From contig ONKF01000007.1 in assembly GCA_900318335.1 (NCBI GenBank), forward strand, positions 1 through 64,000: a stretch of DNA of 64,000 nucleotides, in the 5' to 3' direction. This DNA comes from an uncultured Prevotellaceae bacterium (GTDB lineage Bacteria > Bacteroidota > Bacteroidia > Bacteroidales > Muribaculaceae). Positions within the stretch are counted from its first letter, which is position 1. Each line of letters begins with the position of its first letter. A model generated the notes under the pieces. That model saw only the letters and a program-made list of their open reading frames with translations. It searched no databases and was not told where the DNA came from. Of this stretch, positions 1 through 64,000 are shown piece by piece. The position numbers and the translations under genes were made by a program.

Positions 1-681
1 CTTACCCAGCAGGATGATACCGCCACGGGGACCGCGCAGGGTCTTGTGGGTGGTGCTGGTAACGATGTGGGCATACTTCAAGGGGTTGTTCAGCAGACCA
101 GCAGCGATCAAGCCAGCGGGATGTGCCATGTCAATCATGAGCAGTGCGCCCACACTGTCGGCAATCTTGCGCATGCGCTCATAGTCCCACTCGCGGCTGT
201 AGGCGCTGGCGCCACCGACGATCAGCTTGGGACGCTCGCGCTGTGCCACCTCTTCCATCTGGTCATAGTCTACCAGGTTGGTGTCGGGGGTCACGTTATA
301 TTCACAAGCCTGGAACATCAAGCCAGAGAAGTTAACGGGGCTACCGTGTGAGAGGTGACCGCCATGAGCCAGGTTCAGACCCATGAACTTGTCGCCGGGC
401 TTGAGGCATGCCATGAATACAGCCATGTTGGCCTGTGCGCCCGAGTGGGGCTGCACGTTGACGTACTCGGCATCAAAGATCTGTTTCAGGCGCTCGATGG
501 CGACATTCTCGCTCTCGTCAACGCACTGGCAACCGCCATAGTAGCGGTGGCCGGGATAACCCTCGGCATACTTGTTGGTCAGGCAGCTGCCCATGGCCTG
601 CATCACCTGGTCGCTCACGAAGTTCTCACTGGCGATGAGCTCAATGCCGTGTATGTCAAAAATCACTTTGTCTCGTTCCAT
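1..681 (-). CDS. glyA: Serine hydroxymethyltransferase (partial, C-terminus cut by window edge)
   Basis: Cytosolic PLP enzyme interconverting serine plus tetrahydrofolate with glycine plus 5,10-methylene-tetrahydrofolate. The 227 visible residues start MERDKVIFD at an ATG (679-681) and carry the family landmarks: ELIASENF near residue 13, [13 protein letters not shown] near 38-50, and the PLP-lysine segment [13 protein letters not shown] just before the edge. The frame runs off the left edge, so roughly the last 200 residues are missing. The flavin reductase gene lies 72 bases upstream on the same strand, with no promoter-like box between them, so the two may be cotranscribed. The assignment is secure from sequence alone. 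Confidence 0.97.
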
Positions 682-753
682 TGTTAGTTTTTTAGTTTTT
701 TAGTTTCTAGTCCTAAGTCTTTAGTTTCTAGATGTTAGTTGTTAGTATTAAAG
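682..753. repeat. Degenerate TTAG-type intergenic repeat
   Basis: The 72-base gap between the flavin reductase stop and the glyA start is made almost entirely of variants of TTAGTTTTT, TTAGTTTCTAG and TTAGTTG. The same style of sequence, on the opposite strand (ACTAAGGAC, ACTAAAAAC), fills the gap at 2157-2257. The function is unknown. It is not a coding or terminator-like sequence. Confidence 0.6.
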
Positions 754-1332
754 TTATTTTGTCGTTTTCGGTTTCTTACGTACTGACCACCCGAAGTGGC
801 CCAGTTCCTCGCCCAGAGCGTAATAGTGACCATGGCAATAGGTAATCAGGTCGGCTGCCTTGAGGTCAAGAGCACCGGTCTCGGGGTCAATGAAGCGTTC
901 GTCGGCAATCACATTCATCACCTCGCCGATGAACATGTCATGACTGCCCAGGCGCATGATGTCGCGCACTCGGCACTCGATGCTCACGGGAGCCTCCACG
1001 ATGTAGGGGGCGGCGACAGTCTCTCCTTTGACGGGGGTGAGTCCCATCTCACGCCACTTGTCATAGTCACGGCCTGAACGCACGCCACACCAGTCGGTGG
1101 CACGGGCCAGGTCACGGGTTGTGAGGTTGAGCGTGAAGGCCATGTTGCGCTCCACAATGCCGTGGCTGTGGCGCTCTGGCCTGATGGAAACATAGCATAG
1201 CGCGGGATCGCTGCAGATGGTGCCCGTCCATGCCGCCGTGAAGACGTTATACTCGTCGGGCGACGCCCCACAACTGACCAGCAGCGCGGGTAGCGGGTAT
1301 ATCATGGTGCCAGGTCTCCAGTTCTGTTTCAT
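754..1332 (-). CDS. Flavin reductase family protein
   Basis: 192-residue protein of the flavin reductase (FMN-binding split-barrel) family, which binds FMN or FAD and commonly reduces flavin with NAD(P)H in the cytosol. Family features are the N-terminal RPGTMIYPLPALLVSCG segment, the WTGTICSDPALCYVSIRPERHS segment spanning the flavin-phosphate loop, and the SHDMFIGEV strand near residue 130. I chose the ATG at 1332; an in-frame GTG two codons earlier is possible. A TACTTTTG box lies 23 bases upstream of the ATG. The gene is followed on the same strand by glyA. The physiological partner is unknown. Confidence 0.85.
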   Translation of the reverse strand: MKQNWRPGTMIYPLPALLVSCGASPDEYNVFTAAWTGTICSDPALCYVSIRPERHSHGIVERNMAFTLNLTTRDLARATDWCGVRSGRDYDKWREMGLTPVKGETVAAPYIVEAPVSIECRVRDIMRLGSHDMFIGEVMNVIADERFIDPETGALDLKAADLITYCHGHYYALGEELGHFGWSVRKKPKTTK

Positions 1333-1354
1333 GCTCACATTGTAAATGATGGCG

Positions 1355-1362
1355 CAAAAGTA
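1355..1362 (-). promoter_or_regulatory. Bacteroidetes -7 box for the flavin reductase gene
   Basis: TACTTTTG on the minus strand matches the Bacteroidetes TAnnTTTG consensus. No clear -33 TTG was seen. It predicts a short leader of about 20 bases. Confidence 0.6.
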
Positions 1363-1466
1363 GTGTTTTTTTAGTTAATAGAGAATAATTAACTGTTTTT
1401 TTAGATGTGTTTTTTTGCAGGATAACCGAAAACAGAAAGATGTTAATAACTTTCGCTGCCGTAGCC

Positions 1467-1496
1467 TTGTTGTGACGTTGAAATAGAGTATCTTTG
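1467..1496 (+). promoter_or_regulatory. Promoter of the first deoxynucleoside kinase
   Basis: TATCTTTG at 1489-1496 matches the -7 consensus exactly. TTG triplets at 1467-1469 and 1470-1472 sit 19 and 16 bases upstream and can serve as the -33 element. The GTG start at 1530 follows after about 30 bases. Confidence 0.7.
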
Positions 1497-1529
1497 CCAT
1501 TTGTAAAACAACCAATCATTGACTGAACC

Positions 1530-2156
1530 GTGCACATCGTTATAGCAGGAAATATCGGGAGCGGGAAATCGACCCTTGCCGAGATGCTTGCCAAGCATTA
1601 CGGATGGGAACCGTTTATGGAGCCCGTGGTGGACAATCCCTACCTGAGCGACTACTACCAGGACATCAAGCGGTGGTCGTTTGCTCTGGAGGTGTTCTTC
1701 CTGAAGCAGCGCTTCAAGGACATCTTGGGCATCAATGCCAGCGACAAGACCATCATCCAGGACCGCAGCATCTTTGAAGGGGTATATATCTTCACGGCCA
1801 ACAATCACGACATGGGTAACATGGATGACCGTGACTTTGAGACCTACATGGAACTGTTTGAGCAGATGATGACCATCGTGCGTCTGCCCGACCTGATGAT
1901 ATACCTGCGCTCGAGCGTACCCCACCTGGTGGACAACATCCGCAAGCGTGGACGGGACTACGAGCAGACGATGCCCCTCAAGTACCTGTCGAACCTCAAC
2001 GAACGCTACGAGGAGTTTGTGATGCAGACCTACAAGGGCCGCAAACTCGTCATCGACGTTGATAACATAGACTACAAGAACCGTCCCGAGGACTTTGCCG
2101 CCATCGTCGACAAGATTGACGCGACGATGTTCGGCATCTTCGGACCACTTGATTAA
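1530..2156 (+). CDS. Deoxynucleoside kinase (first of tandem pair)
   Basis: 208-residue salvage kinase of the dCK/dGK/dAK family, which phosphorylates deoxynucleosides using an NTP in the cytosol. Walker A is GNIGSGKS (7-14). The DRS motif is at 78-80, and the arginine-rich lid appears as KRGRDYEQTM in the second half. The start is GTG at 1530: no in-frame ATG precedes Walker A, and the residues MHIVIAGNIG align with the second copy. A paralogue of the same length follows 101 bases downstream. The family often uses a pair with different base preferences, but which substrate each copy here prefers cannot be read from the sequence. Confidence 0.92.
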   Translation: MHIVIAGNIGSGKSTLAEMLAKHYGWEPFMEPVVDNPYLSDYYQDIKRWSFALEVFFLKQRFKDILGINASDKTIIQDRSIFEGVYIFTANNHDMGNMDDRDFETYMELFEQMMTIVRLPDLMIYLRSSVPHLVDNIRKRGRDYEQTMPLKYLSNLNERYEEFVMQTYKGRKLVIDVDNIDYKNRPEDFAAIVDKIDATMFGIFGPLD

Positions 2157-2257
2157 TAAGAGTTAACAGTTAATAGAGAATAGTTAATAGTAGGCATCCG
2201 CGCAACTAAGGACTAAAAACTAAGGACTAAGGACAAAAAAACTTAAAACTAAAAGAT
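2157..2257. repeat. CTAA-type intergenic repeat between the kinase genes
   Basis: The gap holds variants of GTTAATAG and then ACTAAGGAC/ACTAAAAAC/TAAGGAC in tandem. The 15-mer AGTTAATAGAGAATA at 2168-2182 also occurs at 1373-1387, upstream of the first kinase. It is therefore a shared element flanking that gene, in the same orientation. Confidence 0.6.
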
Positions 2258-2890
2258 ATGCATATAGCAGTAGCAGGAAACATCGGCAGCGGCAAGACGA
2301 CCTTGACCAAGCTGCTCGCCAAGCACTACGGATGGAGCCCACGGTTTGAGCCTGTGGACAACAACCCCTATCTGGAGGACTTCTATGCCGACATGTCGCG
2401 CTGGTCGTTCAACTTGCAGATTTACTTCCTGAACAAACGCTTCAAGGAAGTGGTTGAGATTTCAAAGAGCGAAATCGACATCATCCAGGACCGCACTATC
2501 TATGAGGACGCGTGCATCTTTGCCCCCAACCTGCATGGCCAGGGCCACATGAGTGACCGCGACTTCAATAACTACAAGGACCTGTTTGAGTTAATGATGT
2601 CGTTAGTGAAAATGCCCGACCTGATGATTTACATCCGCTCGACCATCCCCAACCTGGTGCAGCAGATCCAGAAACGCGGCCGTGAATACGAGCAGACCAT
2701 GCGCCTGGACTATCTGGAGGGCCTGAACAAGCGCTACGAGGACTGGATTGCCGACTACAAGGGCAACCTGGTCATCATCAACGGTGACGAGGTGAAATTC
2801 GGCGACAAGCCCGAGGACTTCCAGCTCGTATGCGACAAGATTGACGCCAACCTGTACGGTATTTTCTCCCCTTTCAACCAGCAGCGTTAA
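2258..2890 (+). CDS. Deoxynucleoside kinase (second of tandem pair)
   Basis: 210-residue paralogue of the upstream kinase with the same architecture: Walker A GNIGSGKT (7-14), a DRT in place of DRS at 78-80, and the lid segment KRGREYEQTM. It phosphorylates deoxynucleosides for DNA precursor salvage; substrate choice is not determinable here. The ATG at 2258 is well placed. The two copies differ throughout, so this is an old duplication rather than a recent one. A strong intrinsic terminator follows at 2992-3025, about 100 bases after the stop. Confidence 0.92.
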   Translation: MHIAVAGNIGSGKTTLTKLLAKHYGWSPRFEPVDNNPYLEDFYADMSRWSFNLQIYFLNKRFKEVVEISKSEIDIIQDRTIYEDACIFAPNLHGQGHMSDRDFNNYKDLFELMMSLVKMPDLMIYIRSTIPNLVQQIQKRGREYEQTMRLDYLEGLNKRYEDWIADYKGNLVIINGDEVKFGDKPEDFQLVCDKIDANLYGIFSPFNQQR

Positions 2891-2991
2891 CGTCAGTTCT
2901 ATTTATTGCCCGATGCCATCGCGTCAACAATGGTGCGATGATACACAAGATTGCAGGCAACGGGCAATCTGCTATCGAGTTATGCTATCAT

Positions 2992-3025
2992 CGGGGCGGG
3001 ACTGTGAAAGTCTCGCCCCGTTTTT
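2992..3025 (+). terminator. Intrinsic terminator of the kinase pair
   Basis: CGGGGCGGGAC (2992-3002) pairs with GTCTCGCCCCG (3010-3020), giving 11 base pairs with one G-U pair, a 7-base loop and then TTTTT. The T-run lies next to the -33 region of the next gene's promoter. Confidence 0.9.
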
Positions 3026-3026
3026 G

Positions 3027-3057
3027 TTGGGCAATTCGGGGTTTTGTGGTACTTTTG
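3027..3057 (+). promoter_or_regulatory. Promoter of the secreted protein gene at 3062
   Basis: TTG at 3027-3029, a 20-base spacer and TACTTTTG at 3050-3057 make a close match to the Bacteroidetes promoter. Transcription would start only about 1 to 4 bases before the GTG start codon at 3062, so the message may be leaderless. The box also argues against the ATG at 3044 as the start. Confidence 0.75.
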
Positions 3058-3061
3058 CGGC

Positions 3062-3601
3062 GTGATTGGCAAGAAGGCAATCGGCCTATTGGCGGCGATG
3101 ACAGCGAGTGCGCTGACGTTGTCGGCCCAGGTGAGCATCGACTATTACAGGGACGATGGCTCGCGATATGTGTGCTCACAGCAGGAGGTGATGTATGACG
3201 ACTTCTTCCACACGGCCCGGTTTGCCGTGTCGGCAATAGCATCTCCTGGGGGGATGCTCAGTTTTTCCCTGGAAGTCACCTACGACGAGGGGATGCTGCA
3301 CGTGAGCCAGGGCGACAGCCTGACGTTGGTCTTGCGTGGCGGTTCCCATATCGTGCTCAAGACCGACCGCGACGTGACCCGCAGCGACATCGTCAAGCGC
3401 CACTACCGCACCTATAACGACTACTACGTCACCTGTTATTACCCCATGACCAACTACGACATCCAGCGCATCACCCGCAACAGGGTGACCAAGTTGTCGG
3501 CCCAGACCGACCGTTTCACGTTTGACCGCAAGCTGGACAAGTTCCAAGACCGATTCAGGCGGCAGTTCACAGCGGTCTACCGTTACCTGGTTGAGCGATA
3601 A
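3062..3601 (+). CDS. Hypothetical exported protein
   Basis: 179 residues from the GTG at 3062. The first 23 or so residues (MIGKKAIGLLAAMTASALTLSAQ) form a signal peptide ending at an ALTLSAQ-type cleavage site, so the product should reach the periplasm or surface. The mature part is rich in Tyr and Arg, with alternating hydrophobic stretches that look like beta strands followed by a basic amphipathic C-terminal region. I do not recognise a family or catalytic motif. An ATG at 3044 is in frame but lies upstream of the predicted transcription start. The gene has its own promoter and a shared terminator with the convergent M23 gene. Confidence 0.75.
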   Translation: MIGKKAIGLLAAMTASALTLSAQVSIDYYRDDGSRYVCSQQEVMYDDFFHTARFAVSAIASPGGMLSFSLEVTYDEGMLHVSQGDSLTLVLRGGSHIVLKTDRDVTRSDIVKRHYRTYNDYYVTCYYPMTNYDIQRITRNRVTKLSAQTDRFTFDRKLDKFQDRFRRQFTAVYRYLVER

Positions 3602-3614
3602 AGCAAACAAACAC

Positions 3615-3658
3615 ATATAATAAGGACGGCCCTCATGAGAAGGCCGCCCTTATTATAT
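3615..3658. terminator. Bidirectional terminator between convergent genes
   Basis: ATATAATAAGGACGGCC (3615-3631) pairs with GGCCGCCCTTATTATAT (3642-3658), with one mismatch and a 10-base loop. The A/T-rich flanks give U-tracts in both directions. Confidence 0.85.
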
Positions 3659-3678
3659 GCTTACTGTAACTTCTTTCT

Positions 3679-4716
3679 TTATTTCACGCGCAGGACCTTG
3701 CCCTCGGCAACATTGTCGCTGGTCAGGCCGTTGAGCTTCTTGAGCTGGGCTACGGTCATGTTGTTGGCAGCGGCAATCTTGGTCAGGTTGTCACCCTCGC
3801 GCACCTTATAGGTCGAACGGCTATCGTTGCGGCTCTCCTTGGTTGACTTGCGGGTGCTTGCGCTGGCCACGTTCTGATGTTCCTTCTTGTTATCCCTGCC
3901 CTTCTTGGCAGTCTCTTTTTCCTCGGCGGGGGCTGTTACGCTCTTCTTAGCAGCGGCATAGCGCTTGCTGGGGGCGTAGTCGCGAGCCTTGGTGTAAGTG
4001 CTCTTAGTGAACGTGTAACTGTCGGTGTGGGTGCAGCGGTTACCAAAGTCGAAGATAGCCTCGGGATTGATGGCATAACCCATGAAGCGGGTCTCGAAGT
4101 GGAGGTGGGGACCCGTGCTGCGGCCCGTGTTGCCACTCAGGGCGATGGGCTGGCCAGCCTTTACATACTGGTCGGGCTTAACAAGGAAACGGGACAAATG
4201 GCCATAAACGGTCTCCAAGCCGTTATCGTGACGAACAATGACATAGAAGCCGTAGCCGCCGCGCTCAAAGCGGGTTAGGCGTACACGGCCCGAGAATGCC
4301 GAATATACGGTATCGCCCACAGCGGCACGCAGGTCAATACCCTTGTGGGTGCGGCCGAACTGGGGACGGTAGCCATAATGGCTGGTCACGTAGTTACCCT
4401 TGATGGGCATGACATAATGACGCACGTCAAGCACCTTAGTATTGGGTACATTGGCGTCCTTATAGCAGTTTACAAGATTGCTGTCCCAACCCTCGGTATA
4501 GATATCGGGCTCGGGTTCGCACTCTTCGTAGAGGTCAGCTGCATACTTCTGTGCTTCCTGGACACGGATCTGGTCCTTCACACGGTTCTGTTTTGCCAAC
4601 AGATCGCTATGCATTTTGCTGTATGTGGAGGCAGACTGGAGATTCTGAGCAGTCGTACCAAACGCACAAAGTGATATCGCCGCCAAGGCGACATAGAGTT
4701 TCTTTTTTATACTCAT
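3679..4716 (-). CDS. M23 family metallopeptidase with C-terminal LysM domain
   Basis: 345-residue exported peptidoglycan endopeptidase of the LytM/M23 type. Residues 1-23 are a signal peptide. The M23 domain spans about 100-220, with zinc ligands H124 and D128 (HKGID) and H206 in the GPHLHFE motif (202-208), plus H173 in YGHLS. A basic, low-complexity linker (about 240-300) leads to a LysM peptidoglycan-binding domain at 303-345 (YKVREGDNLTKIAAANN). All catalytic residues are present, so it should be active in cell-wall hydrolysis. The start is ATG 4716, because the predicted -7 box at 4756-4763 overlaps any longer frame. Confidence 0.92.
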   Translation of the reverse strand: MSIKKKLYVALAAISLCAFGTTAQNLQSASTYSKMHSDLLAKQNRVKDQIRVQEAQKYAADLYEECEPEPDIYTEGWDSNLVNCYKDANVPNTKVLDVRHYVMPIKGNYVTSHYGYRPQFGRTHKGIDLRAAVGDTVYSAFSGRVRLTRFERGGYGFYVIVRHDNGLETVYGHLSRFLVKPDQYVKAGQPIALSGNTGRSTGPHLHFETRFMGYAINPEAIFDFGNRCTHTDSYTFTKSTYTKARDYAPSKRYAAAKKSVTAPAEEKETAKKGRDNKKEHQNVASASTRKSTKESRNDSRSTYKVREGDNLTKIAAANNMTVAQLKKLNGLTSDNVAEGKVLRVK

Positions 4717-4755
4717 TATTAGGTAATTTTCTAAGTCTTTGTTTTTAAGAACGTC

Positions 4756-4763
4756 CAAAGGTA
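4756..4763 (-). promoter_or_regulatory. -7 box for the M23 peptidase
   Basis: TACCTTTG on the minus strand matches TAnnTTTG. It predicts a leader of about 35 bases before the ATG at 4716. No clear -33 element was seen. Confidence 0.65.
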
Positions 4764-4925
4764 GGCATTTATTTTGGAAACGAGGGTCTTTAGTGTGCTA
4801 AAAAGTGTAAAGTTTGGTTTCGTTCCCTAAACGAGGCAAGCTAATATTCTAATATACAGCAGAATAAAAAATTCACAAATGCAAACAGTTTTGAATCGTG
4901 AATTTGGGTTTTTGGGCGCCAGTTG

Positions 4926-4964
4926 GGATGTGTCATAACACCAGTCTGTATTTATGACACATCC
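4926..4964. repeat. Perfect inverted repeat downstream of the beta-helix gene
   Basis: GGATGTGTCAT (4926-4936) and ATGACACATCC (4954-4964) form an 11-bp perfect stem around a 17-base loop. It lies about 35 bases past the stop of the leftward beta-helix gene but lacks a T-run. It may be a transcript-end hairpin or a protein site. Confidence 0.6.
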
Positions 4965-4999
4965 TCACCTGACACTATACTAAACGAGCAAAACCGGCA

Positions 5000-6556
5000 C
5001 TACCAGGAATTGGAGTTATTGATGACATTGGAGGAACTGGTAGTGACAACGGGATTGGAAACGTTGCCCGACGAGAGCGAGTTGCCCGTGATGATGACGT
5101 TCTTGCTGTTAGTGACCTTGACCAAGTTGCTGGGCGTGCGCTTCAGGCTCTTGATGGCGTTGCCCGAGATGATGACATTCTCGAGATAAGTGCCCGAGAG
5201 CATGAGGTCATTGAGCCCATATATCTCGTTGTCCATAATCTGGAGGGCACCTCCATAACCGTAGTAGCTCGCCAAGAGGAAATCAAACACGTAGCTGGTG
5301 ATGTTGGTGAACGTGTTATCCCTGATGAGGGCATACTTGACCTCGGTACCGTATTCCTCGTCGCTGCAGCCGTGGTTGAATGCCGTGATCTGGTTACCCT
5401 CGATGAGGATGTTGGTCACGTCCTGGCAGAAAAAGACACCCGCGCCGCGCACACCGTTACCCGTCATGATGTTGTCCGAGATGATGGCGTCGGCAAACAC
5501 CGTACCCATGTGGACGCCGTGCATAGCGCAGTTCTCGATGACGCAGTCCTTCACATAGAGTCCACCCTCGCCCTGGTCACTGATGCCGTCGAACGACGAA
5601 TTGACAATCTTGCAGCGCTGCACGATGTGGTTATAGGAATGCTTGTCATAGGAGATGCCATTGACCTTGCTCGTGCCATAGGCATCAAAGTGGATGCATC
5701 CGTTGGCCCACTCCATCGGCTCATAGGTCACGCCATTGTAGGAGGGTCCATCGGTCTGGCGGTTGCCGTCGATGCAGATGTCATGTATATAGACATTGAT
5801 ACACTCGTCCTTGAACGACCAGGAACGCAGAATGGGAAACGAGGTGGACAAGAAGGCTCCTGCCGGATGACGATATACGACGCCGTGCTTCTCGCTGTCA
5901 TAGGCGCTCTTGAACTTGATTTCATACTTGCCCTGCGAGACAGGTGTCTCGTTGATAGCCGCAATTTCACCGTAAGAGCAGTAACGCGCCTTGGCATTGG
6001 ACGGATCAAAGGGGTTGGTCGAATAGGAAATGTAGCAGTGGTCGCCCACATGATAGCCGCTGATGCCATCGACCCTGATCGTGATGGTGTGGTCCTCGTC
6101 GTTGTTATAGACACCGGTGTTGATGGCGTCAGTGAGTTTGTGCCATGCCGCGGGAAACTTTTTAATCACCGAGTTGTCCCCGTCGCCATAGATTTCCATG
6201 CCGCTCATGATCGTCAGCGGGCGGCGGATCATATAGGTGCCAGCCGGGAAATAGATAGCCAACTTACGCCCCGCAGCGTCGGCAAACAGGCGCTCAAGGG
6301 CCTCGGTGTCGTCGGTGACGCCATCGCCCACGGCGCCATAGTCTTGGGCCGATAGGTAACCATGGTACCACGTGGCATTGCCTGTACCGGTATTGTTGCC
6401 CGACAATATGTAATCAATCAGGTCGGTCACATCACGGATGGATGCTGAACCATCGCCGTTGACGTCGGCAAAAACGCCCTGCGCCATGCCAGGCATCACA
6501 CACAATGCCATCACAGCGATGGCAGTTGCCATTTTTTGTAATAATCTTGTTTTCAT
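5000..6556 (-). CDS. Secreted right-handed beta-helix (pectate-lyase superfamily) protein with N-terminal dockerin-like module
   Basis: 518 residues. There is a signal peptide at 1-26 (ending PGMAQG), then a dockerin-like EF-hand segment DVNGDGSASIRDVTDLIDYI (31-50). The beta-helix domain opens with the YGAVGDGVTDDTEAL signature of pectate-lyase superfamily 3 proteins at about 73-87. The rest shows repeated short strands such as IISDNIMTGNG and ILIEGNQITAF, typical of parallel beta-helix rungs. A role in polysaccharide binding or cleavage is likely, but the substrate is unknown and I cannot point to catalytic residues. The dockerin-like module is at the N-terminus, an uncommon place. The start is ATG 6556, 33 bases after the recG stop, so it may belong to the ispD-recG transcript. 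Confidence 0.85.
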   Translation of the reverse strand: MKTRLLQKMATAIAVMALCVMPGMAQGVFADVNGDGSASIRDVTDLIDYILSGNNTGTGNATWYHGYLSAQDYGAVGDGVTDDTEALERLFADAAGRKLAIYFPAGTYMIRRPLTIMSGMEIYGDGDNSVIKKFPAAWHKLTDAINTGVYNNDEDHTITIRVDGISGYHVGDHCYISYSTNPFDPSNAKARYCSYGEIAAINETPVSQGKYEIKFKSAYDSEKHGVVYRHPAGAFLSTSFPILRSWSFKDECINVYIHDICIDGNRQTDGPSYNGVTYEPMEWANGCIHFDAYGTSKVNGISYDKHSYNHIVQRCKIVNSSFDGISDQGEGGLYVKDCVIENCAMHGVHMGTVFADAIISDNIMTGNGVRGAGVFFCQDVTNILIEGNQITAFNHGCSDEEYGTEVKYALIRDNTFTNITSYVFDFLLASYYGYGGALQIMDNEIYGLNDLMLSGTYLENVIISGNAIKSLKRTPSNLVKVTNSKNVIITGNSLSSGNVSNPVVTTSSSNVINNSNSW

Positions 6557-6588
6557 ATCGAGTGTGATTAGAGATTGGATATTCATGA

Positions 6589-8688
6589 TTAGCTGATAAG
6601 GCCCCAATTGGTCTGCTTGTCAAAGATTTCGCGGATGTGGGATGCCATCTTGCGGCCCCAGGGCGTCTCCATCTTGGGATCATCGCGCAGGTAATCCTCG
6701 GCAGCGTTGCGGGCCATCTGGATGATTTGGCCGTCCTGGGCGAGGTTTGCGATATGCAGGTTGAAGGCGATGCCGCTCTGCTGAGTGCCTTCCATATCGC
6801 CGGGTCCACGCAGTTTCATGTCTTCCTCGGCGACAACAAAGCCGTCGTTGGTCTGCGTCATCACCTCCAGGCGGTGCCGCGTATCACGGCCCAGGTCACT
6901 ACGTGCCATGAGGATACAGTAACTCTGGTCGGCACCACGCCCTACCCTGCCCCTGAGCTGATGCAGCTGGGACAGGCCAAATCGCTCGGCATCCTCGATG
7001 ACCATGACCGAGGCATTGGGCACGTTGACGCCCACCTCGATGACGGTGGTCGCCACCAGGATATGGGCCTTGCCGCTGGCAAAGAGCATCATCTGATGAT
7101 CCTTCTCGGCTGGCTTCATGCGGCCATGGACCATCGCGACATTGTAGTGCGGGAACACGTCACGCACTTGCTCATAGCCCTGTTCCAGAGCGTGAAGGTC
7201 GAGTTTCTCGTTCTCCTCGATGAGGGGATAGACGATATAGGCTTGGCGTCCTTGACGCAACTGTGAGCCCACAAACTGGTACATCTTGAATCGGTCAGGC
7301 TCATGGCGCAGCACGGTTGTGACTGGCTTACGGCCTGGCGGCAACTCATCGATGATAGACACATCGAGGTCACCATAGACGGTCATTGCAAGCGTCCTTG
7401 GTATAGGTGTGGCCGTCATTACCAGGACGTGGGGCGGTGCCGTGCGGTTCTTGGTCCACAAGCGGGCACGCTGGGCAACGCCGAACCGGTGTTGCTCATC
7501 GATGACGGCAAGACCCAGGTTGTGGAACTGCACTGTGTCCTCAATGAGGGCGTGGGTGCCGATAAGGATTTGCAGTTCACCGTTCATCAAGGCCTCATGG
7601 ATGGCGGTGCGCTCGCGCTTGCGGGTTGAACCCGTCAAGAGCGCCACTTTCACACCGATTGCATCGGCCAGTGGGCGTATCGTCTCCAGATGCTGGCCCG
7701 CGAGAATCTCGGTGGGTGCCATGATGCAGGCCTGATAGCCATTGTCGAGGGCGATAAGGGCGGTCATGAAGGCCACAATCGTCTTGCCACTGCCCACGTC
7801 ACCCTGCAAGAGCCGGTTCATCTGCTTACCGCTGCCCATGTCATGACGCATCTCACGTATCACGCGTTTCTGAGCCCCGGTGAGCGGGAATTGCAGGATG
7901 TTGTTATAGAAGTCGTGGAAATAGGCACCCACGCGGCTGAACACGTGTCCCACCAGGCGGCGGCTACTCCCCTTGATGTAATGCAGAATGTTAAGTTCCA
8001 GAAAAAAGAGTTCCTCAAACTTGAGGCGGAACTGCGCCCGTTGCAGGGCCTGCTGGTCGCTGGGCAGATGGATGTTGCGCAGGGCCTCGGCCAGCGGCAT
8101 GAGGTGATAGCGCTGCATGAGATCGGGCGGGAGGGTCTCGTCGATATGCTTGACGGCAGGGGTGTCAAGCAGGGTGACGATGAGCTTGTGGATAGCCCGC
8201 GAGGTGAATGAACGGTTGCGCAGCACCTCGGTCAGGTTATACACGCCTGTAAGACCCTGAGCCACATTCTCGGTCGTGACCACATCCACCTCGGGATGGA
8301 CGATGTTCATGTGGTTGTTGAACATCGAGGGTTTGCCGAACAGCAGGTACTGGGTAGTGGTGTTATAGGTTTTCTGAATCGAAGCCACACGGTTGAACCA
8401 CACAACCTCGATGGTGCCTGTGCCATCGGTGAACAGGGCCTGAAGTCGCCGCTTGCGTCCCTCGCCCGCCGTGTTAAACGTGAGGAAGCGCCCCTTAAGC
8501 TGAATGGCAGCCTCGTCACCGCGAAGCTCATTGACGTGGTTGATGACACTGCGGTCGATGTAACGGAACGGGAAATAATACAGCAAGTCGTAATAGGAGC
8601 TGATGTTCAGTTCCTTGCGCAACAGTTCGGCCCGTTTGGGTCCCACGCCGTGCAGGTATTGTATGTCGGTGTGACGCAGGTCAGGCAT
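6589..8688 (-). CDS. recG: ATP-dependent DNA helicase RecG
   Basis: 699 residues, full length for RecG, which remodels stalled replication forks and branch-migrates Holliday junctions. The N-terminal wedge/OB region (1-250) includes the helix-hairpin-helix-like LHGVGPKRAELL. The helicase core carries Walker A GDVGSGKT (296-303), the DEQH box (397-400) and an SF2 C-terminal half with GRVGRG. The start codon overlaps the last 8 bases of ispD, which suggests translational coupling. The downstream beta-helix gene follows closely. Confidence 0.97.
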   Translation of the reverse strand: MPDLRHTDIQYLHGVGPKRAELLRKELNISSYYDLLYYFPFRYIDRSVINHVNELRGDEAAIQLKGRFLTFNTAGEGRKRRLQALFTDGTGTIEVVWFNRVASIQKTYNTTTQYLLFGKPSMFNNHMNIVHPEVDVVTTENVAQGLTGVYNLTEVLRNRSFTSRAIHKLIVTLLDTPAVKHIDETLPPDLMQRYHLMPLAEALRNIHLPSDQQALQRAQFRLKFEELFFLELNILHYIKGSSRRLVGHVFSRVGAYFHDFYNNILQFPLTGAQKRVIREMRHDMGSGKQMNRLLQGDVGSGKTIVAFMTALIALDNGYQACIMAPTEILAGQHLETIRPLADAIGVKVALLTGSTRKRERTAIHEALMNGELQILIGTHALIEDTVQFHNLGLAVIDEQHRFGVAQRARLWTKNRTAPPHVLVMTATPIPRTLAMTVYGDLDVSIIDELPPGRKPVTTVLRHEPDRFKMYQFVGSQLRQGRQAYIVYPLIEENEKLDLHALEQGYEQVRDVFPHYNVAMVHGRMKPAEKDHQMMLFASGKAHILVATTVIEVGVNVPNASVMVIEDAERFGLSQLHQLRGRVGRGADQSYCILMARSDLGRDTRHRLEVMTQTNDGFVVAEEDMKLRGPGDMEGTQQSGIAFNLHIANLAQDGQIIQMARNAAEDYLRDDPKMETPWGRKMASHIREIFDKQTNWGLIS

Positions 8689-9352
8689 CGTGATTCAAGA
8701 GGTATTCGGCAAGTGCCAAGTCCATGGGACGGGTGATTTTGAGATTCATCGGGTCGCCCTCGACGAGCGTCACATGGCGGCCAAACTTTTCCACCACCGA
8801 TGCGTCGTCGGTGAACGTTGGGTCATAGGGCTGCTGGTAAGCATCCACCAGCAGACGGGCATCAAAGACCTGTGGAGTCTGCACAGCACGCAGCGAGGAG
8901 CGATCCAGGGCATGGCTGTCATCGCCATCGACCTGGCGCACCGAGTCGTTGAGCGCGACAACGGGAATGGCGGCGCCATCGCGACGAGCGGCCTCAAGCG
9001 TACGGCTGATGATTTCGGCCGTGACCATCGGTCGCACACCGTCGTGGACAGCAATGACATCAACGCCGTCAACGTCACCGATGCTGTCGAGTGCGTTCTT
9101 GACGCTATGCCAGCGCGTCTCGCCACCGGCAACGACACTGTGAGGCACAGCGAAGTTGAATTTCTCGCACAATTGGCGCCACAACTCCATCTGCCCCTCG
9201 GGCAAGGTGACAATCACATCAAAACCATCCCCAAAGGCCTGGATAGTGCGCATCAAGATAGGCTGCCCCTTGAGATTGAGGAACTGCTTGGGCAACTCTG
9301 CGCCAAACCGTGTGCCACTGCCGCCAGCCACTATAATCGCTATCGTTCTCAT
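8681..9352 (-). CDS. ispD: 2-C-methyl-D-erythritol 4-phosphate cytidylyltransferase
   Basis: 223 residues. It forms CDP-methylerythritol from CTP and MEP, the third step of the MEP isoprenoid pathway, in the cytosol. The CTP-binding loop AGGSGTRFG (9-17) and the following lysine in PKQF are intact. VHDGVRPMV (about residue 104) and the TDDASVVE segment near the C-terminus match the family. The gene is first in a likely ispD-recG operon, with a TATTTTTG box about 24 bases upstream of its ATG. Confidence 0.96.
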   Translation of the reverse strand: MRTIAIIVAGGSGTRFGAELPKQFLNLKGQPILMRTIQAFGDGFDVIVTLPEGQMELWRQLCEKFNFAVPHSVVAGGETRWHSVKNALDSIGDVDGVDVIAVHDGVRPMVTAEIISRTLEAARRDGAAIPVVALNDSVRQVDGDDSHALDRSSLRAVQTPQVFDARLLVDAYQQPYDPTFTDDASVVEKFGRHVTLVEGDPMNLKITRPMDLALAEYLLNHDA

Positions 9353-9375
9353 TGAAATACTGAATTTTTAGGCTA

Positions 9376-9383
9376 CAAAAATA
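9376..9383 (-). promoter_or_regulatory. -7 box for ispD-recG
   Basis: TATTTTTG on the minus strand fits TAnnTTTG. It predicts a leader of about 20 bases to the ispD ATG at 9352. No convincing -33 element was found. Confidence 0.5.
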
Positions 9384-9477
9384 ATGAAAAACGAACAATC
9401 GGGAAAAGGAAAACAGAATAAAATCGTCGATATGATTCCCTGCGTAAACAAGTGCGATTAAATCAACAAGAATAACA

Positions 9478-9522
9478 AACTCCATGGTTTTGCGGTAATA
9501 TCGACCGCAAAGCCATGGAGTT
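9478..9522 (-). terminator. Hairpin terminator after the SUMF1-like gene
   Basis: AACTCCATGGTTTTGCGG (9478-9495) pairs with CCGCAAAGCCATGGAGTT (9505-9522), with one mismatch and a 9-base loop. On the minus strand it is followed by a T-rich stretch. It lies 40 bases beyond the stop of the leftward gene. Confidence 0.7.
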
Positions 9523-9562
9523 GAATATCCATGTTGCCAGATGTATGGATTCCGCGCTGCGG

Positions 9563-10495
9563 TTATTCGGCCGACATTGCCAGTCTGAATCCAATGCCAT
9601 TGGCTTTGCCGTTGGAGCCATAGCGGTAAGTAACACGGCACTTCCCGGCATCGGTCGTCCAACCGCCACCACGATACACGTGATCAACACCTACAATGGG
9701 GCCGGTGGGATTGGTCTGGGCATCGGCAGTATAAGGCTTATACCAATCCTGGCACCACTCCATCACATTACCACTCATGTCATAGATGCCTAACTCATTG
9801 GGCTGTTTGGTGCCGGCCTCCTGTGTCGAGAAGTGGTCACTATTAACGTCCTTGCAATTATACCAAGCCACCTCGTCAACATCGTCGCTGCCGGCATACA
9901 GACAGTTCTTACTCTTGTTACCGCCACGCGCTGCAAATTCCCACTCAGCCTCGGTGGGCAAGCGGAAGTTGGTGCCCAGAATAGAGTTCAGACTACTGAT
10001 GAAGCCTTGGCAACTATCCCAAGTCACCCTCTCGACAGGTCGCTGCAAGTTCTCGACAAAACCATTGCTACTGGAATGCCAACTTGGATTTTCCATCATC
10101 ACGGCTACCCACATGTCCTGGGTCACCTCAAATTCACCGATATAATAATCAGACAGTGTCACCTCATGAGCGGGTTTCTCATTGTCGAGCGCGCAGGTGT
10201 CTTGCTCGTTGGTCACTCCCATTGTAAAAGTGCCGCCCTTGACCTCTATCATCTTGAAAGTCACACCATAGACATCATAGTACTTCACCTTGGGTTTTTC
10301 CTCAGGCACTGGCTCACTGGGCCACTCACCCGTCAAGAGATAATCCAATAACGCAGATACATCTTTAATCGTCACCTGCTCATCTCCATCGGCATCACCA
10401 CGGATATAATTATCGCCAGCCACAGCCTCGAACGGACCAACAAGCATGGTAAAAAGGCACAATAATAAAACACAAGAATGTAAAGTTTTTTTCAT
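9563..10495 (-). CDS. Exported SUMF1/FGE-sulfatase-domain protein with N-terminal dockerin-like module
   Basis: 310 residues from ATG 10495. There is a signal peptide at about 1-27, then a dockerin-like segment YIRGDADGDEQVTIKD (30-45) and the formylglycine-generating-enzyme fold at about 75-308. Visible fold signatures include FTMGV, RLPTEAEWEFAARGG, YDMSGNVMEWCQDWY and GFRLAMS. True formylglycine-generating enzymes have two active-site cysteines near RGGSW...C...C. Here the region reads GGGWTTDAGKCR, so the first cysteine is missing and only one remains. A binding or structural role is therefore more likely than sulfatase maturation. No sulfatase gene is nearby. It has its own promoter and terminator. 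Confidence 0.85.
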   Translation of the reverse strand: MKKTLHSCVLLLCLFTMLVGPFEAVAGDNYIRGDADGDEQVTIKDVSALLDYLLTGEWPSEPVPEEKPKVKYYDVYGVTFKMIEVKGGTFTMGVTNEQDTCALDNEKPAHEVTLSDYYIGEFEVTQDMWVAVMMENPSWHSSSNGFVENLQRPVERVTWDSCQGFISSLNSILGTNFRLPTEAEWEFAARGGNKSKNCLYAGSDDVDEVAWYNCKDVNSDHFSTQEAGTKQPNELGIYDMSGNVMEWCQDWYKPYTADAQTNPTGPIVGVDHVYRGGGWTTDAGKCRVTYRYGSNGKANGIGFRLAMSAE

Positions 10496-10545
10496 TTGAT
10501 ACTTCAAAAAATTAATGGTCGAAGAATGTGATTAAAAAAACGCAG

Positions 10546-10553
10546 CAAAGGTA
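10546..10553 (-). promoter_or_regulatory. -7 box for the SUMF1-like gene
   Basis: TACCTTTG on the minus strand matches the consensus. It predicts a leader of about 47 bases to ATG 10495, which supports that start over the in-frame TTG four codons upstream. Confidence 0.6.
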
Positions 10554-10606
10554 CTACAATTTTCGGGAGTTGCATGCAGAATTCAAAGAGGAATAGATAA
10601 AAATTT

Positions 10607-10645
10607 AAAAAGGAACCTTAAGCCTTGGCTTAAAATTCCTTTTTA
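10607..10645 (-). terminator. Terminator downstream of lpxH
   Basis: AAAAAGGAACCTTAAGCC pairs with GGCTTAAAATTCCTTTTT, with near-complete complementarity across a 2- to 3-base loop. Flanking A and T runs would make it work in either direction. It most likely ends the MIP18-lpxH transcript. Confidence 0.7.
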
Positions 10646-10795
10646 GGTTTCAAATAGGTAAAATTTCTAAGGTAAAAAAGATTGTTTCAGGTTTATGGAA
10701 AAAAGTATGTTTTATAACATATTTTTATGAAATCTACTTGATAAAACAAGTCTATCACGCTGTGAATCAGCAATGAAAACGATTACAAAAAATTT

Positions 10796-11557
10796 TCATT
10801 TTTGCTCAAAAAACTTGAGTTCCATGTGTCCATCGGTGTCGAGAACCAGGTAGGAACACAGGTTTATCCACTCTCCCAGGAAGACGACTGGCGGCATGCC
10901 AGGCAGGTTATCATTCATGCGGGCTAAATGGATGTGGCCGTAGACAAACGCCTCGACGTCAGGGTGCTGGGCGCTGTACTCACGGGAGAAATCGATGAGA
11001 CGTGTCGCTGCACGCTCGGCGATGGCTGCCTGCTGATTGGGGTCGCGGCGCGTGCGGTTCTCACTGGACCACCCTGTAGCGATGGGATAGGTCCAGCGGG
11101 GATGAATGGCTGCATAAAGCCACTGGCACACCTTATTATAGAAACACCAGCGGGTGAAACGGTACATGGCAGGCTGTACGCCCACGTCATCACCATGAGC
11201 GATCAGCACCCGCTTGCCACCGGCCTGGACCACGGTGTGGCCATTGAGGACGGTCATATTCAGCTGATCACGCAGGTAGTCGAACAACCACACGTCGTGG
11301 TTGCCCGTTACCCAAGTGAGACGCACACCGGCATCGGCGAGTTCGGCCAACTTGCCCAGGAAACGGATGTAGCCACGAGGCACAACATACTTGTACTCAT
11401 ACCAGTAGTCAAGGATGTCGCCCAAGAGGTAGAGCTCGGCCGCATCGTCCTTGATCGTATCAAGGAAACGGCACACCCGCCGCTCCCGCTCCAGGGAATC
11501 GGCCATATACTTGGCACCCAGATGCAGGTCGGAGATGAAATATGTTTTCTTGGACAT
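10796..11557 (-). CDS. lpxH: UDP-2,3-diacylglucosamine pyrophosphatase (LpxH family)
   Basis: 253 residues. It is a calcineurin-like metallophosphoesterase that splits UDP-2,3-diacylglucosamine to lipid X plus UMP during lipid A synthesis at the inner membrane. The full metal-binding set is present: ISDLHLG (8-14), LLGDILD (44-50), GNHD (85-88), AHGDD, and YGHIHLA near residue 210. The length fits the family. LpxH-like paralogues of unknown substrate exist in Bacteroidetes, so the specific substrate is inferred. It is probably cotranscribed with the MIP18-family gene upstream. Confidence 0.85.
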   Translation of the reverse strand: MSKKTYFISDLHLGAKYMADSLERERRVCRFLDTIKDDAAELYLLGDILDYWYEYKYVVPRGYIRFLGKLAELADAGVRLTWVTGNHDVWLFDYLRDQLNMTVLNGHTVVQAGGKRVLIAHGDDVGVQPAMYRFTRWCFYNKVCQWLYAAIHPRWTYPIATGWSSENRTRRDPNQQAAIAERAATRLIDFSREYSAQHPDVEAFVYGHIHLARMNDNLPGMPPVVFLGEWINLCSYLVLDTDGHMELKFFEQK

Positions 11558-11567
11558 TATTATGTGA

Positions 11568-11596
11568 GTTGTAAGTTGTAAGTATTCAGTTGTAAG
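11568..11596. repeat. GTTGTAAG repeat, three copies
   Basis: GTTGTAAG occurs at 11568-11575, 11575-11582 and 11589-11596 in the gap between lpxH and the MIP18 gene. This is another example of the short low-complexity repeats found between genes here. Confidence 0.6.
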
Positions 11597-11644
11597 TGTT
11601 TTCAGTATCGCTTACAACCTGCCAAACGCCTGAACCTAAACAAA

Positions 11645-11965
11645 CTACATCATGCCCAACTCGAGCTTGGCCTCGTCGGTCATCATGCGGGGATCCCATT
11701 CGGGCTCAAACACCAGGTTGACCGTGGCGCTGGTCACGCCGTCCACGCTCTCTACCTTCTGCCGCACGTCCTCGAAGATGAAGTCGGCAATGGGGCAGTT
11801 GGGAGCGGTGAGGGTCATGTCGATATCAACGTGTCCCTCGTCGTTAAGGTCTATTTTATAGATAAGTCCCAGGCTGTACACGTCAACGGGCAACTCAGGG
11901 TCATAGACCGTCTTGAGCATCTTAATGATGTCTTCCTCGATTTTTAATTTCTGTTCTTGTTCCAT
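11645..11965 (-). CDS. MIP18 family (DUF59) protein, probable Fe-S cluster assembly factor
   Basis: 106 residues of the MIP18/DUF59 family (SufT/PaaD-like), whose members help mature iron-sulfur proteins in the cytosol. The fold signatures DPELPVDVYSLGLIY (22-36) and LTAPNCPIADF (52-62), with the conserved cysteine C57, are present. The tail DPRMMTDEAKLELG is typical of the standalone form. The start is ATG 11965; a -7 box lies only 10 bases upstream, giving a very short or absent leader. No suf genes are nearby, so the link to SUF is by family only. Confidence 0.88.
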   Translation of the reverse strand: MEQEQKLKIEEDIIKMLKTVYDPELPVDVYSLGLIYKIDLNDEGHVDIDMTLTAPNCPIADFIFEDVRQKVESVDGVTSATVNLVFEPEWDPRMMTDEAKLELGMM

Positions 11966-11974
11966 AACTGGGCG

Positions 11975-11982
11975 CAAAATTA
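11975..11982 (-). promoter_or_regulatory. -7 box for the MIP18-family gene
   Basis: TAATTTTG on the minus strand fits TAnnTTTG. The predicted transcription start falls within about 6 bases of the ATG at 11965. Confidence 0.6.
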
Positions 11983-12341
11983 ATCAAAAACTCCCAACGG
12001 GCATCCAAAACCCATGCCAAAATCCCCTCGGCAGGTCAAAAAGCCGCAAAACCATGCTCCACAAGACGCAACAGTCCCAAAAACAGGTAGAAAAGAACTC
12101 GAGAACGGCATCATATCCGATTCAACCAAAAATAATTTTTTTTGCAAAAAATGCTGAATATTAGCGCTTAATTAGAAAAAAATGCCGATATTTGCAGTCG
12201 CAAAAACGTCAGGGGCTCAAAAAGAGCGCTTTTTCGCTGTCTCCACAACATCGAAAAATGCGCTTAACTTCTTGACGATAAAGCAATTATAGAAACAGTA
12301 TTTATACATTATTAACAAGAACAATAAAAATTAGCAAAACA
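11983..12341. other. Divergent intergenic region between the MIP18 and HU genes
   Basis: About 360 bases without a gene. The first 140 bases show nothing I can name. The segment at 12187-12194 (GATATTTG, one mismatch to TAnnTTTG) is the best promoter candidate for HU and would leave a leader of about 145 bases. That leader contains the near-palindrome AAAAAGAGCGCTTTTT. Confidence 0.45.
12187..12194 (+). promoter_or_regulatory. Candidate -7 box for HU
   Basis: GATATTTG has one mismatch to TAnnTTTG. It is the best match in the region upstream of HU, but weak. Confidence 0.35.
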
Positions 12342-12614
12342 ATGACTAAAGCAGAAATCGTAAGAGAGATCGCTAATTCCACCGGCATTGACAAGGCATC
12401 GGTTCTGGAAACTGTTGAGAAATTCATGGACGCCGTGAAGGATTCACTGGCCAATGGTGAGAATGTTTACCTGCGTGGCTTTGGCAGTTTCATCGTGAAG
12501 ACCCGTTCACAGAAGACCGCCCGTAATATCAGCAAGAATACCGTCATCATTATCCCCGAGCACAAGATCCCGGCTTTCAAGCCCGCTAAGGTGTTCATGG
12601 AGCAGGTGAAGTAA
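12342..12614 (+). CDS. HU family DNA-binding protein
   Basis: 90-residue histone-like protein that bends and compacts DNA as a dimer. The family pattern is complete: MTKAEIVREIANSTGIDK at the N-terminus, GENVYLRGFGSFIVKTR in the beta region, the DNA-binding arm ARNISKNTVIIIPEHKIPAFKPAK, and a short C-terminal helix. The arm carries KNTVIIIPEH rather than the NPQTGE type of classical HU, as is common in Bacteroidetes. It is followed on the same strand by a 30-residue basic protein and then RNase G. Confidence 0.95.
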   Translation: MTKAEIVREIANSTGIDKASVLETVEKFMDAVKDSLANGENVYLRGFGSFIVKTRSQKTARNISKNTVIIIPEHKIPAFKPAKVFMEQVK

Positions 12615-12691
12615 TCACCCACCCCCAAGGAGATATAGACTGCAAACAATAAATCAACCCTTTTTTAATCATCATATATTAATTTACGACT

Positions 12692-12784
12692 ATGCCAAAC
12701 GGAAAGAAACGTAAAGGCCACAAGATGGCAACGCACAAGCGTAAAAAAAGACTGCGCAAGAATCGTCACAAAAACAAGAAGTAA
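12692..12784 (+). CDS. Tiny lysine/arginine-rich protein (30 aa)
   Basis: ATG 12692 to TAA 12782-12784 encodes 30 residues beginning MPNGKKRKGHKMATHKRKK. More than half are Lys or Arg, with no acidic residues, so it should bind RNA or DNA. The size and charge resemble small ribosome-associated proteins such as the thx/bL-type peptides, but I cannot assign it to one. As I recall, similar KKRKxHKxATHKRKK peptides occur beside HU and rng genes in other Bacteroidales. It lies 77 bases after HU and ahead of the structured segment leading to RNase G. It could have a role in ribosomes or in RNA handling. The coding frame, though short, is strongly biased. Confidence 0.75.
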   Translation: MPNGKKRKGHKMATHKRKKRLRKNRHKNKK

Positions 12785-12817
12785 TCGCGTAGTCAATCAG
12801 TGACGACTGTGAAATAG

Positions 12818-12933
12818 CGGGAACAAACGAATTGGCACGCTCGATGCGCATCTCTAACGACCTAAGACCGGCAGCTTGGTGCTGCCTGCAATAGCCGACG
12901 AGGGCTCGCATCACGTCAATTGGTTTGTTCCCG
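12818..12933 (+). ncRNA. Long structured RNA segment upstream of RNase G (unidentified family)
   Basis: CGGGAACAAACGAATTG (12818-12834) pairs with CAATTGGTTTGTTCCCG (12917-12933), giving 16 of 17 pairs. Inside, GATGCG (12843-12848) pairs with CGCATC (12907-12912), and GGCAGC (12870-12875) pairs with GCTGCC (12881-12886) around a TTGGT loop. The result is a 116-nt rod with an asymmetric internal loop, a roughly 20-by-20-nt bubble and an apical hairpin. The shape recalls 6S RNA, but it is shorter and I see no sequence proof. It may equally be a leader element of the rng message, since I find no promoter between HU and rng. The strand shown is inferred from the flanking genes. Confidence 0.55.
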
Positions 12934-13135
12934 GCTTGATTTTTAAGAGAGCATGCTGTCACGTCATGACAGCCAGACAGCGCCCGACCGCGGTGCCCCT
13001 CTCACCCTCGCACACCCTGGCGGCCCGTGTCCAGCGGGACACATCCCAGCAACCGCCCCCGTGATGCCGTTTTATATATTACATTATTTATATATAAATC
13101 ATTAGATATTTTATTGTATTCATCCACCTTCTGCG
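12934..13135 (+). other. C-rich leader region before RNase G with further hairpins
   Basis: No open frame. GCTGTCA (12955-12961) pairs with TGACAGC (12967-12973), and GTGTCC (13027-13032) pairs with GGACAC (13037-13042). Between about 12975 and 13070 the plus strand is strikingly rich in C. The last 65 bases are A/T-rich up to the ATG at 13136. No TAnnTTTG box was found, so the region is probably transcribed from upstream. Confidence 0.5.
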
Positions 13136-14782
13136 ATGAGAAGTGAATTAGTAGTTGACGTCACGCCCCGAGACATGACGACGGCGCTGCTCGAAGATGG
13201 CCGCCTCGTGTCGTTGCAAAGGGAGACAAGAGATGCCTCCTATGCCGTGGGCAACCTCTACCTTGCCAAGGTAAAGAAGCTGATGCCAGGACTGAATGCC
13301 GCGTTTGTCAACGTGGGCCACTCCAAGGACGCATTCCTTCACTACCTTGATTTGGGTTCACAATTCAACACTTTTTCTCAATACATCAAGACGGTACGCG
13401 AAAATCCCAATAAACGGCCAACGAGCATCAGCAAGATCAAGAATCAGTCCGACACCAACAAACATGGCACCGTCAGCGACGTGCTTACCCAGGGTCAGGA
13501 ACTGCTCGTTCAAATCGCTAAAGAGCCCATTTCCACTAAGGGGCCGCGATTAACCACCGAAATCACCTTCACAGGACGTTTTCTGGTGCTCACCCCGTTC
13601 AACGACCGTATCTCGGTATCCCAGAAAATCAAGGACCACGCCGAGAAGACCCGCTTGAGGCGCCTGATCGAGAGCATGAAGCCGAAGAACTTCGGCATCA
13701 TCGTCAGGACATCGGCCGAGAACAAGAAAGCCGCCGAGCTCAACGCCGAGCTCCGCACCTTGCTAAAAGCCTGGGACGACGCTATAGCCAAAGTCCAGCA
13801 GGCGACCCCACCCTCTCTCGTCTATGAGGAAGAAAGCCGTGCCGTCGGTGAGATCCGGGACATCTTCAATCCCGAATTCGAGAGCATACAAGTCAATAAT
13901 GCCGATGTATATGAGCAAATCCACGACTACGTGAACCTTATCGCCCCCGACCGCAGTGATATCGTGAAACTGTACAGCGACGACATGCCGATATTTGACA
14001 AGTTCGGCATCACCAAGCAGATCAAGTCGTCGTTTGGCAAGACCGTATCTTTCAAGTCGGGCGCATACATAATCGTAGAAAGCACCGAAGCGCTTCACGT
14101 GATTGACGTGAATTCAGGCAACCGCTCGCGCACGAGCACCGATCAAGAGAGTAACGCACTGAACGTTAACCTGCTCGCGGCCGACGAGATTGCCCGCCAG
14201 CTGCGCTTGAGGGACATGGGCGGAATCATCGTGATCGACTTCATCGACATGGCCAAGTCCGAACACCGCCAGGAACTGTACCAGCACATGCGCGAAGTGA
14301 TGCAAAAAGACCGCGCGCGCCACAATATCCTGCCGCTGAGCAAGTTCGGCTTGATGCAGATCACCCGCCAGCGCGTGAGACCGGCCCTTGACATTGCCAC
14401 CGCCGAGACGTGCCCGTCATGTGGCGGCAAGGGCGAAGTGCAGCCCTCACTGCTTTTTACCGACAAGTTGAAAGACAAGATTGATTACCTTGTCCACACG
14501 TTAAACGTGAACAACTTCATTATGTATGTCCATCCGTTTGTCGATGCCTATCTCAAGAAAGGACTCATGAGTGAATACTGGAAATGGCGCAGGGAATTCA
14601 AACGAAAATTCCGCATCATGCCCGACCAGTCTCTCAACTACCTGGAATACAAGGTACTCGACAAAGACCGTAACGAGATTGACCTTAAAGAGGAAAAAGA
14701 CACCAGCAGCAGCGAGACGAGCAAGAAAGAACGCCGCTCCAAGAAACATGCTGCCGAAACCGAAGACGACAGCCAACAGTGA
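13136..14782 (+). CDS. rng: Rne/Rng family ribonuclease (RNase G)
   Basis: 548 residues. It is a single-strand-specific endoribonuclease of rRNA maturation and mRNA decay. An S1 domain (about 35-130) contains an insertion rich in Asn, Lys and Ser. The RNase H-like catalytic region carries D324 (VIDVNSG) and D368 (VIDFIDM), the magnesium ligands of the family. The zinc-link CPSC (C426-C429) is intact, so tetramer assembly is expected. The C-terminal 40 residues are charged and repetitive (KKERRSKKHAAETEDD) and probably disordered. There is no long RNase E scaffold. The highly structured 350-base leader hints at self-regulation by cleavage, as known for E. coli rne; this is inference. A strong terminator follows. 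Confidence 0.95.
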   Translation: MRSELVVDVTPRDMTTALLEDGRLVSLQRETRDASYAVGNLYLAKVKKLMPGLNAAFVNVGHSKDAFLHYLDLGSQFNTFSQYIKTVRENPNKRPTSISKIKNQSDTNKHGTVSDVLTQGQELLVQIAKEPISTKGPRLTTEITFTGRFLVLTPFNDRISVSQKIKDHAEKTRLRRLIESMKPKNFGIIVRTSAENKKAAELNAELRTLLKAWDDAIAKVQQATPPSLVYEEESRAVGEIRDIFNPEFESIQVNNADVYEQIHDYVNLIAPDRSDIVKLYSDDMPIFDKFGITKQIKSSFGKTVSFKSGAYIIVESTEALHVIDVNSGNRSRTSTDQESNALNVNLLAADEIARQLRLRDMGGIIVIDFIDMAKSEHRQELYQHMREVMQKDRARHNILPLSKFGLMQITRQRVRPALDIATAETCPSCGGKGEVQPSLLFTDKLKDKIDYLVHTLNVNNFIMYVHPFVDAYLKKGLMSEYWKWRREFKRKFRIMPDQSLNYLEYKVLDKDRNEIDLKEEKDTSSSETSKKERRSKKHAAETEDDSQQ

Positions 14783-14811
14783 ACATATTTCACATGAAGG
14801 CCACAGACATC

Positions 14812-14848
14812 AAGGCCGCCCTGCACAATACCAGCAGGGCGGCCTTTT
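14812..14848 (+). terminator. Intrinsic terminator after rng
   Basis: AAGGCCGCCCTG (14812-14823) pairs perfectly with CAGGGCGGCCTT (14835-14846) across an 11-base loop, ending in a T-run. Confidence 0.92.
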
Positions 14849-14884
14849 CATTGAACTAACATTATCATCATAAACTCACACAAA

Positions 14885-14959
14885 GCCCCCAAGACGCTAA
14901 GTTTTTTAATCGGCCTATCGGACAAGAAATCCGGCACGATCTCTTGACTTCTTGGGGGC
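14885..14959. repeat. Inverted repeat enclosing 55 bases
   Basis: GCCCCCAAGA (14885-14894) is perfectly complementary to TCTTGGGGGC (14950-14959). The enclosed segment can form further short pairings (CGG with CCG). It lies after the rng terminator and before the rocD promoter, so neither gene clearly owns it. It could be a small RNA or a transcript barrier. Confidence 0.5.
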
Positions 14960-15079
14960 GATGGTATATATCTCGGGGGTTTCGCTGCTTGGCGTGAGGT
15001 TGAATTGGCAAAGCTGATACGTTAATAACTCGAGTGCGTTAAATATTGTGAAACTCCACATATTTTCATATTTATAAAT

Positions 15080-15087
15080 TATATTTG
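15080..15087 (+). promoter_or_regulatory. -7 box for rocD
   Basis: TATATTTG matches TAnnTTTG exactly and predicts a leader of about 50 bases to ATG 15140. No good -33 TTG at the usual spacing was found. Confidence 0.6.
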
Positions 15088-15139
15088 CAACCAGAATTTC
15101 ACTTTAACATTAACCATTTAATTACAATCAACTTAACCA

Positions 15140-16408
15140 ATGAAGAAACCGTGTAAGAAAGATTGCAGCAAGCCTGCAGCACTGGGCGCAAAGACCAAGA
15201 GCTATATCCAAATGGAAGAGCGTTACGGCGCTCACAACTACCATCCGCTGCCCGTCGTACTCAAGAAGGGCAAGGGTATCTACGTGTGGGACGTAGAGGG
15301 CAAGAAGTACTTTGACTTCCTGTCGGCTTACTCAGCCGTGAATCAGGGTCACTGCCATCCCCGCATCGTTAAGGCTCTGAAGGACCAGACCAACAAACTG
15401 TGTCTGACCTCGCGCGCATTCTACAACGAGGCTTTCTGCGAGTATGAGAAATTCATGCACTCCTACTTCGGCTATGACAAGGTGCTCCCCATGAACACTG
15501 GTGCCGAGGGTGTTGAGACCGCATTGAAGCTTGCACGCCGCTGGGGTGTTGCCAAGAAAGGCATCGCCAACGACAAAGTAAAAATCATCTGCTGTGAGGG
15601 TAACTTCCACGGCCGCACCGTGACCGTCATCACCATGAGCGACGATCCCAGCAGCTATGCTGACTACGGCCCCCTGACCCCCGGCTTCATCCGCATCCCC
15701 TACAATGATCCCAAAGCGCTCGAAGACGCGCTCAACAAATATGGCAATGAGGTTGCCGCATTCATCGCTGAGCCTATCCAGGGTGAGGCTGGTGTATTCG
15801 TTCCCGATGACGGTTACCTGAAGAAATGCTTCGACCTGTGCCACCAGCACAACGTGCTCTTCATCGCCGATGAGGTACAGACCGGTATCGCCCGTACGGG
15901 TAAGATGCTGTGCTCTGACCACGACGGCATCCGCCCCGACATCGTAATCCTGGGTAAGGCCCTGGGTGGTGGTGTGCTGCCCGTTTCGGCTTGCCTTGCC
16001 GACGACGACATCATGCTCAACGTGAAGCCCGGCGAGCACGGCTCGACTTTCGGTGGTTTCCCCCTGGCTGCCCGCGTTGCTGTTGAGGCCTTGAAGGTGG
16101 TAAAGGATGAGAAACTCGTCCAGAACGCCGAGAAGATGGGTAAGATCTTCCGTGAGGAAATCCAGAAGATCAACTCACCGTTTATCGTGCAGGTGCGCGG
16201 CCGCGGTCTGTTGAACGCCATCGTGACCAAGCCTGTTGAGGGCAAGACCGCTTGGGACATCTGCCTGAAGCTGCGTGACAACGGTCTGCTGGCTAAGCCG
16301 ACCCACGACCACATCATCCGCTTCGCTCCCCCCTTGTGCATCACCAAGGAAGAGCTCATGGAAGCCATCGAGATCATCAAGAAGACCTTCGAGCAGATGT
16401 TCGGATAA
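15140..16408 (+). CDS. rocD: Ornithine--oxo-acid aminotransferase
   Basis: 422 residues. PLP enzyme moving the delta-amino group of ornithine to 2-oxoglutarate, giving glutamate-5-semialdehyde and glutamate. The class III aminotransferase pattern is complete: [15 protein letters not shown] (about 119), CEGNFHGRT, the [14 protein letters not shown] segment, and PLP lysine K273 in LGKALGGG. The N-terminus has a short Lys/Cys-rich extension ([12 protein letters not shown]) not needed for catalysis. The next gene encodes the enzyme that oxidises the semialdehyde, so the pair converts ornithine to two glutamates. It has its own promoter and terminator. Confidence 0.95.
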
Positions 16409-16416
16409 ATCTTTAT

Positions 16417-16452
16417 TCAAGCATCGCGAGTGCTAACACTTGCGATGCTTGA
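16417..16452 (+). terminator. Hairpin after rocD
   Basis: TCAAGCATCGCGAGTG pairs with CACTTGCGATGCTTGA, 15 of 16 pairs around a CTAA loop. It lacks a long T-run, so some readthrough into pruA is possible. Confidence 0.7.
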
Positions 16453-16535
16453 TGTTTAGAGTTTAATGGTTAAAGTTTATAGACTTTGGCCAAACCATCT
16501 TTTATTTCAAAAACATTAATCCTAAATAAACAACA

Positions 16536-18161
16536 ATGAATAACGCTGTTATCAATTTTCCCCTTCCCGCCAATGAGCCGGTGAAGGCCTATATGCCCGG
16601 TTCTCCCGAGCGCGTAGCTCTCGAGCAGGAACTCGAACGCCAGAGCAAACTCGTAGTTGACATCCCCATCATCATCGGCGGTAAGGAAATCCGCACCGGT
16701 GACACGGGTACTGTAACCTGCCCCCACGACCACAAGCACGTGCTCGCTACCTACCACAAGGTGGGCAAGAAAGAGATCGAGATGGCCATCGACGCCGCTA
16801 TGAAGGCTTGGAAAGAGTGGAGCCGCACTCCCTGGACCACCCGTGCCGCTATCGTGATGAAGATGGCTGAGCTGCTTGCCACCAAGTACCGCCCCATCAT
16901 GAACGCAGCCACGATGCTGGGTCAGAGCAAGAATTTCTACCAGGCCGAAATCGACTCGGCTTGCGAGACCATCGACTTCTTCCGCTACAACGTGCACTAT
17001 GCCAGCAAGATCTACGGCATGCAGCCCAAGGATGGCATTGGCCAGTTGAACCACACCGAGTATCGTCCCCTCGAGGGCTTTATCCTGGCTGTTACTCCGT
17101 TTAACTTCACCTCGATTGCCAGCAACCTGTGCATGACTCCCGTGCTGATGGGTAACGTGGCACTGTGGAAACCCTCAACCACTGCCCTGCTGAGCAACTA
17201 TTACCTGATGCAGCTCTACAAGGAAGCCGGTCTGCCCGACGGCGTTATCAACTTCCTGCCCGGCAGTGGTGCCCTCATCGGCGAGGTTGCCACCAACAGC
17301 AAGTACTTCAGCGGCATCCACTTCACTGGCAGCACCGCCACCTTCAAGTCGCTGTGGAAACAGGCCAGCCTGAACGTGGACAAGTACATCTCCTACCCCC
17401 GTCTCGTGGGCGAGACCGGTGGCAAGGACTTCATCTTTGTTCACCCCAGTGCCGACAAGAAGGCCGTCGCAACCGCTGCTTTCTGCGGTGCGTTTGAGTT
17501 CCAGGGCCAGAAGTGCTCGGCTGCTTCCCGCATGTACATTCCCAAGAGCCTGTGGCCCGATGTGCTGAAGGACATCAAGGCCATGTGCAAGGAGGTGAAG
17601 ATGGGCGACGTTACCGATCCCACGAACTTCATCAACGCCGTTATCGACGAGGCATCATTTGACAAATGCAAGTCCTATATCGACTATGCCAAGGAAGCCG
17701 ACGATGCCAAGATCGTCATCGGTGGCAAGTGCGACAAGAAGAAGGGCTGGTTTGTTGAGCCTACGGTTATCGAGACCACCAATCCCCGCTTCAAGTCGAT
17801 GGAAGAGGAAATCTTCGGCCCCGTGCTGACGGTTTACCCCTACGACGATGACAAGGTGGACGAGACCGCTCAATTGTGTGACGAGACCTCGCCTTATGGC
17901 CTGACCGGTGCCGTTTGGGGCCGCGACCGCCTCGCAGTCGAGAAGCTCACCGATAAGCTGTGCTATGCCGCAGGTAACTTCTACATCAATGACAAGCCAA
18001 CTGGTGCCGTTGTAGGTATGCAGCCCTTTGGCGGTGCACGTGCCAGCGGTACCAACGACAAGGCTGGTGGTGAGTTCAACCTGATCCGCTGGATCATCCC
18101 GCGCGTGATCAAGGAGACCCTCGTGTCACCTACCGACTACCGTTACACTTATATGAAATAA
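16536..18161 (+). CDS. pruA: L-glutamate gamma-semialdehyde (P5C) dehydrogenase
   Basis: 541 residues, the length of the standalone P5C dehydrogenases. It oxidises glutamate-5-semialdehyde to glutamate with NAD+ in the cytosol. The aldehyde dehydrogenase fold shows the general base E293 (GETGGKD), the nucleophile C327 (GQKCSAASR) and NAD-binding TPFNFTSIASN and HFTGST segments. The EEIFGPVLTVYPYDD and QPFGGARASGTNDKAGG segments match the PruA subgroup. The gene lies downstream of rocD on the same strand and shares its pathway. I saw only a loose promoter match (AGACTTTG near 16480-16490). Confidence 0.95.
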   Translation: MNNAVINFPLPANEPVKAYMPGSPERVALEQELERQSKLVVDIPIIIGGKEIRTGDTGTVTCPHDHKHVLATYHKVGKKEIEMAIDAAMKAWKEWSRTPWTTRAAIVMKMAELLATKYRPIMNAATMLGQSKNFYQAEIDSACETIDFFRYNVHYASKIYGMQPKDGIGQLNHTEYRPLEGFILAVTPFNFTSIASNLCMTPVLMGNVALWKPSTTALLSNYYLMQLYKEAGLPDGVINFLPGSGALIGEVATNSKYFSGIHFTGSTATFKSLWKQASLNVDKYISYPRLVGETGGKDFIFVHPSADKKAVATAAFCGAFEFQGQKCSAASRMYIPKSLWPDVLKDIKAMCKEVKMGDVTDPTNFINAVIDEASFDKCKSYIDYAKEADDAKIVIGGKCDKKKGWFVEPTVIETTNPRFKSMEEEIFGPVLTVYPYDDDKVDETAQLCDETSPYGLTGAVWGRDRLAVEKLTDKLCYAAGNFYINDKPTGAVVGMQPFGGARASGTNDKAGGEFNLIRWIIPRVIKETLVSPTDYRYTYMK

Positions 18162-18193
18162 GCCTTTAGCTATCAACTAATAGCAATATCAAC

Positions 18194-18230
18194 AACGAGG
18201 GTGCGTCAAGTCAATTGGCCACCCTCGTTT
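18194..18230 (+). terminator. Intrinsic terminator after pruA
   Basis: AACGAGGGTG (18194-18203) pairs perfectly with CACCCTCGTT (18220-18229), closing a 16-base loop and followed by T. Confidence 0.75.
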
Positions 18231-18257
18231 GGAATAAAACCCGACAATTCAAGCGCT

Positions 18258-19079
18258 ATGAATGCAATAACCAAAATATCAGTATCTCTTTTCCTTGTTT
18301 TTATTTGCATCCAAGTGAATGCACAAGGCTACCAGCAGGTCAATGATATCCCATATACCAGCAAGACCGACGCCTACTCGCTGGAGCGGCTGAAACTTGA
18401 CGTCTACCATCCCGAGGGCGCGACCGTCCGTCCTGTTGTCATCTGGTTCCATGGCGGAGGACTCGAGGGAGGCAACAAGGAGATTCCGGCACAACTCAAG
18501 GAAAAGGACATGGTGGTTGTCGGGGTAAACTACAGGCTATTGCCACGAGTGACCGTCAAGGAAATCCTCGATGATGCCGCCGAGGCGGTAGCATGGGTAT
18601 TCAGGCACATCGCCGACTATGGCGGTGACACCCGCAAAATTGTCGTGTCAGGGCACTCGGCAGGTGGCTACATCTCCATGATGCTATGCCTGGACAAGCA
18701 TTGGTTAGCGTCCCATGGCATTGATGCCGACAACGTGATGATGTATGTCCCGTTCAGCGGGCAGGCCATCACCCATTACAATGTGCGCAAGATGCAGGGC
18801 ATACCTCCCTTGCAGGCCACCATCGATGAGTATGCGCCCCTCTACTGGGTGCGTGGCGACTGCCCGCCACTGGTGCTGATTTGCGGCGACAGGGAGCTGG
18901 AACTCTATGGCCGTTATGACGAAAACCAGTATCTTGCACGCATGATGAAACTCGCCGGACACCAACAGACCTATCTATACGAGATTGACGGCCACGGTCA
19001 CGGCGGCATGGTTTCGCCTGGTTTTCATATCCTTGAGACCCACCTGAAACAGATGCTCGGCCAACCGGTCAATCCATAA
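18258..19079 (+). CDS. Exported alpha/beta hydrolase (carboxylesterase-type)
   Basis: 273 residues from ATG 18258. Residues 1-22 form a signal peptide ending VNAQ, so the enzyme works outside the cytoplasm. The hormone-sensitive-lipase/BD-FAE type oxyanion motif is HGGG (65-68), and the nucleophile elbow is GHSAGG with S134. A late Asp (CGDRELE) and His (DGHGHGG) complete the triad. Such enzymes often remove acetyl or feruloyl groups from plant or host glycans; the substrate here is not known. The start was chosen because the upstream in-frame GTG lies inside the pruA terminator. No promoter match was seen. Confidence 0.87.
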   Translation: MNAITKISVSLFLVFICIQVNAQGYQQVNDIPYTSKTDAYSLERLKLDVYHPEGATVRPVVIWFHGGGLEGGNKEIPAQLKEKDMVVVGVNYRLLPRVTVKEILDDAAEAVAWVFRHIADYGGDTRKIVVSGHSAGGYISMMLCLDKHWLASHGIDADNVMMYVPFSGQAITHYNVRKMQGIPPLQATIDEYAPLYWVRGDCPPLVLICGDRELELYGRYDENQYLARMMKLAGHQQTYLYEIDGHGHGGMVSPGFHILETHLKQMLGQPVNP

Positions 19080-19203
19080 TCATCGTTATGGAGCCGGGGA
19101 GGCCGTCATCGGCTCTGCCGTAAATATTGATTCACTTGAATGAATCATCATGCCTTGCACAAGAAAACTGAATATTAAAAACCTAAATCTGACAACTTTG
19201 TTG

Positions 19204-19211
19204 TATATTTG
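19204..19211 (+). promoter_or_regulatory. -7 box for rlmN
   Basis: TATATTTG matches the consensus; the start codon follows after 31 bases. The usual -33 TTG is not clear. Confidence 0.6.
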
Positions 19212-19242
19212 CAGTTTGAACAAACATTAAACCATTCCAGAT

Positions 19243-20292
19243 ATGAGCAACGACAAGATATTGCAGCCGATGGCCGGCATGACGCTTGAGGAAATGCAGG
19301 ATGCGGTAACCGCATTGGGTATGCCACGGTTTGTGGCCAAACAGTTAGCGCAGTGGATCTACCAGAAGCGCGTGAACGACTTCGAGCAGATGTTGAACAT
19401 CTCCAAGTCCAACCGCGAGTTGCTGGCCAGCCGCTATTGCGTGGGCCTGTATCCGCCCAGTCAGGCAGCTGCCAGTGAGGACGGTACAGTGAAGTACCTG
19501 TTTAACGTCGGCGACAAACAGGCCGTCGAATCGGTCTATATCCCCGAGGATGACCGCGCCACGCTGTGTATCTCGTCCCAGAAGGGGTGCAGGATGAACT
19601 GCTACTTCTGCATGACGGGCAAGCAGGGCTTCCACGGCAACCTGACGTCCAACCAGATCATCAACCAGGTGCTGAGTGTCCCCGAGAGCGAGAAGCTGAC
19701 CAATGTCGTGTTCATGGGCATGGGCGAGCCTCTCGACAACCTCGACGAGGTGTTGCGCGTCATCGCCATCCTCACCGAGCCGTGGGGTCTGGGCTGGAGT
19801 CCCAAGCGCGTGACCGTTTCGACCGTAGGCAAGAAACCCGAGTTGAAGATCCTGTGCGAGCAAACCAATGTCCACATCGCTGTGAGCGTCCACAATGCAG
19901 TTAAGGAGGAACGCTCCTCGATGATGCCCATCGAGCGCCTCTACCCCATCGCCGACATTATGGAGATGCTGGGCAACTACGACTTTGCCCACCAGCGCCG
20001 CCTGTCGGTGGAATACATCTGCTGGCAATGGTTCAATGATGACATCCAGCATGCCGAGAAACTGCGTGAGTTGTTGCCCAACGAGCACGTGAGAGTCAAC
20101 CTCATCCGCTACCACATGGTACCCGGCATCGAGAAACTGCGCACCAGCAGTGACGAACGCATGACCTACTTCCGCGACTACCTGAACAGCAAGGGCGTGA
20201 CCTGTACCATTCGCCGTAGCCGTGGCGAGGATATCGCCGCTGCATGCGGGCAACTTGCAGGCCAAGTGCGCAATACTAAGGGAAAGAAGTAA
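19243..20292 (+). CDS. rlmN: Dual-specificity 23S rRNA/tRNA adenine C2-methyltransferase
   Basis: 349 residues. Radical SAM enzyme that methylates A2503 of 23S rRNA and A37 of certain tRNAs. The 4Fe-4S motif CxxxCxxC is CRMNCYFC (C116, C120, C123). MGMGEPLDN follows, and the conserved C-terminal methyl-carrying cysteine is C335 in AAACGQL. The absence of Cfr-like features points to the housekeeping enzyme. The downstream nuclease gene begins 46 bases later without a promoter match, so cotranscription is possible. Confidence 0.95.
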   Translation: MSNDKILQPMAGMTLEEMQDAVTALGMPRFVAKQLAQWIYQKRVNDFEQMLNISKSNRELLASRYCVGLYPPSQAAASEDGTVKYLFNVGDKQAVESVYIPEDDRATLCISSQKGCRMNCYFCMTGKQGFHGNLTSNQIINQVLSVPESEKLTNVVFMGMGEPLDNLDEVLRVIAILTEPWGLGWSPKRVTVSTVGKKPELKILCEQTNVHIAVSVHNAVKEERSSMMPIERLYPIADIMEMLGNYDFAHQRRLSVEYICWQWFNDDIQHAEKLRELLPNEHVRVNLIRYHMVPGIEKLRTSSDERMTYFRDYLNSKGVTCTIRRSRGEDIAAACGQLAGQVRNTKGKK

Positions 20293-20338
20293 TATATAGG
20301 TTTTAGGCATTAGGTCGATAACTGTCAACGATAAAACA

Positions 20339-22156
20339 ATGAAACAATTCATCCGATTCTCCACGATGCTGGCAATGGCAATCATTGCCGTGCAAACAGC
20401 GTTTGCGACAGAGCCAGTAAATTACTATAACAATGCTGTGGGCAAGAGTGACGAGGCCCTGATGACCGCATTGAGGAACATCATTCGCGCCCACAAGGAG
20501 GTTTCCTACAGCAGTGGTTTGCTTAATGCCTTTGCCATTGCCGATGTCGATGAACAAGGCTATATCATCGACATCTACAGCAACTGCCACTATAGGCCCA
20601 GCGACAACGGATCGTCGGCATCCCACGTGGGCGAGGGTTATAACCGTGAGCACAGCTTTCCCCGCAGTTGGTTTGGTGGAGAGGTGTCTCCGATGAACAC
20701 CGACGTGTTCCACATCTACCCCACCGACATCCGCGTCAACAGTCAGCGAGGTAACAACCCCTATGGCGTGTGCGCTAACGGCACGCGCTTGTCCTATGGC
20801 AGTTATATCGCCAAGGGCAAATTGGGCAATAGCACCTATCCGGGCTACTCGGGCGTCGTGTTTGAACCCGACGATGAATACAAGGGGGATCTGGCCCGAA
20901 CCTATTTCTATATGGCGACCTGCTACAAGAACGAACTTCCCTCATGGCCCGGCAGTCCCCAGCTCGACTACAGCAGAAATAAGTACAAGGCCTTCTCGAC
21001 CTGGACCATCAACATGCTCATGGAGTGGACCCGTCTGGATCCCGTCAGCGAGAAGGAAATCAAGCGCAACGAGGCCGTCTATGGCATCCAGGGCAACCGC
21101 AACCCCTTTATCGACCATCCCGAACTGGCCGAGTACATCTGGGGCAACATGCAGGGCCAGGGCTGGAACGGATCAGGAGAAGTAATTCCTGCCGAAATCA
21201 CCTCTCCCGTCAACGGCTCGGTCATCGATATGGGCCAAACCACCGAGGGCACCGAGCTCTCCTGCACCATTAACCTGAAGGGCAAAGGCCTCACCAAAGG
21301 CCTCTCCCTGTCGATGAGTGAGAACGAAAACTTCTATGTCAGCGCTGTCTCATTCAGCCACAGCGAGGTGAACAACGGCACGACATTCACAGTGACCTTC
21401 ACTGCCGACAATGTGGGCACCTTCAGCAACGACATCACCTTGAGCAGCAGCGAGGTTTCCACCACATTCACAGTTGTCGCCACTGCTCAACAGGGCGGTA
21501 CGCCGCCACCTCCGGTCGTGCTGGGCGACAGCATCATGGAGGATTGGGAAGGCTGCGCGACAGGCGGTTACTGGACCGACGTCATCGTGGGTAACGCCTG
21601 GCTATGGGAATTTGAAAATGCCGGCATCTGGAATGACAACATGAGTCACGGAGAACTTTCTTGCCGCTTCGGCAAGACCAATTCCAGTGCCATTACAATG
21701 GCCGAGGATGTCAACGGTGGCACAAGCGCCATCGCCTTCTGGGCTGCCAGCTTTGGCAACGATAGCGACGCCACGTTACGTGTGGACTTCAGTACCGATC
21801 ATGGTTCATCGTGGACCGAATTGGATAGTTTCACCGTCACCAGAGGCATTCTGCAACACATCATCTTGGAAATACCTCTGGAAGGCAGTGCGCGTTTCCG
21901 CATCGTGCAGACATCAGGCTCACGCGTCAATGTCGATGACATCACTATCTATGGCCGCACCCAGGAACCATCCTACCTGAAAGGCGATGTCAACGGTGAT
22001 GGCGAGGTGAATATCGCCGACGTTAATGTCATCATCAACATCATACAGGGTGGTAATGCCGACGAGAACACCCTAAAGCGGGCAGATGTGAACGATGACG
22101 GTGAAATCGGTATCGCCGACATCAACCTCGACATCGACCTCATCATGGGTTCATAA
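20339..22156 (+). CDS. Secreted endonuclease I-family nuclease with C-terminal dockerin-like module
   Basis: 605 residues. There is a signal peptide at 1-23 (ending TAFAT). The endonuclease I (EndA/NucM-like) domain at about 28-280 has the His-Me finger NREHSFPRSW with H105 and the family's GNRNPFIDHPELAEYIWG ending. Next come an Ig-like stretch (about 285-385), a choice-of-anchor/MAM-like beta domain (about 400-545) and a paired dockerin-like EF-hand module from GDVNGDGEVNIADV (about 549) to the end. The likely role is extracellular DNA or RNA degradation for nutrient capture. The C-terminus ends in the dockerin repeat rather than a T9SS tail. The next gene is a paralogue of the same layout. 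Confidence 0.9.
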   Translation: MKQFIRFSTMLAMAIIAVQTAFATEPVNYYNNAVGKSDEALMTALRNIIRAHKEVSYSSGLLNAFAIADVDEQGYIIDIYSNCHYRPSDNGSSASHVGEGYNREHSFPRSWFGGEVSPMNTDVFHIYPTDIRVNSQRGNNPYGVCANGTRLSYGSYIAKGKLGNSTYPGYSGVVFEPDDEYKGDLARTYFYMATCYKNELPSWPGSPQLDYSRNKYKAFSTWTINMLMEWTRLDPVSEKEIKRNEAVYGIQGNRNPFIDHPELAEYIWGNMQGQGWNGSGEVIPAEITSPVNGSVIDMGQTTEGTELSCTINLKGKGLTKGLSLSMSENENFYVSAVSFSHSEVNNGTTFTVTFTADNVGTFSNDITLSSSEVSTTFTVVATAQQGGTPPPPVVLGDSIMEDWEGCATGGYWTDVIVGNAWLWEFENAGIWNDNMSHGELSCRFGKTNSSAITMAEDVNGGTSAIAFWAASFGNDSDATLRVDFSTDHGSSWTELDSFTVTRGILQHIILEIPLEGSARFRIVQTSGSRVNVDDITIYGRTQEPSYLKGDVNGDGEVNIADVNVIINIIQGGNADENTLKRADVNDDGEIGIADINLDIDLIMGS

Positions 22157-22312
22157 GAAAAAGGAACGAGATAGGAGTTGACCCTAAAAGTATTTTTAAT
22201 AGCCCCACAGGGCTTGGGCCAACAGCTACCATATCATTGCCAAGAAATTTCATTTAATTCATTTAATCTATTTAATCTTTCAAAATACATTAATTAACAT
22301 TAAAAACCATTT
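22157..22312. repeat. TTTAAT-type short repeats between the nuclease genes
   Basis: The 156-base gap contains TTTAATTCA, TTTAATCTA and TTTAATCTT in tandem near 22255-22281, and a small AGCCC/GGGCT hairpin near 22201-22214 without a T-run. No promoter match was seen. Confidence 0.45.
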
Positions 22313-24640
22313 ATGAAAAAAATCACATTAACCCTCGCCGTGATGGCGTTGGCACTGGCTGCGTATGCCAAAGATCCAAAGCCCTGTCCCAGCGACTACT
22401 ATTCTAACGCGCTGAACATGAGCGGAGAATCCCTGCTCACTGCATTGTACAACATCATCACGAGCCACACCAACATCGGCTATGACGGCCTGTGGGATGC
22501 CTATGCCGACACCGATACCGATTCCCGCGGCTACTACATCGACATGTACAGCAACTATGACAAGTACACCTATAGTAACAAGTGTGGCAATTACAGCCAG
22601 ATAGGTGACTGCATCAACCGCGAGCACAGTGTGCCCAAGAGCTGGTGGGGCGGCTCTCAGCAGGATCAATACAGCGACATCTTCAACATTGTGCCAACCG
22701 ACGGCTATGTGAACAACCAGCGTTCCAACTACCCCTACGGTGTCTGTGAGGGTGGCACCCGCCTGACTAACGGCCAGTGGATTGCCAAGGGACGCAAGGG
22801 AGCCAGCACACATGCAGGTTATACAGGCATCGTGTTTGAGCCCGATGACGAGTACAAGGGCGATTTTGCACGTGCCTACTTCTACATGGCGACCTGCTAC
22901 AACAACGTCGTCAGCAGCTGGACGAAGTCTGAGGGCAGCGTCTTTTTTGCGGGCAACAGCTATCCCGTGTTCACGACCTATGCCATCGGCTTGCTGCTGG
23001 AATGGCACCGTCTGGACCCCGTGAGTGAGAAAGAAATCACCCGCAACTGCTATGCCCACGCTTGGCAGGGCAACCGTAACCCCTATATCGACCACCCCGA
23101 ACTGGCCGAGTACATCTGGGGTGACATGCAAGGGCAAGCATGGACTGGCGGCGGTTCAGTAGTCACCACGCCCATGTTGATCCAGCCTGCCACTGGCACG
23201 GCCATCAACGTCGGCACCATCGCCGTGGACGGCACGAGTGTGAGCACCCAAGTTAACGTCAATGGTGCCAATCTGACCGAGTCACTCAGCGTCAGTGTGA
23301 GCGGAACAGGATTCAGCGTGTCTCCAACTACCCTGACTGCCGAAGCCGTCAACAGCGGCACTACCGTGACCGTGACCTATAACGGCATCGAGCAGAGTGC
23401 AAACGGCACATTGACCTTGTCGAGCAGCGAGGTGAACCGCAGCGTATCCCTCACCGCCGGCAAGGCACAGTCTGGTGACGATCCCGTCATTCCCACGGGT
23501 GATTACGATATTGAGAACTGGGAAGGTTGCAACTCTGGTGGCTACTGGACCAGCGAGGTACAGGGTGCCGCCTTCAAGTGGCAGTTTACCGATGCTGGCC
23601 TCTGGGCTCAGGCTAACGACCACTGGAATGGTCAGATAGGCTGCCGTTTCGGCAAGAACACCGATTCCTCGATTGCCATGAAACAGGACGTAGCCGGCAC
23701 ATCGGGTCTCTCGTTCTATGCCGCCACCTACGGCACCAGCGATGCCGATGCCACCCTGCAGGTGCTCTACAGTACCGATGGCGGCAGCAACTGGACCATG
23801 CTGAATGAAGTCACACTTACCCGCGAGTTAGTACAATATACCTACAGCCTGGATGTCACCGGCAACGTCCGCTTCAAGTTCCAGCAGACCGCCGGAAAAC
23901 GCCTCAATATCGATGACATCGCCATCTATGCCCCTGCCCAGACGCAAGAGCCCAAGGTATACTTTGGCGAGGCCGTTATGGCCATGCAGGCTGTGAAGGA
24001 TGGTGAATCTACCATCAGCGAGGCTGCTGTTATCACCGAAGACAACGACGAACCCGTCATGGTGAACGTGGAGGGCAACTTTGAGTTGAGCCTTGACCAG
24101 CAAGCGTGGACTAATAGCCTGACGCTGGATGCCAGTGGCGAGACTTTCTACGTACGCCTTGCCAGCACCAATAGCGTTGGTGAGTATGAGGGCGTTATCA
24201 CAGCCACCGCCGGTGAGGTAAGTGCCTATGCTGAAATCGCAGGCACGGTATCCACTCCCAACGTTCTCATTGGCGATGTGAACATGGACAGATCAGTGAC
24301 TATCACCGATGTGACAGCGCTGATCGACTATCTGCTGGGTGGTGACCCGTCTCTGGTTGACCTCCTGGCTGCCGACGTGAATCAGGATGGGAATGTTGCC
24401 ATTACCGACCTCACAACCCTTATCGACGTGTTGTTAGGCGACAATAGCGCTGCCAAGTGGAATGCCTTGCCTGCTCAAGGCGGTATCCGCATCAATAACC
24501 CCATGGGCGAATCGCTTGAAGTCTATAACCTCGATGCCGATGTTATGGCAACGGTAACCACCTCAAGCACCATCTCACTGCCGGCTGGCATCTACATGGT
24601 CACCAGCGACACCCGCTCCCGCAAAGTCGTCGTCAGATAA
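22313..24640 (+). CDS. Secreted endonuclease I-family nuclease with dockerin-like module and T9SS tail
   Basis: 775 residues. Signal peptide 1-19. The endonuclease I domain (about 24-275) has NREHSVPKSW with H105. It is followed by an Ig-like stretch, an anchor-J/MAM-like domain and an extra beta domain (about 545-640) absent from the upstream paralogue. A dockerin-like pair follows (GDVNMDRSVTITD near 655 and ADVNQDGNVAITD near 687). The last 60 residues end with the pattern LPAGIYMV...KVVVR of a type A T9SS sorting domain, so surface delivery by the type IX system is likely. The nuclease halves of the two neighbours are clearly related but diverged, which points to an older tandem duplication. 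Confidence 0.9.
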   Translation: MKKITLTLAVMALALAAYAKDPKPCPSDYYSNALNMSGESLLTALYNIITSHTNIGYDGLWDAYADTDTDSRGYYIDMYSNYDKYTYSNKCGNYSQIGDCINREHSVPKSWWGGSQQDQYSDIFNIVPTDGYVNNQRSNYPYGVCEGGTRLTNGQWIAKGRKGASTHAGYTGIVFEPDDEYKGDFARAYFYMATCYNNVVSSWTKSEGSVFFAGNSYPVFTTYAIGLLLEWHRLDPVSEKEITRNCYAHAWQGNRNPYIDHPELAEYIWGDMQGQAWTGGGSVVTTPMLIQPATGTAINVGTIAVDGTSVSTQVNVNGANLTESLSVSVSGTGFSVSPTTLTAEAVNSGTTVTVTYNGIEQSANGTLTLSSSEVNRSVSLTAGKAQSGDDPVIPTGDYDIENWEGCNSGGYWTSEVQGAAFKWQFTDAGLWAQANDHWNGQIGCRFGKNTDSSIAMKQDVAGTSGLSFYAATYGTSDADATLQVLYSTDGGSNWTMLNEVTLTRELVQYTYSLDVTGNVRFKFQQTAGKRLNIDDIAIYAPAQTQEPKVYFGEAVMAMQAVKDGESTISEAAVITEDNDEPVMVNVEGNFELSLDQQAWTNSLTLDASGETFYVRLASTNSVGEYEGVITATAGEVSAYAEIAGTVSTPNVLIGDVNMDRSVTITDVTALIDYLLGGDPSLVDLLAADVNQDGNVAITDLTTLIDVLLGDNSAAKWNALPAQGGIRINNPMGESLEVYNLDADVMATVTTSSTISLPAGIYMVTSDTRSRKVVVR

Positions 24641-24664
24641 AGACCGCAAACGGAACAGCAACAT

Positions 24665-24705
24665 AAGATGGCCCATCCAGTAGAATCTACCAAATGGGCC
24701 ATCTT
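24665..24705. terminator. Bidirectional terminator between the nuclease gene and rpiB
   Basis: AAGATGGCCCAT (24665-24676) pairs perfectly with ATGGGCCATCTT (24694-24705) around a 17-base loop. The genes on either side converge on it. Confidence 0.85.
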
Positions 24706-24733
24706 AATGTTATTACAACACTAATTGTTGTGG

Positions 24734-25192
24734 TTACTTGACGGGAATCTTGTCGATGCGGCGCTGGTGACGGCCACCCTCGTAGGGGGTCGTCAGGAAG
24801 GCCTCGACCATGGTGATAGCCTCCTCGTCGGTAACGAAGCGGCCGGGCATGGCCAGGACGTTGGCATCGTTGTGTTGACGGGCCAAGCGTGCGACTGCAA
24901 GACGCCAGCACAGGGCCGAACGGATACCCTGATGCTTGTTGAGGGTGATGTTGATGCCCTCGCCACTACCACACACGGCAATGCCGGGATAGCACTCGCC
25001 CTGCTCCACTGCCAGAGCGCAGGGATGGGCAAAGTCGGGATAGTCACAACTGTCCTCGTTGTAGGTACCGAAGTCCTTGCAGGCGATACCCTGCCCCTCA
25101 AGCCAACGCTTGACGGCTTCCTTGACGGGATAGCCCGCGTGATCGCTGCACAGGGCAACGGGGATGCCAGGTTTCAAAATCGAATTATCCAT
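24734..25192 (-). CDS. rpiB: Ribose 5-phosphate isomerase B
   Basis: 152 residues of the RpiB/LacAB family. It interconverts ribose 5-phosphate and ribulose 5-phosphate in the pentose phosphate pathway. The family signatures CSDHAGYPVKE (15-25) and CGSGEGINITLNKH (from C74, the catalytic cysteine) are intact. The gene lies 61 bases downstream of valS on the same strand, but a strong palindromic terminator sits between them. No separate promoter box was recognised, so expression may depend on readthrough. Confidence 0.93.
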   Translation of the reverse strand: MDNSILKPGIPVALCSDHAGYPVKEAVKRWLEGQGIACKDFGTYNEDSCDYPDFAHPCALAVEQGECYPGIAVCGSGEGINITLNKHQGIRSALCWRLAVARLARQHNDANVLAMPGRFVTDEEAITMVEAFLTTPYEGGRHQRRIDKIPVK

Positions 25193-25223
25193 CTCACTAA
25201 TCTCTAATCTTTAATCACTAATC

Positions 25224-25253
25224 AAATAATTGCGCCCATATGGGCGCAATTAT

Positions 25254-25255
<2 letters not shown>
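25224..25255 (-). terminator. Perfect palindromic terminator at the end of valS
   Basis: A 32-base perfect palindrome, each half AAATAATTGCGCCCAT or its complement, overlaps the last two bases of the valS stop codon. A stable GC-rich stem with an A/T-rich base makes it a likely intrinsic terminator in both directions. Confidence 0.75.
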
Positions 25256-27968
<2,713 letters not shown>

Positions 27969-28010
27969 TGTTTTTGGTTATAATATTGATTTATTTTAAT
28001 ATTCAAACGG

Positions 28011-28041
28011 CAAAGATACAGAAAAAGGCTAAAACGGCAAA
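28011..28041 (-). promoter_or_regulatory. Promoter of valS
   Basis: Minus strand TTTG (28038-28041), a 19-base spacer and TATCTTTG (28011-28018) fit both elements of the Bacteroidetes promoter. The predicted leader is about 40 bases. Confidence 0.85.
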
Positions 28042-28341
28042 GTCGTTTGAGGCTTTTTAGCCGTCAGCCATCAATAAAAGCGGCTGATTTGCCTGAGAAA
28101 CAAACCAGCCGCCCATGATTGAAGTGATGTTGGAATGTCTTTTTACTGCTATAAATTGAGTGATTTCTCACTTACAAAGTAGTAGCGAAAAAACAAAGAA
28201 TGGCCAATAGTGTATGCTTGTTCTTTGTTCGTTAAAATATTGATTTATAGTCACTTATGAAACATTAAGGCAAATTCGTGGCCATCGGTAATCAGGGCGC
28301 GTGAAGTGCATCTGAAAAATAGAGAATTGAAAACAATTTAC

Positions 28342-28349
28342 TACCTTTG
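28342..28349 (+). promoter_or_regulatory. -7 box for marC
   Basis: TACCTTTG matches TAnnTTTG; the ATG follows after 35 bases. No -33 TTG at the usual distance was seen. Confidence 0.6.
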
Positions 28350-28384
28350 CAGCGTTAAATCACTATCTAAGTTTTTTATCGGTT

Positions 28385-28963
28385 ATGGGGAAGATTAATT
28401 TCACGCAGATTTTGAGTGCAACGCTGGTGCTGTTGAGTATTATCGACATTGTCGGATCAATACCTATTATCCTGCAGTTAAGGGAAAAGGGGCGCCACGT
28501 GGATGCCTTGAAGGCCACCATCTACTCTACCCTGCTCATGGTCGGGTTCTACTACGGCGGTCACTGGTTGCTGCGCATCTTCAACTGCGACATCCACTCG
28601 TTTGCCACAGCAGGCGGTTTCCTGATGTTCCTGATGGCGCTGGAGATGATTCTCGACGTGGAAATCTTCAAGAACAACACGCCCAACAAGGGGGCGACAA
28701 TGGTGCCGATGGTGTTCCCGCTCATTGCAGGCGCTGGGGTGCTGACCACGCTGATTTCACTCAAGGCGATGTATGACGACGTGAACATCTTCATCGGCCT
28801 GGCCATCAACATGATTTGGGTGTTTGCCGTTATCAAGAGTACTGGCAAGATTCAGCAGATATTGGGCGAGGGCGGCATGATGTTCTCGCGCAAATTCTTC
28901 GGTATTATCCTGCTGGCGATGAGCGTGAAGATGATGACCGAGAACATTGCTCATTTGTTCTAG
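28385..28963 (+). CDS. MarC family integral membrane protein
   Basis: 192 residues with six predicted membrane helices. MarC (UPF0056) family proteins have no settled function; early links to multidrug resistance were not upheld. Family features are DIVGSIPIIL (about 21) in the first helix, the TAGGFLMFLMALEMI helix, and PLIAGAGVLTTLISL (about 112). The gene stands alone with its own promoter. An inverted repeat overlaps its stop codon. Confidence 0.88.
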   Translation: MGKINFTQILSATLVLLSIIDIVGSIPIILQLREKGRHVDALKATIYSTLLMVGFYYGGHWLLRIFNCDIHSFATAGGFLMFLMALEMILDVEIFKNNTPNKGATMVPMVFPLIAGAGVLTTLISLKAMYDDVNIFIGLAINMIWVFAVIKSTGKIQQILGEGGMMFSRKFFGIILLAMSVKMMTENIAHLF

Positions 28964-28976
28964 ACCAATGAGCAAT
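28946..28976. repeat. Inverted repeat over the marC stop codon
   Basis: ATTGCTCATT (28946-28955) and AATGAGCAAT (28967-28976) form a perfect 10-bp stem with an 11-base loop containing the TAG stop. There is no T-run, so it is a possible weak terminator or 3' end stabiliser. Confidence 0.55.
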
Positions 28977-29048
28977 ATTGCTTAGAGGTTACAGATAATA
29001 ATTGCCACATATCCTTTTTCCACAATAATGCCGTTTCCCTGAAATTAC

Positions 29049-29079
29049 TTGCATATCTCATTAATTATCATTACATTTG
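29049..29079 (+). promoter_or_regulatory. Promoter of the duplicated-domain secreted protein
   Basis: TTG (29049-29051), a 20-base spacer and TACATTTG (29072-29079) match both elements. The leader is about 72 bases. Confidence 0.75.
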
Positions 29080-29154
29080 CAGCGATTAAGCAACCCCCTA
29101 TAGAAATCGAATATGTGTTTATCAGTATTATGTTTCAACTAAGTTAAATATTTT

Positions 29155-31161
29155 ATGAAGAGAGTTTTTTCACTATTTGCAATTTCCCTGCTGACCATGT
29201 CAGCATGGTCTGCTAACACCTATGTGAAGGTGACCAGCATTGACCAACTGGAAGAAGGTACGAAGTACATCCTCGTCAATGAGGAAGCCAGCAGCGCCAT
29301 GGGTGCGATCTCCAGTACAAGTACCCCCTATGGTACCTCTGTCGCCGTTACCATCCAGAATGGTATTATCGACATCGAGGGTACTGATGTTGTTGAACTC
29401 TTCTCGGGAGAGGGCAGCGATGACGTCCTTGGCAACCACACATGGACCTTTAACATTGGTGAAGGCAGCCACTACATGTGCTGGACTTCAGGCAATTCTT
29501 TGAACACGGTCAACTCCTCGGCCCCCGAAAATGCGATGTGGATTGCTACCTTGACCGACGACGGTGTCGTGCTGACCAACAAGGCCGACAACACCCGCAA
29601 GCTCCAGTACAATGCAGGTAGCCCCCGTTTTGCTTGCTACACCTCCAGCCAGAAGCCCGCTGTCCTCTATGTTGAGGATGCTAATGTTACGCCTCCCGTG
29701 ACTGTTGCTGCACCCACGCTGCCTGAATCTCAGGAGTTTGAAAACAGCCTCAGCGTAATCATCACCAACAATGAGGAAGGTGCCGACCTCATGTATGCCC
29801 TCAATGATGGCGAATTTACCGAATATACCGAGGCCCTCACTATCACCGAGACCACCACAGTTCGCGCCAAGGCTGTCAAGGGCGATGTCGAGAGTGAAGA
29901 AGTTACTGCTACCTACACCAAGGTTGGGCCTGTTGTCTATATCAACCCATATGTGAAGGTGACGAGCATTGACCAGCTGGAAGTGGGCAAGAAGTACATC
30001 CTCGTCAATGAGGAAGCCAGCAGCGCCATGGGTGCGATTTCCAGTACCAGTACCCCCTACGGTACCTCTGTCGCCGTTACCATCAAGAATGGTATTATTG
30101 ACATTGATGGTACTGATGTAGTTGAGCTCTTCTCGGGAGAGGGCAGCGATGACGCCCTTGGCCACACCACATGGACCTTTAACATTGGTGAAGGCAGCCA
30201 CTACATGTGCTGGACTTCAGGTAATTCTTTGAACACGGTCAACTCCTCGGCCCCCAACAATGCGATGTGGATCGCTACCTTGACCGACGACGGTGTCGTG
30301 CTGACCAACAAGGCCGACGACACCCGCAAGCTCCAGTACAATGCAGGCAGCCCCCGTTTTGCTTGCTACACCTCCAGCCAGAAGCCCGCTGCCCTCTATG
30401 TAGAGTATGTTTCCCAGGAGGACGAGGCCATCACCACCCTTAGCCAAGCCAACGCTCTGGAAGATGACGAGGAATTCACCTTCAACGGCGACGCTGTTGT
30501 TACCGCTTTCAAGAATGGCTACCTGTTCTTGCGCGACGAGAGCGGCTACGGTATGATTTCTGGCGTAGAAGGCACCTTTGCAAACAGTCAGGTGCTGAAC
30601 CAGGGCTGGAATGCCACTAAGACCAGCAACGACGGTTGGGTTTGGTACACCGATGCTGCAGGCCTAAGCACCAGCGATGAGACCAATGCCGAGCTGGCTG
30701 CAGCCCAGAAGCTCACCGCCTTCCCCGACGAGAGCATGATCAATGCCTATGTTTACGTCGAGAAGGTGAACAAGGGATTCTTGCCAATCCGCGTTTTGCC
30801 TCTGCGCGATGACAACACTAGCATTACAATAGCCTCTTACCCATGGGCCGTGAATCAGCCCGCAACTAGCGGCGATTGGAATGCCTATGGTGTTATTGTC
30901 AAGAATGGTGGCACATTGGAGTTCGCTCTTGTTGCTTGGGAGAAATATGTAGAGCCTCAGCCCGAGGGTTTGCGTGGTGACGTGAACATGGACGGGGCAG
31001 TGGACATCAAAGACGTTACCCCCCTTATCGACTATCTGTTGAGTCAAGATCCCACTGGTATCAGCCCTGAGAATGCTGACTGCAACCTCGATGATAATGT
31101 TACCATCATCGACCTTACCGCCCTCATCGACCGTCTGTTGAGTGGCAACTGGGCCGACTGA
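29155..31161 (+). CDS. Secreted multidomain protein with an internal tandem duplication and dockerin-like tail
   Basis: 668 residues. Signal peptide 1-20 (ending SAWSAN). Two nearly identical domains of about 150 residues (about 23-173 and 266-416) begin YVKVTSIDQLE and end QKPA(V/A)LYVE. Between them is a chitobiase-C/Fn3-like domain (about 180-258) with the ALNDGEFTEYTEAL pattern. An OB-fold-like region follows (about 420-590), then a paired dockerin-like module (about 603-663: GDVNMDGAVDIKD and NLDDNVTIIDL). No catalytic motif is evident, so the repeated domains are probably binding or adhesion modules. It ends within the dockerin module without a T9SS tail. A strong promoter precedes it and a terminator follows. 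Confidence 0.85.
   Translation: MKRVFSLFAISLLTMSAWSANTYVKVTSIDQLEEGTKYILVNEEASSAMGAISSTSTPYGTSVAVTIQNGIIDIEGTDVVELFSGEGSDDVLGNHTWTFNIGEGSHYMCWTSGNSLNTVNSSAPENAMWIATLTDDGVVLTNKADNTRKLQYNAGSPRFACYTSSQKPAVLYVEDANVTPPVTVAAPTLPESQEFENSLSVIITNNEEGADLMYALNDGEFTEYTEALTITETTTVRAKAVKGDVESEEVTATYTKVGPVVYINPYVKVTSIDQLEVGKKYILVNEEASSAMGAISSTSTPYGTSVAVTIKNGIIDIDGTDVVELFSGEGSDDALGHTTWTFNIGEGSHYMCWTSGNSLNTVNSSAPNNAMWIATLTDDGVVLTNKADDTRKLQYNAGSPRFACYTSSQKPAALYVEYVSQEDEAITTLSQANALEDDEEFTFNGDAVVTAFKNGYLFLRDESGYGMISGVEGTFANSQVLNQGWNATKTSNDGWVWYTDAAGLSTSDETNAELAAAQKLTAFPDESMINAYVYVEKVNKGFLPIRVLPLRDDNTSITIASYPWAVNQPATSGDWNAYGVIVKNGGTLEFALVAWEKYVEPQPEGLRGDVNMDGAVDIKDVTPLIDYLLSQDPTGISPENADCNLDDNVTIIDLTALIDRLLSGNWAD
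29221..29675 (+). repeat. Direct repeat copy 1 inside the secreted protein gene
   Basis: About 455 bases repeated at 29950-30404 with an exact offset of 729 bases (243 codons). Long runs are identical at the nucleotide level, including synonymous positions, so the duplication or a conversion event is recent. Confidence 0.9.
29950..30404 (+). repeat. Direct repeat copy 2 inside the secreted protein gene
   Basis: Partner of 29221-29675. Recombination between the copies would delete or add exactly 243 codons in frame. Confidence 0.9.
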
Positions 31162-31193
31162 TCCAAGTAAGGAAAGATACTAATTTTTGACCT

Positions 31194-31231
31194 CAAGAGG
31201 GTGAGCCAACGAGTGGTTCACCCTCTTGTTT
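31194..31231 (+). terminator. Intrinsic terminator after the secreted protein gene
   Basis: CAAGAGGGTGAGCC (31194-31207) pairs with GGTTCACCCTCTTG (31215-31228), with one mismatch and a 7-base loop, followed by TTT. Confidence 0.85.
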
Positions 31232-31303
31232 AATTAATGACAAATTCATCTAACTCACGTTACCGACGAGCCGCAAGATTTTAGGTTTCTTCATTGCCAT
31301 GTA

Positions 31304-31343
31304 GAAAAAAACGGCAGCCGTCCCATGGAGGGATGGCTGCCGT
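31304..31343 (-). terminator. Intrinsic terminator of the polysaccharide operon
   Basis: ACGGCAGCC (31311-31319) pairs with GGCTGCCGT (31335-31343), with GTCCC/GGGAT extending the stem inward. On the minus strand it is followed by a run of seven T (31304-31310 is A-rich on the plus strand). It lies about 30 bases past the last gene of the leftward operon. Confidence 0.9.
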
Positions 31344-31372
31344 CGTTATATCAGGAAAGAGGAGTTGGGTGT

Positions 31373-32893
31373 TTACTTTTTCCAGGCGGGGTCGCTCTCG
31401 TTCCAGCAACGGTCGAGCGCTGTGACAGCATATTGCCAGTTACCCTTGCCGCCATCGGGCAGGACAAATGTCGTCTCTCCTGTGATGGCAAGGATATTGG
31501 CGGGATTGTCGAGATGCCCTTTATTTCCCTTGGGATAACGGTAGATGACGTAACGGACGGACTGCTGCATGGGATCGTCGGTCTCGTGGGCACGCCAAGT
31601 GAGGCATTTCTTGCCACCCACCTTCTTGATGTTGAGATCATGGACACGGTGAGGCTCCTTGTTGTCGAGCCATGTGTAGGCCGGGATGAGGGCGGGATAA
31701 TTCGTCTGGTTGGTGGTCAACGAGTCAAGAACGCCCTTGAAGTTGCCGGTGATGCTGTAACCGGGCCACCAGGTCACGCCATGCACATCGTCCAGGGAAC
31801 GTTGGAGCCGCATCTTGTGGTCGAGCTGCGTGGGATTGGCAGGGTCACCGCCTTCCTCGGCTATATCCTTGTGGGACATGACATTGTTGACCGACTGGCC
31901 ATAGTACATGTGGCGTCCGTTGGCATGGTCATTCCACCAGTGCATGAGCACCAGGTCGCTGGCAGCCTTATGCTCCAGTTCCCAATAGAGCTGGGGCACC
32001 ATATAGTCCACCCATCCCTCGGCAGTCCACCTGAGGCAGTCGGCATAGAGGGCATCGTAGCATTGCAGGCCGTTGGTCTCGCTGCCATCAGGATCACTCG
32101 CCTTGTTGCGCCAGATGCCGAAGGGGCTGATTCCGAAGCGCACCCAGGGTTTCACTTCCTGAATGGTGTTGTGTAATTGCTCGATAAGCAAGTCCACATT
32201 GTGGCGGCGCCAGTCGTTCTTGTCCCAACCGATGCCGTACTCGTTGTAGGATGTCGTGTCGGGGAACTCCACCCCACTCACGGGATAGGGATAAAAATAG
32301 TCATCCATGTGCAGGGCATCGATGTCGTATCGGGTGAGAATATCCCGAACCACAGTATCTATAAAGTCGCGAGACTCGGGCAAACCCGGATCGAAGTAGA
32401 GCTTGCCGTCGGCATACTTGAGGAACCACTCGGGGTGCTCGTAATAAATATGGCCGGGTGCGGGCTGATCGTCCTCGCTGCTGGTCACGCGGTAGGGGTT
32501 AATCCATGCGTGCAGTTCCATGCCACGCTTGTGGGTCTGCTCTATCATGAACTGCAGGGGATCCCATACGGGACTCGGTGCCTTGCCCGGCTCACCCGTG
32601 AGCCAACGGCTCCAAGGCTCGAGGTCGCTGATGTAGGCAGCATCGGCCTGCGGGCGTATTTGCCAGATGATGGCATTGCAGTTAGCCCGTTGCAGGAGGT
32701 CCAACTGCTGAATCAGATACTGACGGGTCTGCTCGGGTGTCATCTGAGCATACTGCTGCTGACCGATGATGTGCATCCACGCACCACGGAACTCATGCTT
32801 GGGCAATGAGGACACGGCAGACTCAGCCTCACGGGCAGTCATACAGCCTGTCAATGCCAGCAGAAGCATCAACAGGTTAAAAAATCGCTTCAT
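31373..32893 (-). CDS. Glycosyl hydrolase-like 10 (GHL10/DUF187) lipoprotein
   Basis: 506 residues. A lipoprotein signal LLALTGC puts the lipidated cysteine at C17. The (beta/alpha)8-type GHL10 domain at about 34-400 shows EFRGAWMHIIG, AIIWQIRPQADAAY, HAWINPYRV, DALHMDDYFYPYP and VDYMVPQLYWE. The acidic residues in HMDDYF and QLYWE are candidates for catalysis. An Fn3-like C-terminal domain follows. The family cleaves glycans, but the substrate is not established. It is the last gene of the operon, 17 bases after the beta-helix lipoprotein gene. It may trim or recycle surface glycan, or use outside glycan; context does not settle this. Confidence 0.88.
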   Translation of the reverse strand: MKRFFNLLMLLLALTGCMTAREAESAVSSLPKHEFRGAWMHIIGQQQYAQMTPEQTRQYLIQQLDLLQRANCNAIIWQIRPQADAAYISDLEPWSRWLTGEPGKAPSPVWDPLQFMIEQTHKRGMELHAWINPYRVTSSEDDQPAPGHIYYEHPEWFLKYADGKLYFDPGLPESRDFIDTVVRDILTRYDIDALHMDDYFYPYPVSGVEFPDTTSYNEYGIGWDKNDWRRHNVDLLIEQLHNTIQEVKPWVRFGISPFGIWRNKASDPDGSETNGLQCYDALYADCLRWTAEGWVDYMVPQLYWELEHKAASDLVLMHWWNDHANGRHMYYGQSVNNVMSHKDIAEEGGDPANPTQLDHKMRLQRSLDDVHGVTWWPGYSITGNFKGVLDSLTTNQTNYPALIPAYTWLDNKEPHRVHDLNIKKVGGKKCLTWRAHETDDPMQQSVRYVIYRYPKGNKGHLDNPANILAITGETTFVLPDGGKGNWQYAVTALDRCWNESDPAWKK

Positions 32894-32910
32894 TTTGCTA
32901 AAATTGATGG

Positions 32911-34356
32911 TTAATCGTCATCGACGGAGATGAAGTTCCACACATATGCACCCAGGTCAACAGCCCCCTTAGCCAGACGGTCGTAACCATAGCGGTCATA
33001 GCGGCCCTCGGCCGGACACAGCGCAGGATTTCCCTTGCCGATGGCATCGCTCTCGTTGTCCAAGCGGTAATCAAAGTAATGCTCGTCACGCACAGTGAGG
33101 AACATGGGATCGCCTTTCCACACGCAGTTGATGAAATGAGCATCATCACTACCGTCGCTCTTGAGCAGGCAGTAACGCAGATAGACATCAAAATTGCTCA
33201 GGTCTCCCTTGTTAATCTCAGATGAGAGTCCATATATAATGCTGTTGTCAAAATAGGCCTTGATCTTGTGGGTCGTGCCGTCGATGAATTCCGCATTAAA
33301 CACGTTGATGATGGGCAACGAGGGCACCTTGAAGAGGTAATTGTTGGCAAAGGTACATTGGCTCATCATCACCTTGCCGCCATAGAAATAGGCGACTTCC
33401 TCGGCCGCATCGCTGATTTCAGTGCCTATGGCCTGAACATAGCAGGTCTGCGTTGCCAGGCAGGTCGATGCCGAATTGGTGAGGACACAGTTCACAAGCT
33501 TGAGTGCACAATTCACCGTGTCGCCATAGCCACTTGCGCCATAGGCCGTGCAGTGCATACCGATGCTGCTGCCTTTCATGATGACGTGCTTAAGCACATT
33601 TCCCATGGTGGGCGGTGTGAAGATGACTCCACCCCACTGACCCGACATGACGTCAAAACTGGTGGAGCCCACCACATGATCCAGGCGGTCACCACGGAAG
33701 GTGATGGGTTCTTCTACCGTGCCATTGGCCAGCATACGGCCGGCACAACGCAGCACAGCCTTGTCATGGAAAAGCAATGTAGCGCCCGCATCCATCGTGA
33801 GCGTCACGCCCGGGGAAACAAACAGTGTGTCATAGATCAAGTAGGGCTTGGTGGCCGTTAAGCGGGTATCGCTTGAGATGGTGTCCCTCTCGATACGCAC
33901 CACATCCTGTCCCCATGCCGTGAGCACCACATTCTGGCTGATGCCATTGGTCACAAACTCTAACCTATCCTCGATATATGTAGGCTCGTCCTTCTCCATC
34001 TCGTCGAGATAGGCCTCGATGAAGACGAAGATAGAATCATTGCCACGGATTTCCACATTCTGGAAGGAATCGCCTCGCACACCGTCCACATTGAGGTGGA
34101 AACGGCCCTTGTCGGCAAGTCCGGCGACCTTGATTGAGGAAATGTTGATCTGCTTCTTGCTGCGGTTATAAATCACCATCTGCTTGGTGGCAGTGCCCTG
34201 GAGCGTAATGACCGTGTCAAACGCCACAGTGTCCTTGCTGAACGCCAGGATATCGCTCGACGAGGTCGTGAAGCCGTCCTCGATGCAGGAGCTGAGAATT
34301 GAACAGGCAGCTATCATCACAGCAGCTATCCACAGGGTGATTCTTGAATGATTCAT
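32911..34356 (-). CDS. Lipoprotein with predicted right-handed beta-helix
   Basis: 481 residues. Lipobox LSSC at 21-24. The first part (about 30-160) looks like an Ig-like domain (TLQGTATKQMVIYNRSKKQINI). The middle (about 170-400) has repeated strands such as LTMDAGATLLFHDKAVL, VLKHVIMKGSSIG and VNCVLTNSA, typical of parallel beta-helix repeats. I see no catalytic signature, and the family name is unknown to me. It sits between the EEP-fold gene and the GHL10 lipoprotein on the same strand and is probably cotranscribed with both. Confidence 0.8.
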   Translation of the reverse strand: MNHSRITLWIAAVMIAACSILSSCIEDGFTTSSSDILAFSKDTVAFDTVITLQGTATKQMVIYNRSKKQINISSIKVAGLADKGRFHLNVDGVRGDSFQNVEIRGNDSIFVFIEAYLDEMEKDEPTYIEDRLEFVTNGISQNVVLTAWGQDVVRIERDTISSDTRLTATKPYLIYDTLFVSPGVTLTMDAGATLLFHDKAVLRCAGRMLANGTVEEPITFRGDRLDHVVGSTSFDVMSGQWGGVIFTPPTMGNVLKHVIMKGSSIGMHCTAYGASGYGDTVNCALKLVNCVLTNSASTCLATQTCYVQAIGTEISDAAEEVAYFYGGKVMMSQCTFANNYLFKVPSLPIINVFNAEFIDGTTHKIKAYFDNSIIYGLSSEINKGDLSNFDVYLRYCLLKSDGSDDAHFINCVWKGDPMFLTVRDEHYFDYRLDNESDAIGKGNPALCPAEGRYDRYGYDRLAKGAVDLGAYVWNFISVDDD

Positions 34357-34424
34357 TATCTTGGGATTTATATATTATATATAATGAACGTAAGAGTGGC
34401 CTTTTTAGTGTATATGGAGCACAA

Positions 34425-35477
34425 CTAACGTTCAAAGATAGCCACCAGCGGATAGTGGTCGCTTTCGCCCTCCTTGTCACGCCGGCACGTGAGCAGTTTC
34501 ATATTACCGCGATAGAAGATGTGGTCAATTTTAACATAGAGGTGATGGGCATGGAACGTATAGGTGGGGCCAAAACCTGACTCGGCCCATGCGTCAAGCA
34601 GGTCATCGCCACACAGGGTGCGGTAAGTGTAGGAGCCTGGTGTGTCATTCATATCTCCCATCACTATCACGTCACCCGTTGTCTCGCCGAGCAGTTTACG
34701 CATTGCCGTGACCTGGCGCACGTGGGTGCGGAAGCCGTTATCCAACTTGCGGACCACCGATTTGACGCGGCGTTTGCGGTTGGACGGTTTGTTCATCGAT
34801 TCGATGATTTTGCTGTCGTTCTGGGTAAAGCGCAACGAACTCAAGTGCATACTCACCACCCTGATGTCACCGCCTGGTGCCTGGACATCCCATGCCTTGA
34901 TGAAATAATTCAGTTTGTCCTTATCCAGAGCCGATGATTTGACTTCGGTATAGGGATACTTGGAGAGGATTCCCACGTCAAAGAAGGCTTTCTTGCGGTA
35001 AGGATATTTCTTATACAACTCCTTGAGCATGGGCTTCACGGGCTCGAGTTGTTCATAGGAGAAATCCACCAATCCCTCCTGAATCACCACCACATCGGCA
35101 TTCTGGTCAAGAATGTAGCGCATGCTCTTGTTAGGCTTATCCCCATCGACCCAGTTAAACTGGGTGACATTCATCGTCAAGACCTTGAGTTGGACCTTGT
35201 CGGGGTCGGCTTCGGGGTGAAACAGATTTAACGGGGATATCAAGCGCAATGTGGGCCATGAGAGAAGCAAGGCGCCAACGAGGACAGCCGCCGAACGCCA
35301 CTGCCTGAACAGGGCAAGCACTGCAAGTAAAACCAAAACGCACAGGGCGATGACAGGCAAAGCCAATGTAGCCATCGAGGGCAGGGTCCAGATATTGGGA
35401 TTGACGCGTCCTCCATAGGCCGAAAAAAGCAGGACGAAGGCTGCTATTATCGATATGATGCGAAAGATATATTTCAT
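34425..35477 (-). CDS. Membrane-anchored endonuclease/exonuclease/phosphatase-fold protein
   Basis: 350 residues from ATG 35477, 16 bases after the acyltransferase stop. Three hydrophobic helices fill residues 1-90. The EEP domain (about 100-350) carries the metal glutamate in VIQEGLVDF, the GDMNDTPGSYTY motif and the SDHYPLVA catalytic histidine. The domain should face the periplasm and hydrolyse phosphodiester or phosphomonoester bonds. Its place at the end of a polysaccharide operon suggests action on phospholipid or glycan phosphate, but such genes are also common elsewhere. The role is unproven. Confidence 0.85.
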   Translation of the reverse strand: MKYIFRIISIIAAFVLLFSAYGGRVNPNIWTLPSMATLALPVIALCVLVLLAVLALFRQWRSAAVLVGALLLSWPTLRLISPLNLFHPEADPDKVQLKVLTMNVTQFNWVDGDKPNKSMRYILDQNADVVVIQEGLVDFSYEQLEPVKPMLKELYKKYPYRKKAFFDVGILSKYPYTEVKSSALDKDKLNYFIKAWDVQAPGGDIRVVSMHLSSLRFTQNDSKIIESMNKPSNRKRRVKSVVRKLDNGFRTHVRQVTAMRKLLGETTGDVIVMGDMNDTPGSYTYRTLCGDDLLDAWAESGFGPTYTFHAHHLYVKIDHIFYRGNMKLLTCRRDKEGESDHYPLVAIFER

Positions 35478-35493
35478 GTGATGATGTAGGGTT

Positions 35494-36516
35494 TCAACTG
35501 ATTTTCCAACCAGGCTTGAAGAAAGGCTCCTGGGCGGTAAACCGCGGGGCATAGGTCTTGAGCAATGCTATCACGGGCCACATGATCAACATGGTCAACG
35601 TGAAGACTACCAAGGTCAAGCCGATGCCAGGTTCCATGCCACCGCGCAAGATAAGCCACGAACGGATGGGAAGAAATACCGTCATGTGAGTGCCCAGAAT
35701 GATGAGCGAATAGCGTCCATAGTGGCACAGGACGGGAATGCGAGACAACGACTTGCAGGCCCAAAAGAGCGACAGGATGGCGACAAACGGCAACAGATAG
35801 AGTTTCCAATAGGGCGGCAACACCTGGAAATGCAGGTTCATGAACTCACTCAGGTAATAGATGGGCACTGCCACAGCAGCCAGCACAAGGATGCCCCACT
35901 TGTCGTGACGTGAGGGATTTAGAGCGCCCAAGCGCTTCATCCCCCACCCCAGCAGGAAGTAAGGCAACGCCACCATCGATGTATCGAGCATGAGCGGCAA
36001 TTCCACCTTGTTGACACCCAGCCAATAGCCGCATAACGAGATCGCCAGCGTCGCTAAAACCAAGCCCCAGACAGGTTTAATCCAGCGCTGCAGGGCATAG
36101 AAAATGATATTAACCCAGAACAGGCTCAGTAGGAACCATAGTGGTGTCGTCACCTGCCAGTAACGCAGGTAGAAAGGTTCAATGAGCTTGATGGGATTGA
36201 TATCGATGGGTTGGGCTCCAATCATGAAACGCGCGGCATACTCCAGCAATTGCACACCATAGGCCAATATCACAAAGAAAACAAACGGCACAAGGATGTT
36301 ATTGACCTTGCGCCGCGTGAAATCGGCAAAGCCGTCGTAGAGCTTAAAGAAAATGCCTGATATGAAGTAATACATGGGCAGGCGGAAGGCCTGCAAAGCG
36401 TTATTGAGATTGGGAGCTAAATAATTAAAAAACTCATGGTCAATATGGTACATCACGATGAGCATGATGCACAGGCATTTCATAAAATCGATGTAGGCAA
36501 TGCGCTGTTGAGGCAT
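35494..36516 (-). CDS. Acyltransferase family 3 membrane protein
   Basis: 340 residues with about ten membrane helices. Acyltransferase 3 (OafA/NodX-like) proteins transfer acyl, often acetyl or succinyl, groups to sugars at the membrane. The N-terminal pattern IAYIDFMKCLCIMLIVMYHIDHEF carries the conserved His, and RLPMYYFISGIFFKL contains the conserved Arg of the family. It follows the acyl carrier protein gene after 38 bases. With the carrier-protein genes around it, this enzyme could be the membrane step that puts the acyl group on the polysaccharide. Confidence 0.88.
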   Translation of the reverse strand: MPQQRIAYIDFMKCLCIMLIVMYHIDHEFFNYLAPNLNNALQAFRLPMYYFISGIFFKLYDGFADFTRRKVNNILVPFVFFVILAYGVQLLEYAARFMIGAQPIDINPIKLIEPFYLRYWQVTTPLWFLLSLFWVNIIFYALQRWIKPVWGLVLATLAISLCGYWLGVNKVELPLMLDTSMVALPYFLLGWGMKRLGALNPSRHDKWGILVLAAVAVPIYYLSEFMNLHFQVLPPYWKLYLLPFVAILSLFWACKSLSRIPVLCHYGRYSLIILGTHMTVFLPIRSWLILRGGMEPGIGLTLVVFTLTMLIMWPVIALLKTYAPRFTAQEPFFKPGWKIS

Positions 36517-36554
36517 CGTGACCCAAGTTGACCGGGATTTCCTGATTGATGGTA

Positions 36555-36782
36555 TTACTTCACCTTGGTCTCGAGCAGGGCAATCACGCGGGAGAAGTCG
36601 GTCATATCGGCAATCTCCTCGGGTTCCAAGTCAATGTCAAAAGCCTCCTCGAGCTCGGATGCCAACGAGAGGTGATGCAACGAGTCCCAGCGCTCACAAT
36701 TCTTCTGTGACGCGTCGGTCGTGACGTTTTCCATTTCAAACACCTCGCGCATGATTTCCAACACTTTATCTTCTAAGTTCAT
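36555..36782 (-). CDS. Acyl carrier protein (first of two in the locus)
   Basis: 75 residues. The four-helix carrier pattern has the phosphopantetheine serine S34 in WDSLHHLSL. The next acidic helix ELEEAFDIDLEPEEI is typical of ACP recognition. The gene overlaps the FkbH-like gene by four bases (ATGA), so the pair is translationally coupled. In known pathways an FkbH-like enzyme loads a glyceryl group from 1,3-bisphosphoglycerate onto such a carrier. That makes glyceryl-ACP the first guess for its cargo. Confidence 0.92.
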   Translation of the reverse strand: MNLEDKVLEIMREVFEMENVTTDASQKNCERWDSLHHLSLASELEEAFDIDLEPEEIADMTDFSRVIALLETKVK

Positions 36783-38374
36783 AACACTCTGATATTATAA
36801 TAGTTCTTTATTTCAAACATATCGCTCAGCGCCATCGAGTAATGCTTGGCGCCCGCCTCATCTGTAGCCTCAAGGGTCATGCCCATGCGGTCATAGAAAT
36901 CGGCAGTCTGGCCATTCTTGGCCGTAGGCAGATAATCGGCGGTGATGTGGCGGTAGCCATCCAGCCTCAACAGATTGAAAACGGTCTTGATGAATGCCTC
37001 TTCAATCCCCTTGCCCAGGATGCGGCAGCTGAGCAACAACGTGTCGATGTTGACAGTCGTGTCATCTGTCGGCTCCAGGAAAATCGTGGCAGTGATGCCG
37101 CTGTCACCAAACCGGTCCCTCACACTCATGCAAAAAACGCGCCAACCCTGATCGAGGCGCTGTTGGACATCGGCCTCGGTATAGCGGCGAGTTGTGAGGT
37201 TAAACTGGTTAGTCTTCTGTGTCATCTGGGCGATGCGCGGCAGATTGTGTTCATCGGCAGGGATAATATCCAGTTGCATGTCCAGGCTGTAAAGATAGGA
37301 CTCGAGGTCGGCAAAATGGGATTGCTCGGCCTGCCGCATTGCATTGGCCCGGTATTGCTCGGTCTTGGCCCGATCCTCGCTGGTCACGGCATAAATGCGG
37401 AAGTATTTCTCCACCAGTTGCTTAAAGAACGGCATGAGTTCATAGGGCTTGGCAGGGAAATCAGGCACCTCGACCTGAGGGAGCACCTGCTTGATGAGTT
37501 CACGCTCGGTGGGGTTATCGTCAACAAAGACCATGCTGTCCAGACCGATGTTGAGTTCGCTGGCTATCTCGCGTATGTTGGTTGCCTTGTCCTGCCAATT
37601 GATGCGCAAAGCGCTGAAGTGCTCACGCTTGAGGACCATGAAAGGATTGTGTTGCCATGCCTCCTCGACATCGGGCTCGTTGTTCTTGCTGCAAACTGCC
37701 AGAATCACGCCATTCTGTGCCAACTGGAGCAGGGAACGCTGCCAATAGGAAAAAGCCTTGCCTGGATAGTCGCCACCCAACTTGATGCCATCGACGCCAT
37801 CCTCGCCAAGGACACCGCCCCACAGGGTGTTATCCAAGTCAAGGATGAGACACTTCTTGCGTTGCAAGGCCAATTCACCCTCGATGCGTTGCCACCACGA
37901 CTGGAAATCACGTGCCAACTTCGGGTTGAGCAAGGTCTGTGACATGAGATAATACTTCCAGTTGACCAGCGTATCGGCATCATATCTTGCAGTGAACTCC
38001 GAGAAGTCCACCCACTTGACGTTAGGCCATGAAGCAGCCAGTGCCGCAATATGGTCATTAAAGGCCGTAACAGCCTGTTGAACAGCTGTTTCGTCACCAG
38101 TGAGCCTCATGGGGAAAAGATTCACAAGCGAGAAAACGACAAACGGCTTACTGGCATCGGCAGCCGACAAAACGATATCCAGTTTGCTGCTATAGGACTC
38201 TATCTCCTGGGCTAACTGGGCGCTATCGGCATTAACGGGAACCTGATAGAACCAAATGTAACGGTCCACCTCGCCTGGCACCATACTGATGTCGTCATAA
38301 CCCGAATAGGTCATGCCATCATAGCCGAAAAAGGCCTCAACCGTTTGATTGCGAAAGACAAAAGTAGTCATCAT
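36779..38374 (-). CDS. HAD-IIIC family FkbH-like protein
   Basis: 531 residues. It has an N-terminal SGNH/alpha-helical region (about 1-165), an HAD-IIIC phosphatase domain with D179 and D181 (LDLDNTLWGGVLGEDG) and VFVDDNP (about 282), and a C-terminal GNAT-like domain (about 400-531). Characterised FkbH-type enzymes bind D-1,3-bisphosphoglycerate and move a glyceryl group to an acyl carrier protein with loss of phosphate. The start is one of two adjacent ATGs at 38374 or 38371. The downstream carrier-protein gene overlaps by four bases. In polysaccharide loci this pair often stands for production of a hydroxy-acyl or glyceryl group; the exact product here is not known. Confidence 0.9.
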   Translation of the reverse strand: MMTTFVFRNQTVEAFFGYDGMTYSGYDDISMVPGEVDRYIWFYQVPVNADSAQLAQEIESYSSKLDIVLSAADASKPFVVFSLVNLFPMRLTGDETAVQQAVTAFNDHIAALAASWPNVKWVDFSEFTARYDADTLVNWKYYLMSQTLLNPKLARDFQSWWQRIEGELALQRKKCLILDLDNTLWGGVLGEDGVDGIKLGGDYPGKAFSYWQRSLLQLAQNGVILAVCSKNNEPDVEEAWQHNPFMVLKREHFSALRINWQDKATNIREIASELNIGLDSMVFVDDNPTERELIKQVLPQVEVPDFPAKPYELMPFFKQLVEKYFRIYAVTSEDRAKTEQYRANAMRQAEQSHFADLESYLYSLDMQLDIIPADEHNLPRIAQMTQKTNQFNLTTRRYTEADVQQRLDQGWRVFCMSVRDRFGDSGITATIFLEPTDDTTVNIDTLLLSCRILGKGIEEAFIKTVFNLLRLDGYRHITADYLPTAKNGQTADFYDRMGMTLEATDEAGAKHYSMALSDMFEIKNYYNIRVL

Positions 38375-38376
38375 TA

Positions 38377-39381
38377 TTACTTCTTTATCATGCGATAGAG
38401 TTTGCTCAACATTGACCACAAACGGGGCTGCATCATCAAGCGGTGAATCACTTTCCACTTGGCACCACCGTAATTGGCCTCGGGTCCCACACAGGGGAAG
38501 GGATACATGCCCACAGCACGCATCCGGTCCAGCACTTCATCAACCAGTCCTGCAGTAAAAGCCCGCGTCATCGCAAAAAAGAGATACACATTTCTCAATC
38601 CTGCCACACTGACGGGTGCGGTCTGCTGAGCGTTTTCCTGGAACTGACGGATGGTTGCATCAATCGAGGCCGCAGAATCGACTTGACAGAACAGCCGGTG
38701 ACGCACATGGTCAAGATTAGTGTTGTGCATCGCACTATCAGCGCGCTTGACGTAGCAGTAAGGGGCGGCATCATAGTGAGCCACACGAGAGGCCTGAAGC
38801 ATGAACCGGGCAATGACTTCGCCGTCCTCACACACGATGAGCGACGGGTTAAAACGCCAATGATGCTGCTCGAAAAACTCCCGGCGGATGAGGTAGCGCC
38901 AGATGTAGGGCGTCATGCTGTGACCCTTGAGGTACTCGACTCCCGTCATGGCTTCGGTCGAGGAGCTACTGGTTCCTGTTGCCACCGTCACTGTGCCATC
39001 GGGAAAGACCATCCTGTTATTAAGCACCTGGACATCCAGGTCAAGATCCATAGCCCGTTGAACGATGTTGACCATCGACCCGCCCATCAGGTAATCATCG
39101 CTGTCCACAAACTGAATGAAGCGCCCCCGGGCATTCTCAAGCGCCAGATTGCGGGCACTGCTCACTCCCGAATGGGGCTGACGGAGGACGCGCACCTGTG
39201 GGTGTTCCCGAGCAAAGGATTCAACCACGTCCAGGGTGCCGTCGGTTGACTCGTCGTCAACGGCAATAATCTCATATTGCTCAGGTGACAATCCTTGATC
39301 AACCAAGGATTGCAGGCACTTGAGCACATAAGGCTCAGTGTTATAGACAGGGACGATGTATGTCAGCAGGATCTCACTCAT
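38377..39381 (-). CDS. Glycosyltransferase family 2
   Basis: 334 residues from ATG 39381, whose A is shared with the TGA of the VOC gene. GT-A fold: YIVPVYNTEPYVLKCLQSL at the N-terminus, VDDESTDGT for nucleotide binding, and the metal-binding FVDSDD near 95. An amphipathic C-terminal part may touch the membrane. It probably adds one sugar to the lipid-linked repeat unit. It lies inside the carrier-protein operon, between the VOC and FkbH-like genes. Confidence 0.92.
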   Translation of the reverse strand: MSEILLTYIVPVYNTEPYVLKCLQSLVDQGLSPEQYEIIAVDDESTDGTLDVVESFAREHPQVRVLRQPHSGVSSARNLALENARGRFIQFVDSDDYLMGGSMVNIVQRAMDLDLDVQVLNNRMVFPDGTVTVATGTSSSSTEAMTGVEYLKGHSMTPYIWRYLIRREFFEQHHWRFNPSLIVCEDGEVIARFMLQASRVAHYDAAPYCYVKRADSAMHNTNLDHVRHRLFCQVDSAASIDATIRQFQENAQQTAPVSVAGLRNVYLFFAMTRAFTAGLVDEVLDRMRAVGMYPFPCVGPEANYGGAKWKVIHRLMMQPRLWSMLSKLYRMIKK

Positions 39382-39779
39382 CAAGTGGGATTCTCGACCA
39401 GTTCAATGAGGCCCGTATTCTTCTGGAAGAGGAAAGCCACACGCCTGTCCTGCATCGCACAGGCGGCAACAGGACCGCTCACCAGCAGAAAGCGCTGTCC
39501 ACGCAGCATGGTGATTGCGGCTTCCATATCCTGAACTTTGTAGCAGATATGATAAGGAGAAACCCCCACAGCCGTGAGGGTGCGTAAAACGGGACTCTGA
39601 TCATCGAGGGGTTCAAGCAATTCCAGCCGAGGCTCGCCTTCCTTCTCCAGGAAGCAGATACGCACATGCTGGACCGGGTCCTCGACAGTGGCCGTTGCTC
39701 TATAGCCCATCGTCAAGTAGAAGCCCTTGGTCTTCTCTATGTCACGGCAGGCTATGCCAATGTGGTCAAATGAGAGCAT
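39381..39779 (-). CDS. VOC family protein (methylmalonyl-CoA epimerase/glyoxalase-like)
   Basis: 132 residues of the vicinal oxygen chelate fold with four metal-ligand candidates: H6 (DHIGIA), E53 (RLELLEP), H77 (PYHICY) and E126 (LIELVE). The layout resembles methylmalonyl-CoA epimerase. That enzyme acts on acyl-CoA and is normally placed with mutase genes, which are absent here. Its position between KAS III and a glycosyltransferase, in a coupled operon, suggests epimerisation or tautomerisation of a carrier-bound or CoA-bound acyl group. This is inference. Confidence 0.85.
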   Translation of the reverse strand: MLSFDHIGIACRDIEKTKGFYLTMGYRATATVEDPVQHVRICFLEKEGEPRLELLEPLDDQSPVLRTLTAVGVSPYHICYKVQDMEAAITMLRGQRFLLVSGPVAACAMQDRRVAFLFQKNTGLIELVENPT

Positions 39780-39794
39780 GAAATATGTGGTTTC

Positions 39795-40844
39795 TTAATA
39801 CTCAATGACGGGCGACACGTGGCAGTCGCGCATATTCATGATAGCCGACCCCCAACTCAAACCAGCGCCGAAGCCGCTCATGAGCACGAGATTGTCACCC
39901 GTGAGACGTCCAGCCAACTCGCTGGAGATGGTCAAGGGCACCGAGGCACTGCTGGTATTGCCGAACTTGTGGATGCAGTAAGGCACCTTGTCGGCAGAAA
40001 TCTTGAGTTTCTTGACAAAGAAGTCCATCATGAAACGGTTAGCCTGGTGAAATACCAGGTAATCCAGGTCATCAACCGAGCGATCGGTCTCCTTGAGGAG
40101 CTGCTTCACACTCTTGGGCACCTTGCTGATGGCGAAATTGAAGACGTCCATACCGTCCATAAACACTTCAAGATCAGTGCGGATATTGCCATCCTCACGC
40201 TCTCGCTCGACACAGGAGTCGGCGGTGATGGGATTGCGCATACCGGCATGAATCTTGAGGGTCTCCTCGCCGCTGCCATCGGTGTAGAGGGTGAAAGTCG
40301 AGTCACCATAGTCGCCCTTCTCGATGAGGGTAGCCGTCCCCGCGTCGCCATAGAGGGGCCAATCCACCTTGTCACGGCGGTTGACAATCTTGGAGAACGT
40401 CTCACCATCGAGGAGCAGCACGCGGTTCACGCCCTCCATCGAGGCATAGGCAAAAGCTGCGCTCAGGGCAAACAAGTAGCCCGAACAGCCTAATGAAATG
40501 TCAAAGCACAACGTCTCGCGAGGCAGCCCAAGGCGGTGCTGCAACAGGCAAGACGTGGCAGGAATGCGGTAATCGGCCGTCTGGCTCATGAACAAGAGCA
40601 CGTCGATGCTCTCGGGCTCGATATTGTTGTCGGCAAACAATTGCTGGGCGGCCTTGAAACACAAGTCGCTCGCGGTCACATCGGGGGCAGCAATGCGGCG
40701 CTGCTCGATACCGATGTTGTTGATTGTTTTCTCGATTTCCTCCTCGGGGATGAGATATCCCAAGTCCTTGTTATAAACTATTTCCTGAGGGACACAAGCC
40801 GACAGGGCCTTAATGCCCACGCCATGATAGGTGATAGTTGCCAT
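39795..40844 (-). CDS. 3-oxoacyl-ACP synthase III family protein (KAS III-like)
   Basis: 349 residues with the thiolase fold and an intact Cys-His-Asn triad: C120 (SLGCSGYL), H266 (VFHQANRF) and N296 (KFGNTSSAS). FabH-type enzymes condense acyl-CoA with malonyl-ACP. Related enzymes transfer acyl groups in secondary pathways. The location in a glycan operon rather than with fab genes suggests it makes or transfers a special short acyl group on one of the two nearby carrier proteins. The 349-residue length is slightly longer than housekeeping FabH. Confidence 0.92.
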   Translation of the reverse strand: MATITYHGVGIKALSACVPQEIVYNKDLGYLIPEEEIEKTINNIGIEQRRIAAPDVTASDLCFKAAQQLFADNNIEPESIDVLLFMSQTADYRIPATSCLLQHRLGLPRETLCFDISLGCSGYLFALSAAFAYASMEGVNRVLLLDGETFSKIVNRRDKVDWPLYGDAGTATLIEKGDYGDSTFTLYTDGSGEETLKIHAGMRNPITADSCVEREREDGNIRTDLEVFMDGMDVFNFAISKVPKSVKQLLKETDRSVDDLDYLVFHQANRFMMDFFVKKLKISADKVPYCIHKFGNTSSASVPLTISSELAGRLTGDNLVLMSGFGAGLSWGSAIMNMRDCHVSPVIEY

Positions 40845-40894
40845 AAATTAAAAAGAAGTTGATTGCCAGGCGACTTTAAGTCAAGGTTATCACA

Positions 40895-41128
40895 TTACTC
40901 AACCCTCGACTTTACAATTTCATACAGATCCTCTACAGTATTGCTATTGCGTATGTCTTCTCCACGGAATTCCACATCATACTCCTCATCGACCATCGCA
41001 ATGACCGACAAAGCAAGAAGGGATGACCATTCCTCCAACTCCTTGAACGCGGTTGTGGCGTTTATGGTATCTGGGTCTGTTTCGTCAAACAGATCTGAAA
41101 AATTCTCGATGAATTGTTCTAAACTCAT
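40895..41128 (-). CDS. Acyl carrier protein (second of two in the locus)
   Basis: 77 residues. The carrier pattern has EWSSLLALS, where S36 lines up with the phosphopantetheine serine. The first half is more acidic than in the other carrier (FIENFSDLFDETDPD). It is first in the likely operon, with a promoter box about 80 bases upstream, and lies 50 bases before the KAS III gene. The WSSL in place of WDSL/ADSL is seen in other stand-alone carriers. Confidence 0.88.
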   Translation of the reverse strand: MSLEQFIENFSDLFDETDPDTINATTAFKELEEWSSLLALSVIAMVDEEYDVEFRGEDIRNSNTVEDLYEIVKSRVE

Positions 41129-41208
41129 ACTGTGTATTAATCTTGAATTAATTTGGATTTATTATTGCCTTAAAAACGAAAAAGTACATAAAGTATTTTA
41201 ACGGGTGG

Positions 41209-41216
41209 CAAAATTA
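41209..41216 (-). promoter_or_regulatory. -7 box for the carrier-protein operon
   Basis: TAATTTTG on the minus strand matches TAnnTTTG in an A/T-rich 193-base gap. It predicts a separate transcript starting about 77 bases before the second carrier protein gene. Confidence 0.6.
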
Positions 41217-41321
41217 CACAAAAAAACTCATAAACACCGCTTAATGAAAACTATTTATCGGCTAAATTCCTTCTTATTACTAAAAAAAACTAAAAAATAG
41301 CCTCTGAATGACAAATATGCG

Positions 41322-41963
41322 TCAAAAATTAAACCGGCGTGCAGGAACACCCAGGTAGGTCTTGTTGTTGCTTGGACGCGTCATGAGCACGCTATTGGCA
41401 CCCAAAGTCACTCCATGACCTATTGATATTCCCTGGAGCACAACACAAGCCACGCCGAGCATATTGTTGTCGCCGATGGTGACCCCACCCGAGAGATGGA
41501 CTGCAGGCATGATGCTGTTATAGCTGCCGATGTGATTATCGTGGCCCACAACGACATGGTCATTGATGAGGTTGAAATCACCCAGGGTGACATCACACGA
41601 AATCATGCAGTTATTCTGGATGATGTTGCCCTTACCCATGATCACTGTCACTGGATCAACCAGAAACAGTGTCGGGTCAATCAGGTTGGGGAAAGTGACA
41701 TTAGGGTTGGTTATCGCTTTGCTGATGCGCTTAACGGCCTTGTTGTCACTGATGGCGATGGCCACAGCCAAGGGTTCATTGACCTGCGACAGCGAGTCCA
41801 TGCCTCCAAGCACCTTGCCATATCGTGAAACCGGCATACCTGCAGGTTTAGCATCATCATAAAAACCTATCAGTTCCCATTGTTGATGCTGTGCGTTTAT
41901 TCTGGTAATGAGGCAGGCAACTTCCTTTCCGAAGCCTCCCGCACCGTATATTGCAATTTTCAT
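41322..41963 (-). CDS. NeuD/PglD-like hexapeptide-repeat acyltransferase
   Basis: 213 residues. An N-terminal Rossmann-like sugar-nucleotide domain (IAIYGAGGFGKEVACL) is followed by left-handed beta-helix hexapeptide repeats (about 95-205). A histidine in VVGHDNHIG is in the position used by PglD/NeuD. Such enzymes acetylate an amino group of a nucleotide sugar or a sugar hydroxyl. It closely resembles the C-terminal half of the fusion protein at 44571-45845, including shared ELIGFYDD-type, NPN-FPNLI and VPA-RF-F segments. It lies next to the DegT aminotransferase, whose product it may acetylate. Confidence 0.9.
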   Translation of the reverse strand: MKIAIYGAGGFGKEVACLITRINAQHQQWELIGFYDDAKPAGMPVSRYGKVLGGMDSLSQVNEPLAVAIAISDNKAVKRISKAITNPNVTFPNLIDPTLFLVDPVTVIMGKGNIIQNNCMISCDVTLGDFNLINDHVVVGHDNHIGSYNSIMPAVHLSGGVTIGDNNMLGVACVVLQGISIGHGVTLGANSVLMTRPSNNKTYLGVPARRFNF

Positions 41964-42002
41964 GGTTTGACTCTTTTCACTAAATTAATATCCGGGTATA
42001 AC

Positions 42003-43142
42003 TCACTTGCAGCAAGCGATGATTTCACGTGCCACGAGTTCGACCTGTTCGTCGGTCACCCACGGTCCGCTAGGCAGACAGAGCCCCTTGGTGAACAGTT
42101 CTTCACTCACACCGTTCACATAGGCGGGAGCGCCCGAGAAGACCGGCTGGGTGTGCATGGGTTTCCACAAGGGGCGGGACTCGATATTAGCTGCATCTAA
42201 GTGCTGGCGAACGGTCTCATAGTCGGTGCCCGTCTTGGCGGGGTCGATAAGGATCGTGTTGAGCCAGTAATTGCTGTCGGAGCGCTCATCGTAGTTGACA
42301 TGAACATCAATACCGTCAACATTGGCAAAGAGCTCGACATATCGGTCACACAGATGTCTGTGGTGAGCCAAGTGCTCGTCGAGGATAGTCATCTGACCGC
42401 GACCAATGCCTGCACAGATGTTGCTCATGCGGTAGTTATAGCCAATCTCCTTGTGCAGATAGTAAGGCATGGGCTCGCGGGCCTGGGTTGCGTAGAACAT
42501 GATTTTCTTCTTGGCCACCTCATCAGGGCAGATGAGCGCGCCACCTCCGCTGGTGGTAATCATCTTGTTGCCATTGAAGCTCATGATGCCGTATTCGCCA
42601 AACGTGCCACACAGCTGACCACGATACCGTGACCCGAAGGCCTCGGCCGAATCCTCGATGACGGGAATCTCATAACGGCGGGCGATTTCCATGATATCAT
42701 CTATCTTAGCTGGCATGCCGTAAAGATAGACCGGGATGATAGCCTTGGGCTTACGGCCGGTCTTGGCGATGCGGTCCTTGATGGCCTCCTCGAGCAGATT
42801 GGGATCCATATTCCAGGTATCGGGCTCGCTATCGACAAACACGGGTATACCGCCCTGATAGGTAATGGGATTAGCGCTTGCCGAGAACGTCATCGACTGA
42901 CAGATGACCTCGTCATCACGACCGACGCCTAAATTTACGAGTGCCAAATGAATGGCTGCAGTACCCGAACTGAGCGCGACAACCTTCTTGTCCTCGCCAC
43001 ACAGCTGCTCCAGGTCCTCCTCAAAGGCGTTCACATTGGGGCCAAGAGGCACTACCCAGTTGGTGTCAAAAGCCTCTTGGATATACTTCATCTCCTGGCC
43101 ACTCATGTGGGCGAGACATAATAAGATTCTATTGTTTGCCAT
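42003..43142 (-). CDS. DegT/DnrJ/EryC1/StrS family aminotransferase (PglE-like)
   Basis: 379 residues. PLP-dependent nucleotide-sugar aminotransferase. Landmarks are ALSSGTAAIHLAL (56-68), the VIEDSAEAFGSRY aspartate (D164), and PLP lysine K193 in FNGNKMITTSGGG. The sequence is closest in style to PglE/LegC enzymes, which aminate UDP-4-keto-6-deoxy-GlcNAc. Its neighbours, a PglC-like transferase and PglD-like acetyltransferases, support a diacetyl-bacillosamine-type sugar. The PglF dehydratase that would supply the keto sugar is not in the window. Confidence 0.93.
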   Translation of the reverse strand: MANNRILLCLAHMSGQEMKYIQEAFDTNWVVPLGPNVNAFEEDLEQLCGEDKKVVALSSGTAAIHLALVNLGVGRDDEVICQSMTFSASANPITYQGGIPVFVDSEPDTWNMDPNLLEEAIKDRIAKTGRKPKAIIPVYLYGMPAKIDDIMEIARRYEIPVIEDSAEAFGSRYRGQLCGTFGEYGIMSFNGNKMITTSGGGALICPDEVAKKKIMFYATQAREPMPYYLHKEIGYNYRMSNICAGIGRGQMTILDEHLAHHRHLCDRYVELFANVDGIDVHVNYDERSDSNYWLNTILIDPAKTGTDYETVRQHLDAANIESRPLWKPMHTQPVFSGAPAYVNGVSEELFTKGLCLPSGPWVTDEQVELVAREIIACCK

Positions 43143-43157
43143 AAAACTTATATATTG

Positions 43158-43742
43158 TTATAAAATTTCCATACTTTCTGGAGCATGACCCGGATAGACG
43201 GTGCGATGCTCGGCTAACTGCTTGATAAGTATCTCACTGCAGGCTGCCTGCTTTTTGTCGCAGTGAGGTAAATTGGTCACGGTCTTGACTCCCGGGATGT
43301 AACTGTCACCCGTAAACATCATGTCGTCGAGTACCCAAGTCACGCAGCATGGACTGTGCCCCGGCGTGAAAACGGCATGCACGCTCACGCCATCGAACAG
43401 TTCAAACACATCTCCGTCATGAAGTATTCTGATGTTATTAACGGGTTGTAATTGGAGAGTATTGCCGTAAAACTTTGAAAAATTCAACTTGTCGTCATAC
43501 AAGGTCTCCAGGCCGTAGTCATTGGTATAGACGGGCACATCGGGACACAAGTTCAGCAGCTGATTGAGTCCATAGATGTGGTCAAAGTGGCCATGGGTGA
43601 GCAAGATACCGCATAGGGGCCCCTTGATGTACGGCAAAATCTGATCCACATCGCCACAGTCCACGAGCCACGAGTGTCCTGCATGAGTCAGGATGTAGCT
43701 GCAAGAGCGGAAGATGGAATTGACGACCTGGTTGACTACCAC
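43158..43742 (-). CDS. MBL-fold metallo-hydrolase
   Basis: 194 residues with the zinc motif THGHFDH (H50, H52, D54, H55), a later TPGHSPCC histidine, TGDSYIPG and a C-terminal YPGHAPES histidine. The layout is that of glyoxalase II and related thioesterases. It lies between the aminotransferase and SDR genes and is probably cotranscribed with both. A thioesterase acting on an acyl-carrier or acyl-CoA intermediate is a reasonable idea in view of the carrier-protein genes, but unproven. Confidence 0.88.
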   Translation of the reverse strand: MVVNQVVNSIFRSCSYILTHAGHSWLVDCGDVDQILPYIKGPLCGILLTHGHFDHIYGLNQLLNLCPDVPVYTNDYGLETLYDDKLNFSKFYGNTLQLQPVNNIRILHDGDVFELFDGVSVHAVFTPGHSPCCVTWVLDDMMFTGDSYIPGVKTVTNLPHCDKKQAACSEILIKQLAEHRTVYPGHAPESMEIL

Positions 43743-43757
43743 CGATTGACGAGAATG

Positions 43758-44513
43758 TTATAATGAGAAGCCACCGTCAAGAACGAGATCATGTCCTGTC
43801 ACCCAACTGGAAGCGTCACTCAACAGATAGATGGCCGCATTAGCCACATCGCTGGGTTCGCCATAACGGCCCAGGGGATAGCCCTTAGCATCCTCGGCCA
43901 GTTGCTCCTCGGTTATTGTGCCGTTGTGAATGAGCGGGGTATCGACCATGCCAGGGCAAATGCTGTTGACACGGATCATGCGGGTGGCATACTCGCGAGC
44001 CGCATATCTCATAACAGAGTTCAACGCAGCTTTGGACGCGCCATACACTCCGTTGCCCGGCATGAAAGTGTGGGTGCCACCTACCGAGGCGATCAAAACG
44101 ACCGAAGCGCCCTTGACGAGCACTTTCTTCTTGTACATCAGCCGCAGCAACTCAACGGGCGCAAAAAAGTTGATGTCAAACATGCTATCAAACTTTTCGC
44201 GCGTACCGAACTGCAAGGGCAGGGTTATTGAATTGCCGGCACACAGCACTGCACCGTCCAACTTGGGCAATTCGCTCACAATGTGCTCGACGTCCTGCTG
44301 AACAGTCATGTCGGCAATCAACTGCAAGTGCCCCTCGACCTCGGGATTGAGTTGGTCAAAAGTTGCCTGTAAGCGTTCCTGGTTTCGGGCAGTGATGACC
44401 ACCTTAGCGCCCATGCGGGAACAGGTAATGGCGGTTTCCTTGCCTATACCCGAAGATGCGCCAGTCACCAGGATTGTTTTACCGGCCAGTGTAAAAGGAT
44501 TATATTCCATCAT
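43758..44513 (-). CDS. SDR family oxidoreductase
   Basis: 251 residues, classical short-chain dehydrogenase. The coenzyme motif is TGASSGIG (17-24). The catalytic set is S143, Y157 and K161 (YGASK), and the GGFSL C-terminus is typical of FabG-like enzymes. The start was chosen at ATG 44513; a second ATG follows at once. A ketoacyl or keto-sugar reductase role is possible. Next to a KAS III-containing operon, reduction of a 3-ketoacyl group to 3-hydroxyacyl is attractive, but the substrate cannot be told from sequence. Confidence 0.9.
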
Positions 44514-44570
44514 ATTGATATTCAAATTATTCTTTGTGGTAAACGGCCCACGTAATCTGGGCTCGTCTTG

Positions 44571-45845
44571 TTATTCAAAATCGAATCTCTTAGCAGGCAC
44601 TCCGATATAGGTGTGTCCATCCTTGGGCTTGGTCATGAGCACACTGCCAGCACCGAGGGTAACGTTGTTTCCAACCTTGATCTTCTGTAAGATGACGCTG
44701 TCAACACCGAACAAGTTGCAACAGCCCACCTCAACCGCACCGGACAGGCGCACGGCAGGCATGAGGACATTGAAATCCCCCACCACCACATCATGGCCCA
44801 GGACATTGGAACCGTTCAATACGTTGAAATCGCCCACAGTAACGTCACACGTGGCGCTGCAGCCCTCCTGAATGATGTTGCCGTGGCCAATCTTGAATGT
44901 CTTGGGGTCCAAAATCCTGAATGACGGAGCAATCAGGTTCGGGAAGTAAATATTCGGGTTCGTAATACGGCTATGGATAAGAGAACGCACACTGGGATCG
45001 CCCACAGCAATCGCCAGCGCCAACGGTTTATCAACTGAATTGAGTTCTTCCATTCCGCCTAAAACGTGCCCATAATGAGAGACCTCGGTACCAGCCGTTT
45101 TATTGTCATCGTAGAAGCCGATAAATTCCCATCTCTCTTTTCCGAATTTGTTGATTTTTTCGATACCACCAGCAACTTCTCGGCCCAAACCGCCTGCACC
45201 ATAAACAGCAATCTGATTAGGCACAACCGATGTGATGTCACTATAGGACGAGATGTCGCCTTGCCTGGGTTTGATACGGCAGGGGTTGCCATAGGCAACA
45301 GCCCCATCTGGCACGTCATGGACGACAACGCTGCCTGCACCGACAATACTCCATCGGCCGATTCTGACACCAGGTATCACGACAGCCGCAGCACCAATCC
45401 ATGCCCCCTCTCCCACGTGCACATTACCACACAAGGTGGCCTGTGGGGAAATGTGGGCAAAGTCCTCCACGACGCATTCATGATCCACCGAAGCTCCTGT
45501 ATTGAGAATACAATGCGAGCCGATCACTACCCCACTCTGGATAATCGCACCCTGCATCACTACAGTGCCCCTACCCATCCTGACGCTGGGCGATATGATG
45601 GCTGACGGATGACGGAGCGTTGCAAAATCACAATTCTGCAGCTTGTCGACAATCTGTTTGCGAGCGAGATTGTTACCGATACTGATGACGACCGGAGATT
45701 CGCCGTTCCAGTGATGCTTGACCGGTATAGACAACAATTCGTTGATGGAGTCATCGTCATCAAACAATGCATCCACCTTGATATTCATCGATTTAAGAAT
45801 ATCAATAATTACCTTTGCGTGTCCGCTTGCTCCGTATAGATACAT
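44571..45845 (-). CDS. Fusion of two NeuD/PglD-like acyltransferases
   Basis: 424 residues holding two complete acyltransferases. The N-terminal unit (1-200) has the sugar-nucleotide motif YGASGHAK, hexapeptide repeats and the PglD-type histidine H122 (SVDHECVVED). The C-terminal unit (about 210-424) restarts with IAVYGAGGLGREVAG, has its own hexapeptide repeats and a histidine H351 in VLGHDVVVGD. The C-terminal unit is a close relative of the separate 213-residue enzyme at 41322-41963. The gene lies 5 bases downstream of the PglC-like gene. It probably acylates two positions of a sugar in turn, for example the amino group and another. Such a double unit is unusual. Confidence 0.88.
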   Translation of the reverse strand: MYLYGASGHAKVIIDILKSMNIKVDALFDDDDSINELLSIPVKHHWNGESPVVISIGNNLARKQIVDKLQNCDFATLRHPSAIISPSVRMGRGTVVMQGAIIQSGVVIGSHCILNTGASVDHECVVEDFAHISPQATLCGNVHVGEGAWIGAAAVVIPGVRIGRWSIVGAGSVVVHDVPDGAVAYGNPCRIKPRQGDISSYSDITSVVPNQIAVYGAGGLGREVAGGIEKINKFGKERWEFIGFYDDNKTAGTEVSHYGHVLGGMEELNSVDKPLALAIAVGDPSVRSLIHSRITNPNIYFPNLIAPSFRILDPKTFKIGHGNIIQEGCSATCDVTVGDFNVLNGSNVLGHDVVVGDFNVLMPAVRLSGAVEVGCCNLFGVDSVILQKIKVGNNVTLGAGSVLMTKPKDGHTYIGVPAKRFDFE

Positions 45846-45850
45846 AATGC

Positions 45851-46465
45851 TTAGTTATTTCCGTTAAATGCTTCCATTGTTGCTTGACCGTCCTGGGATA
45901 TGCCATCGCGGACAATCACTTTCTTGATTGTGGTGAGAATCACCTCGACATCGGTCTTGAAACTGCAGTGGTCAACATACCACACATCGAGTTTGAACTT
46001 CTCGCCCCATGACAATGTGTTGCGGCCATGACATTGGGCCCATCCCGAGATACCTGGCCTCACCTCGTGGCGACGAGCCTGCTCTGGAGAGTACAAGGGC
46101 AGATACTGCACTAACAAAGGCCTGGGGCCAATGATGGCCATGTCTCCCTTAAGTACATTGAAAAGCTGAGGCAACTCATCGATACTGGTTGAGCGGACAA
46201 AGCGCCCCACCGGGGTCAACCGCTCACCATCAGGCAAAAGCTCACCCGACGCATCGCGCTCGTCGGTCATTGTCTTATATTTAATGATTTTGAAAATCTT
46301 GCCGTTCTTGCCAGGGCGCTCCTGGAAAAAGAATGCGCCAGCACCCTTGTTAGCAAAGTGGAGCCAAATGGTCACCACCAGCAATAATGGCGACAGACAA
46401 ATGATGGCGATGAGGGAGATACAGAATCCCAACACACGCTTAACACAGTCGCGATAGATTCTCAT
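45851..46465 (-). CDS. Undecaprenyl-phosphate phosphosugar transferase (PglC-like initiating enzyme)
   Basis: 204 residues, the small monotopic form. It moves a phosphosugar from a UDP-sugar to undecaprenyl phosphate to begin the repeat unit. Residues 10-35 form the re-entrant helix with P26 in LSPLLL. The catalytic Asp-Glu pair is D96-E97 (SIDELPQLFNVLKGDM), and IIGPRPL follows. The C-terminal RPGISGWAQ is typical. Being next to PglD- and PglE-like genes makes a bacillosamine-type sugar the likely first residue. Confidence 0.94.
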   Translation of the reverse strand: MRIYRDCVKRVLGFCISLIAIICLSPLLLVVTIWLHFANKGAGAFFFQERPGKNGKIFKIIKYKTMTDERDASGELLPDGERLTPVGRFVRSTSIDELPQLFNVLKGDMAIIGPRPLLVQYLPLYSPEQARRHEVRPGISGWAQCHGRNTLSWGEKFKLDVWYVDHCSFKTDVEVILTTIKKVIVRDGISQDGQATMEAFNGNN

Positions 46466-46539
46466 TTATCTTTTTGCAAACACGATTAATTTAAACAACT
46501 GACTCGTCTGAAGTTTCTGAAGGCTAACGCAATTCATTT

Positions 46540-46920
46540 TTATTTCATGAAATTAAATAGGCGCTTGATTTTCATCGGTTTTTCTCCAAAGTTTACGAGT
46601 AGAGCCAAATCAAATCCAGTTGTTTTAAGATAGTTCAAAACTTGAGCTTCATGAATATCTGTTAATTCAGATACAGCCTTTAACTCAACAATAATCTTTT
46701 CATAACACACAAAATCTGCAATATATTCTTGCTTAAGAGTTTTTCCTCTATAATTAATATTCAATCTGACCTCTCTTTGATATGGAATTCCCGCCTCTTG
46801 AAACTCAAGTTCTTATGCTTCTTGATATACCTTTTCAAGATAGCCATTGCCCAATTCAGAGAATACAGCTTTCATGCATCCTCTAATGGCGTAAGTTTCA
46901 TTTTGGTAAATATACTCCAT
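46540..46920 (-). pseudogene. GxxExxY family protein broken by one nonsense codon
   Basis: The minus strand reads as one 125-residue frame from ATG 46920 to the stop at 46540, apart from a TAA at codon 36 (46813-46815). Just before it is the family motif GYLEKVY (G26-E29-Y32). After it the frame resumes as ELEFQEAGIPYQREVRLN and continues through the family core YIADFVCYEKIIVELKA. Changing TAA to TTA (Leu) would restore it, so a single T-to-A change is enough to explain the break. A shorter product from an internal TTG at 46764 (74 residues) is possible but would lack the motif. GxxExxY proteins are small, of uncertain function, and common as stray genes in polysaccharide loci. Confidence 0.85.
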
Positions 46921-46988
46921 AAATATCCAATCATCGATGAATAATATGTAGGCGGATGCCTCAGAACAATCAGACTAATCAGTTGTTA

Positions 46989-48101
46989 TTAATTAAGGAT
47001 CTCATGATAGAAATCATAGAGGCACTTGCGGACATAGCCCTGTTCGTAGCGTGAGGCAATCAGTGGACGGGCATTTCCTGCTAAAGACTGTGCCAACTCG
47101 GGATCCTCAACAAAAAGTTTCATGGCTTGATATAAAGCTTCCTCATCTTGAGGGGGAACAATAATACCATTCTGGCCATCGATGATGATTTCGCGGGAGC
47201 CGTTGATATCTGTGACGATGCTGGGTAAACCCATCGCGCCAGCCTCGATCACCACGTTGGGGAAACCCTCTCGATAGCTCGGGAAGACCAACGCATCGGC
47301 ATCGGTATAAAAAGGCTTCACATCGCTTTGTTTCCCCACCGCCTCAATGCCCTCGCCACGGTCGATACGCTCCAGGGTCTCAGGCAAAACGGGGTCCAAG
47401 TCATCCTCACGTGGACCGACCAATACCAAGCGTACATCGTTGTGCTCCTGATGCAAGCGGTCAAACGCCTTGACCAGTTCATTGATGCCCTTATCGCGGA
47501 CAATGCGACCCACGAATACGAAAGTAAAGCCTTGATGACTCTTGCTGGTTGTCTCGGCGGGTTTGAAATAATCTAAATCTATGCCTTTCACATTGCCATA
47601 CCCCAATACCTTAAGGGGTTTGCATGTAATGTGATGATTGAGCAGGTCAGATTTCACGCCCTCGCCCTCGGGGATGATATGCGTCGCACAAGCACAGGTC
47701 AGCCAATCGGTCGCCATGAGAATGCGGCGTTTCAATCCAGTGGACGTGGGCCAGACAAGTCCAGTAAAAGTGTGGATACGCACCGGGACACCAACCAGCC
47801 ACCCCGCCATCATGCAGATGAGGCCAGCCTTGGGGGTCATCGAGTGAATCATGTCGGGCTTCTCGCGGCGCAGGACACGCCACATCTTCCACAGCGACTT
47901 CAAGTCTCTGAACAGCGAGATATGACGTTCCATCGGCACAGCAATAGTCCGCACGCCTTCACGTTCGCCCACCTCGTCAAGGACTTCACCAGGTGAAGAA
48001 ACTGCCACGACCTCATACTCCTGCGACAATTCCCTCAACATGTCCCGGCAAAACGCCTCCAGCGACAACGGCACCGTAGCCGCCCTAACAATCTTCTTCA
48101 T
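46989..48101 (-). CDS. Glycosyltransferase family 4
   Basis: 370 residues with the GT-B fold. The donor-binding C-terminal half shows VFVGRIVRDKGINELVKAF (about 205) and the EGFPNVVIEAGAMGLP motif (E-x7-E). The N-terminal domain has HSMTPKAGLICM, typical of CapM/PglA-like enzymes. It lies upstream of the PglC-like gene and may add the second sugar of the repeat unit. A 468-base A/T-rich gap precedes it. Confidence 0.93.
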   Translation of the reverse strand: MKKIVRAATVPLSLEAFCRDMLRELSQEYEVVAVSSPGEVLDEVGEREGVRTIAVPMERHISLFRDLKSLWKMWRVLRREKPDMIHSMTPKAGLICMMAGWLVGVPVRIHTFTGLVWPTSTGLKRRILMATDWLTCACATHIIPEGEGVKSDLLNHHITCKPLKVLGYGNVKGIDLDYFKPAETTSKSHQGFTFVFVGRIVRDKGINELVKAFDRLHQEHNDVRLVLVGPREDDLDPVLPETLERIDRGEGIEAVGKQSDVKPFYTDADALVFPSYREGFPNVVIEAGAMGLPSIVTDINGSREIIIDGQNGIIVPPQDEEALYQAMKLFVEDPELAQSLAGNARPLIASRYEQGYVRKCLYDFYHEILN

Positions 48102-48569
48102 TGATCAGCTTTATTAACAATATGGTTTCAATATAAAACCTTTTTACAAGTAGCTCATAACAGCCTCATCACACTATATTAACATAAAAATGCGGAATGA
48201 ACGTTACTATAAAACTATTAATTGTCCTCAATAAGCATGTTTTAATCACAAAATAAAAATATCATCATAAGTCATTATTAATAACCTGGTTTGATGTCAT
48301 GTTAGAAGACTTCTCCGGACAGCAAAAATACCTAACCCCCAAATATACATCTTATTATCTTAATGTTACATTAAGACTGAGCTATGAATAGACTATAATT
48401 GATATCACTATAGACCTGCACTCCTTCTGCAGAGCATTCAATAACTAAAAACTATTAGGATAATCAAAACTCAAGATCACTATATCATTATATTAATCTA
48501 GCCTTTATAGTAATATCACACGATTGTAGAATAAATCAGAAACCTGAAAAGAGATAAGTCTTCTTTTAA
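48102..48569. other. 468-base A/T-rich gap inside the polysaccharide locus
   Basis: No open frame of note. Two possible leftward -7 boxes occur: TATATTTG (48340-48347, exact) and TATTTTTG (48323-48330). They may drive the genes from the GT4 onward with a leader of more than 200 bases. The composition is much richer in A/T than the surrounding core genes. No mobile-element repeats were seen. Confidence 0.5.
48340..48347 (-). promoter_or_regulatory. Candidate internal -7 box of the polysaccharide locus
   Basis: TATATTTG on the minus strand matches the consensus; no -33 element is evident. It would start a transcript about 240 bases before the GT4 gene. Confidence 0.35.
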
Positions 48570-49484
48570 TTATTGCACAAACTGAACCTTCCGAATATAA
48601 TGGCGTCTTCTTTCCTCTACCGATGGCACTCTTTGCCAATTGCCATAAGTCATTTCTAGATGAGACTCAGCATCATGTGGTAAAAGCACCTCAACATCTT
48701 CAAACAAACCAACTCGTGCAGGAAATAGCATACATTCTGGGATTGGTTTCCATTTATATGTACATAATAAGTCTGAAACGAAACCAGTGTACACATTATT
48801 TCGACAAAAACGGTCAACTATATTCATCCATGTTTGAAAGCTCATAAACGAGAAACTAAAACCTATGAATTGCCTTAACCAATAATTGATTTTTGATGAC
48901 ATGGAATAATTCATTATCGCATGGTAATTTTCATTGTTCAACTCATATTGTCGCACAGAAGCGCCGACATACATGAATATCATCGATAATAATCTTTTAA
49001 TAGTATTTTTTATCTTTTCAGATGGATTTAAAGAATCTAGCGGAAAAATATCTACAAATATTCCTTGAGAATGATCATCATTATCGTCTTCGTCAGCTTC
49101 AATAAACTTTGTTCGAGTGTCTACAACTTTTGCGAATCTTGTTAATGCTTTATTTTTAGAATTTGGAGCATACACTTGTAGATACTCAGGAAGATCACTA
49201 GAGTAATGATTAATAAATAAATCATAGTCTTTCCTAGGCATGAATAAATCCATATCGTCATCCCATGGTATGAACCCAGCATGTCTTATAGCTCCTAAAA
49301 CAGAACCATAAGCGAGCATTACTGTCAAATTATTCTTAAGACACACGACTTCAATTTCTTTATACATCCACAACAAATGACGTTGTAATTTCTGTCGCTC
49401 CTCATCAGTTAACACGTGTAAATCATATTTATTCTGACAAGCTTTCTGGTATAAATCCCTTGTTTTAATTATATTAATTATCAT
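48570..49484 (-). CDS. LicD family phosphotransferase
   Basis: 304 residues. LicD proteins attach phosphocholine or similar phospho-groups (for example ribitol- or glycerol-phosphate) from CDP-linked donors to surface glycans. The metal-binding core GSVLGAIRHAGFIPWDDDMD (60-79) is complete. The gene is visibly A/T-rich and overlaps the upstream glycosyltransferase gene by 11 bases. Candidates for making the activated donor are the kinase-nucleotidyltransferase genes at 57768-60462. Confidence 0.93.
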   Translation of the reverse strand: MIINIIKTRDLYQKACQNKYDLHVLTDEERQKLQRHLLWMYKEIEVVCLKNNLTVMLAYGSVLGAIRHAGFIPWDDDMDLFMPRKDYDLFINHYSSDLPEYLQVYAPNSKNKALTRFAKVVDTRTKFIEADEDDNDDHSQGIFVDIFPLDSLNPSEKIKNTIKRLLSMIFMYVGASVRQYELNNENYHAIMNYSMSSKINYWLRQFIGFSFSFMSFQTWMNIVDRFCRNNVYTGFVSDLLCTYKWKPIPECMLFPARVGLFEDVEVLLPHDAESHLEMTYGNWQRVPSVEERRRHYIRKVQFVQ

Positions 49485-50280
49485 GATTCCTATTTTTTAC
49501 GTCCCTCAATAAAACATACAACCAATTTGGCAACAATCCTATCAAAACAGGCAAGAATGCAAAAGGATAATATATTTTTGGAATTCCTAACTCTTTATAA
49601 GCATTAAGTCTTGCTCTTGTTGAGTTCAAACGTGCTTGAAAAGTCCTCCTTTTAGCAGCACGGCGATCATCTCGCATCTTATATAATGGGGTGGTTAGAT
49701 TATAGCCTCTATGACCAGCCAAATAAATTTTAGTCCATAAATGGTAGTCTTCAATCCTAAGGAGCTTTTTTTCAACTGAATAGCCGCCAACCTTTTTGAT
49801 CACAGTGGTTCTAATCATAGCAGGCGCATGGCAAAAGGGAGAGCCAAATACAAATGACTTTTTATCTGGTTCTCCACCGGCTTTACCAACCTTGTAGGTT
49901 CCTTGTTCATCAAAATAAAGCATAGGACAACTAACAATATCATATTCAGGGTGCTCATCAAGAAAAGTGATCTCCCTCTCAAAACGGTCGGGTAGCGAGA
50001 TGTCATCACCATCCATACGAGCAACATATTCTGTATCTGCATATTCTAGACAACGGTTCAATGTAAAATTAAGTCCCATATTGCATTCATTTTTCAATAA
50101 AACAATATTGTCATGCCAAGATGAAAATTGTTTAGCTATCTCATATGTATTATCAGTTGAACCATCTTCGCATAGAATGATTTTAAAATCCTTATAGGTC
50201 TGGGCATAAAGAGAATCCAAAGCCTCTACAAGTGTTGAAGCACAATTGTAAATACCCATAATTACAGATATTCTAGCCAT
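49474..50280 (-). CDS. Glycosyltransferase family 2
   Basis: 268 residues. GT-A domain: ISVIMGIYNCASTLVEALDSL, CEDGSTDNT and the metal motif ARMDGDD (about 80-86). A hydrophobic stretch near the C-terminus (FAFLPVLIGLLPNWLYVLL) suggests membrane attachment. A/T-rich like the neighbouring licD gene. It adds a sugar in the repeat unit; linkage unknown. Confidence 0.93.
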   Translation of the reverse strand: MARISVIMGIYNCASTLVEALDSLYAQTYKDFKIILCEDGSTDNTYEIAKQFSSWHDNIVLLKNECNMGLNFTLNRCLEYADTEYVARMDGDDISLPDRFEREITFLDEHPEYDIVSCPMLYFDEQGTYKVGKAGGEPDKKSFVFGSPFCHAPAMIRTTVIKKVGGYSVEKKLLRIEDYHLWTKIYLAGHRGYNLTTPLYKMRDDRRAAKRRTFQARLNSTRARLNAYKELGIPKIYYPFAFLPVLIGLLPNWLYVLLRDVKNRNHDN

Positions 50281-50322
50281 TTATTACGAGCATTGATTAA
50301 CAAAAGAATATTAAAACTACTA

Positions 50323-51294
50323 TTAAATAATAAAATTAGGTATCAGCCTAAACTCTTTAGCATGTATCATCTGCATACCATCAATGACACCACTAACATA
50401 ATAGCATAAGACTTTAGGAGTCAATAAGTAAATCGAAACACCTGTATGCACCAAAAATAGCCACAAAATCTTTATAGCAATATTCAATGCAGACCATATT
50501 TTTTTATATGCTGGAACCCCTTTGAGGTTATAACAGATTCTATACCATATCATCAACGAAGCCAAAGAACGAATGTAGAACTTCTTGGGATCACGCTGAA
50601 ATGCTCCACTCGATGATTTCCCATCAAGATGATTGATTCCACAATTGTAGTGCATCCCCAATCGGTATCCATTCTTATAGAGTTTGTTGAACATTACCAC
50701 GTCTTCACCAAATGGGAAACCGAACTGTTCAAGCCATAACTCATCCTCTAGATGCAAATCATGAAACACCTGTTTTTTCCAGAGGGAAGCTGGACCCGAA
50801 GCACTCTGAGAGAGATAGACATCCTTCGTGACATGGTTGTTGTAGCTGAAGCTACCATTGCTATGAATCTTGACGGACCATGTATTGCTCCAATGAGGGA
50901 AAACAAGATTAGTTACTGCTATATATATTTTCTTAGAAATAGGAATTTGATAATTGCGGAATGTCACGGCAGATACACAGTCCAAATTCTGACTTTCCAT
51001 CGCTTCAATCAGTTTCCGGGCACTATCGTCGGCCAATTCCACATCATCATCAAGAAGCATGATGAGTGGAGTATCTATTTCATCATAAGGAAGTACTCGC
51101 TGGTTCATCATGCCTTTCTTGACCCAAACGTATTCCTCCTTACCAATGGTATAGTCAGGGCGCTTGTATCCTTCGGCGATATAGATAACCACTTTCTCGG
51201 GCTGGACAGTCTGCCGCTTGATTGATTCCAGCTCACGGACAAACTTCTCACCTGAAGTGCCGAGGGTACGTATAGCGATTGAATATTTTGTCAT
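50323..51294 (-). CDS. Glycosyltransferase family 2
   Basis: 323 residues. The N-terminus YSIAIRTLGTSGEKFVRELESI and the LIMLLDDDVELADDS metal site (about 79-93) mark a GT-A enzyme. The C-terminal region holds hydrophobic helices (ALNIAIKILWLFLVHTG). Four-base overlap with the upstream GT2 gene. Moderately A/T-rich. Confidence 0.9.
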   Translation of the reverse strand: MTKYSIAIRTLGTSGEKFVRELESIKRQTVQPEKVVIYIAEGYKRPDYTIGKEEYVWVKKGMMNQRVLPYDEIDTPLIMLLDDDVELADDSARKLIEAMESQNLDCVSAVTFRNYQIPISKKIYIAVTNLVFPHWSNTWSVKIHSNGSFSYNNHVTKDVYLSQSASGPASLWKKQVFHDLHLEDELWLEQFGFPFGEDVVMFNKLYKNGYRLGMHYNCGINHLDGKSSSGAFQRDPKKFYIRSLASLMIWYRICYNLKGVPAYKKIWSALNIAIKILWLFLVHTGVSIYLLTPKVLCYYVSGVIDGMQMIHAKEFRLIPNFII

Positions 51295-52223
51295 CTTGCT
51301 TTGTGCTTAATTAACATGGACAAAGCTAAGCCAAAAGGAGCAGCTGCCAGCACCAGTAATTTGTTAGACGTTTGACTGAACCAGTTACCATCCTTGGCAA
51401 TGATGCAACTCGACACGTAATGAACCGCCGAACGGAACCGGTTCTTAAACGTATTCCGCTTGAGTCGCATTTCAAGCAAGCGCAATTTGGCAAAGCTTCT
51501 CGGGCTGTTAAGGTATTGACGATAGATGCCACGAGACATGCTGTCGTCCTGCTGATATTCAACAGTGCACAAGTTCTCATTAAGAACCAACAAGGGATAG
51601 TCATCACACACTTGCAACAACATATAGACCGGATTGAAATTCTTTTCACCTTCAAATCCGACTTGAGGAGCGACCCTCTTCATAAGGTCGGTGCGCATGA
51701 CCTCCTTAGTATCAGCCCGATGTATATTGTTGATATACATATCTAAGAAGTAGACCTCAGTCAATCCATCAGGGAAGAAACCACCCAATGGTTTGCCCTC
51801 AGTATCATAATCAAGTCCCATGATGCCGGCATATCGTTCTCCACCCCGTTGCCGCCAACACTCCAGAATCTTCTCCACTGCATCATCGGGCATCCAGTCA
51901 TCGCTGTCAATGCAGACACATAGCTCAGTATCTATGTTGGCATAAGCGGTATTATAGCCAGTGTGTAATCCCCCGTTCTTTTTCCAGATATACCGAATTT
52001 TGAAGCCTGACTCACAGTATCCATCAAAGGCTTGAGGGTTATGATCATTCAACTGGTCTGGTTTAATCCATGATGAAACTAATGAGCTGGTGTCATCGCT
52101 ACTACCGTCATCGATAACCAACCACTGAAAGTCCATGGACGTCTGGCGACACAGACTCTCGTAAGTGCGCCAGATCGTGTGTGAGCGGTTATAAGTAGGT
52201 GTGAAAACGGTTAATTGCGCCAT
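51291..52223 (-). CDS. Glycosyltransferase family 2
   Basis: 310 residues from ATG 52223, which shares one base with the TGA of the upstream GT4 gene. GT-A signatures: LTVFTPTYNRSHTIWRTYESL, LVIDDGSSDDT and CVCIDSDDWMPDD. The family is typical of capsule repeat-unit assembly. The acceptor is unknown. Confidence 0.93.
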   Translation of the reverse strand: MAQLTVFTPTYNRSHTIWRTYESLCRQTSMDFQWLVIDDGSSDDTSSLVSSWIKPDQLNDHNPQAFDGYCESGFKIRYIWKKNGGLHTGYNTAYANIDTELCVCIDSDDWMPDDAVEKILECWRQRGGERYAGIMGLDYDTEGKPLGGFFPDGLTEVYFLDMYINNIHRADTKEVMRTDLMKRVAPQVGFEGEKNFNPVYMLLQVCDDYPLLVLNENLCTVEYQQDDSMSRGIYRQYLNSPRSFAKLRLLEMRLKRNTFKNRFRSAVHYVSSCIIAKDGNWFSQTSNKLLVLAAAPFGLALSMLIKHKAR

Positions 52224-53314
52224 CAATTATTGGATGTATTTGTAATCAAGGTCTTATATAATTCAAGGTATTTCTCGGCCATAAAGGAAATATCATATTG
52301 TCGGGCTCTGTCTTGGCACTGTGATGCCACATTCCTGTATTCATCGGGATTCTCACTGAGGGACTTGATAATCTGTGCCAACTCAACATCATCCTCATGC
52401 GGGAATAGCTTTCCTGCGCCACCTACGATTTCACGCAGACCATCCACATCACTGGCTATAAACGGCCTGCCAGATGCCATGCCCTCGATACTTGACAGGG
52501 ACAGCCCTTCCCAATGCGAAGACAGGACAATGAAATCACTTTGTTCCAAGATGTCAGGCACATCACTGCGCACGCCTAAAAAAGCCACTCGATCATCAAG
52601 GTCAAGACTATGGCAATAGGAACGAAGTCTTTCCTCATCTTCTCTCTCTCCGCCACCCACAAACTGGAGTCGGAACGACAACGGCAAATGCTTCATAGCA
52701 CGCATCAAGGTCGCATGATCCTTCTGAGTGCGATAAGTGGAAACCATCGTTATCACAAAGCTATCATTAGCTGATATATCCTTAACCGGGCGGATAAAAC
52801 GGCCTAAATCTACTCCATTATAGATGGTGTGTATCTTCTCCTGTTTCCCAATATATGACTCAAGATTGCGTCTCGTCTGGTCTGCAATACAGATAATTGC
52901 CGCATAGCGTCCATACATCCATCGGTCTAAAGGCTTGAGCCAAAGCTTTTGGCGTCTTCGGTTATTCGCATTATGCTCTGTCGTGACAAGGACTGGACGA
53001 TGGGAACTGCAGGTCAGCGCTAACGGCACATAGAATTGGCACGCGGTATTATGAGTATGCACCACATCATACTGCCTCAGATAAGGTCTCATCCTCATGA
53101 TATTATGCGGATGATACACGTCATTGGTCATTGAGAGGGAGTGCACAGTAATGCCTTTCTCCTGAATAGCCGTCTTGAATGGTGTATCAACACCATTAAT
53201 AAGTAACAGGTCAACTTGATTCCTCCCGTTATCACGCAGTCGGGGCAGCAAGTCAACCATCAGTTGCTCGGCTCCTCCCGTATAAAGTGATGTGATAACG
53301 TGAAGAATCTTCAT
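52223..53314 (-). CDS. Glycosyltransferase family 4
   Basis: 363 residues with the GT-B fold: ILHVITSLYTGGAEQLMVDLL at the N-terminus and HWEGLSLSSIEGMASGRP (E-x7-E motif) in the donor domain. Coupled by TGATG with the following GT2 gene. Likely adds a hexose with retention of configuration, as is usual for GT4. Confidence 0.94.
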   Translation of the reverse strand: MKILHVITSLYTGGAEQLMVDLLPRLRDNGRNQVDLLLINGVDTPFKTAIQEKGITVHSLSMTNDVYHPHNIMRMRPYLRQYDVVHTHNTACQFYVPLALTCSSHRPVLVTTEHNANNRRRQKLWLKPLDRWMYGRYAAIICIADQTRRNLESYIGKQEKIHTIYNGVDLGRFIRPVKDISANDSFVITMVSTYRTQKDHATLMRAMKHLPLSFRLQFVGGGEREDEERLRSYCHSLDLDDRVAFLGVRSDVPDILEQSDFIVLSSHWEGLSLSSIEGMASGRPFIASDVDGLREIVGGAGKLFPHEDDVELAQIIKSLSENPDEYRNVASQCQDRARQYDISFMAEKYLELYKTLITNTSNN

Positions 53315-53347
53315 GAATACACATTTATGATAATTTCACCCTTTCTA

Positions 53348-54517
53348 CTAATCTCTCCACCAGTACAAGTCGAGACCTCGATAACCATTTCCAGTACCAA
53401 AGTAATAAATAAAGAACATGAAGAAAGTAAAACCGGAGTAGAAGAAGAGAATAAGGGCCGTTTTACGATCCTGATCCTTCCAAAGGTTCATACGTAAAAG
53501 CGGGAAAGCCATAACAACAGGATAGATGAACCATGACAAGTAGGCAAAGCGGTTAGAGAATGACGAACGGATAACAATGAGCCAGAAGGCATTGCACAAC
53601 AGATATACATTGGAAATAATCGTATATGACAAGTCAGTAAATCTACGATATTGTGTCACATACCAGATCATGATAATTGGGAAAACACTATATAGCCAGA
53701 AATCCCAACGGAAACCCGTTCCAGAGAAATATTCAGAGGTAGCTTCATATGAATATTGATCCATTCGGTCATCAAATCCAAGAGAAGCGAAAAATTGCGT
53801 GAGTTGAGTACCAGCTACCAAAGAAATAAAGATAGCAGAAATCCAAAAACGAAGCGCCAACTTTGTATCCTTAATCCAATATATCGAGGTGATAGCCGCA
53901 GCTGTAGGCAGCATAGTCGATCGATGAATACCCATTGCTAAAAACATTAAGAAAAAGCCGAATGTGCGTTTGGGGCCTTCTTCAATGACTAAAGCAATCG
54001 CGACCAGTTCTATACTACACGCCATGCCATTTCGAATACCATTTGTTCCAAAAGTAAACGTTTGGAATGCGGTGAAGAAAAAGAGCATTGCTATCCATAG
54101 ATTCTTACGCATTAATATCAAAGAGCATGTAAACATGCCTCCAATGTAGAAAAACTCAATAAACAGAAAATATTCATTGACATTAAATCCCAACTTCCTA
54201 CAAAAATCCGAAATAGCACCCCAAAACCATTCTTCTCCAATACTAACTCCATGATAGTGAAATATTCCTGTTGTATAATCATAGGCATATAACCAGCAAT
54301 CACCGAACTCCGTTGAGGCCTGCCTTAGACCAAGAAAGAAAAAGATTAGGAGAGTCAAAATGAATGCGGCCGTTTGCACAGGAGAGCCCTCGGCATGAAG
54401 GATTCGCTGGGAGCCTGCACCGATGTAATAAAGGACAGTGAACCAGCAAATGACAAGCAGTGTAGTGTAATAGACTGTTGTATAGTAATACGCAGGTATG
54501 AATTCAATAGCTTCCAT
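53348..54517 (-). CDS. EpsG family polysaccharide polymerase (Wzy-like)
   Basis: 389 residues with about ten to twelve membrane helices and periplasmic loops rich in Tyr and aromatic residues. FFFLGLRQASTEFGD (about 58) and FGTNGIRNGMACSIEL (about 155) are the EpsG-type signatures. It joins repeat units at the outer face of the inner membrane. It is the only polymerase candidate in the locus, which supports a Wzy-dependent route, although no flippase is present in the window. Confidence 0.88.
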   Translation of the reverse strand: MEAIEFIPAYYYTTVYYTTLLVICWFTVLYYIGAGSQRILHAEGSPVQTAAFILTLLIFFFLGLRQASTEFGDCWLYAYDYTTGIFHYHGVSIGEEWFWGAISDFCRKLGFNVNEYFLFIEFFYIGGMFTCSLILMRKNLWIAMLFFFTAFQTFTFGTNGIRNGMACSIELVAIALVIEEGPKRTFGFFLMFLAMGIHRSTMLPTAAAITSIYWIKDTKLALRFWISAIFISLVAGTQLTQFFASLGFDDRMDQYSYEATSEYFSGTGFRWDFWLYSVFPIIMIWYVTQYRRFTDLSYTIISNVYLLCNAFWLIVIRSSFSNRFAYLSWFIYPVVMAFPLLRMNLWKDQDRKTALILFFYSGFTFFMFFIYYFGTGNGYRGLDLYWWRD

Positions 54518-54543
54518 TCTATATATCTTATGGAATGTTCAAT

Positions 54544-55548
54544 TTATAATGTAAGCAAGAATGCCAATGGTGTTTTACGCAGGGCTGCTGACACAGCAGC
54601 CGATGCAATGGTATATAATAGCGCTATCACGATTGCAATCACTGGATGAACCGTTAACCCATTCAGTACAGGGAAAATCCATCCAAGCACAATCATGAGA
54701 ACAAGATGGAAAATGTAGATGCCCAGTGCATTATCAGCCAGGAAGGAGATAAAACGCCTGAGCCAGCCCTCTCTCATGTCACAACCCTTAATCCACAGGA
54801 AGAGCGCCATCGAGAGGAAAAGGGCGCCAAATGTGGGGAAACAATAGTTTCCGCCCTCAAATTGCATGTGGGTCACATTGACGGTTGCAATCACCTCGAG
54901 CACCAGTAACGATAAACCGGCAATAGCCAGAGCTAAAGCCATCCACTTCTTGCCGTCATGGTTCTTGAGATAATCACCCATGTAGAGATACACCACGCCA
55001 TAGAGGGTGAATGCCCCAGTGCGCCAGCATGGCATGGCCGTATCCGGATTCCGCAATATGACTAAATCCCATCCCAGGTTGGATGCAAATGGATAAATCA
55101 GCAGGAGGGCCACAAGCAGCCAACGGCACCACGTGGGCAAATAACCCATCGCATGGTTGATTAAGTACATCAGTGCAAGCGAGAACAAGAACCAGTAATA
55201 CCCCAAGGCCGGAATGGAGAATGCCGAGGGATCATGGTTGCTCAAGGCCTTGAGGCACATGATGACCAAGGCCCAAACAACGCCTGCAACAATCAGGCGT
55301 CCGGCCTTAGTCAAAGACTTCTTCAAATCATAGTTACGGCTAACCGTCAACGCTCCGTTAACCATGAAGAACAAGGGCACGCCACAAGCGCAGAAAAGCC
55401 ATAGCACCTGGGTAATCGTCGGATAATAATAGACACCCTCCTGATAGCCGAAGTCCACCATCCCGACGTGATATAGGACCACAAAAAAAGCAGCGAGGGC
55501 TTTTAATGCGTCATAGCCGAAAATGCGTTTCTTCTTCTCCGTGGCCAT
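54544..55548 (-). CDS. Acyltransferase family 3 membrane protein
   Basis: 334 residues, about ten helices. IFGYDALKALAAFFVVLYHVGMVDFG carries the conserved histidine, and CACGVPLFFMVNGAL follows. Probably O-acetylates or otherwise acylates the glycan. The locus has a second, diverged member at 35494-36516. Confidence 0.9.
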   Translation of the reverse strand: MATEKKKRIFGYDALKALAAFFVVLYHVGMVDFGYQEGVYYYPTITQVLWLFCACGVPLFFMVNGALTVSRNYDLKKSLTKAGRLIVAGVVWALVIMCLKALSNHDPSAFSIPALGYYWFLFSLALMYLINHAMGYLPTWCRWLLVALLLIYPFASNLGWDLVILRNPDTAMPCWRTGAFTLYGVVYLYMGDYLKNHDGKKWMALALAIAGLSLLVLEVIATVNVTHMQFEGGNYCFPTFGALFLSMALFLWIKGCDMREGWLRRFISFLADNALGIYIFHLVLMIVLGWIFPVLNGLTVHPVIAIVIALLYTIASAAVSAALRKTPLAFLLTL

Positions 55549-55555
55549 TACAACT

Positions 55556-56479
55556 TTACAAGGTGTATCTGGATAAACACTTGGCTAATGGGTAGTTCCT
55601 TGAAATCAAGTAAGCGTACAAGCTCATCTTTGACGAAGAAATACCTGTCTTGCGGATCAGGTGCCCATAACGCCGAACAATTTCTTGAAGCACTTCGACA
55701 CTGGTGTCACGCTTATAGCCGTTCAAGGCAGCAGCCCTCAGGATCTGGGTCATTTCACAGGCAAACCTGGCATATGCGATATCGCGGTATTGCGGCATAT
55801 CCTCATCCACATCACGGCAAATGGTGTCCCACACTGTGTAAGCCGTGAATTTCTTACCGTTGAATGATTGCCTGGATATGCTGTTCATGTTCACACGATA
55901 ATGATAGAAAGTCTTATCGAGCAAACAAATGCTTTTCACCCGTTGAAGCACTTGCCACACTATTAACGCATCCTCGCCATAGCCCACTGACCTGTCACAG
56001 AATACACCGTCGAACAGCGAACCACGTATCAGCTTGTCGCACAACGAGCCTCTGAAGGTAGTGTGTTCCAGGAAGAGCTTGATAATCTCATCATGGTTAT
56101 ATACCACCTTGTTATCGGTAGATTCACCCGACAGCTTGTAGGATACGATATCGTAATCCCCTTCGGATTGAGCATTCAATAGGCACTCAACAGTATCCGG
56201 GTCAATCCAGTCATCACTATCGACGAACAGCACCCACTCGCCCCTTGACTTACCAATCAGGAGATTGCGCGTTGAGGCAACGCCACCGTTCGCTTTGTTG
56301 TAGATCTCGATGCGTTTGTCATCCCGTGCCAACTCTTTCAAGACGTCCAGGGAGCCATCGGTCGAGCCGTCGTCAATGAGTACAATTTGCAGGTCACGGT
56401 AGGTCTGACCTGTAAGCGACTGCACACACTGCCTCAAATATGAGGCCGTATTATAAACAGGGACAAGGATGGATACCAT
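55556..56479 (-). CDS. Glycosyltransferase family 2
   Basis: 307 residues from ATG 56479, one base after the upstream stop. The GT-A pattern is VSILVPVYNTASYLRQCVQSL, LIDDGSTDGSLDV and FVDSDDW (about 86). A longer frame would begin inside the upstream gene. Assembles the repeat unit. Confidence 0.93.
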   Translation of the reverse strand: MVSILVPVYNTASYLRQCVQSLTGQTYRDLQIVLIDDGSTDGSLDVLKELARDDKRIEIYNKANGGVASTRNLLIGKSRGEWVLFVDSDDWIDPDTVECLLNAQSEGDYDIVSYKLSGESTDNKVVYNHDEIIKLFLEHTTFRGSLCDKLIRGSLFDGVFCDRSVGYGEDALIVWQVLQRVKSICLLDKTFYHYRVNMNSISRQSFNGKKFTAYTVWDTICRDVDEDMPQYRDIAYARFACEMTQILRAAALNGYKRDTSVEVLQEIVRRYGHLIRKTGISSSKMSLYAYLISRNYPLAKCLSRYTL

Positions 56480-56480
56480 G

Positions 56481-57692
56481 TCAATCTCTATTATTGGGAT
56501 GCAAGGCAAGCCAACGCTTCTGTGCATCCAGCAGGTTATTTAACAGGGATTCGGCAGCAGCTTTGCCATTGAAGTGGGACCGCACGAACTCACATCCGGC
56601 TTTTGCGATAGCCTCGAGTTCCTGCTGATGTTCAGGCTGCTGATAATAGCTGATTTTGGCTTTCAGGTCATCAAGTGTTCCGTTATAGCCGATATAATGC
56701 ACACCCTCTTTCATGCCATAATCCTCATAGTAACCGACCGTCTGGCCAATATAGGCACAGCCAGATGCCATTCCCTCGACAAAACCGATGCCCGGCAGGC
56801 CGATGATATCTTCACCTACCACACACATCTTGTAGCTGTTGAATTTCTCCACCATGTCAAAGGAATAATACTTCTTCTGATGGCCCAAGAAGAACTTGTC
56901 ATGAAGGCGATTGAAGAATTTACGCAAAGGATTAGCCGAGGCATTGGTGTTATATGGCTTATCCTCGGCCAGGTAATCGCTGTTGAAGCAATCAACCCAG
57001 GGTTTCAATTCCTCGGCATTATCGTAAATCTGCTTGCGGGTAGGTTGCAGACATTGGGTGCCATAATACTTGAGCAGATAAAGGGGATATGTGATCGTTC
57101 CAACGGATACGGCCTTATTCAAACGCTCGGCAAAAGGCTTCACCGGCTTAAACCTCTCGGCGAACACGAACGGGATGACCAGATAGGGTTTCTTGAACCA
57201 ACCATAATACTCATTGAAAGCGATAAAACGCTTCTGCATATTGCTCTCGTTGTACATCAAGTCGGGATCCAGCTCTTTCATGACCTGGGCCTGGTCGAGC
57301 GTGAAGTGCAATTGGCTCAGGGCAATGAAGGCGTCAGGGCGATGCCTGAAATCAAACTGGGCACCAAAAATCTGATACATGATCACGATATCGTCGTGCC
57401 TGATATCTTCCTCCTTCTTGAGCACCTTGACCTTTTTCAAGGGTATCCCATTCTTTTTCATCGCGATGCAGTGCTCAATAAACCTGAACGACTGCAGGAA
57501 GCGGTTGCGTGTCGTGTAAGACAACGACAAGCCTCGCTTGTTGATATAAGAACAGACTTCCACATCATCGCGTGAAAGCAGGTAATCCAAGATATACTTA
57601 TGCTTGATGGCAACCGACTGCTTGAAGATGAATTTGTTCAACGTCTTCACGAGGAACTCATTGCCATGCAGGTTCACAAAAACAATACGCAT
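56481..57692 (-). CDS. Glycosyltransferase, GT-B type (family uncertain)
   Basis: 403 residues. The C-terminal donor domain GIGFVEGMASGCAYIG and the final helices resemble GT4/GT1 enzymes. The N-terminal half is unusual (FVNLHGNEFLVKTLNKFIFKQ, DLMYNESNMQKRFIAF) and basic, which may reflect binding to a membrane-linked acceptor. Specificity unknown. Separated by 75 bases from the nucleotidyltransferase gene upstream. Confidence 0.82.
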   Translation of the reverse strand: MRIVFVNLHGNEFLVKTLNKFIFKQSVAIKHKYILDYLLSRDDVEVCSYINKRGLSLSYTTRNRFLQSFRFIEHCIAMKKNGIPLKKVKVLKKEEDIRHDDIVIMYQIFGAQFDFRHRPDAFIALSQLHFTLDQAQVMKELDPDLMYNESNMQKRFIAFNEYYGWFKKPYLVIPFVFAERFKPVKPFAERLNKAVSVGTITYPLYLLKYYGTQCLQPTRKQIYDNAEELKPWVDCFNSDYLAEDKPYNTNASANPLRKFFNRLHDKFFLGHQKKYYSFDMVEKFNSYKMCVVGEDIIGLPGIGFVEGMASGCAYIGQTVGYYEDYGMKEGVHYIGYNGTLDDLKAKISYYQQPEHQQELEAIAKAGCEFVRSHFNGKAAAESLLNNLLDAQKRWLALHPNNRD

Positions 57693-57767
57693 ATATACCA
57701 GTTAGTCTGATTGGTCTATCTTAAAAAATATATATTCGAGACAAGAGAGTCCGTATCTGCACTGCGG

Positions 57768-58508
57768 TCAATCCCTACAGCCAAATTCTTTCATCAGCAA
57801 GTCCTCATACTCGGCGGGAACTCCTGAGAAGATGACTTCGTCTCGGTCGATGATATGGATGTGGATTTTGTAGGACTTGGCTATCAGGTAGTTATACAGA
57901 GGTGCCACATATAGCTCAGCTATGCCGGAGATGGGATTCTCCTGATTTTCGGCATAGGCGGCCTCGAATGCCTCGGTACTCTTGAAGTAGTAAAGTCCTG
58001 TGGAGCAATACTTCGAGATCTCTTTCTTCTCGGCCGTTTCGACGACCAGGGTGGAGTCTTCAGACTCGGTCCTGGCATAGGACCAATTCTTGCCTGAGCC
58101 TACAAACACCTCAAGGTAGCCATCCCAATCATCCATCTTAGGCGGGAACGTAAAACCAGGACGGAAGGTGTCGATATTGAAAATCAGAATCGGCTCATCT
58201 TTGGCAATCGAGGCTCCCTCGATTCCCTTAAGGACCGTTTCGGCCTGCCCTTTAGTCGGGGCCGGAAGGATGACGACATTGAAATCCTTGATGCCCATCA
58301 ATTCGCACTCTTTCTCGATAAAAGTCCGTGTGTCAAACACGTCCCTTGCCACAAAGACAAAGCGGCACGAATCAAAGTATTTCTCAAAACTCGATACCGC
58401 AAGGTTAAACAAGCTGCGGTTCTTGATATAAAGCATGTACTTGGGCAGGACATATCCCGCTTTGGTGAAACGGGAGCTGAGACCGGCCATCGGGATGATA
58501 ATCGTCAT
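57768..58508 (-). CDS. Sugar/polyol-phosphate nucleotidyltransferase-like protein
   Basis: 246 residues with a complete GT-A-type nucleotidyltransferase layout: PMAGLSSRF (6-14), K23 in PKYML, and the metal aspartate D113 in IFNIDTFRPG. It should join a phosphorylated small molecule or sugar to a nucleotide. Four-base overlap (ATGA) with the upstream fusion gene. Because the fusion protein also contains a nucleotidyltransferase-like half, the two may work as a pair. The substrate is unknown. Confidence 0.87.
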   Translation of the reverse strand: MTIIIPMAGLSSRFTKAGYVLPKYMLYIKNRSLFNLAVSSFEKYFDSCRFVFVARDVFDTRTFIEKECELMGIKDFNVVILPAPTKGQAETVLKGIEGASIAKDEPILIFNIDTFRPGFTFPPKMDDWDGYLEVFVGSGKNWSYARTESEDSTLVVETAEKKEISKYCSTGLYYFKSTEAFEAAYAENQENPISGIAELYVAPLYNYLIAKSYKIHIHIIDRDEVIFSGVPAEYEDLLMKEFGCRD

Positions 58509-60058
58509 TTTACCGTGGTTTTTAAGTCAATATAAAGCCGTAACGCATTGGCCAGCATGGCCCTCTGGCGCTCGTGATTGTCACGATGCAAGGGGAGCAT
58601 TGACAAGAACAGATGCACCATGATAGGATAAGCATTCAGCGTCTCAATGCTGTAACCCGCAAACTGCATCGACTTGAACTGTTCCTGCATTGCACGGGTG
58701 GAATCGTTGACATCAAACTTGAGTGTAAGGTCATAGGGGGCTGATTCACTGTATTCAAACATGCCCGCAATGATGTAATCATAGAGGCCGATGATCGAAT
58801 GGGCCAGTTTGGCCACATCATATCTCAAATCGCCATACATCGAGAGGTTCCCCTCGTTGTCGATGCCACGTGGATCAATCACCTTGACACTCCTGGACTT
58901 GAAATCATACAGAATGTTGCTGAAACAGAAGTCACCATGCATCATGGTCACGAACTCGCCCTTGTCATGAGCGATCATGTCTCCTGTTTCCTCGACTATC
59001 TGCCGCAACGATGGCGTGGTCACACCATTAATCACCCACTTGCTGTCGAGCGAAATGCCCGACTCGTCGGCATACTGATTCAGGCGCTTGATGGTCTTGG
59101 ACGTGTAGAGTTCGTTGTTATTGAACGCTATCCTTGACACCTCTGCTGCAGATTCGGGCCGATACTTCGCCAAATCGGAGATAAACACCTGACATGCATT
59201 GATGATATCGTTCCACACGAACAAGGGGTGCTTACCGAACACAAAAAGATTGGCCAATGAGCTCAAGTAATAATACTCCATCTCATAGTAGCCACAGCCA
59301 TCCTTCAGACCACTATCCCAGACAGCGGGCGCATAATGCCTCAGGTCCTTTGGCAGATTCTGAAGCCAATGGGCCTCGGCCATCATCTTGTTGACGTCAT
59401 GGCTGGACTTGGTGAGCGAGAAACGCCCAATATTCAAGTCATTGAACACGCGTTGGGTTGTCAGGTTGGAAATAGACCTGTAGTAAGTGTTCACCAGTCC
59501 AAAGTCCATCCAGGAATCACTGGTGATACGCTCGAGCGACAGTGTCTTGCCGTACATCTCAACACCAGCAATGAAAGAGCTGTTCTGCCTGGTGATGCAA
59601 TTGATGAGTAACGATTGGGACGAGAATGCAAAGAATCCCGCATAGACCGTATCGCTGTCAACTGATGCCCAGGCATAATTATCCTCGGCACGGGCTATCA
59701 CATAACTGTCAGGCACTAAAGTTAATGACCCGAACAGCGTGTCGCCATGCAGGATATAAACCGGCTCACTGAAATGGCCGATGGTGTTCAAGCTATATAT
59801 CACCGACTGGCCTAACGACAAGCCGTCAGGTACCATAATAATGCCCACATTCCGTTGCTCCAGCTGCTTCTTATCATAGGTCGACAACTCATAAGACGAA
59901 GGCAACGAGAGGAAAATATCCTCACCGCTGTCCTCCAATAGCGAGAGCTGATGCATGTAGAGCCGCTTGTTCTGAACCGGCAGCATGCACGGAGGCAGCA
60001 TGCCTAACTCTGAAGCGAGGCTCGGGTTGACGTATGCAGCCGACGTGATGAGTATCAT
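58505..60058 (-). CDS. Fusion of nucleotidyltransferase-like and aminoglycoside/choline-kinase-like domains
   Basis: 517 residues. The first 230 form a nucleotidyltransferase-like domain. LPPCMLPVQNKRLYMHQ (21-37) corresponds to the usual PKxLLPV region, and D106 (LHGDTLFG) to the metal ligand, but the N-terminal GxGxR loop is degenerate (ITSAAYVNPSLASELG). The C-terminal part (about 235-517) is an APH/choline-kinase-type phosphotransferase with HGDFCFSN (about 375-382) and the metal aspartate in VIDPRG (about 395). It could phosphorylate a small alcohol or sugar and help activate it. The gene overlaps its neighbours by four bases on both sides. The closest functional analogy is LicA plus LicC, with LicD also in the locus. 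Confidence 0.82.
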   Translation of the reverse strand: MILITSAAYVNPSLASELGMLPPCMLPVQNKRLYMHQLSLLEDSGEDIFLSLPSSYELSTYDKKQLEQRNVGIIMVPDGLSLGQSVIYSLNTIGHFSEPVYILHGDTLFGSLTLVPDSYVIARAEDNYAWASVDSDTVYAGFFAFSSQSLLINCITRQNSSFIAGVEMYGKTLSLERITSDSWMDFGLVNTYYRSISNLTTQRVFNDLNIGRFSLTKSSHDVNKMMAEAHWLQNLPKDLRHYAPAVWDSGLKDGCGYYEMEYYYLSSLANLFVFGKHPLFVWNDIINACQVFISDLAKYRPESAAEVSRIAFNNNELYTSKTIKRLNQYADESGISLDSKWVINGVTTPSLRQIVEETGDMIAHDKGEFVTMMHGDFCFSNILYDFKSRSVKVIDPRGIDNEGNLSMYGDLRYDVAKLAHSIIGLYDYIIAGMFEYSESAPYDLTLKFDVNDSTRAMQEQFKSMQFAGYSIETLNAYPIMVHLFLSMLPLHRDNHERQRAMLANALRLYIDLKTTVK

Positions 60059-60462
60059 ACGAGGGAGTGGGTGTACTCTTTTTCTTTCTTCAGCATCTCC
60101 TTGATTTCCTCATAGCTCATGTTGTGGAACTCCGAGGGACGGATGCTCTTGTCGTCGATATAGAAACCTTCAAACCCGCACCAGGGCTTTCCTACAATCA
60201 CCTCATCAAAGGGGACATCATTCTTCTGCAACCAGTTGATGATATTGGGCAAGGTATAAATGTTGATTTTGCCCACGTTAGCTTCATAGGTGCGCATCTG
60301 GCGACTGGAGTGGATAATAATCTGGAAACCTTCGGCCTGATACTTCTTCAGCAGGTCAATCGTTTGTTGAATCGGTTTACTGTTGACGTAATCGCCATTC
60401 TCGGTTACAGATATCGTATCATCCAGATCGACAATCAGTTTCTTGACTTTATTCAAATCCAT
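60055..60462 (-). CDS. Small HAD-superfamily hydrolase of capsule loci
   Basis: 135 residues. HAD motif I is VDLDDT (D12, D14). The SSRQMRTYEAN segment (52-62) and the VGKPWCGFEGFYIDDKSIRPSEF block (about 90-112), with D103 and D104, give the remaining acidic site. The lack of a cap domain points to a phosphatase for a small or polymeric phosphate. Four-base overlap with the downstream fusion gene makes it part of the same module. Confidence 0.85.
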   Translation of the reverse strand: MDLNKVKKLIVDLDDTISVTENGDYVNSKPIQQTIDLLKKYQAEGFQIIIHSSRQMRTYEANVGKINIYTLPNIINWLQKNDVPFDEVIVGKPWCGFEGFYIDDKSIRPSEFHNMSYEEIKEMLKKEKEYTHSLV

Positions 60463-60487
60463 ATTTCAATTCTTAATGATTTATCGT

Positions 60488-61579
60488 TTACAAATTATTG
60501 GCAAGAAATGCCATGCTTTTCTCGCGTTCGGCAGCCAGCAGGCCATGGACCTTGCCCCAATCGGTTTCCACAGCGACTGGAATTGCCGTCAAGTCGGTTA
60601 ACAGCCGCTCCTCAAGGCCGAGTGACCGGAGCAAGTTATAGATTCTCGTATTACCCCGACCAGCATTCCCAATGTTGTAGAAATCCCGGCCAAAAAGGAT
60701 GCTGAACACTGTACCATGAAACGAGTCGGTCACCACGACTGTGGCACGGCTCAGCATGGCCAACCATTGCCCAACACTCAATGTCGATTTCCATCCGGCC
60801 GAGAACATTCTCACCTGGAGGCCTCTGGATGCGGCCAATTGGTTAACAAAGGCTTCTACCTCGGGGGAGACGTCGAGACAATAAACAGCCAAATAGGGTT
60901 CTCCCCCATCCCACTCATGGTCAATGATGCTGTTATAGCCCTGGGCATCAAGCAACATCGTTGGGTCTACTACACACTCGGCATCCACTTTCAGGTGGTC
61001 ATGGCACAGGGCGACACCGCTCTGCTCCCTTACCGATACCGCATCCATCTGTTGAGCCAGGGCGGCACATCTCGCGGTCTGCTCTGGGGTGTATTCCCAC
61101 TGGTCCACACCAAACGAAGCAGCATATGCCACACGTTTCAACTTAAACCCCACAGCAAAGGCCAGATACATGTCTTCAAGATGGTCTCCGTTGTACTTAG
61201 CTCGCCACACCTGGTCGCTGCCGACGACAAGGGCATCGAGTCCATATCGCTTAACGACATTGCGTTTATAGTCCCACATGACCCTGGTCTTGTCGATTTG
61301 CTCCTCGACAAAACGTCCCAGCAGCTCATAACGCAATGCGCCCTTATAGGGGTGCGGCATCTCGGCCTTGTGACCCGTCATACGCTTTATGCCGGCACGC
61401 AGGCAATTGAACCAGTAGTGGACGGTGGAATAACGCTGGTAGGCATCGATTGTGATTGGCTCGTGACCGAGGCTTTTGAGCGCCTGTTGCAACGCCCAGT
61501 TCTGCAAGATGCCGCCGTAATTCATCTCCAACGGCTGTGTCACGATTCCCACCCGCATAGTGCTATTCCTGAAAGTCAA
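60488..61579 (-). CDS. Polysaccharide pyruvyl transferase family protein
   Basis: 363 residues. Transfers an enolpyruvyl group to a sugar to make an acidic ketal. The GIVTQPLEMNYGGILQNWALQQAL start, VVGSDQVWR (about 117) and VVTDSFHGTVFSILFGRDF (about 285) are the family marks. ATG 61579 overlaps the upstream stop by four bases; a second ATG at 61558 fits the family's usual start equally well. It adds negative charge to the polysaccharide. Confidence 0.92.
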   Translation of the reverse strand: MTFRNSTMRVGIVTQPLEMNYGGILQNWALQQALKSLGHEPITIDAYQRYSTVHYWFNCLRAGIKRMTGHKAEMPHPYKGALRYELLGRFVEEQIDKTRVMWDYKRNVVKRYGLDALVVGSDQVWRAKYNGDHLEDMYLAFAVGFKLKRVAYAASFGVDQWEYTPEQTARCAALAQQMDAVSVREQSGVALCHDHLKVDAECVVDPTMLLDAQGYNSIIDHEWDGGEPYLAVYCLDVSPEVEAFVNQLAASRGLQVRMFSAGWKSTLSVGQWLAMLSRATVVVTDSFHGTVFSILFGRDFYNIGNAGRGNTRIYNLLRSLGLEERLLTDLTAIPVAVETDWGKVHGLLAAEREKSMAFLANNL

Positions 61580-62577
61580 CTCTGCTTATATCCTTCTTGC
61601 TCAAACCGCGATGCACACCTTTTAGCGTGGATTGAATAAAGAGGCGCATACAGGGCAGGAAGGTGATAAAAGCCGTACAAAGCCAATTTTACAGGCAAAC
61701 TGAGGTCGCTGTGCAGCATCTCGTCCACGGTCTGCTTATAGACCTTGGTGATCTTTTCCTTGGCTTGACCATACAGGCTGCTGCCACGGAACAAGTGACG
61801 TGTCGACAACAAGTATTTGTAGGTGTATAACAGACACCATGACCGGTAATTACGATACTCCTGTGGTATCTCGTTCAGGCACATCAGATAGGTTTCCAAG
61901 CGGTTGACAATGTTCATGTTCAAGCCATTTGCCTGGCGGGTAATTGATGTGGGCCTGAGGCGGTAGCCATAGAGCTGTCGCTCGATAACCGAAATCTTTT
62001 TCACCTTCATCAAGACCCTTGTCATCCACTCGATATCCTCTGCGTCCACGGTCTTAAAGGGCAGGTCCTCAATGAGCGTCCGCCTGTAGAGCTTATTCCA
62101 GACAACAGGATAGCCAAACTCATTTTTCGCAAACAGGCATTGCATGTATTCCTCTTGAGTTATGGTATGCAAGACCGGTTCCCTCTCCATGGCGGTCGAG
62201 GTTACCTCGCCATTGTCATCTATCGTATAAGCCCGGACTAATGCCACGTCACTATCGGATGAATCAAGGGCATTTTTCATCATCTCAAGCATCTGGGGGT
62301 GAATCACGTCATCTCCGTCAATGAAGATCACATACTCACCCTGGGCTTTCTTAAAGCCATTGTTCCTTGCGACACCGATGCCTGCATTCTCCTGATGAAG
62401 AACGGTAATGCGCTCATCCCGTGATGAATACTCGTCACATATCGAGCCAGAGCTATCAGTGGCTCCGTCATCGACAAGTATCAGTTCAAAGTCCTGGCAC
62501 GACGAGCCCAAAATGCTGTCGACGCAGGGAACGAGGTACTTCTCGATGTTATATACCGGGACAATAATCGAAATCAT
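61576..62577 (-). CDS. Glycosyltransferase family 2 (first gene of the locus)
   Basis: 333 residues. GT-A signatures: ISIIVPVYNIEKYLVPCVDSI, LVDDGATDSSG and the metal motif FIDGDDVIHPQ. The C-terminal part has basic and hydrophobic helices. As the most upstream leftward gene it follows a leader of about 235 bases from the box at 62816-62823. The pyruvyltransferase gene overlaps its end. Confidence 0.93.
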   Translation of the reverse strand: MISIIVPVYNIEKYLVPCVDSILGSSCQDFELILVDDGATDSSGSICDEYSSRDERITVLHQENAGIGVARNNGFKKAQGEYVIFIDGDDVIHPQMLEMMKNALDSSDSDVALVRAYTIDDNGEVTSTAMEREPVLHTITQEEYMQCLFAKNEFGYPVVWNKLYRRTLIEDLPFKTVDAEDIEWMTRVLMKVKKISVIERQLYGYRLRPTSITRQANGLNMNIVNRLETYLMCLNEIPQEYRNYRSWCLLYTYKYLLSTRHLFRGSSLYGQAKEKITKVYKQTVDEMLHSDLSLPVKLALYGFYHLPALYAPLYSIHAKRCASRFEQEGYKQS

Positions 62578-62812
62578 GGGATAATCCTATCAATAAGCCC
62601 TATTGAAACTCTTAATTCAGGCCCTAACGAGCGACCCTAAGCAAGGCATACGATTAGGGTCACCAATTCTTGCCGAACCAGTGAACCAGTGGAGAGCGGG
62701 TAAAGCTGTGGACACTATCGCAGTAGTCATTATCAGCAAGTTACCTGTGCTATGTCTTGAATATCGCATCCCCAAACGCACGTACGCGCGAGAGAAAACA
62801 CAAACATTCAAG
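62578..62812 (-). other. Long 5' leader of the polysaccharide operon
   Basis: About 235 bases between the predicted transcription start and the first glycosyltransferase gene, with no open frame I can support. GACCCTAA (62633-62640) and TTAGGGTC (62654-62661) form a perfect 8-bp hairpin. Bacteroides capsule operons often have leaders acted on by UpxY antiterminators, but no upxY-like gene is in the window. Confidence 0.5.
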
Positions 62813-62815
62813 ATG

Positions 62816-62823
62816 CAAAAGTA
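62816..62823 (-). promoter_or_regulatory. -7 box of the polysaccharide operon
   Basis: TACTTTTG on the minus strand matches TAnnTTTG. No inverted repeats of the invertible-promoter type were seen around it by eye. Confidence 0.5.
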
Positions 62824-63065
62824 GGTTTTTTCATCGACATCTGCAAATTTGCCGTCAATAAAGTGGCCAACCTCTTTCTGAGTTACGACAAACGCCGATC
62901 TCCAAATCTGAATAAAAATACGCCATAATCATAAAAAAATGCGTGGCACTGAGTACTCAAGTTGCGGCAGACACCAGAACGCCTTGGTTGATTGATTTGC
63001 ACTTTTCTATATCAAAAACCACTATTTCGGCCACAATATCTAACAATTTACTGATTTTTTAATTA

Positions 63066-63082
63066 TTGATATTGCATATCAA
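63066..63082. promoter_or_regulatory. Perfect dyad overlapping the -33 element (candidate operator)
   Basis: TTGATAT, TGC, ATATCAA: a 17-base perfect dyad. The -33 TTG (63072-63074) lies inside it, so a protein bound here would block or contact RNA polymerase. Confidence 0.5.
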
Positions 63083-63102
63083 AATAAATCATCCTATATT
63101 TG
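63072..63102 (+). promoter_or_regulatory. Promoter of the LRR protein gene
   Basis: TTG (63072-63074), a 20-base spacer and TATATTTG (63095-63102) match both elements. The leader is about 150 bases, longer than most here. Confidence 0.7.
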
Positions 63103-63254
63103 CGCTTGAATCGTTGCAGCTATTCTGCAATGGACTGAATTCAAGTCATTCTCGTAATGAGCATTATTATGTTCTTGTATAAAACGAACAATGATTTCCA
63201 TTCTGGTAGGCTAAGGATAATATTCATTAATTTCAATAAATAAATTTTCTATCT

Positions 63255-64000
63255 ATGATGAAACGGTTTCTATCTCGATCGTGCACGACTGTGCTAATGG
63301 CGCTAATGTGCGCCTTATGGGCACAGGCCAGCGTGACGCTCAACTCGGCCAATTTCCCCGATGTCCGATTCAGGGAAGCGTTGACCAGCGCAACGGGCGT
63401 CAGCGAGGGAGGCACCATTAACGAGGCCACCCTCACCACCCTGGATGTCTCTAACAAGGGCATCACAAACCTCACGGGCCTTGAATTATTGACAGGCCTT
63501 ACCTATCTGGACATCAGTGGCAACAACCTTGCGACCGGTGCCAACATTACAGGATTAACGGCGCTCACAACCCTCAAGGCCAGCAACTGCAATCTTGTTT
63601 CTCTAGCTGGCAACACAGGGACCAGCAATGTGACTCATCAAACAGGGTCAGGTCTTACTATCAGCGCCAACAACGTTAATCTAATCTATTTAGACATATC
63701 CCACAATCCTAATTTCTACTCCAGTAGTAACCTACAATATCTCACAAAGCTGGAGACATTGGTAATGCACCACTGCACCAACTTTGACTTTTGGGGCACC
63801 CCTGGCAACTACATGTCCAGCCTCAAGTATGTTGACGTGAGCTATTGCACCAACATGGACCGCATCTTCCTGCCAGCAGCCACAAATCTTGAAGTGCTCA
63901 AAGCGGTGGGATTAACTAAACTCAAGGGCTTCAGGTCCAAGAGTTCACTGACATCATCTCAGCAATACCGCATCGTCCTGAATGATCAATTGGCCACCCT
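63255..64000 (+). CDS. Secreted leucine-rich-repeat protein (partial, C-terminus cut by window edge)
   Basis: 248 residues visible from ATG 63255 (a second ATG follows directly). Signal peptide about 1-25 (MMKRFLSRSCTT to LWAQA). The mature part begins with a NFPDVRFREAL segment that is common before LRR blocks in Bacteroidales surface proteins. LRR units then follow: ITNLTGLELLTGLTYLDISG, ITGLTALTTLKASNC and LKYVDVSYCTNMD. A dockerin-like or T9SS tail may follow, but the end is outside the window. Probably a surface binding protein. No stop codon is seen before the edge. Confidence 0.9.
   Translation, partial: MMKRFLSRSCTTVLMALMCALWAQASVTLNSANFPDVRFREALTSATGVSEGGTINEATLTTLDVSNKGITNLTGLELLTGLTYLDISGNNLATGANITGLTALTTLKASNCNLVSLAGNTGTSNVTHQTGSGLTISANNVNLIYLDISHNPNFYSSSNLQYLTKLETLVMHHCTNFDFWGTPGNYMSSLKYVDVSYCTNMDRIFLPAATNLEVLKAVGLTKLKGFRSKSSLTSSQQYRIVLNDQLAT

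Follow-up and report, generated by a model that had tools for sequence, protein, structure and literature searches.

A putative glyceryl-started, two-carrier acylation pathway in a Bacteroidales surface-glycan locus

What does a polysaccharide locus make with two acyl carrier proteins, a KAS III and an FkbH-like protein set among its sugar enzymes? We have analyzed such a locus in the window, a stretch of 64,000 nucleotides from an uncultured Prevotellaceae bacterium, and compared it with related KAS III loci and with known systems. This rumen-type Bacteroidales gene set probably assembles a small acid rich in hydroxyl groups, with the two carriers as its support, and then places it on a surface-glycan amino sugar. 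Such a scheme is known in its outlines; the glyceryl start of the acid seems to be undescribed for glycans. Our main reading, to which we give a probability of about one half, is that the genes specify a short type-II polyketide pathway, in which a glyceryl starter would become the N-acyl group of a surface-glycan sugar of the 4-amino-4,6-dideoxy type.

The pathway genes described below are all on the minus strand, and those named in a preliminary description of this DNA lie where it had placed them in the window. In the direction of transcription the series begins with a small sugar-phosphate transferase of the Bac_transf type (45851..46465, 204 aa; PF02397, 7.2e-58) and a double PglD/NeuD/VioB-type acyltransferase made of two fused copies (44571..45845; TIGR03570, 2.5e-109, in two stretches). 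These are followed by a FabG-like SDR (43758..44513; PF13561, 1.1e-55), the proposed 3-oxoacyl-ACP1 reductase in the role of VioR, an accessory metallo-beta-lactamase-fold hydrolase (MBL, 43158..43742; PF00753, 4.4e-15) and a DegT-type sugar aminotransferase resembling LegC and VioA (42003..43142; PF01041, 3.6e-92). Just upstream of the first carrier is a single PglD/VioB-type acyltransferase (41322..41963), which matches PF17836 above the cut-off and TIGR03570 with 2.3e-46, its 158.0 bits being slightly below the cut-off of 160.8. ACP1 (40895..41128) has its carrier serine at S36 and matches PF00550 (23.2 bits; cut-off 20.8). Next come the KAS III (39795..40844), a VOC metalloprotein (39381..39779) and a family 2 glycosyltransferase (GT2, 38377..39384; PF00535, 1.4e-29), which sits between VOC and FkbH in the lineage of the window bacterium. 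FkbH (36779..38374; TIGR01686, 6.8e-89) is followed by ACP2 (36555..36782), with carrier serine S34, weak matches to NCBIfam ACP models below their cut-offs and no Pfam match, and by a membrane acyltransferase (AT3, 35494..36516; PF01757, 1.7e-29). An endonuclease/exonuclease/phosphatase-family protein (34425..35552) lies at the edge of the span, outside the pathway. The SDR, MBL, sugar enzymes and membrane acyltransferase of the preliminary description are all borne out by these family matches.

FkbH-type enzymes load a glyceryl group from 1,3-bisphosphoglycerate on an ACP, and it is FkbH homology from which the glyceryl starter is deduced. The FkbH of the window scores 298 bits to TIGR01686, against a cut-off of 147, and consists of an N-terminal domain, a HAD-IIIC domain (DLDNTLW at 179, CSKN at 228, DDNP at 285) and a C-terminal domain of GNAT fold. 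Its start is most likely at 38374, which gives 531 aa; the alternative, a GTG at 38458, falls within the GT2 gene. Among 77 full-length FkbH ORFs, 71 have a DLDNTLW-type motif and 75 a CSKN-type motif. The FkbH and ACP2 genes overlap by ATGA (36779-36782), as had been noticed earlier, and ACP2 is immediately 3' of FkbH in 69 of the 77 FkbH loci. Both carriers keep the serines first reported for them: S34 is conserved in 69/69 ACP2 ORFs and S36 in 105/105 ACP1-type ORFs of the examined loci. The gene immediately before ACP1 is of the PglD type in 52 of the 77 FkbH loci and of the FabD type in two loci, the KAS IIIs of which are sisters in the tree. We propose, from sequence, that ACP1 is the malonyl and growing-chain carrier and ACP2 the glyceryl carrier, a division of labor between condensation and loading in line with what the preliminary description had suggested.

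The conservation of the gene set was assessed in the 80 closest of 463 KAS III loci found. FkbH is present in 77 of these best 80 loci, and KAS III, VOC, FkbH, ACP2, ACP1 and SDR occur together repeatedly across Bacteroidota, more than expected by chance; whether the genes are conserved together, the check put forward in the preliminary description, is thus answered positively for the core. The full set is also carried by a cultured bacterium, Chryseobacterium jejuense (L150 and L151). Among 43 more distant loci, FkbH is near KAS III in 41 and the FabG-like SDR accompanies it in 38. MBL is near KAS III in just 6 of the 43 and AT3 in 2, and these two genes, counted earlier as part of the set, drop out of it: they are local additions to the pathway. 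AT3 is a lineage-specific neighbor, probably with a separate role in O-acylation, and is unlikely to provide the acceptor step of ACP2. Correlations of KAS III distances with those of eight neighbor genes were all positive, and for each gene none of 1000 permutations reached as high a value. Since the accessory genes DegT (r = 0.50) and SugT (r = 0.59) fall inside the core-gene range of 0.38-0.77, the distance correlations do not single out partners.

The KAS III belongs to a clade that is linked to FkbH. A careful tree places 32 of the 33 KAS IIIs nearest to an FkbH in a single clade of 34 rows (99/98) and leaves 12 of 13 second KAS IIIs of FkbH loci outside it. This tree left out the housekeeping FabH, the L071 KAS III, two Streptomyces KAS IIIs, which had an implausibly long branch in a first tree, and the KAS IIIs of L176 and L186, omitted as long branches; in the first tree the FkbH-nearest KAS IIIs of L176, L179 and L186 were outside the clade. 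The triad C120-H266-N296, described as intact in the window protein, is intact in all 34 clade rows, and the alignment also gave a list of residues that distinguish the clade. We take H266 and N296 to be the KAS III residues for decarboxylative condensation. For the members of this clade we know of no product, substrate or structure. The association has exceptions in both directions. FkbH is missing from the 21 kb of locus L120, which has a clade KAS III, SDR, ACP1 and ACP2, and from the 14 kb of L138, which has a clade KAS III. Eleven KAS IIIs outside the clade, mostly second KAS IIIs, have FkbH at most 3 kb away, and FkbH may work with these second enzymes. A role in fatty acid synthesis was considered and set aside for the KAS III of the locus: the one other KAS III match in the genome, a FabH-like gene located elsewhere, is 30% identical to it, so that the locus enzyme need not serve that purpose.

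The VOC protein has the fold shared by glyoxalase I and methylmalonyl-CoA epimerase. Its four metal-ligand candidates, already recognized in the preliminary description, are H6, E53, H77 and E126, and all are kept in 70/70 VOC ORFs; this H-E-H-E set and the fold agree with glyoxalase I, a membership by sequence with a predicted activity. Methylmalonyl-CoA epimerase was rejected as its identity, the window protein scoring 66.8 bits, below the curated NCBIfam cut-off of 114.95. The production of a lactyl group by VOC and MBL as a glyoxalase I/II pair was likewise rejected as a main reading, on the grounds that MBL lacks conservation and that VOC tracks FkbH. Overall, VOC tracks FkbH and not KAS III. 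It immediately follows KAS III in 62 of the 77 FkbH loci, and the VOC-FkbH-ACP grouping also occurs in loci without KAS III. Two observations speak against the main reading: VOC is absent near KAS III in 9 of the 43 more distant loci, and of 15 FkbH loci that lack KAS III only 3 have VOC next to FkbH.

We infer each chemical step, and the product, as follows. FkbH would transfer the glyceryl group of 1,3-bisphosphoglycerate to ACP2. Glyoxalase I and methylmalonyl-CoA epimerase perform enolate chemistry on their own thioesters; VOC would act on glyceryl-ACP2, an alpha-hydroxythioester, most likely setting the configuration at C2 through an enolate. KAS III would then take the glyceryl group from ACP2 onto C120 and, by decarboxylative condensation with malonyl-ACP1, form 3-oxo-4,5-dihydroxypentanoyl-ACP1, which the SDR would reduce to 3,4,5-trihydroxypentanoyl-ACP1, carrying a 2-deoxypentonoyl group. 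A PglD/VioB-type enzyme would finally transfer this acyl group from ACP1 onto the amino group that the DegT aminotransferase installs. The earlier suggestion of a hydroxyacyl group, loaded by FkbH and carried to an amino sugar, is thus supported at the level of gene content.

The preliminary description knew of no described pathway with this full set, which was too strong with respect to the backbone. ACP1, KAS III, the FabG-like SDR, the PglD/VioB-type acyltransferase and the DegT aminotransferase are of the known viosamine-island and Flavobacterium wfp type: the locus unites an ACP with intact serine, an island-type KAS III with its triad, a reductase, a sugar aminotransferase and a PglD/VioB acyltransferase. 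The statement held for the start of the pathway, as no description of an FkbH/ACP2/VOC start for glycan acylation was found in the literature searched. The predicted N-acyl group, searched by name, was not found there on a glycan. What is new is the unit of FkbH, a second ACP and a glyoxalase-I-like VOC, coupled to a dedicated KAS III. The Pseudomonas syringae viosamine island likewise combines an aminotransferase, KAS III, ACP, 3-oxoacyl-ACP reductase and PglD/VioB-type acyltransferase; seven genes are listed for it, vioA, vioB, vioR, vioS and acp among them, whereas FkbH, VOC and a second carrier are not in that list (PMC3927599). Homologues of the island are reported in the PAK flagellar glycosylation island. 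In Flavobacterium psychrophilum, the O-antigen genes wfpC-wfpG are predicted to provide 3,5-dihydroxyhexanoyl for Qui2NAc4N, likewise on a Bacteroidota surface glycan, with an ACP, two 3-ketoacyl-ACP synthases, a reductase and a PglD homologue; FkbH does not occur in the main text of that report, the gene table of which is in its supplement (PMC6519341). Compared with the vioA island of Burkholderia glumae (plasmid pBGF3), the window shows 38% identity for KAS III over 333 residues, 39% for the SDR, 30% for DegT against VioA and 27-35% for the PglD-type proteins. The window ACPs have no match in that island, and no FkbH or VOC match occurs in the 14-kb stretch around its KAS III; a gap in its gene table, checked for FkbH, contains a further KAS III that spans two reading frames. 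The KAS IIIs with which that of the island groups come from loci free of FkbH, except for the one of L179, where FkbH is 4.7 kb away.

Several other uses of the same genes have to be weighed. KAS III could use acetyl-CoA, as FabH-like enzymes do, and give 3-hydroxybutanoyl for the amino sugar, while the glyceryl group of FkbH and ACP2 goes to another acceptor, for example as an O-ester formed by AT3. This agrees with the position of AT3 after ACP2 in the window, with a family scan in which 17 of 40 KAS III homologues were in FkbH-free loci, and with 3-hydroxybutanoyl being the nearest product known for such a backbone (PMC3927599). We consider it unlikely, however, as the KAS III clade tracks FkbH, AT3 is as rare near KAS III in the distant loci (2/43) as FkbH is common (41/43), and VOC and ACP2 directly follow KAS III (62/77) and FkbH (69/77), respectively. 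Alternatively, KAS III may be a transacylase that only passes on glyceryl, or a lactyl-like group, from ACP2, with ACP1 or the acceptor as recipient, so that the product would be a three-carbon N-glyceroyl group made without chain extension. An N-glyceroyl group is found on the pseudaminic acid of Tannerella forsythia, where the responsible gene was called 'elusive' (PMC6120980); the VOC-FkbH-ACP part, which can occur without KAS III, would suggest candidates to seek for that step. The flagellar glycan locus of Campylobacter jejuni 11168 likewise has an fkbH-domain gene (cj1302), and its flagellin is reported to carry a di-O-methylglyceroyl amino sugar, that is, a three-carbon glyceroyl derivative; no other fkbH-bearing glycan locus was found in the largely open literature searched. 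The cj1302 locus presumably also has KAS III and ACPs, which, beside a three-carbon product, would suit a non-extending KAS III. Set against this are the preservation of H266 and N296, presumed to serve decarboxylative condensation, in 34/34 clade members, the SDR that stays with KAS III in 38/43 distant loci, and the FabD-type genes that precede ACP1 in two loci, which together make a transacylase quite unlikely.

The trio of FkbH, discrete ACP and KAS III also recalls the glycerate-utilization operons of tetronate biosynthesis (abyA1-A3, mad7/8/16), in which FkbH likewise loads glyceryl on a discrete ACP; the aby operon is described with the same order, KAS III-FkbH-ACP, and two Streptomyces plasmid clusters, known here from their genes alone, have this layout. 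In tetronate biosynthesis the KAS III frees a type I polyketide in the form of a tetronate, unlike the role proposed here; a corresponding activity in the locus would couple glyceryl-ACP2 to an ACP1-bound chain and close a tetronate ring like that of abyssomicin or tetromadurin. This is very improbable: the KAS III shares just 24-26% identity with its counterparts in the two Streptomyces clusters, in both of which H266 aligns to Pro, the conserved SDR would remove the 3-oxo group, and the mapped locus has no PKS gene. The annotation of the 11-kb stretches of these clusters lists neither a VOC nor an SDR nor a sugar acyltransferase. Some FkbH pathways are reported to modify the glyceryl group further, and oxidation of glyceryl-ACP2 to hydroxymalonyl-ACP2, the route of the methoxymalonyl-ACP pathways, would let FkbH supply KAS III with an extender in place of malonyl-ACP. 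That route is described with two further dehydrogenases, whereas the conserved core has one SDR only, and the FabD-type genes point to malonyl on ACP1; we give this idea very little credence.

If the glyceryl-started pathway is correct, it would tie glycolysis, through 1,3-bisphosphoglycerate, to the diversity of surface glycans in Bacteroidota of gut and rumen as well as in Flavobacteriia, and the order KAS III-VOC-FkbH-ACP2 would be a gene signature for finding the predicted N-acyl group. Extending it, we suggest tentatively, at somewhat less than even odds, that Bacteroidota glycans carry a polyketide-made sugar acid, in which KAS III joins FkbH-made, VOC-epimerized glyceryl-ACP2 to malonyl-ACP1 and reduction leads to a 2-deoxypentonoyl group in amide linkage to the initiating amino sugar. 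In a wider sense, such loci would exchange their starter loaders (FkbH/ACP2, AMP-ligase/ACP, possibly transketolase), every one paired with a KAS III group of its own, and so diversify surface glycans in a modular way. Once acylated, the sugar may be placed on the lipid carrier by the small sugar transferase, to become the first sugar of the repeat; a Bac_transf gene is found near KAS III in 34 of the 77 FkbH loci.

The span 34425-44513 is the distal end of a minus-strand polysaccharide locus that extends to about 62577 within the window. Family assignments give, in order of transcription on this strand, a head of a small sugar-phosphate transferase, a double PglD-type acyltransferase, a FabG-like reductase (SDR) and a metallo-beta-lactamase-fold hydrolase (MBL), followed by a DegT aminotransferase, a PglD-type acyltransferase, the carrier ACP1, KAS III and a glyoxalase-I-like VOC protein. 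The tail consists of GT2, FkbH, the second carrier ACP2, a membrane acyltransferase (AT3) and an endonuclease/exonuclease/phosphatase-family protein. The gene set noted in the preliminary description is sound: each ACP has its carrier serine, the Cys-His-Asn triad of KAS III is intact, the four candidate metal ligands of VOC are present, and FkbH and ACP2 share an ATGA.

The double acyltransferase (44571-45845) is one gene made of two fused PglD-type acyltransferases, which with the single gene at 41322-41963 gives three such units in the locus. Elsewhere in the window are a LicD-family protein (48570-49484, PF04991) and, by reading, a possible nucleotidyltransferase and kinase-like pair (57768-58508 and 58505-60058; Pfam match weak or none). 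Together these genes hint that the glycan also bears a phospho-substituent, phosphocholine-like or of another kind. A polysaccharide pyruvyl transferase (60488-61579, PF04230) represents another glycan modification.

A KAS III query against 297 genomes of the family gave a strong match in 48, counting the window's own; the locus is thus accessory. Among 40 stretches, one from each of 40 KAS III-positive genomes, FkbH was found in 23 and was absent from 17. GTDB contigs were scanned with a KAS III alignment alone, whose nine rows all stem from loci with FkbH; of the 463 relatives found, the best 80 supplied the loci. FkbH is present in 77 of these best 80; L120 and L138 are without it and L122 is cut by the contig end. 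L120 (8313-12236), whose KAS III is 67% identical to that of the window, has ACP1, SDR and ACP2; no FkbH occurs within the 21 kb stretch examined, a natural gap in the set. The 77 FkbH loci, in overlapping and thus non-additive counts, contain ACP2 (75), ACP1 (72), VOC (70), SDR (70), PglD-type (63), DegT (49), MBL (41), AT3 (35) and small sugar transferase (34) genes. The same 80 loci come from 70 Bacteroidales, 3 other Bacteroidia, 3 Flavobacteriales and one each of Sphingobacteriales, Treponema, Sedimentibacter and an unplaced genome; since most are metagenome bins, isolated odd placements may be binning errors.

A near lineage with 79-95% KAS III identity accounts for 37 of the best 80 loci. 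The other 43 contain FkbH (41), ACP2 (39), SDR (38), ACP1 (36), VOC (34), PglD-type (28), DegT (14), MBL (6) and AT3 (2) genes. These counts define a core of ACP1, SDR, KAS III, VOC, FkbH and ACP2, often with a PglD-type gene, and mark MBL and AT3 as local genes. The original proposal, a glyceryl-like or hydroxyacyl group made on a carrier and placed on an amino sugar or glycan, stands in outline, but not its inclusion of MBL and AT3.

A KAS III tree was built from 67 sequences, non-redundant at 80% identity and with six long or outside rows excluded; loci with two KAS IIIs serve as an inner control. The KAS IIIs nearest to an FkbH fall, in 32 of 33 cases, in a single clade of 34 rows (support 99/98), which is completed by a second KAS III (L122) and that of the FkbH-free L138. 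Outside it lie 12 of the 13 second KAS IIIs, as do 19 of the 20 from FkbH-free loci. KAS IIIs with an AMP-ligase as nearest loader number seven outside and none inside. Placement against nearest loader indicates that the KAS III clade tracks the starter-loading enzyme. In a first tree of 73 rows, the FkbH-nearest KAS IIIs of L176, L179 and L186 were outside the clade. Eleven outside KAS IIIs, mostly second ones of two-KAS III loci, have an FkbH at most 3 kb away; such second KAS IIIs may help to build the same chain. The KAS III of the Burkholderia glumae vioA island clusters with those of FkbH-free loci, plus that of L179. This island also holds a second KAS III (9248-10349 of its stretch), split over two frames, with no gene listed in the record.

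ACP2 immediately follows FkbH in 69 of the 77 FkbH loci (of the best 80 of 463), and a PglD-type gene immediately precedes ACP1 in 52. A FabD-type gene holds this position in L054 and L144, whose KAS IIIs are sisters. Judged from this gene order, ACP1 would be the malonyl, chain and transfer carrier and ACP2 the starter carrier.

The pathway is best read as placing on an amino sugar an acyl group that starts from glyceryl and is extended once. Its backbone matches two known systems: the viosamine island, where deletion of vioR abolishes the 3-hydroxybutanoyl-viosamine residue (PMC3927599), and wfpC-G (PMC6519341). The starter unit, FkbH with a discrete ACP, is as described for tetronates (PMC3625739, PMC7489565). 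Two Streptomyces plasmid clusters have the same gene order, but their KAS IIIs are 24-26% identical and are without the catalytic His. Work on Campylobacter jejuni reports an fkbH-domain gene within a glycan locus (PMC7099621) and a di-O-methylglyceroyl sugar (PMC3068675); FkbH in glycan loci is thus not new per se. The literature searched yielded no description, as gene set or product, of this backbone combined with an FkbH starter.

The genome assembly of the window organism, 92.9% complete, has no second FkbH match at E 0.001, only a partial second match to DegT (35%) and one FabH-like relative of KAS III (30%). A candidate UDP-sugar dehydratase (PF02719, 400 bits) is on a different contig, and the window's contig has none of the genome's six PF02719 matches; making the amino sugar would thus depend on a gene located outside it.

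Many close relatives (L034-L043, L045-L048, L074 and others) have extra genes between SDR and MBL or DegT, typically two ACPs, an AMP-ligase (PF00501), a second KAS III and an ATP-grasp protein (PF14397). These are absent from the window genome (junction near 43742-43758) and from two near relatives, L072 and L073. L149 has two FkbH genes (11061-12632 and 15234-17168), and a PglD-type gene stands upstream of the second. The FkbH-free KAS III locus L067 has, at 11012-14454, an ACP2-type carrier, an AMP-ligase-like ORF and an apparent split transketolase pair (PF02779/PF02780 in the second ORF), perhaps a third kind of starter.
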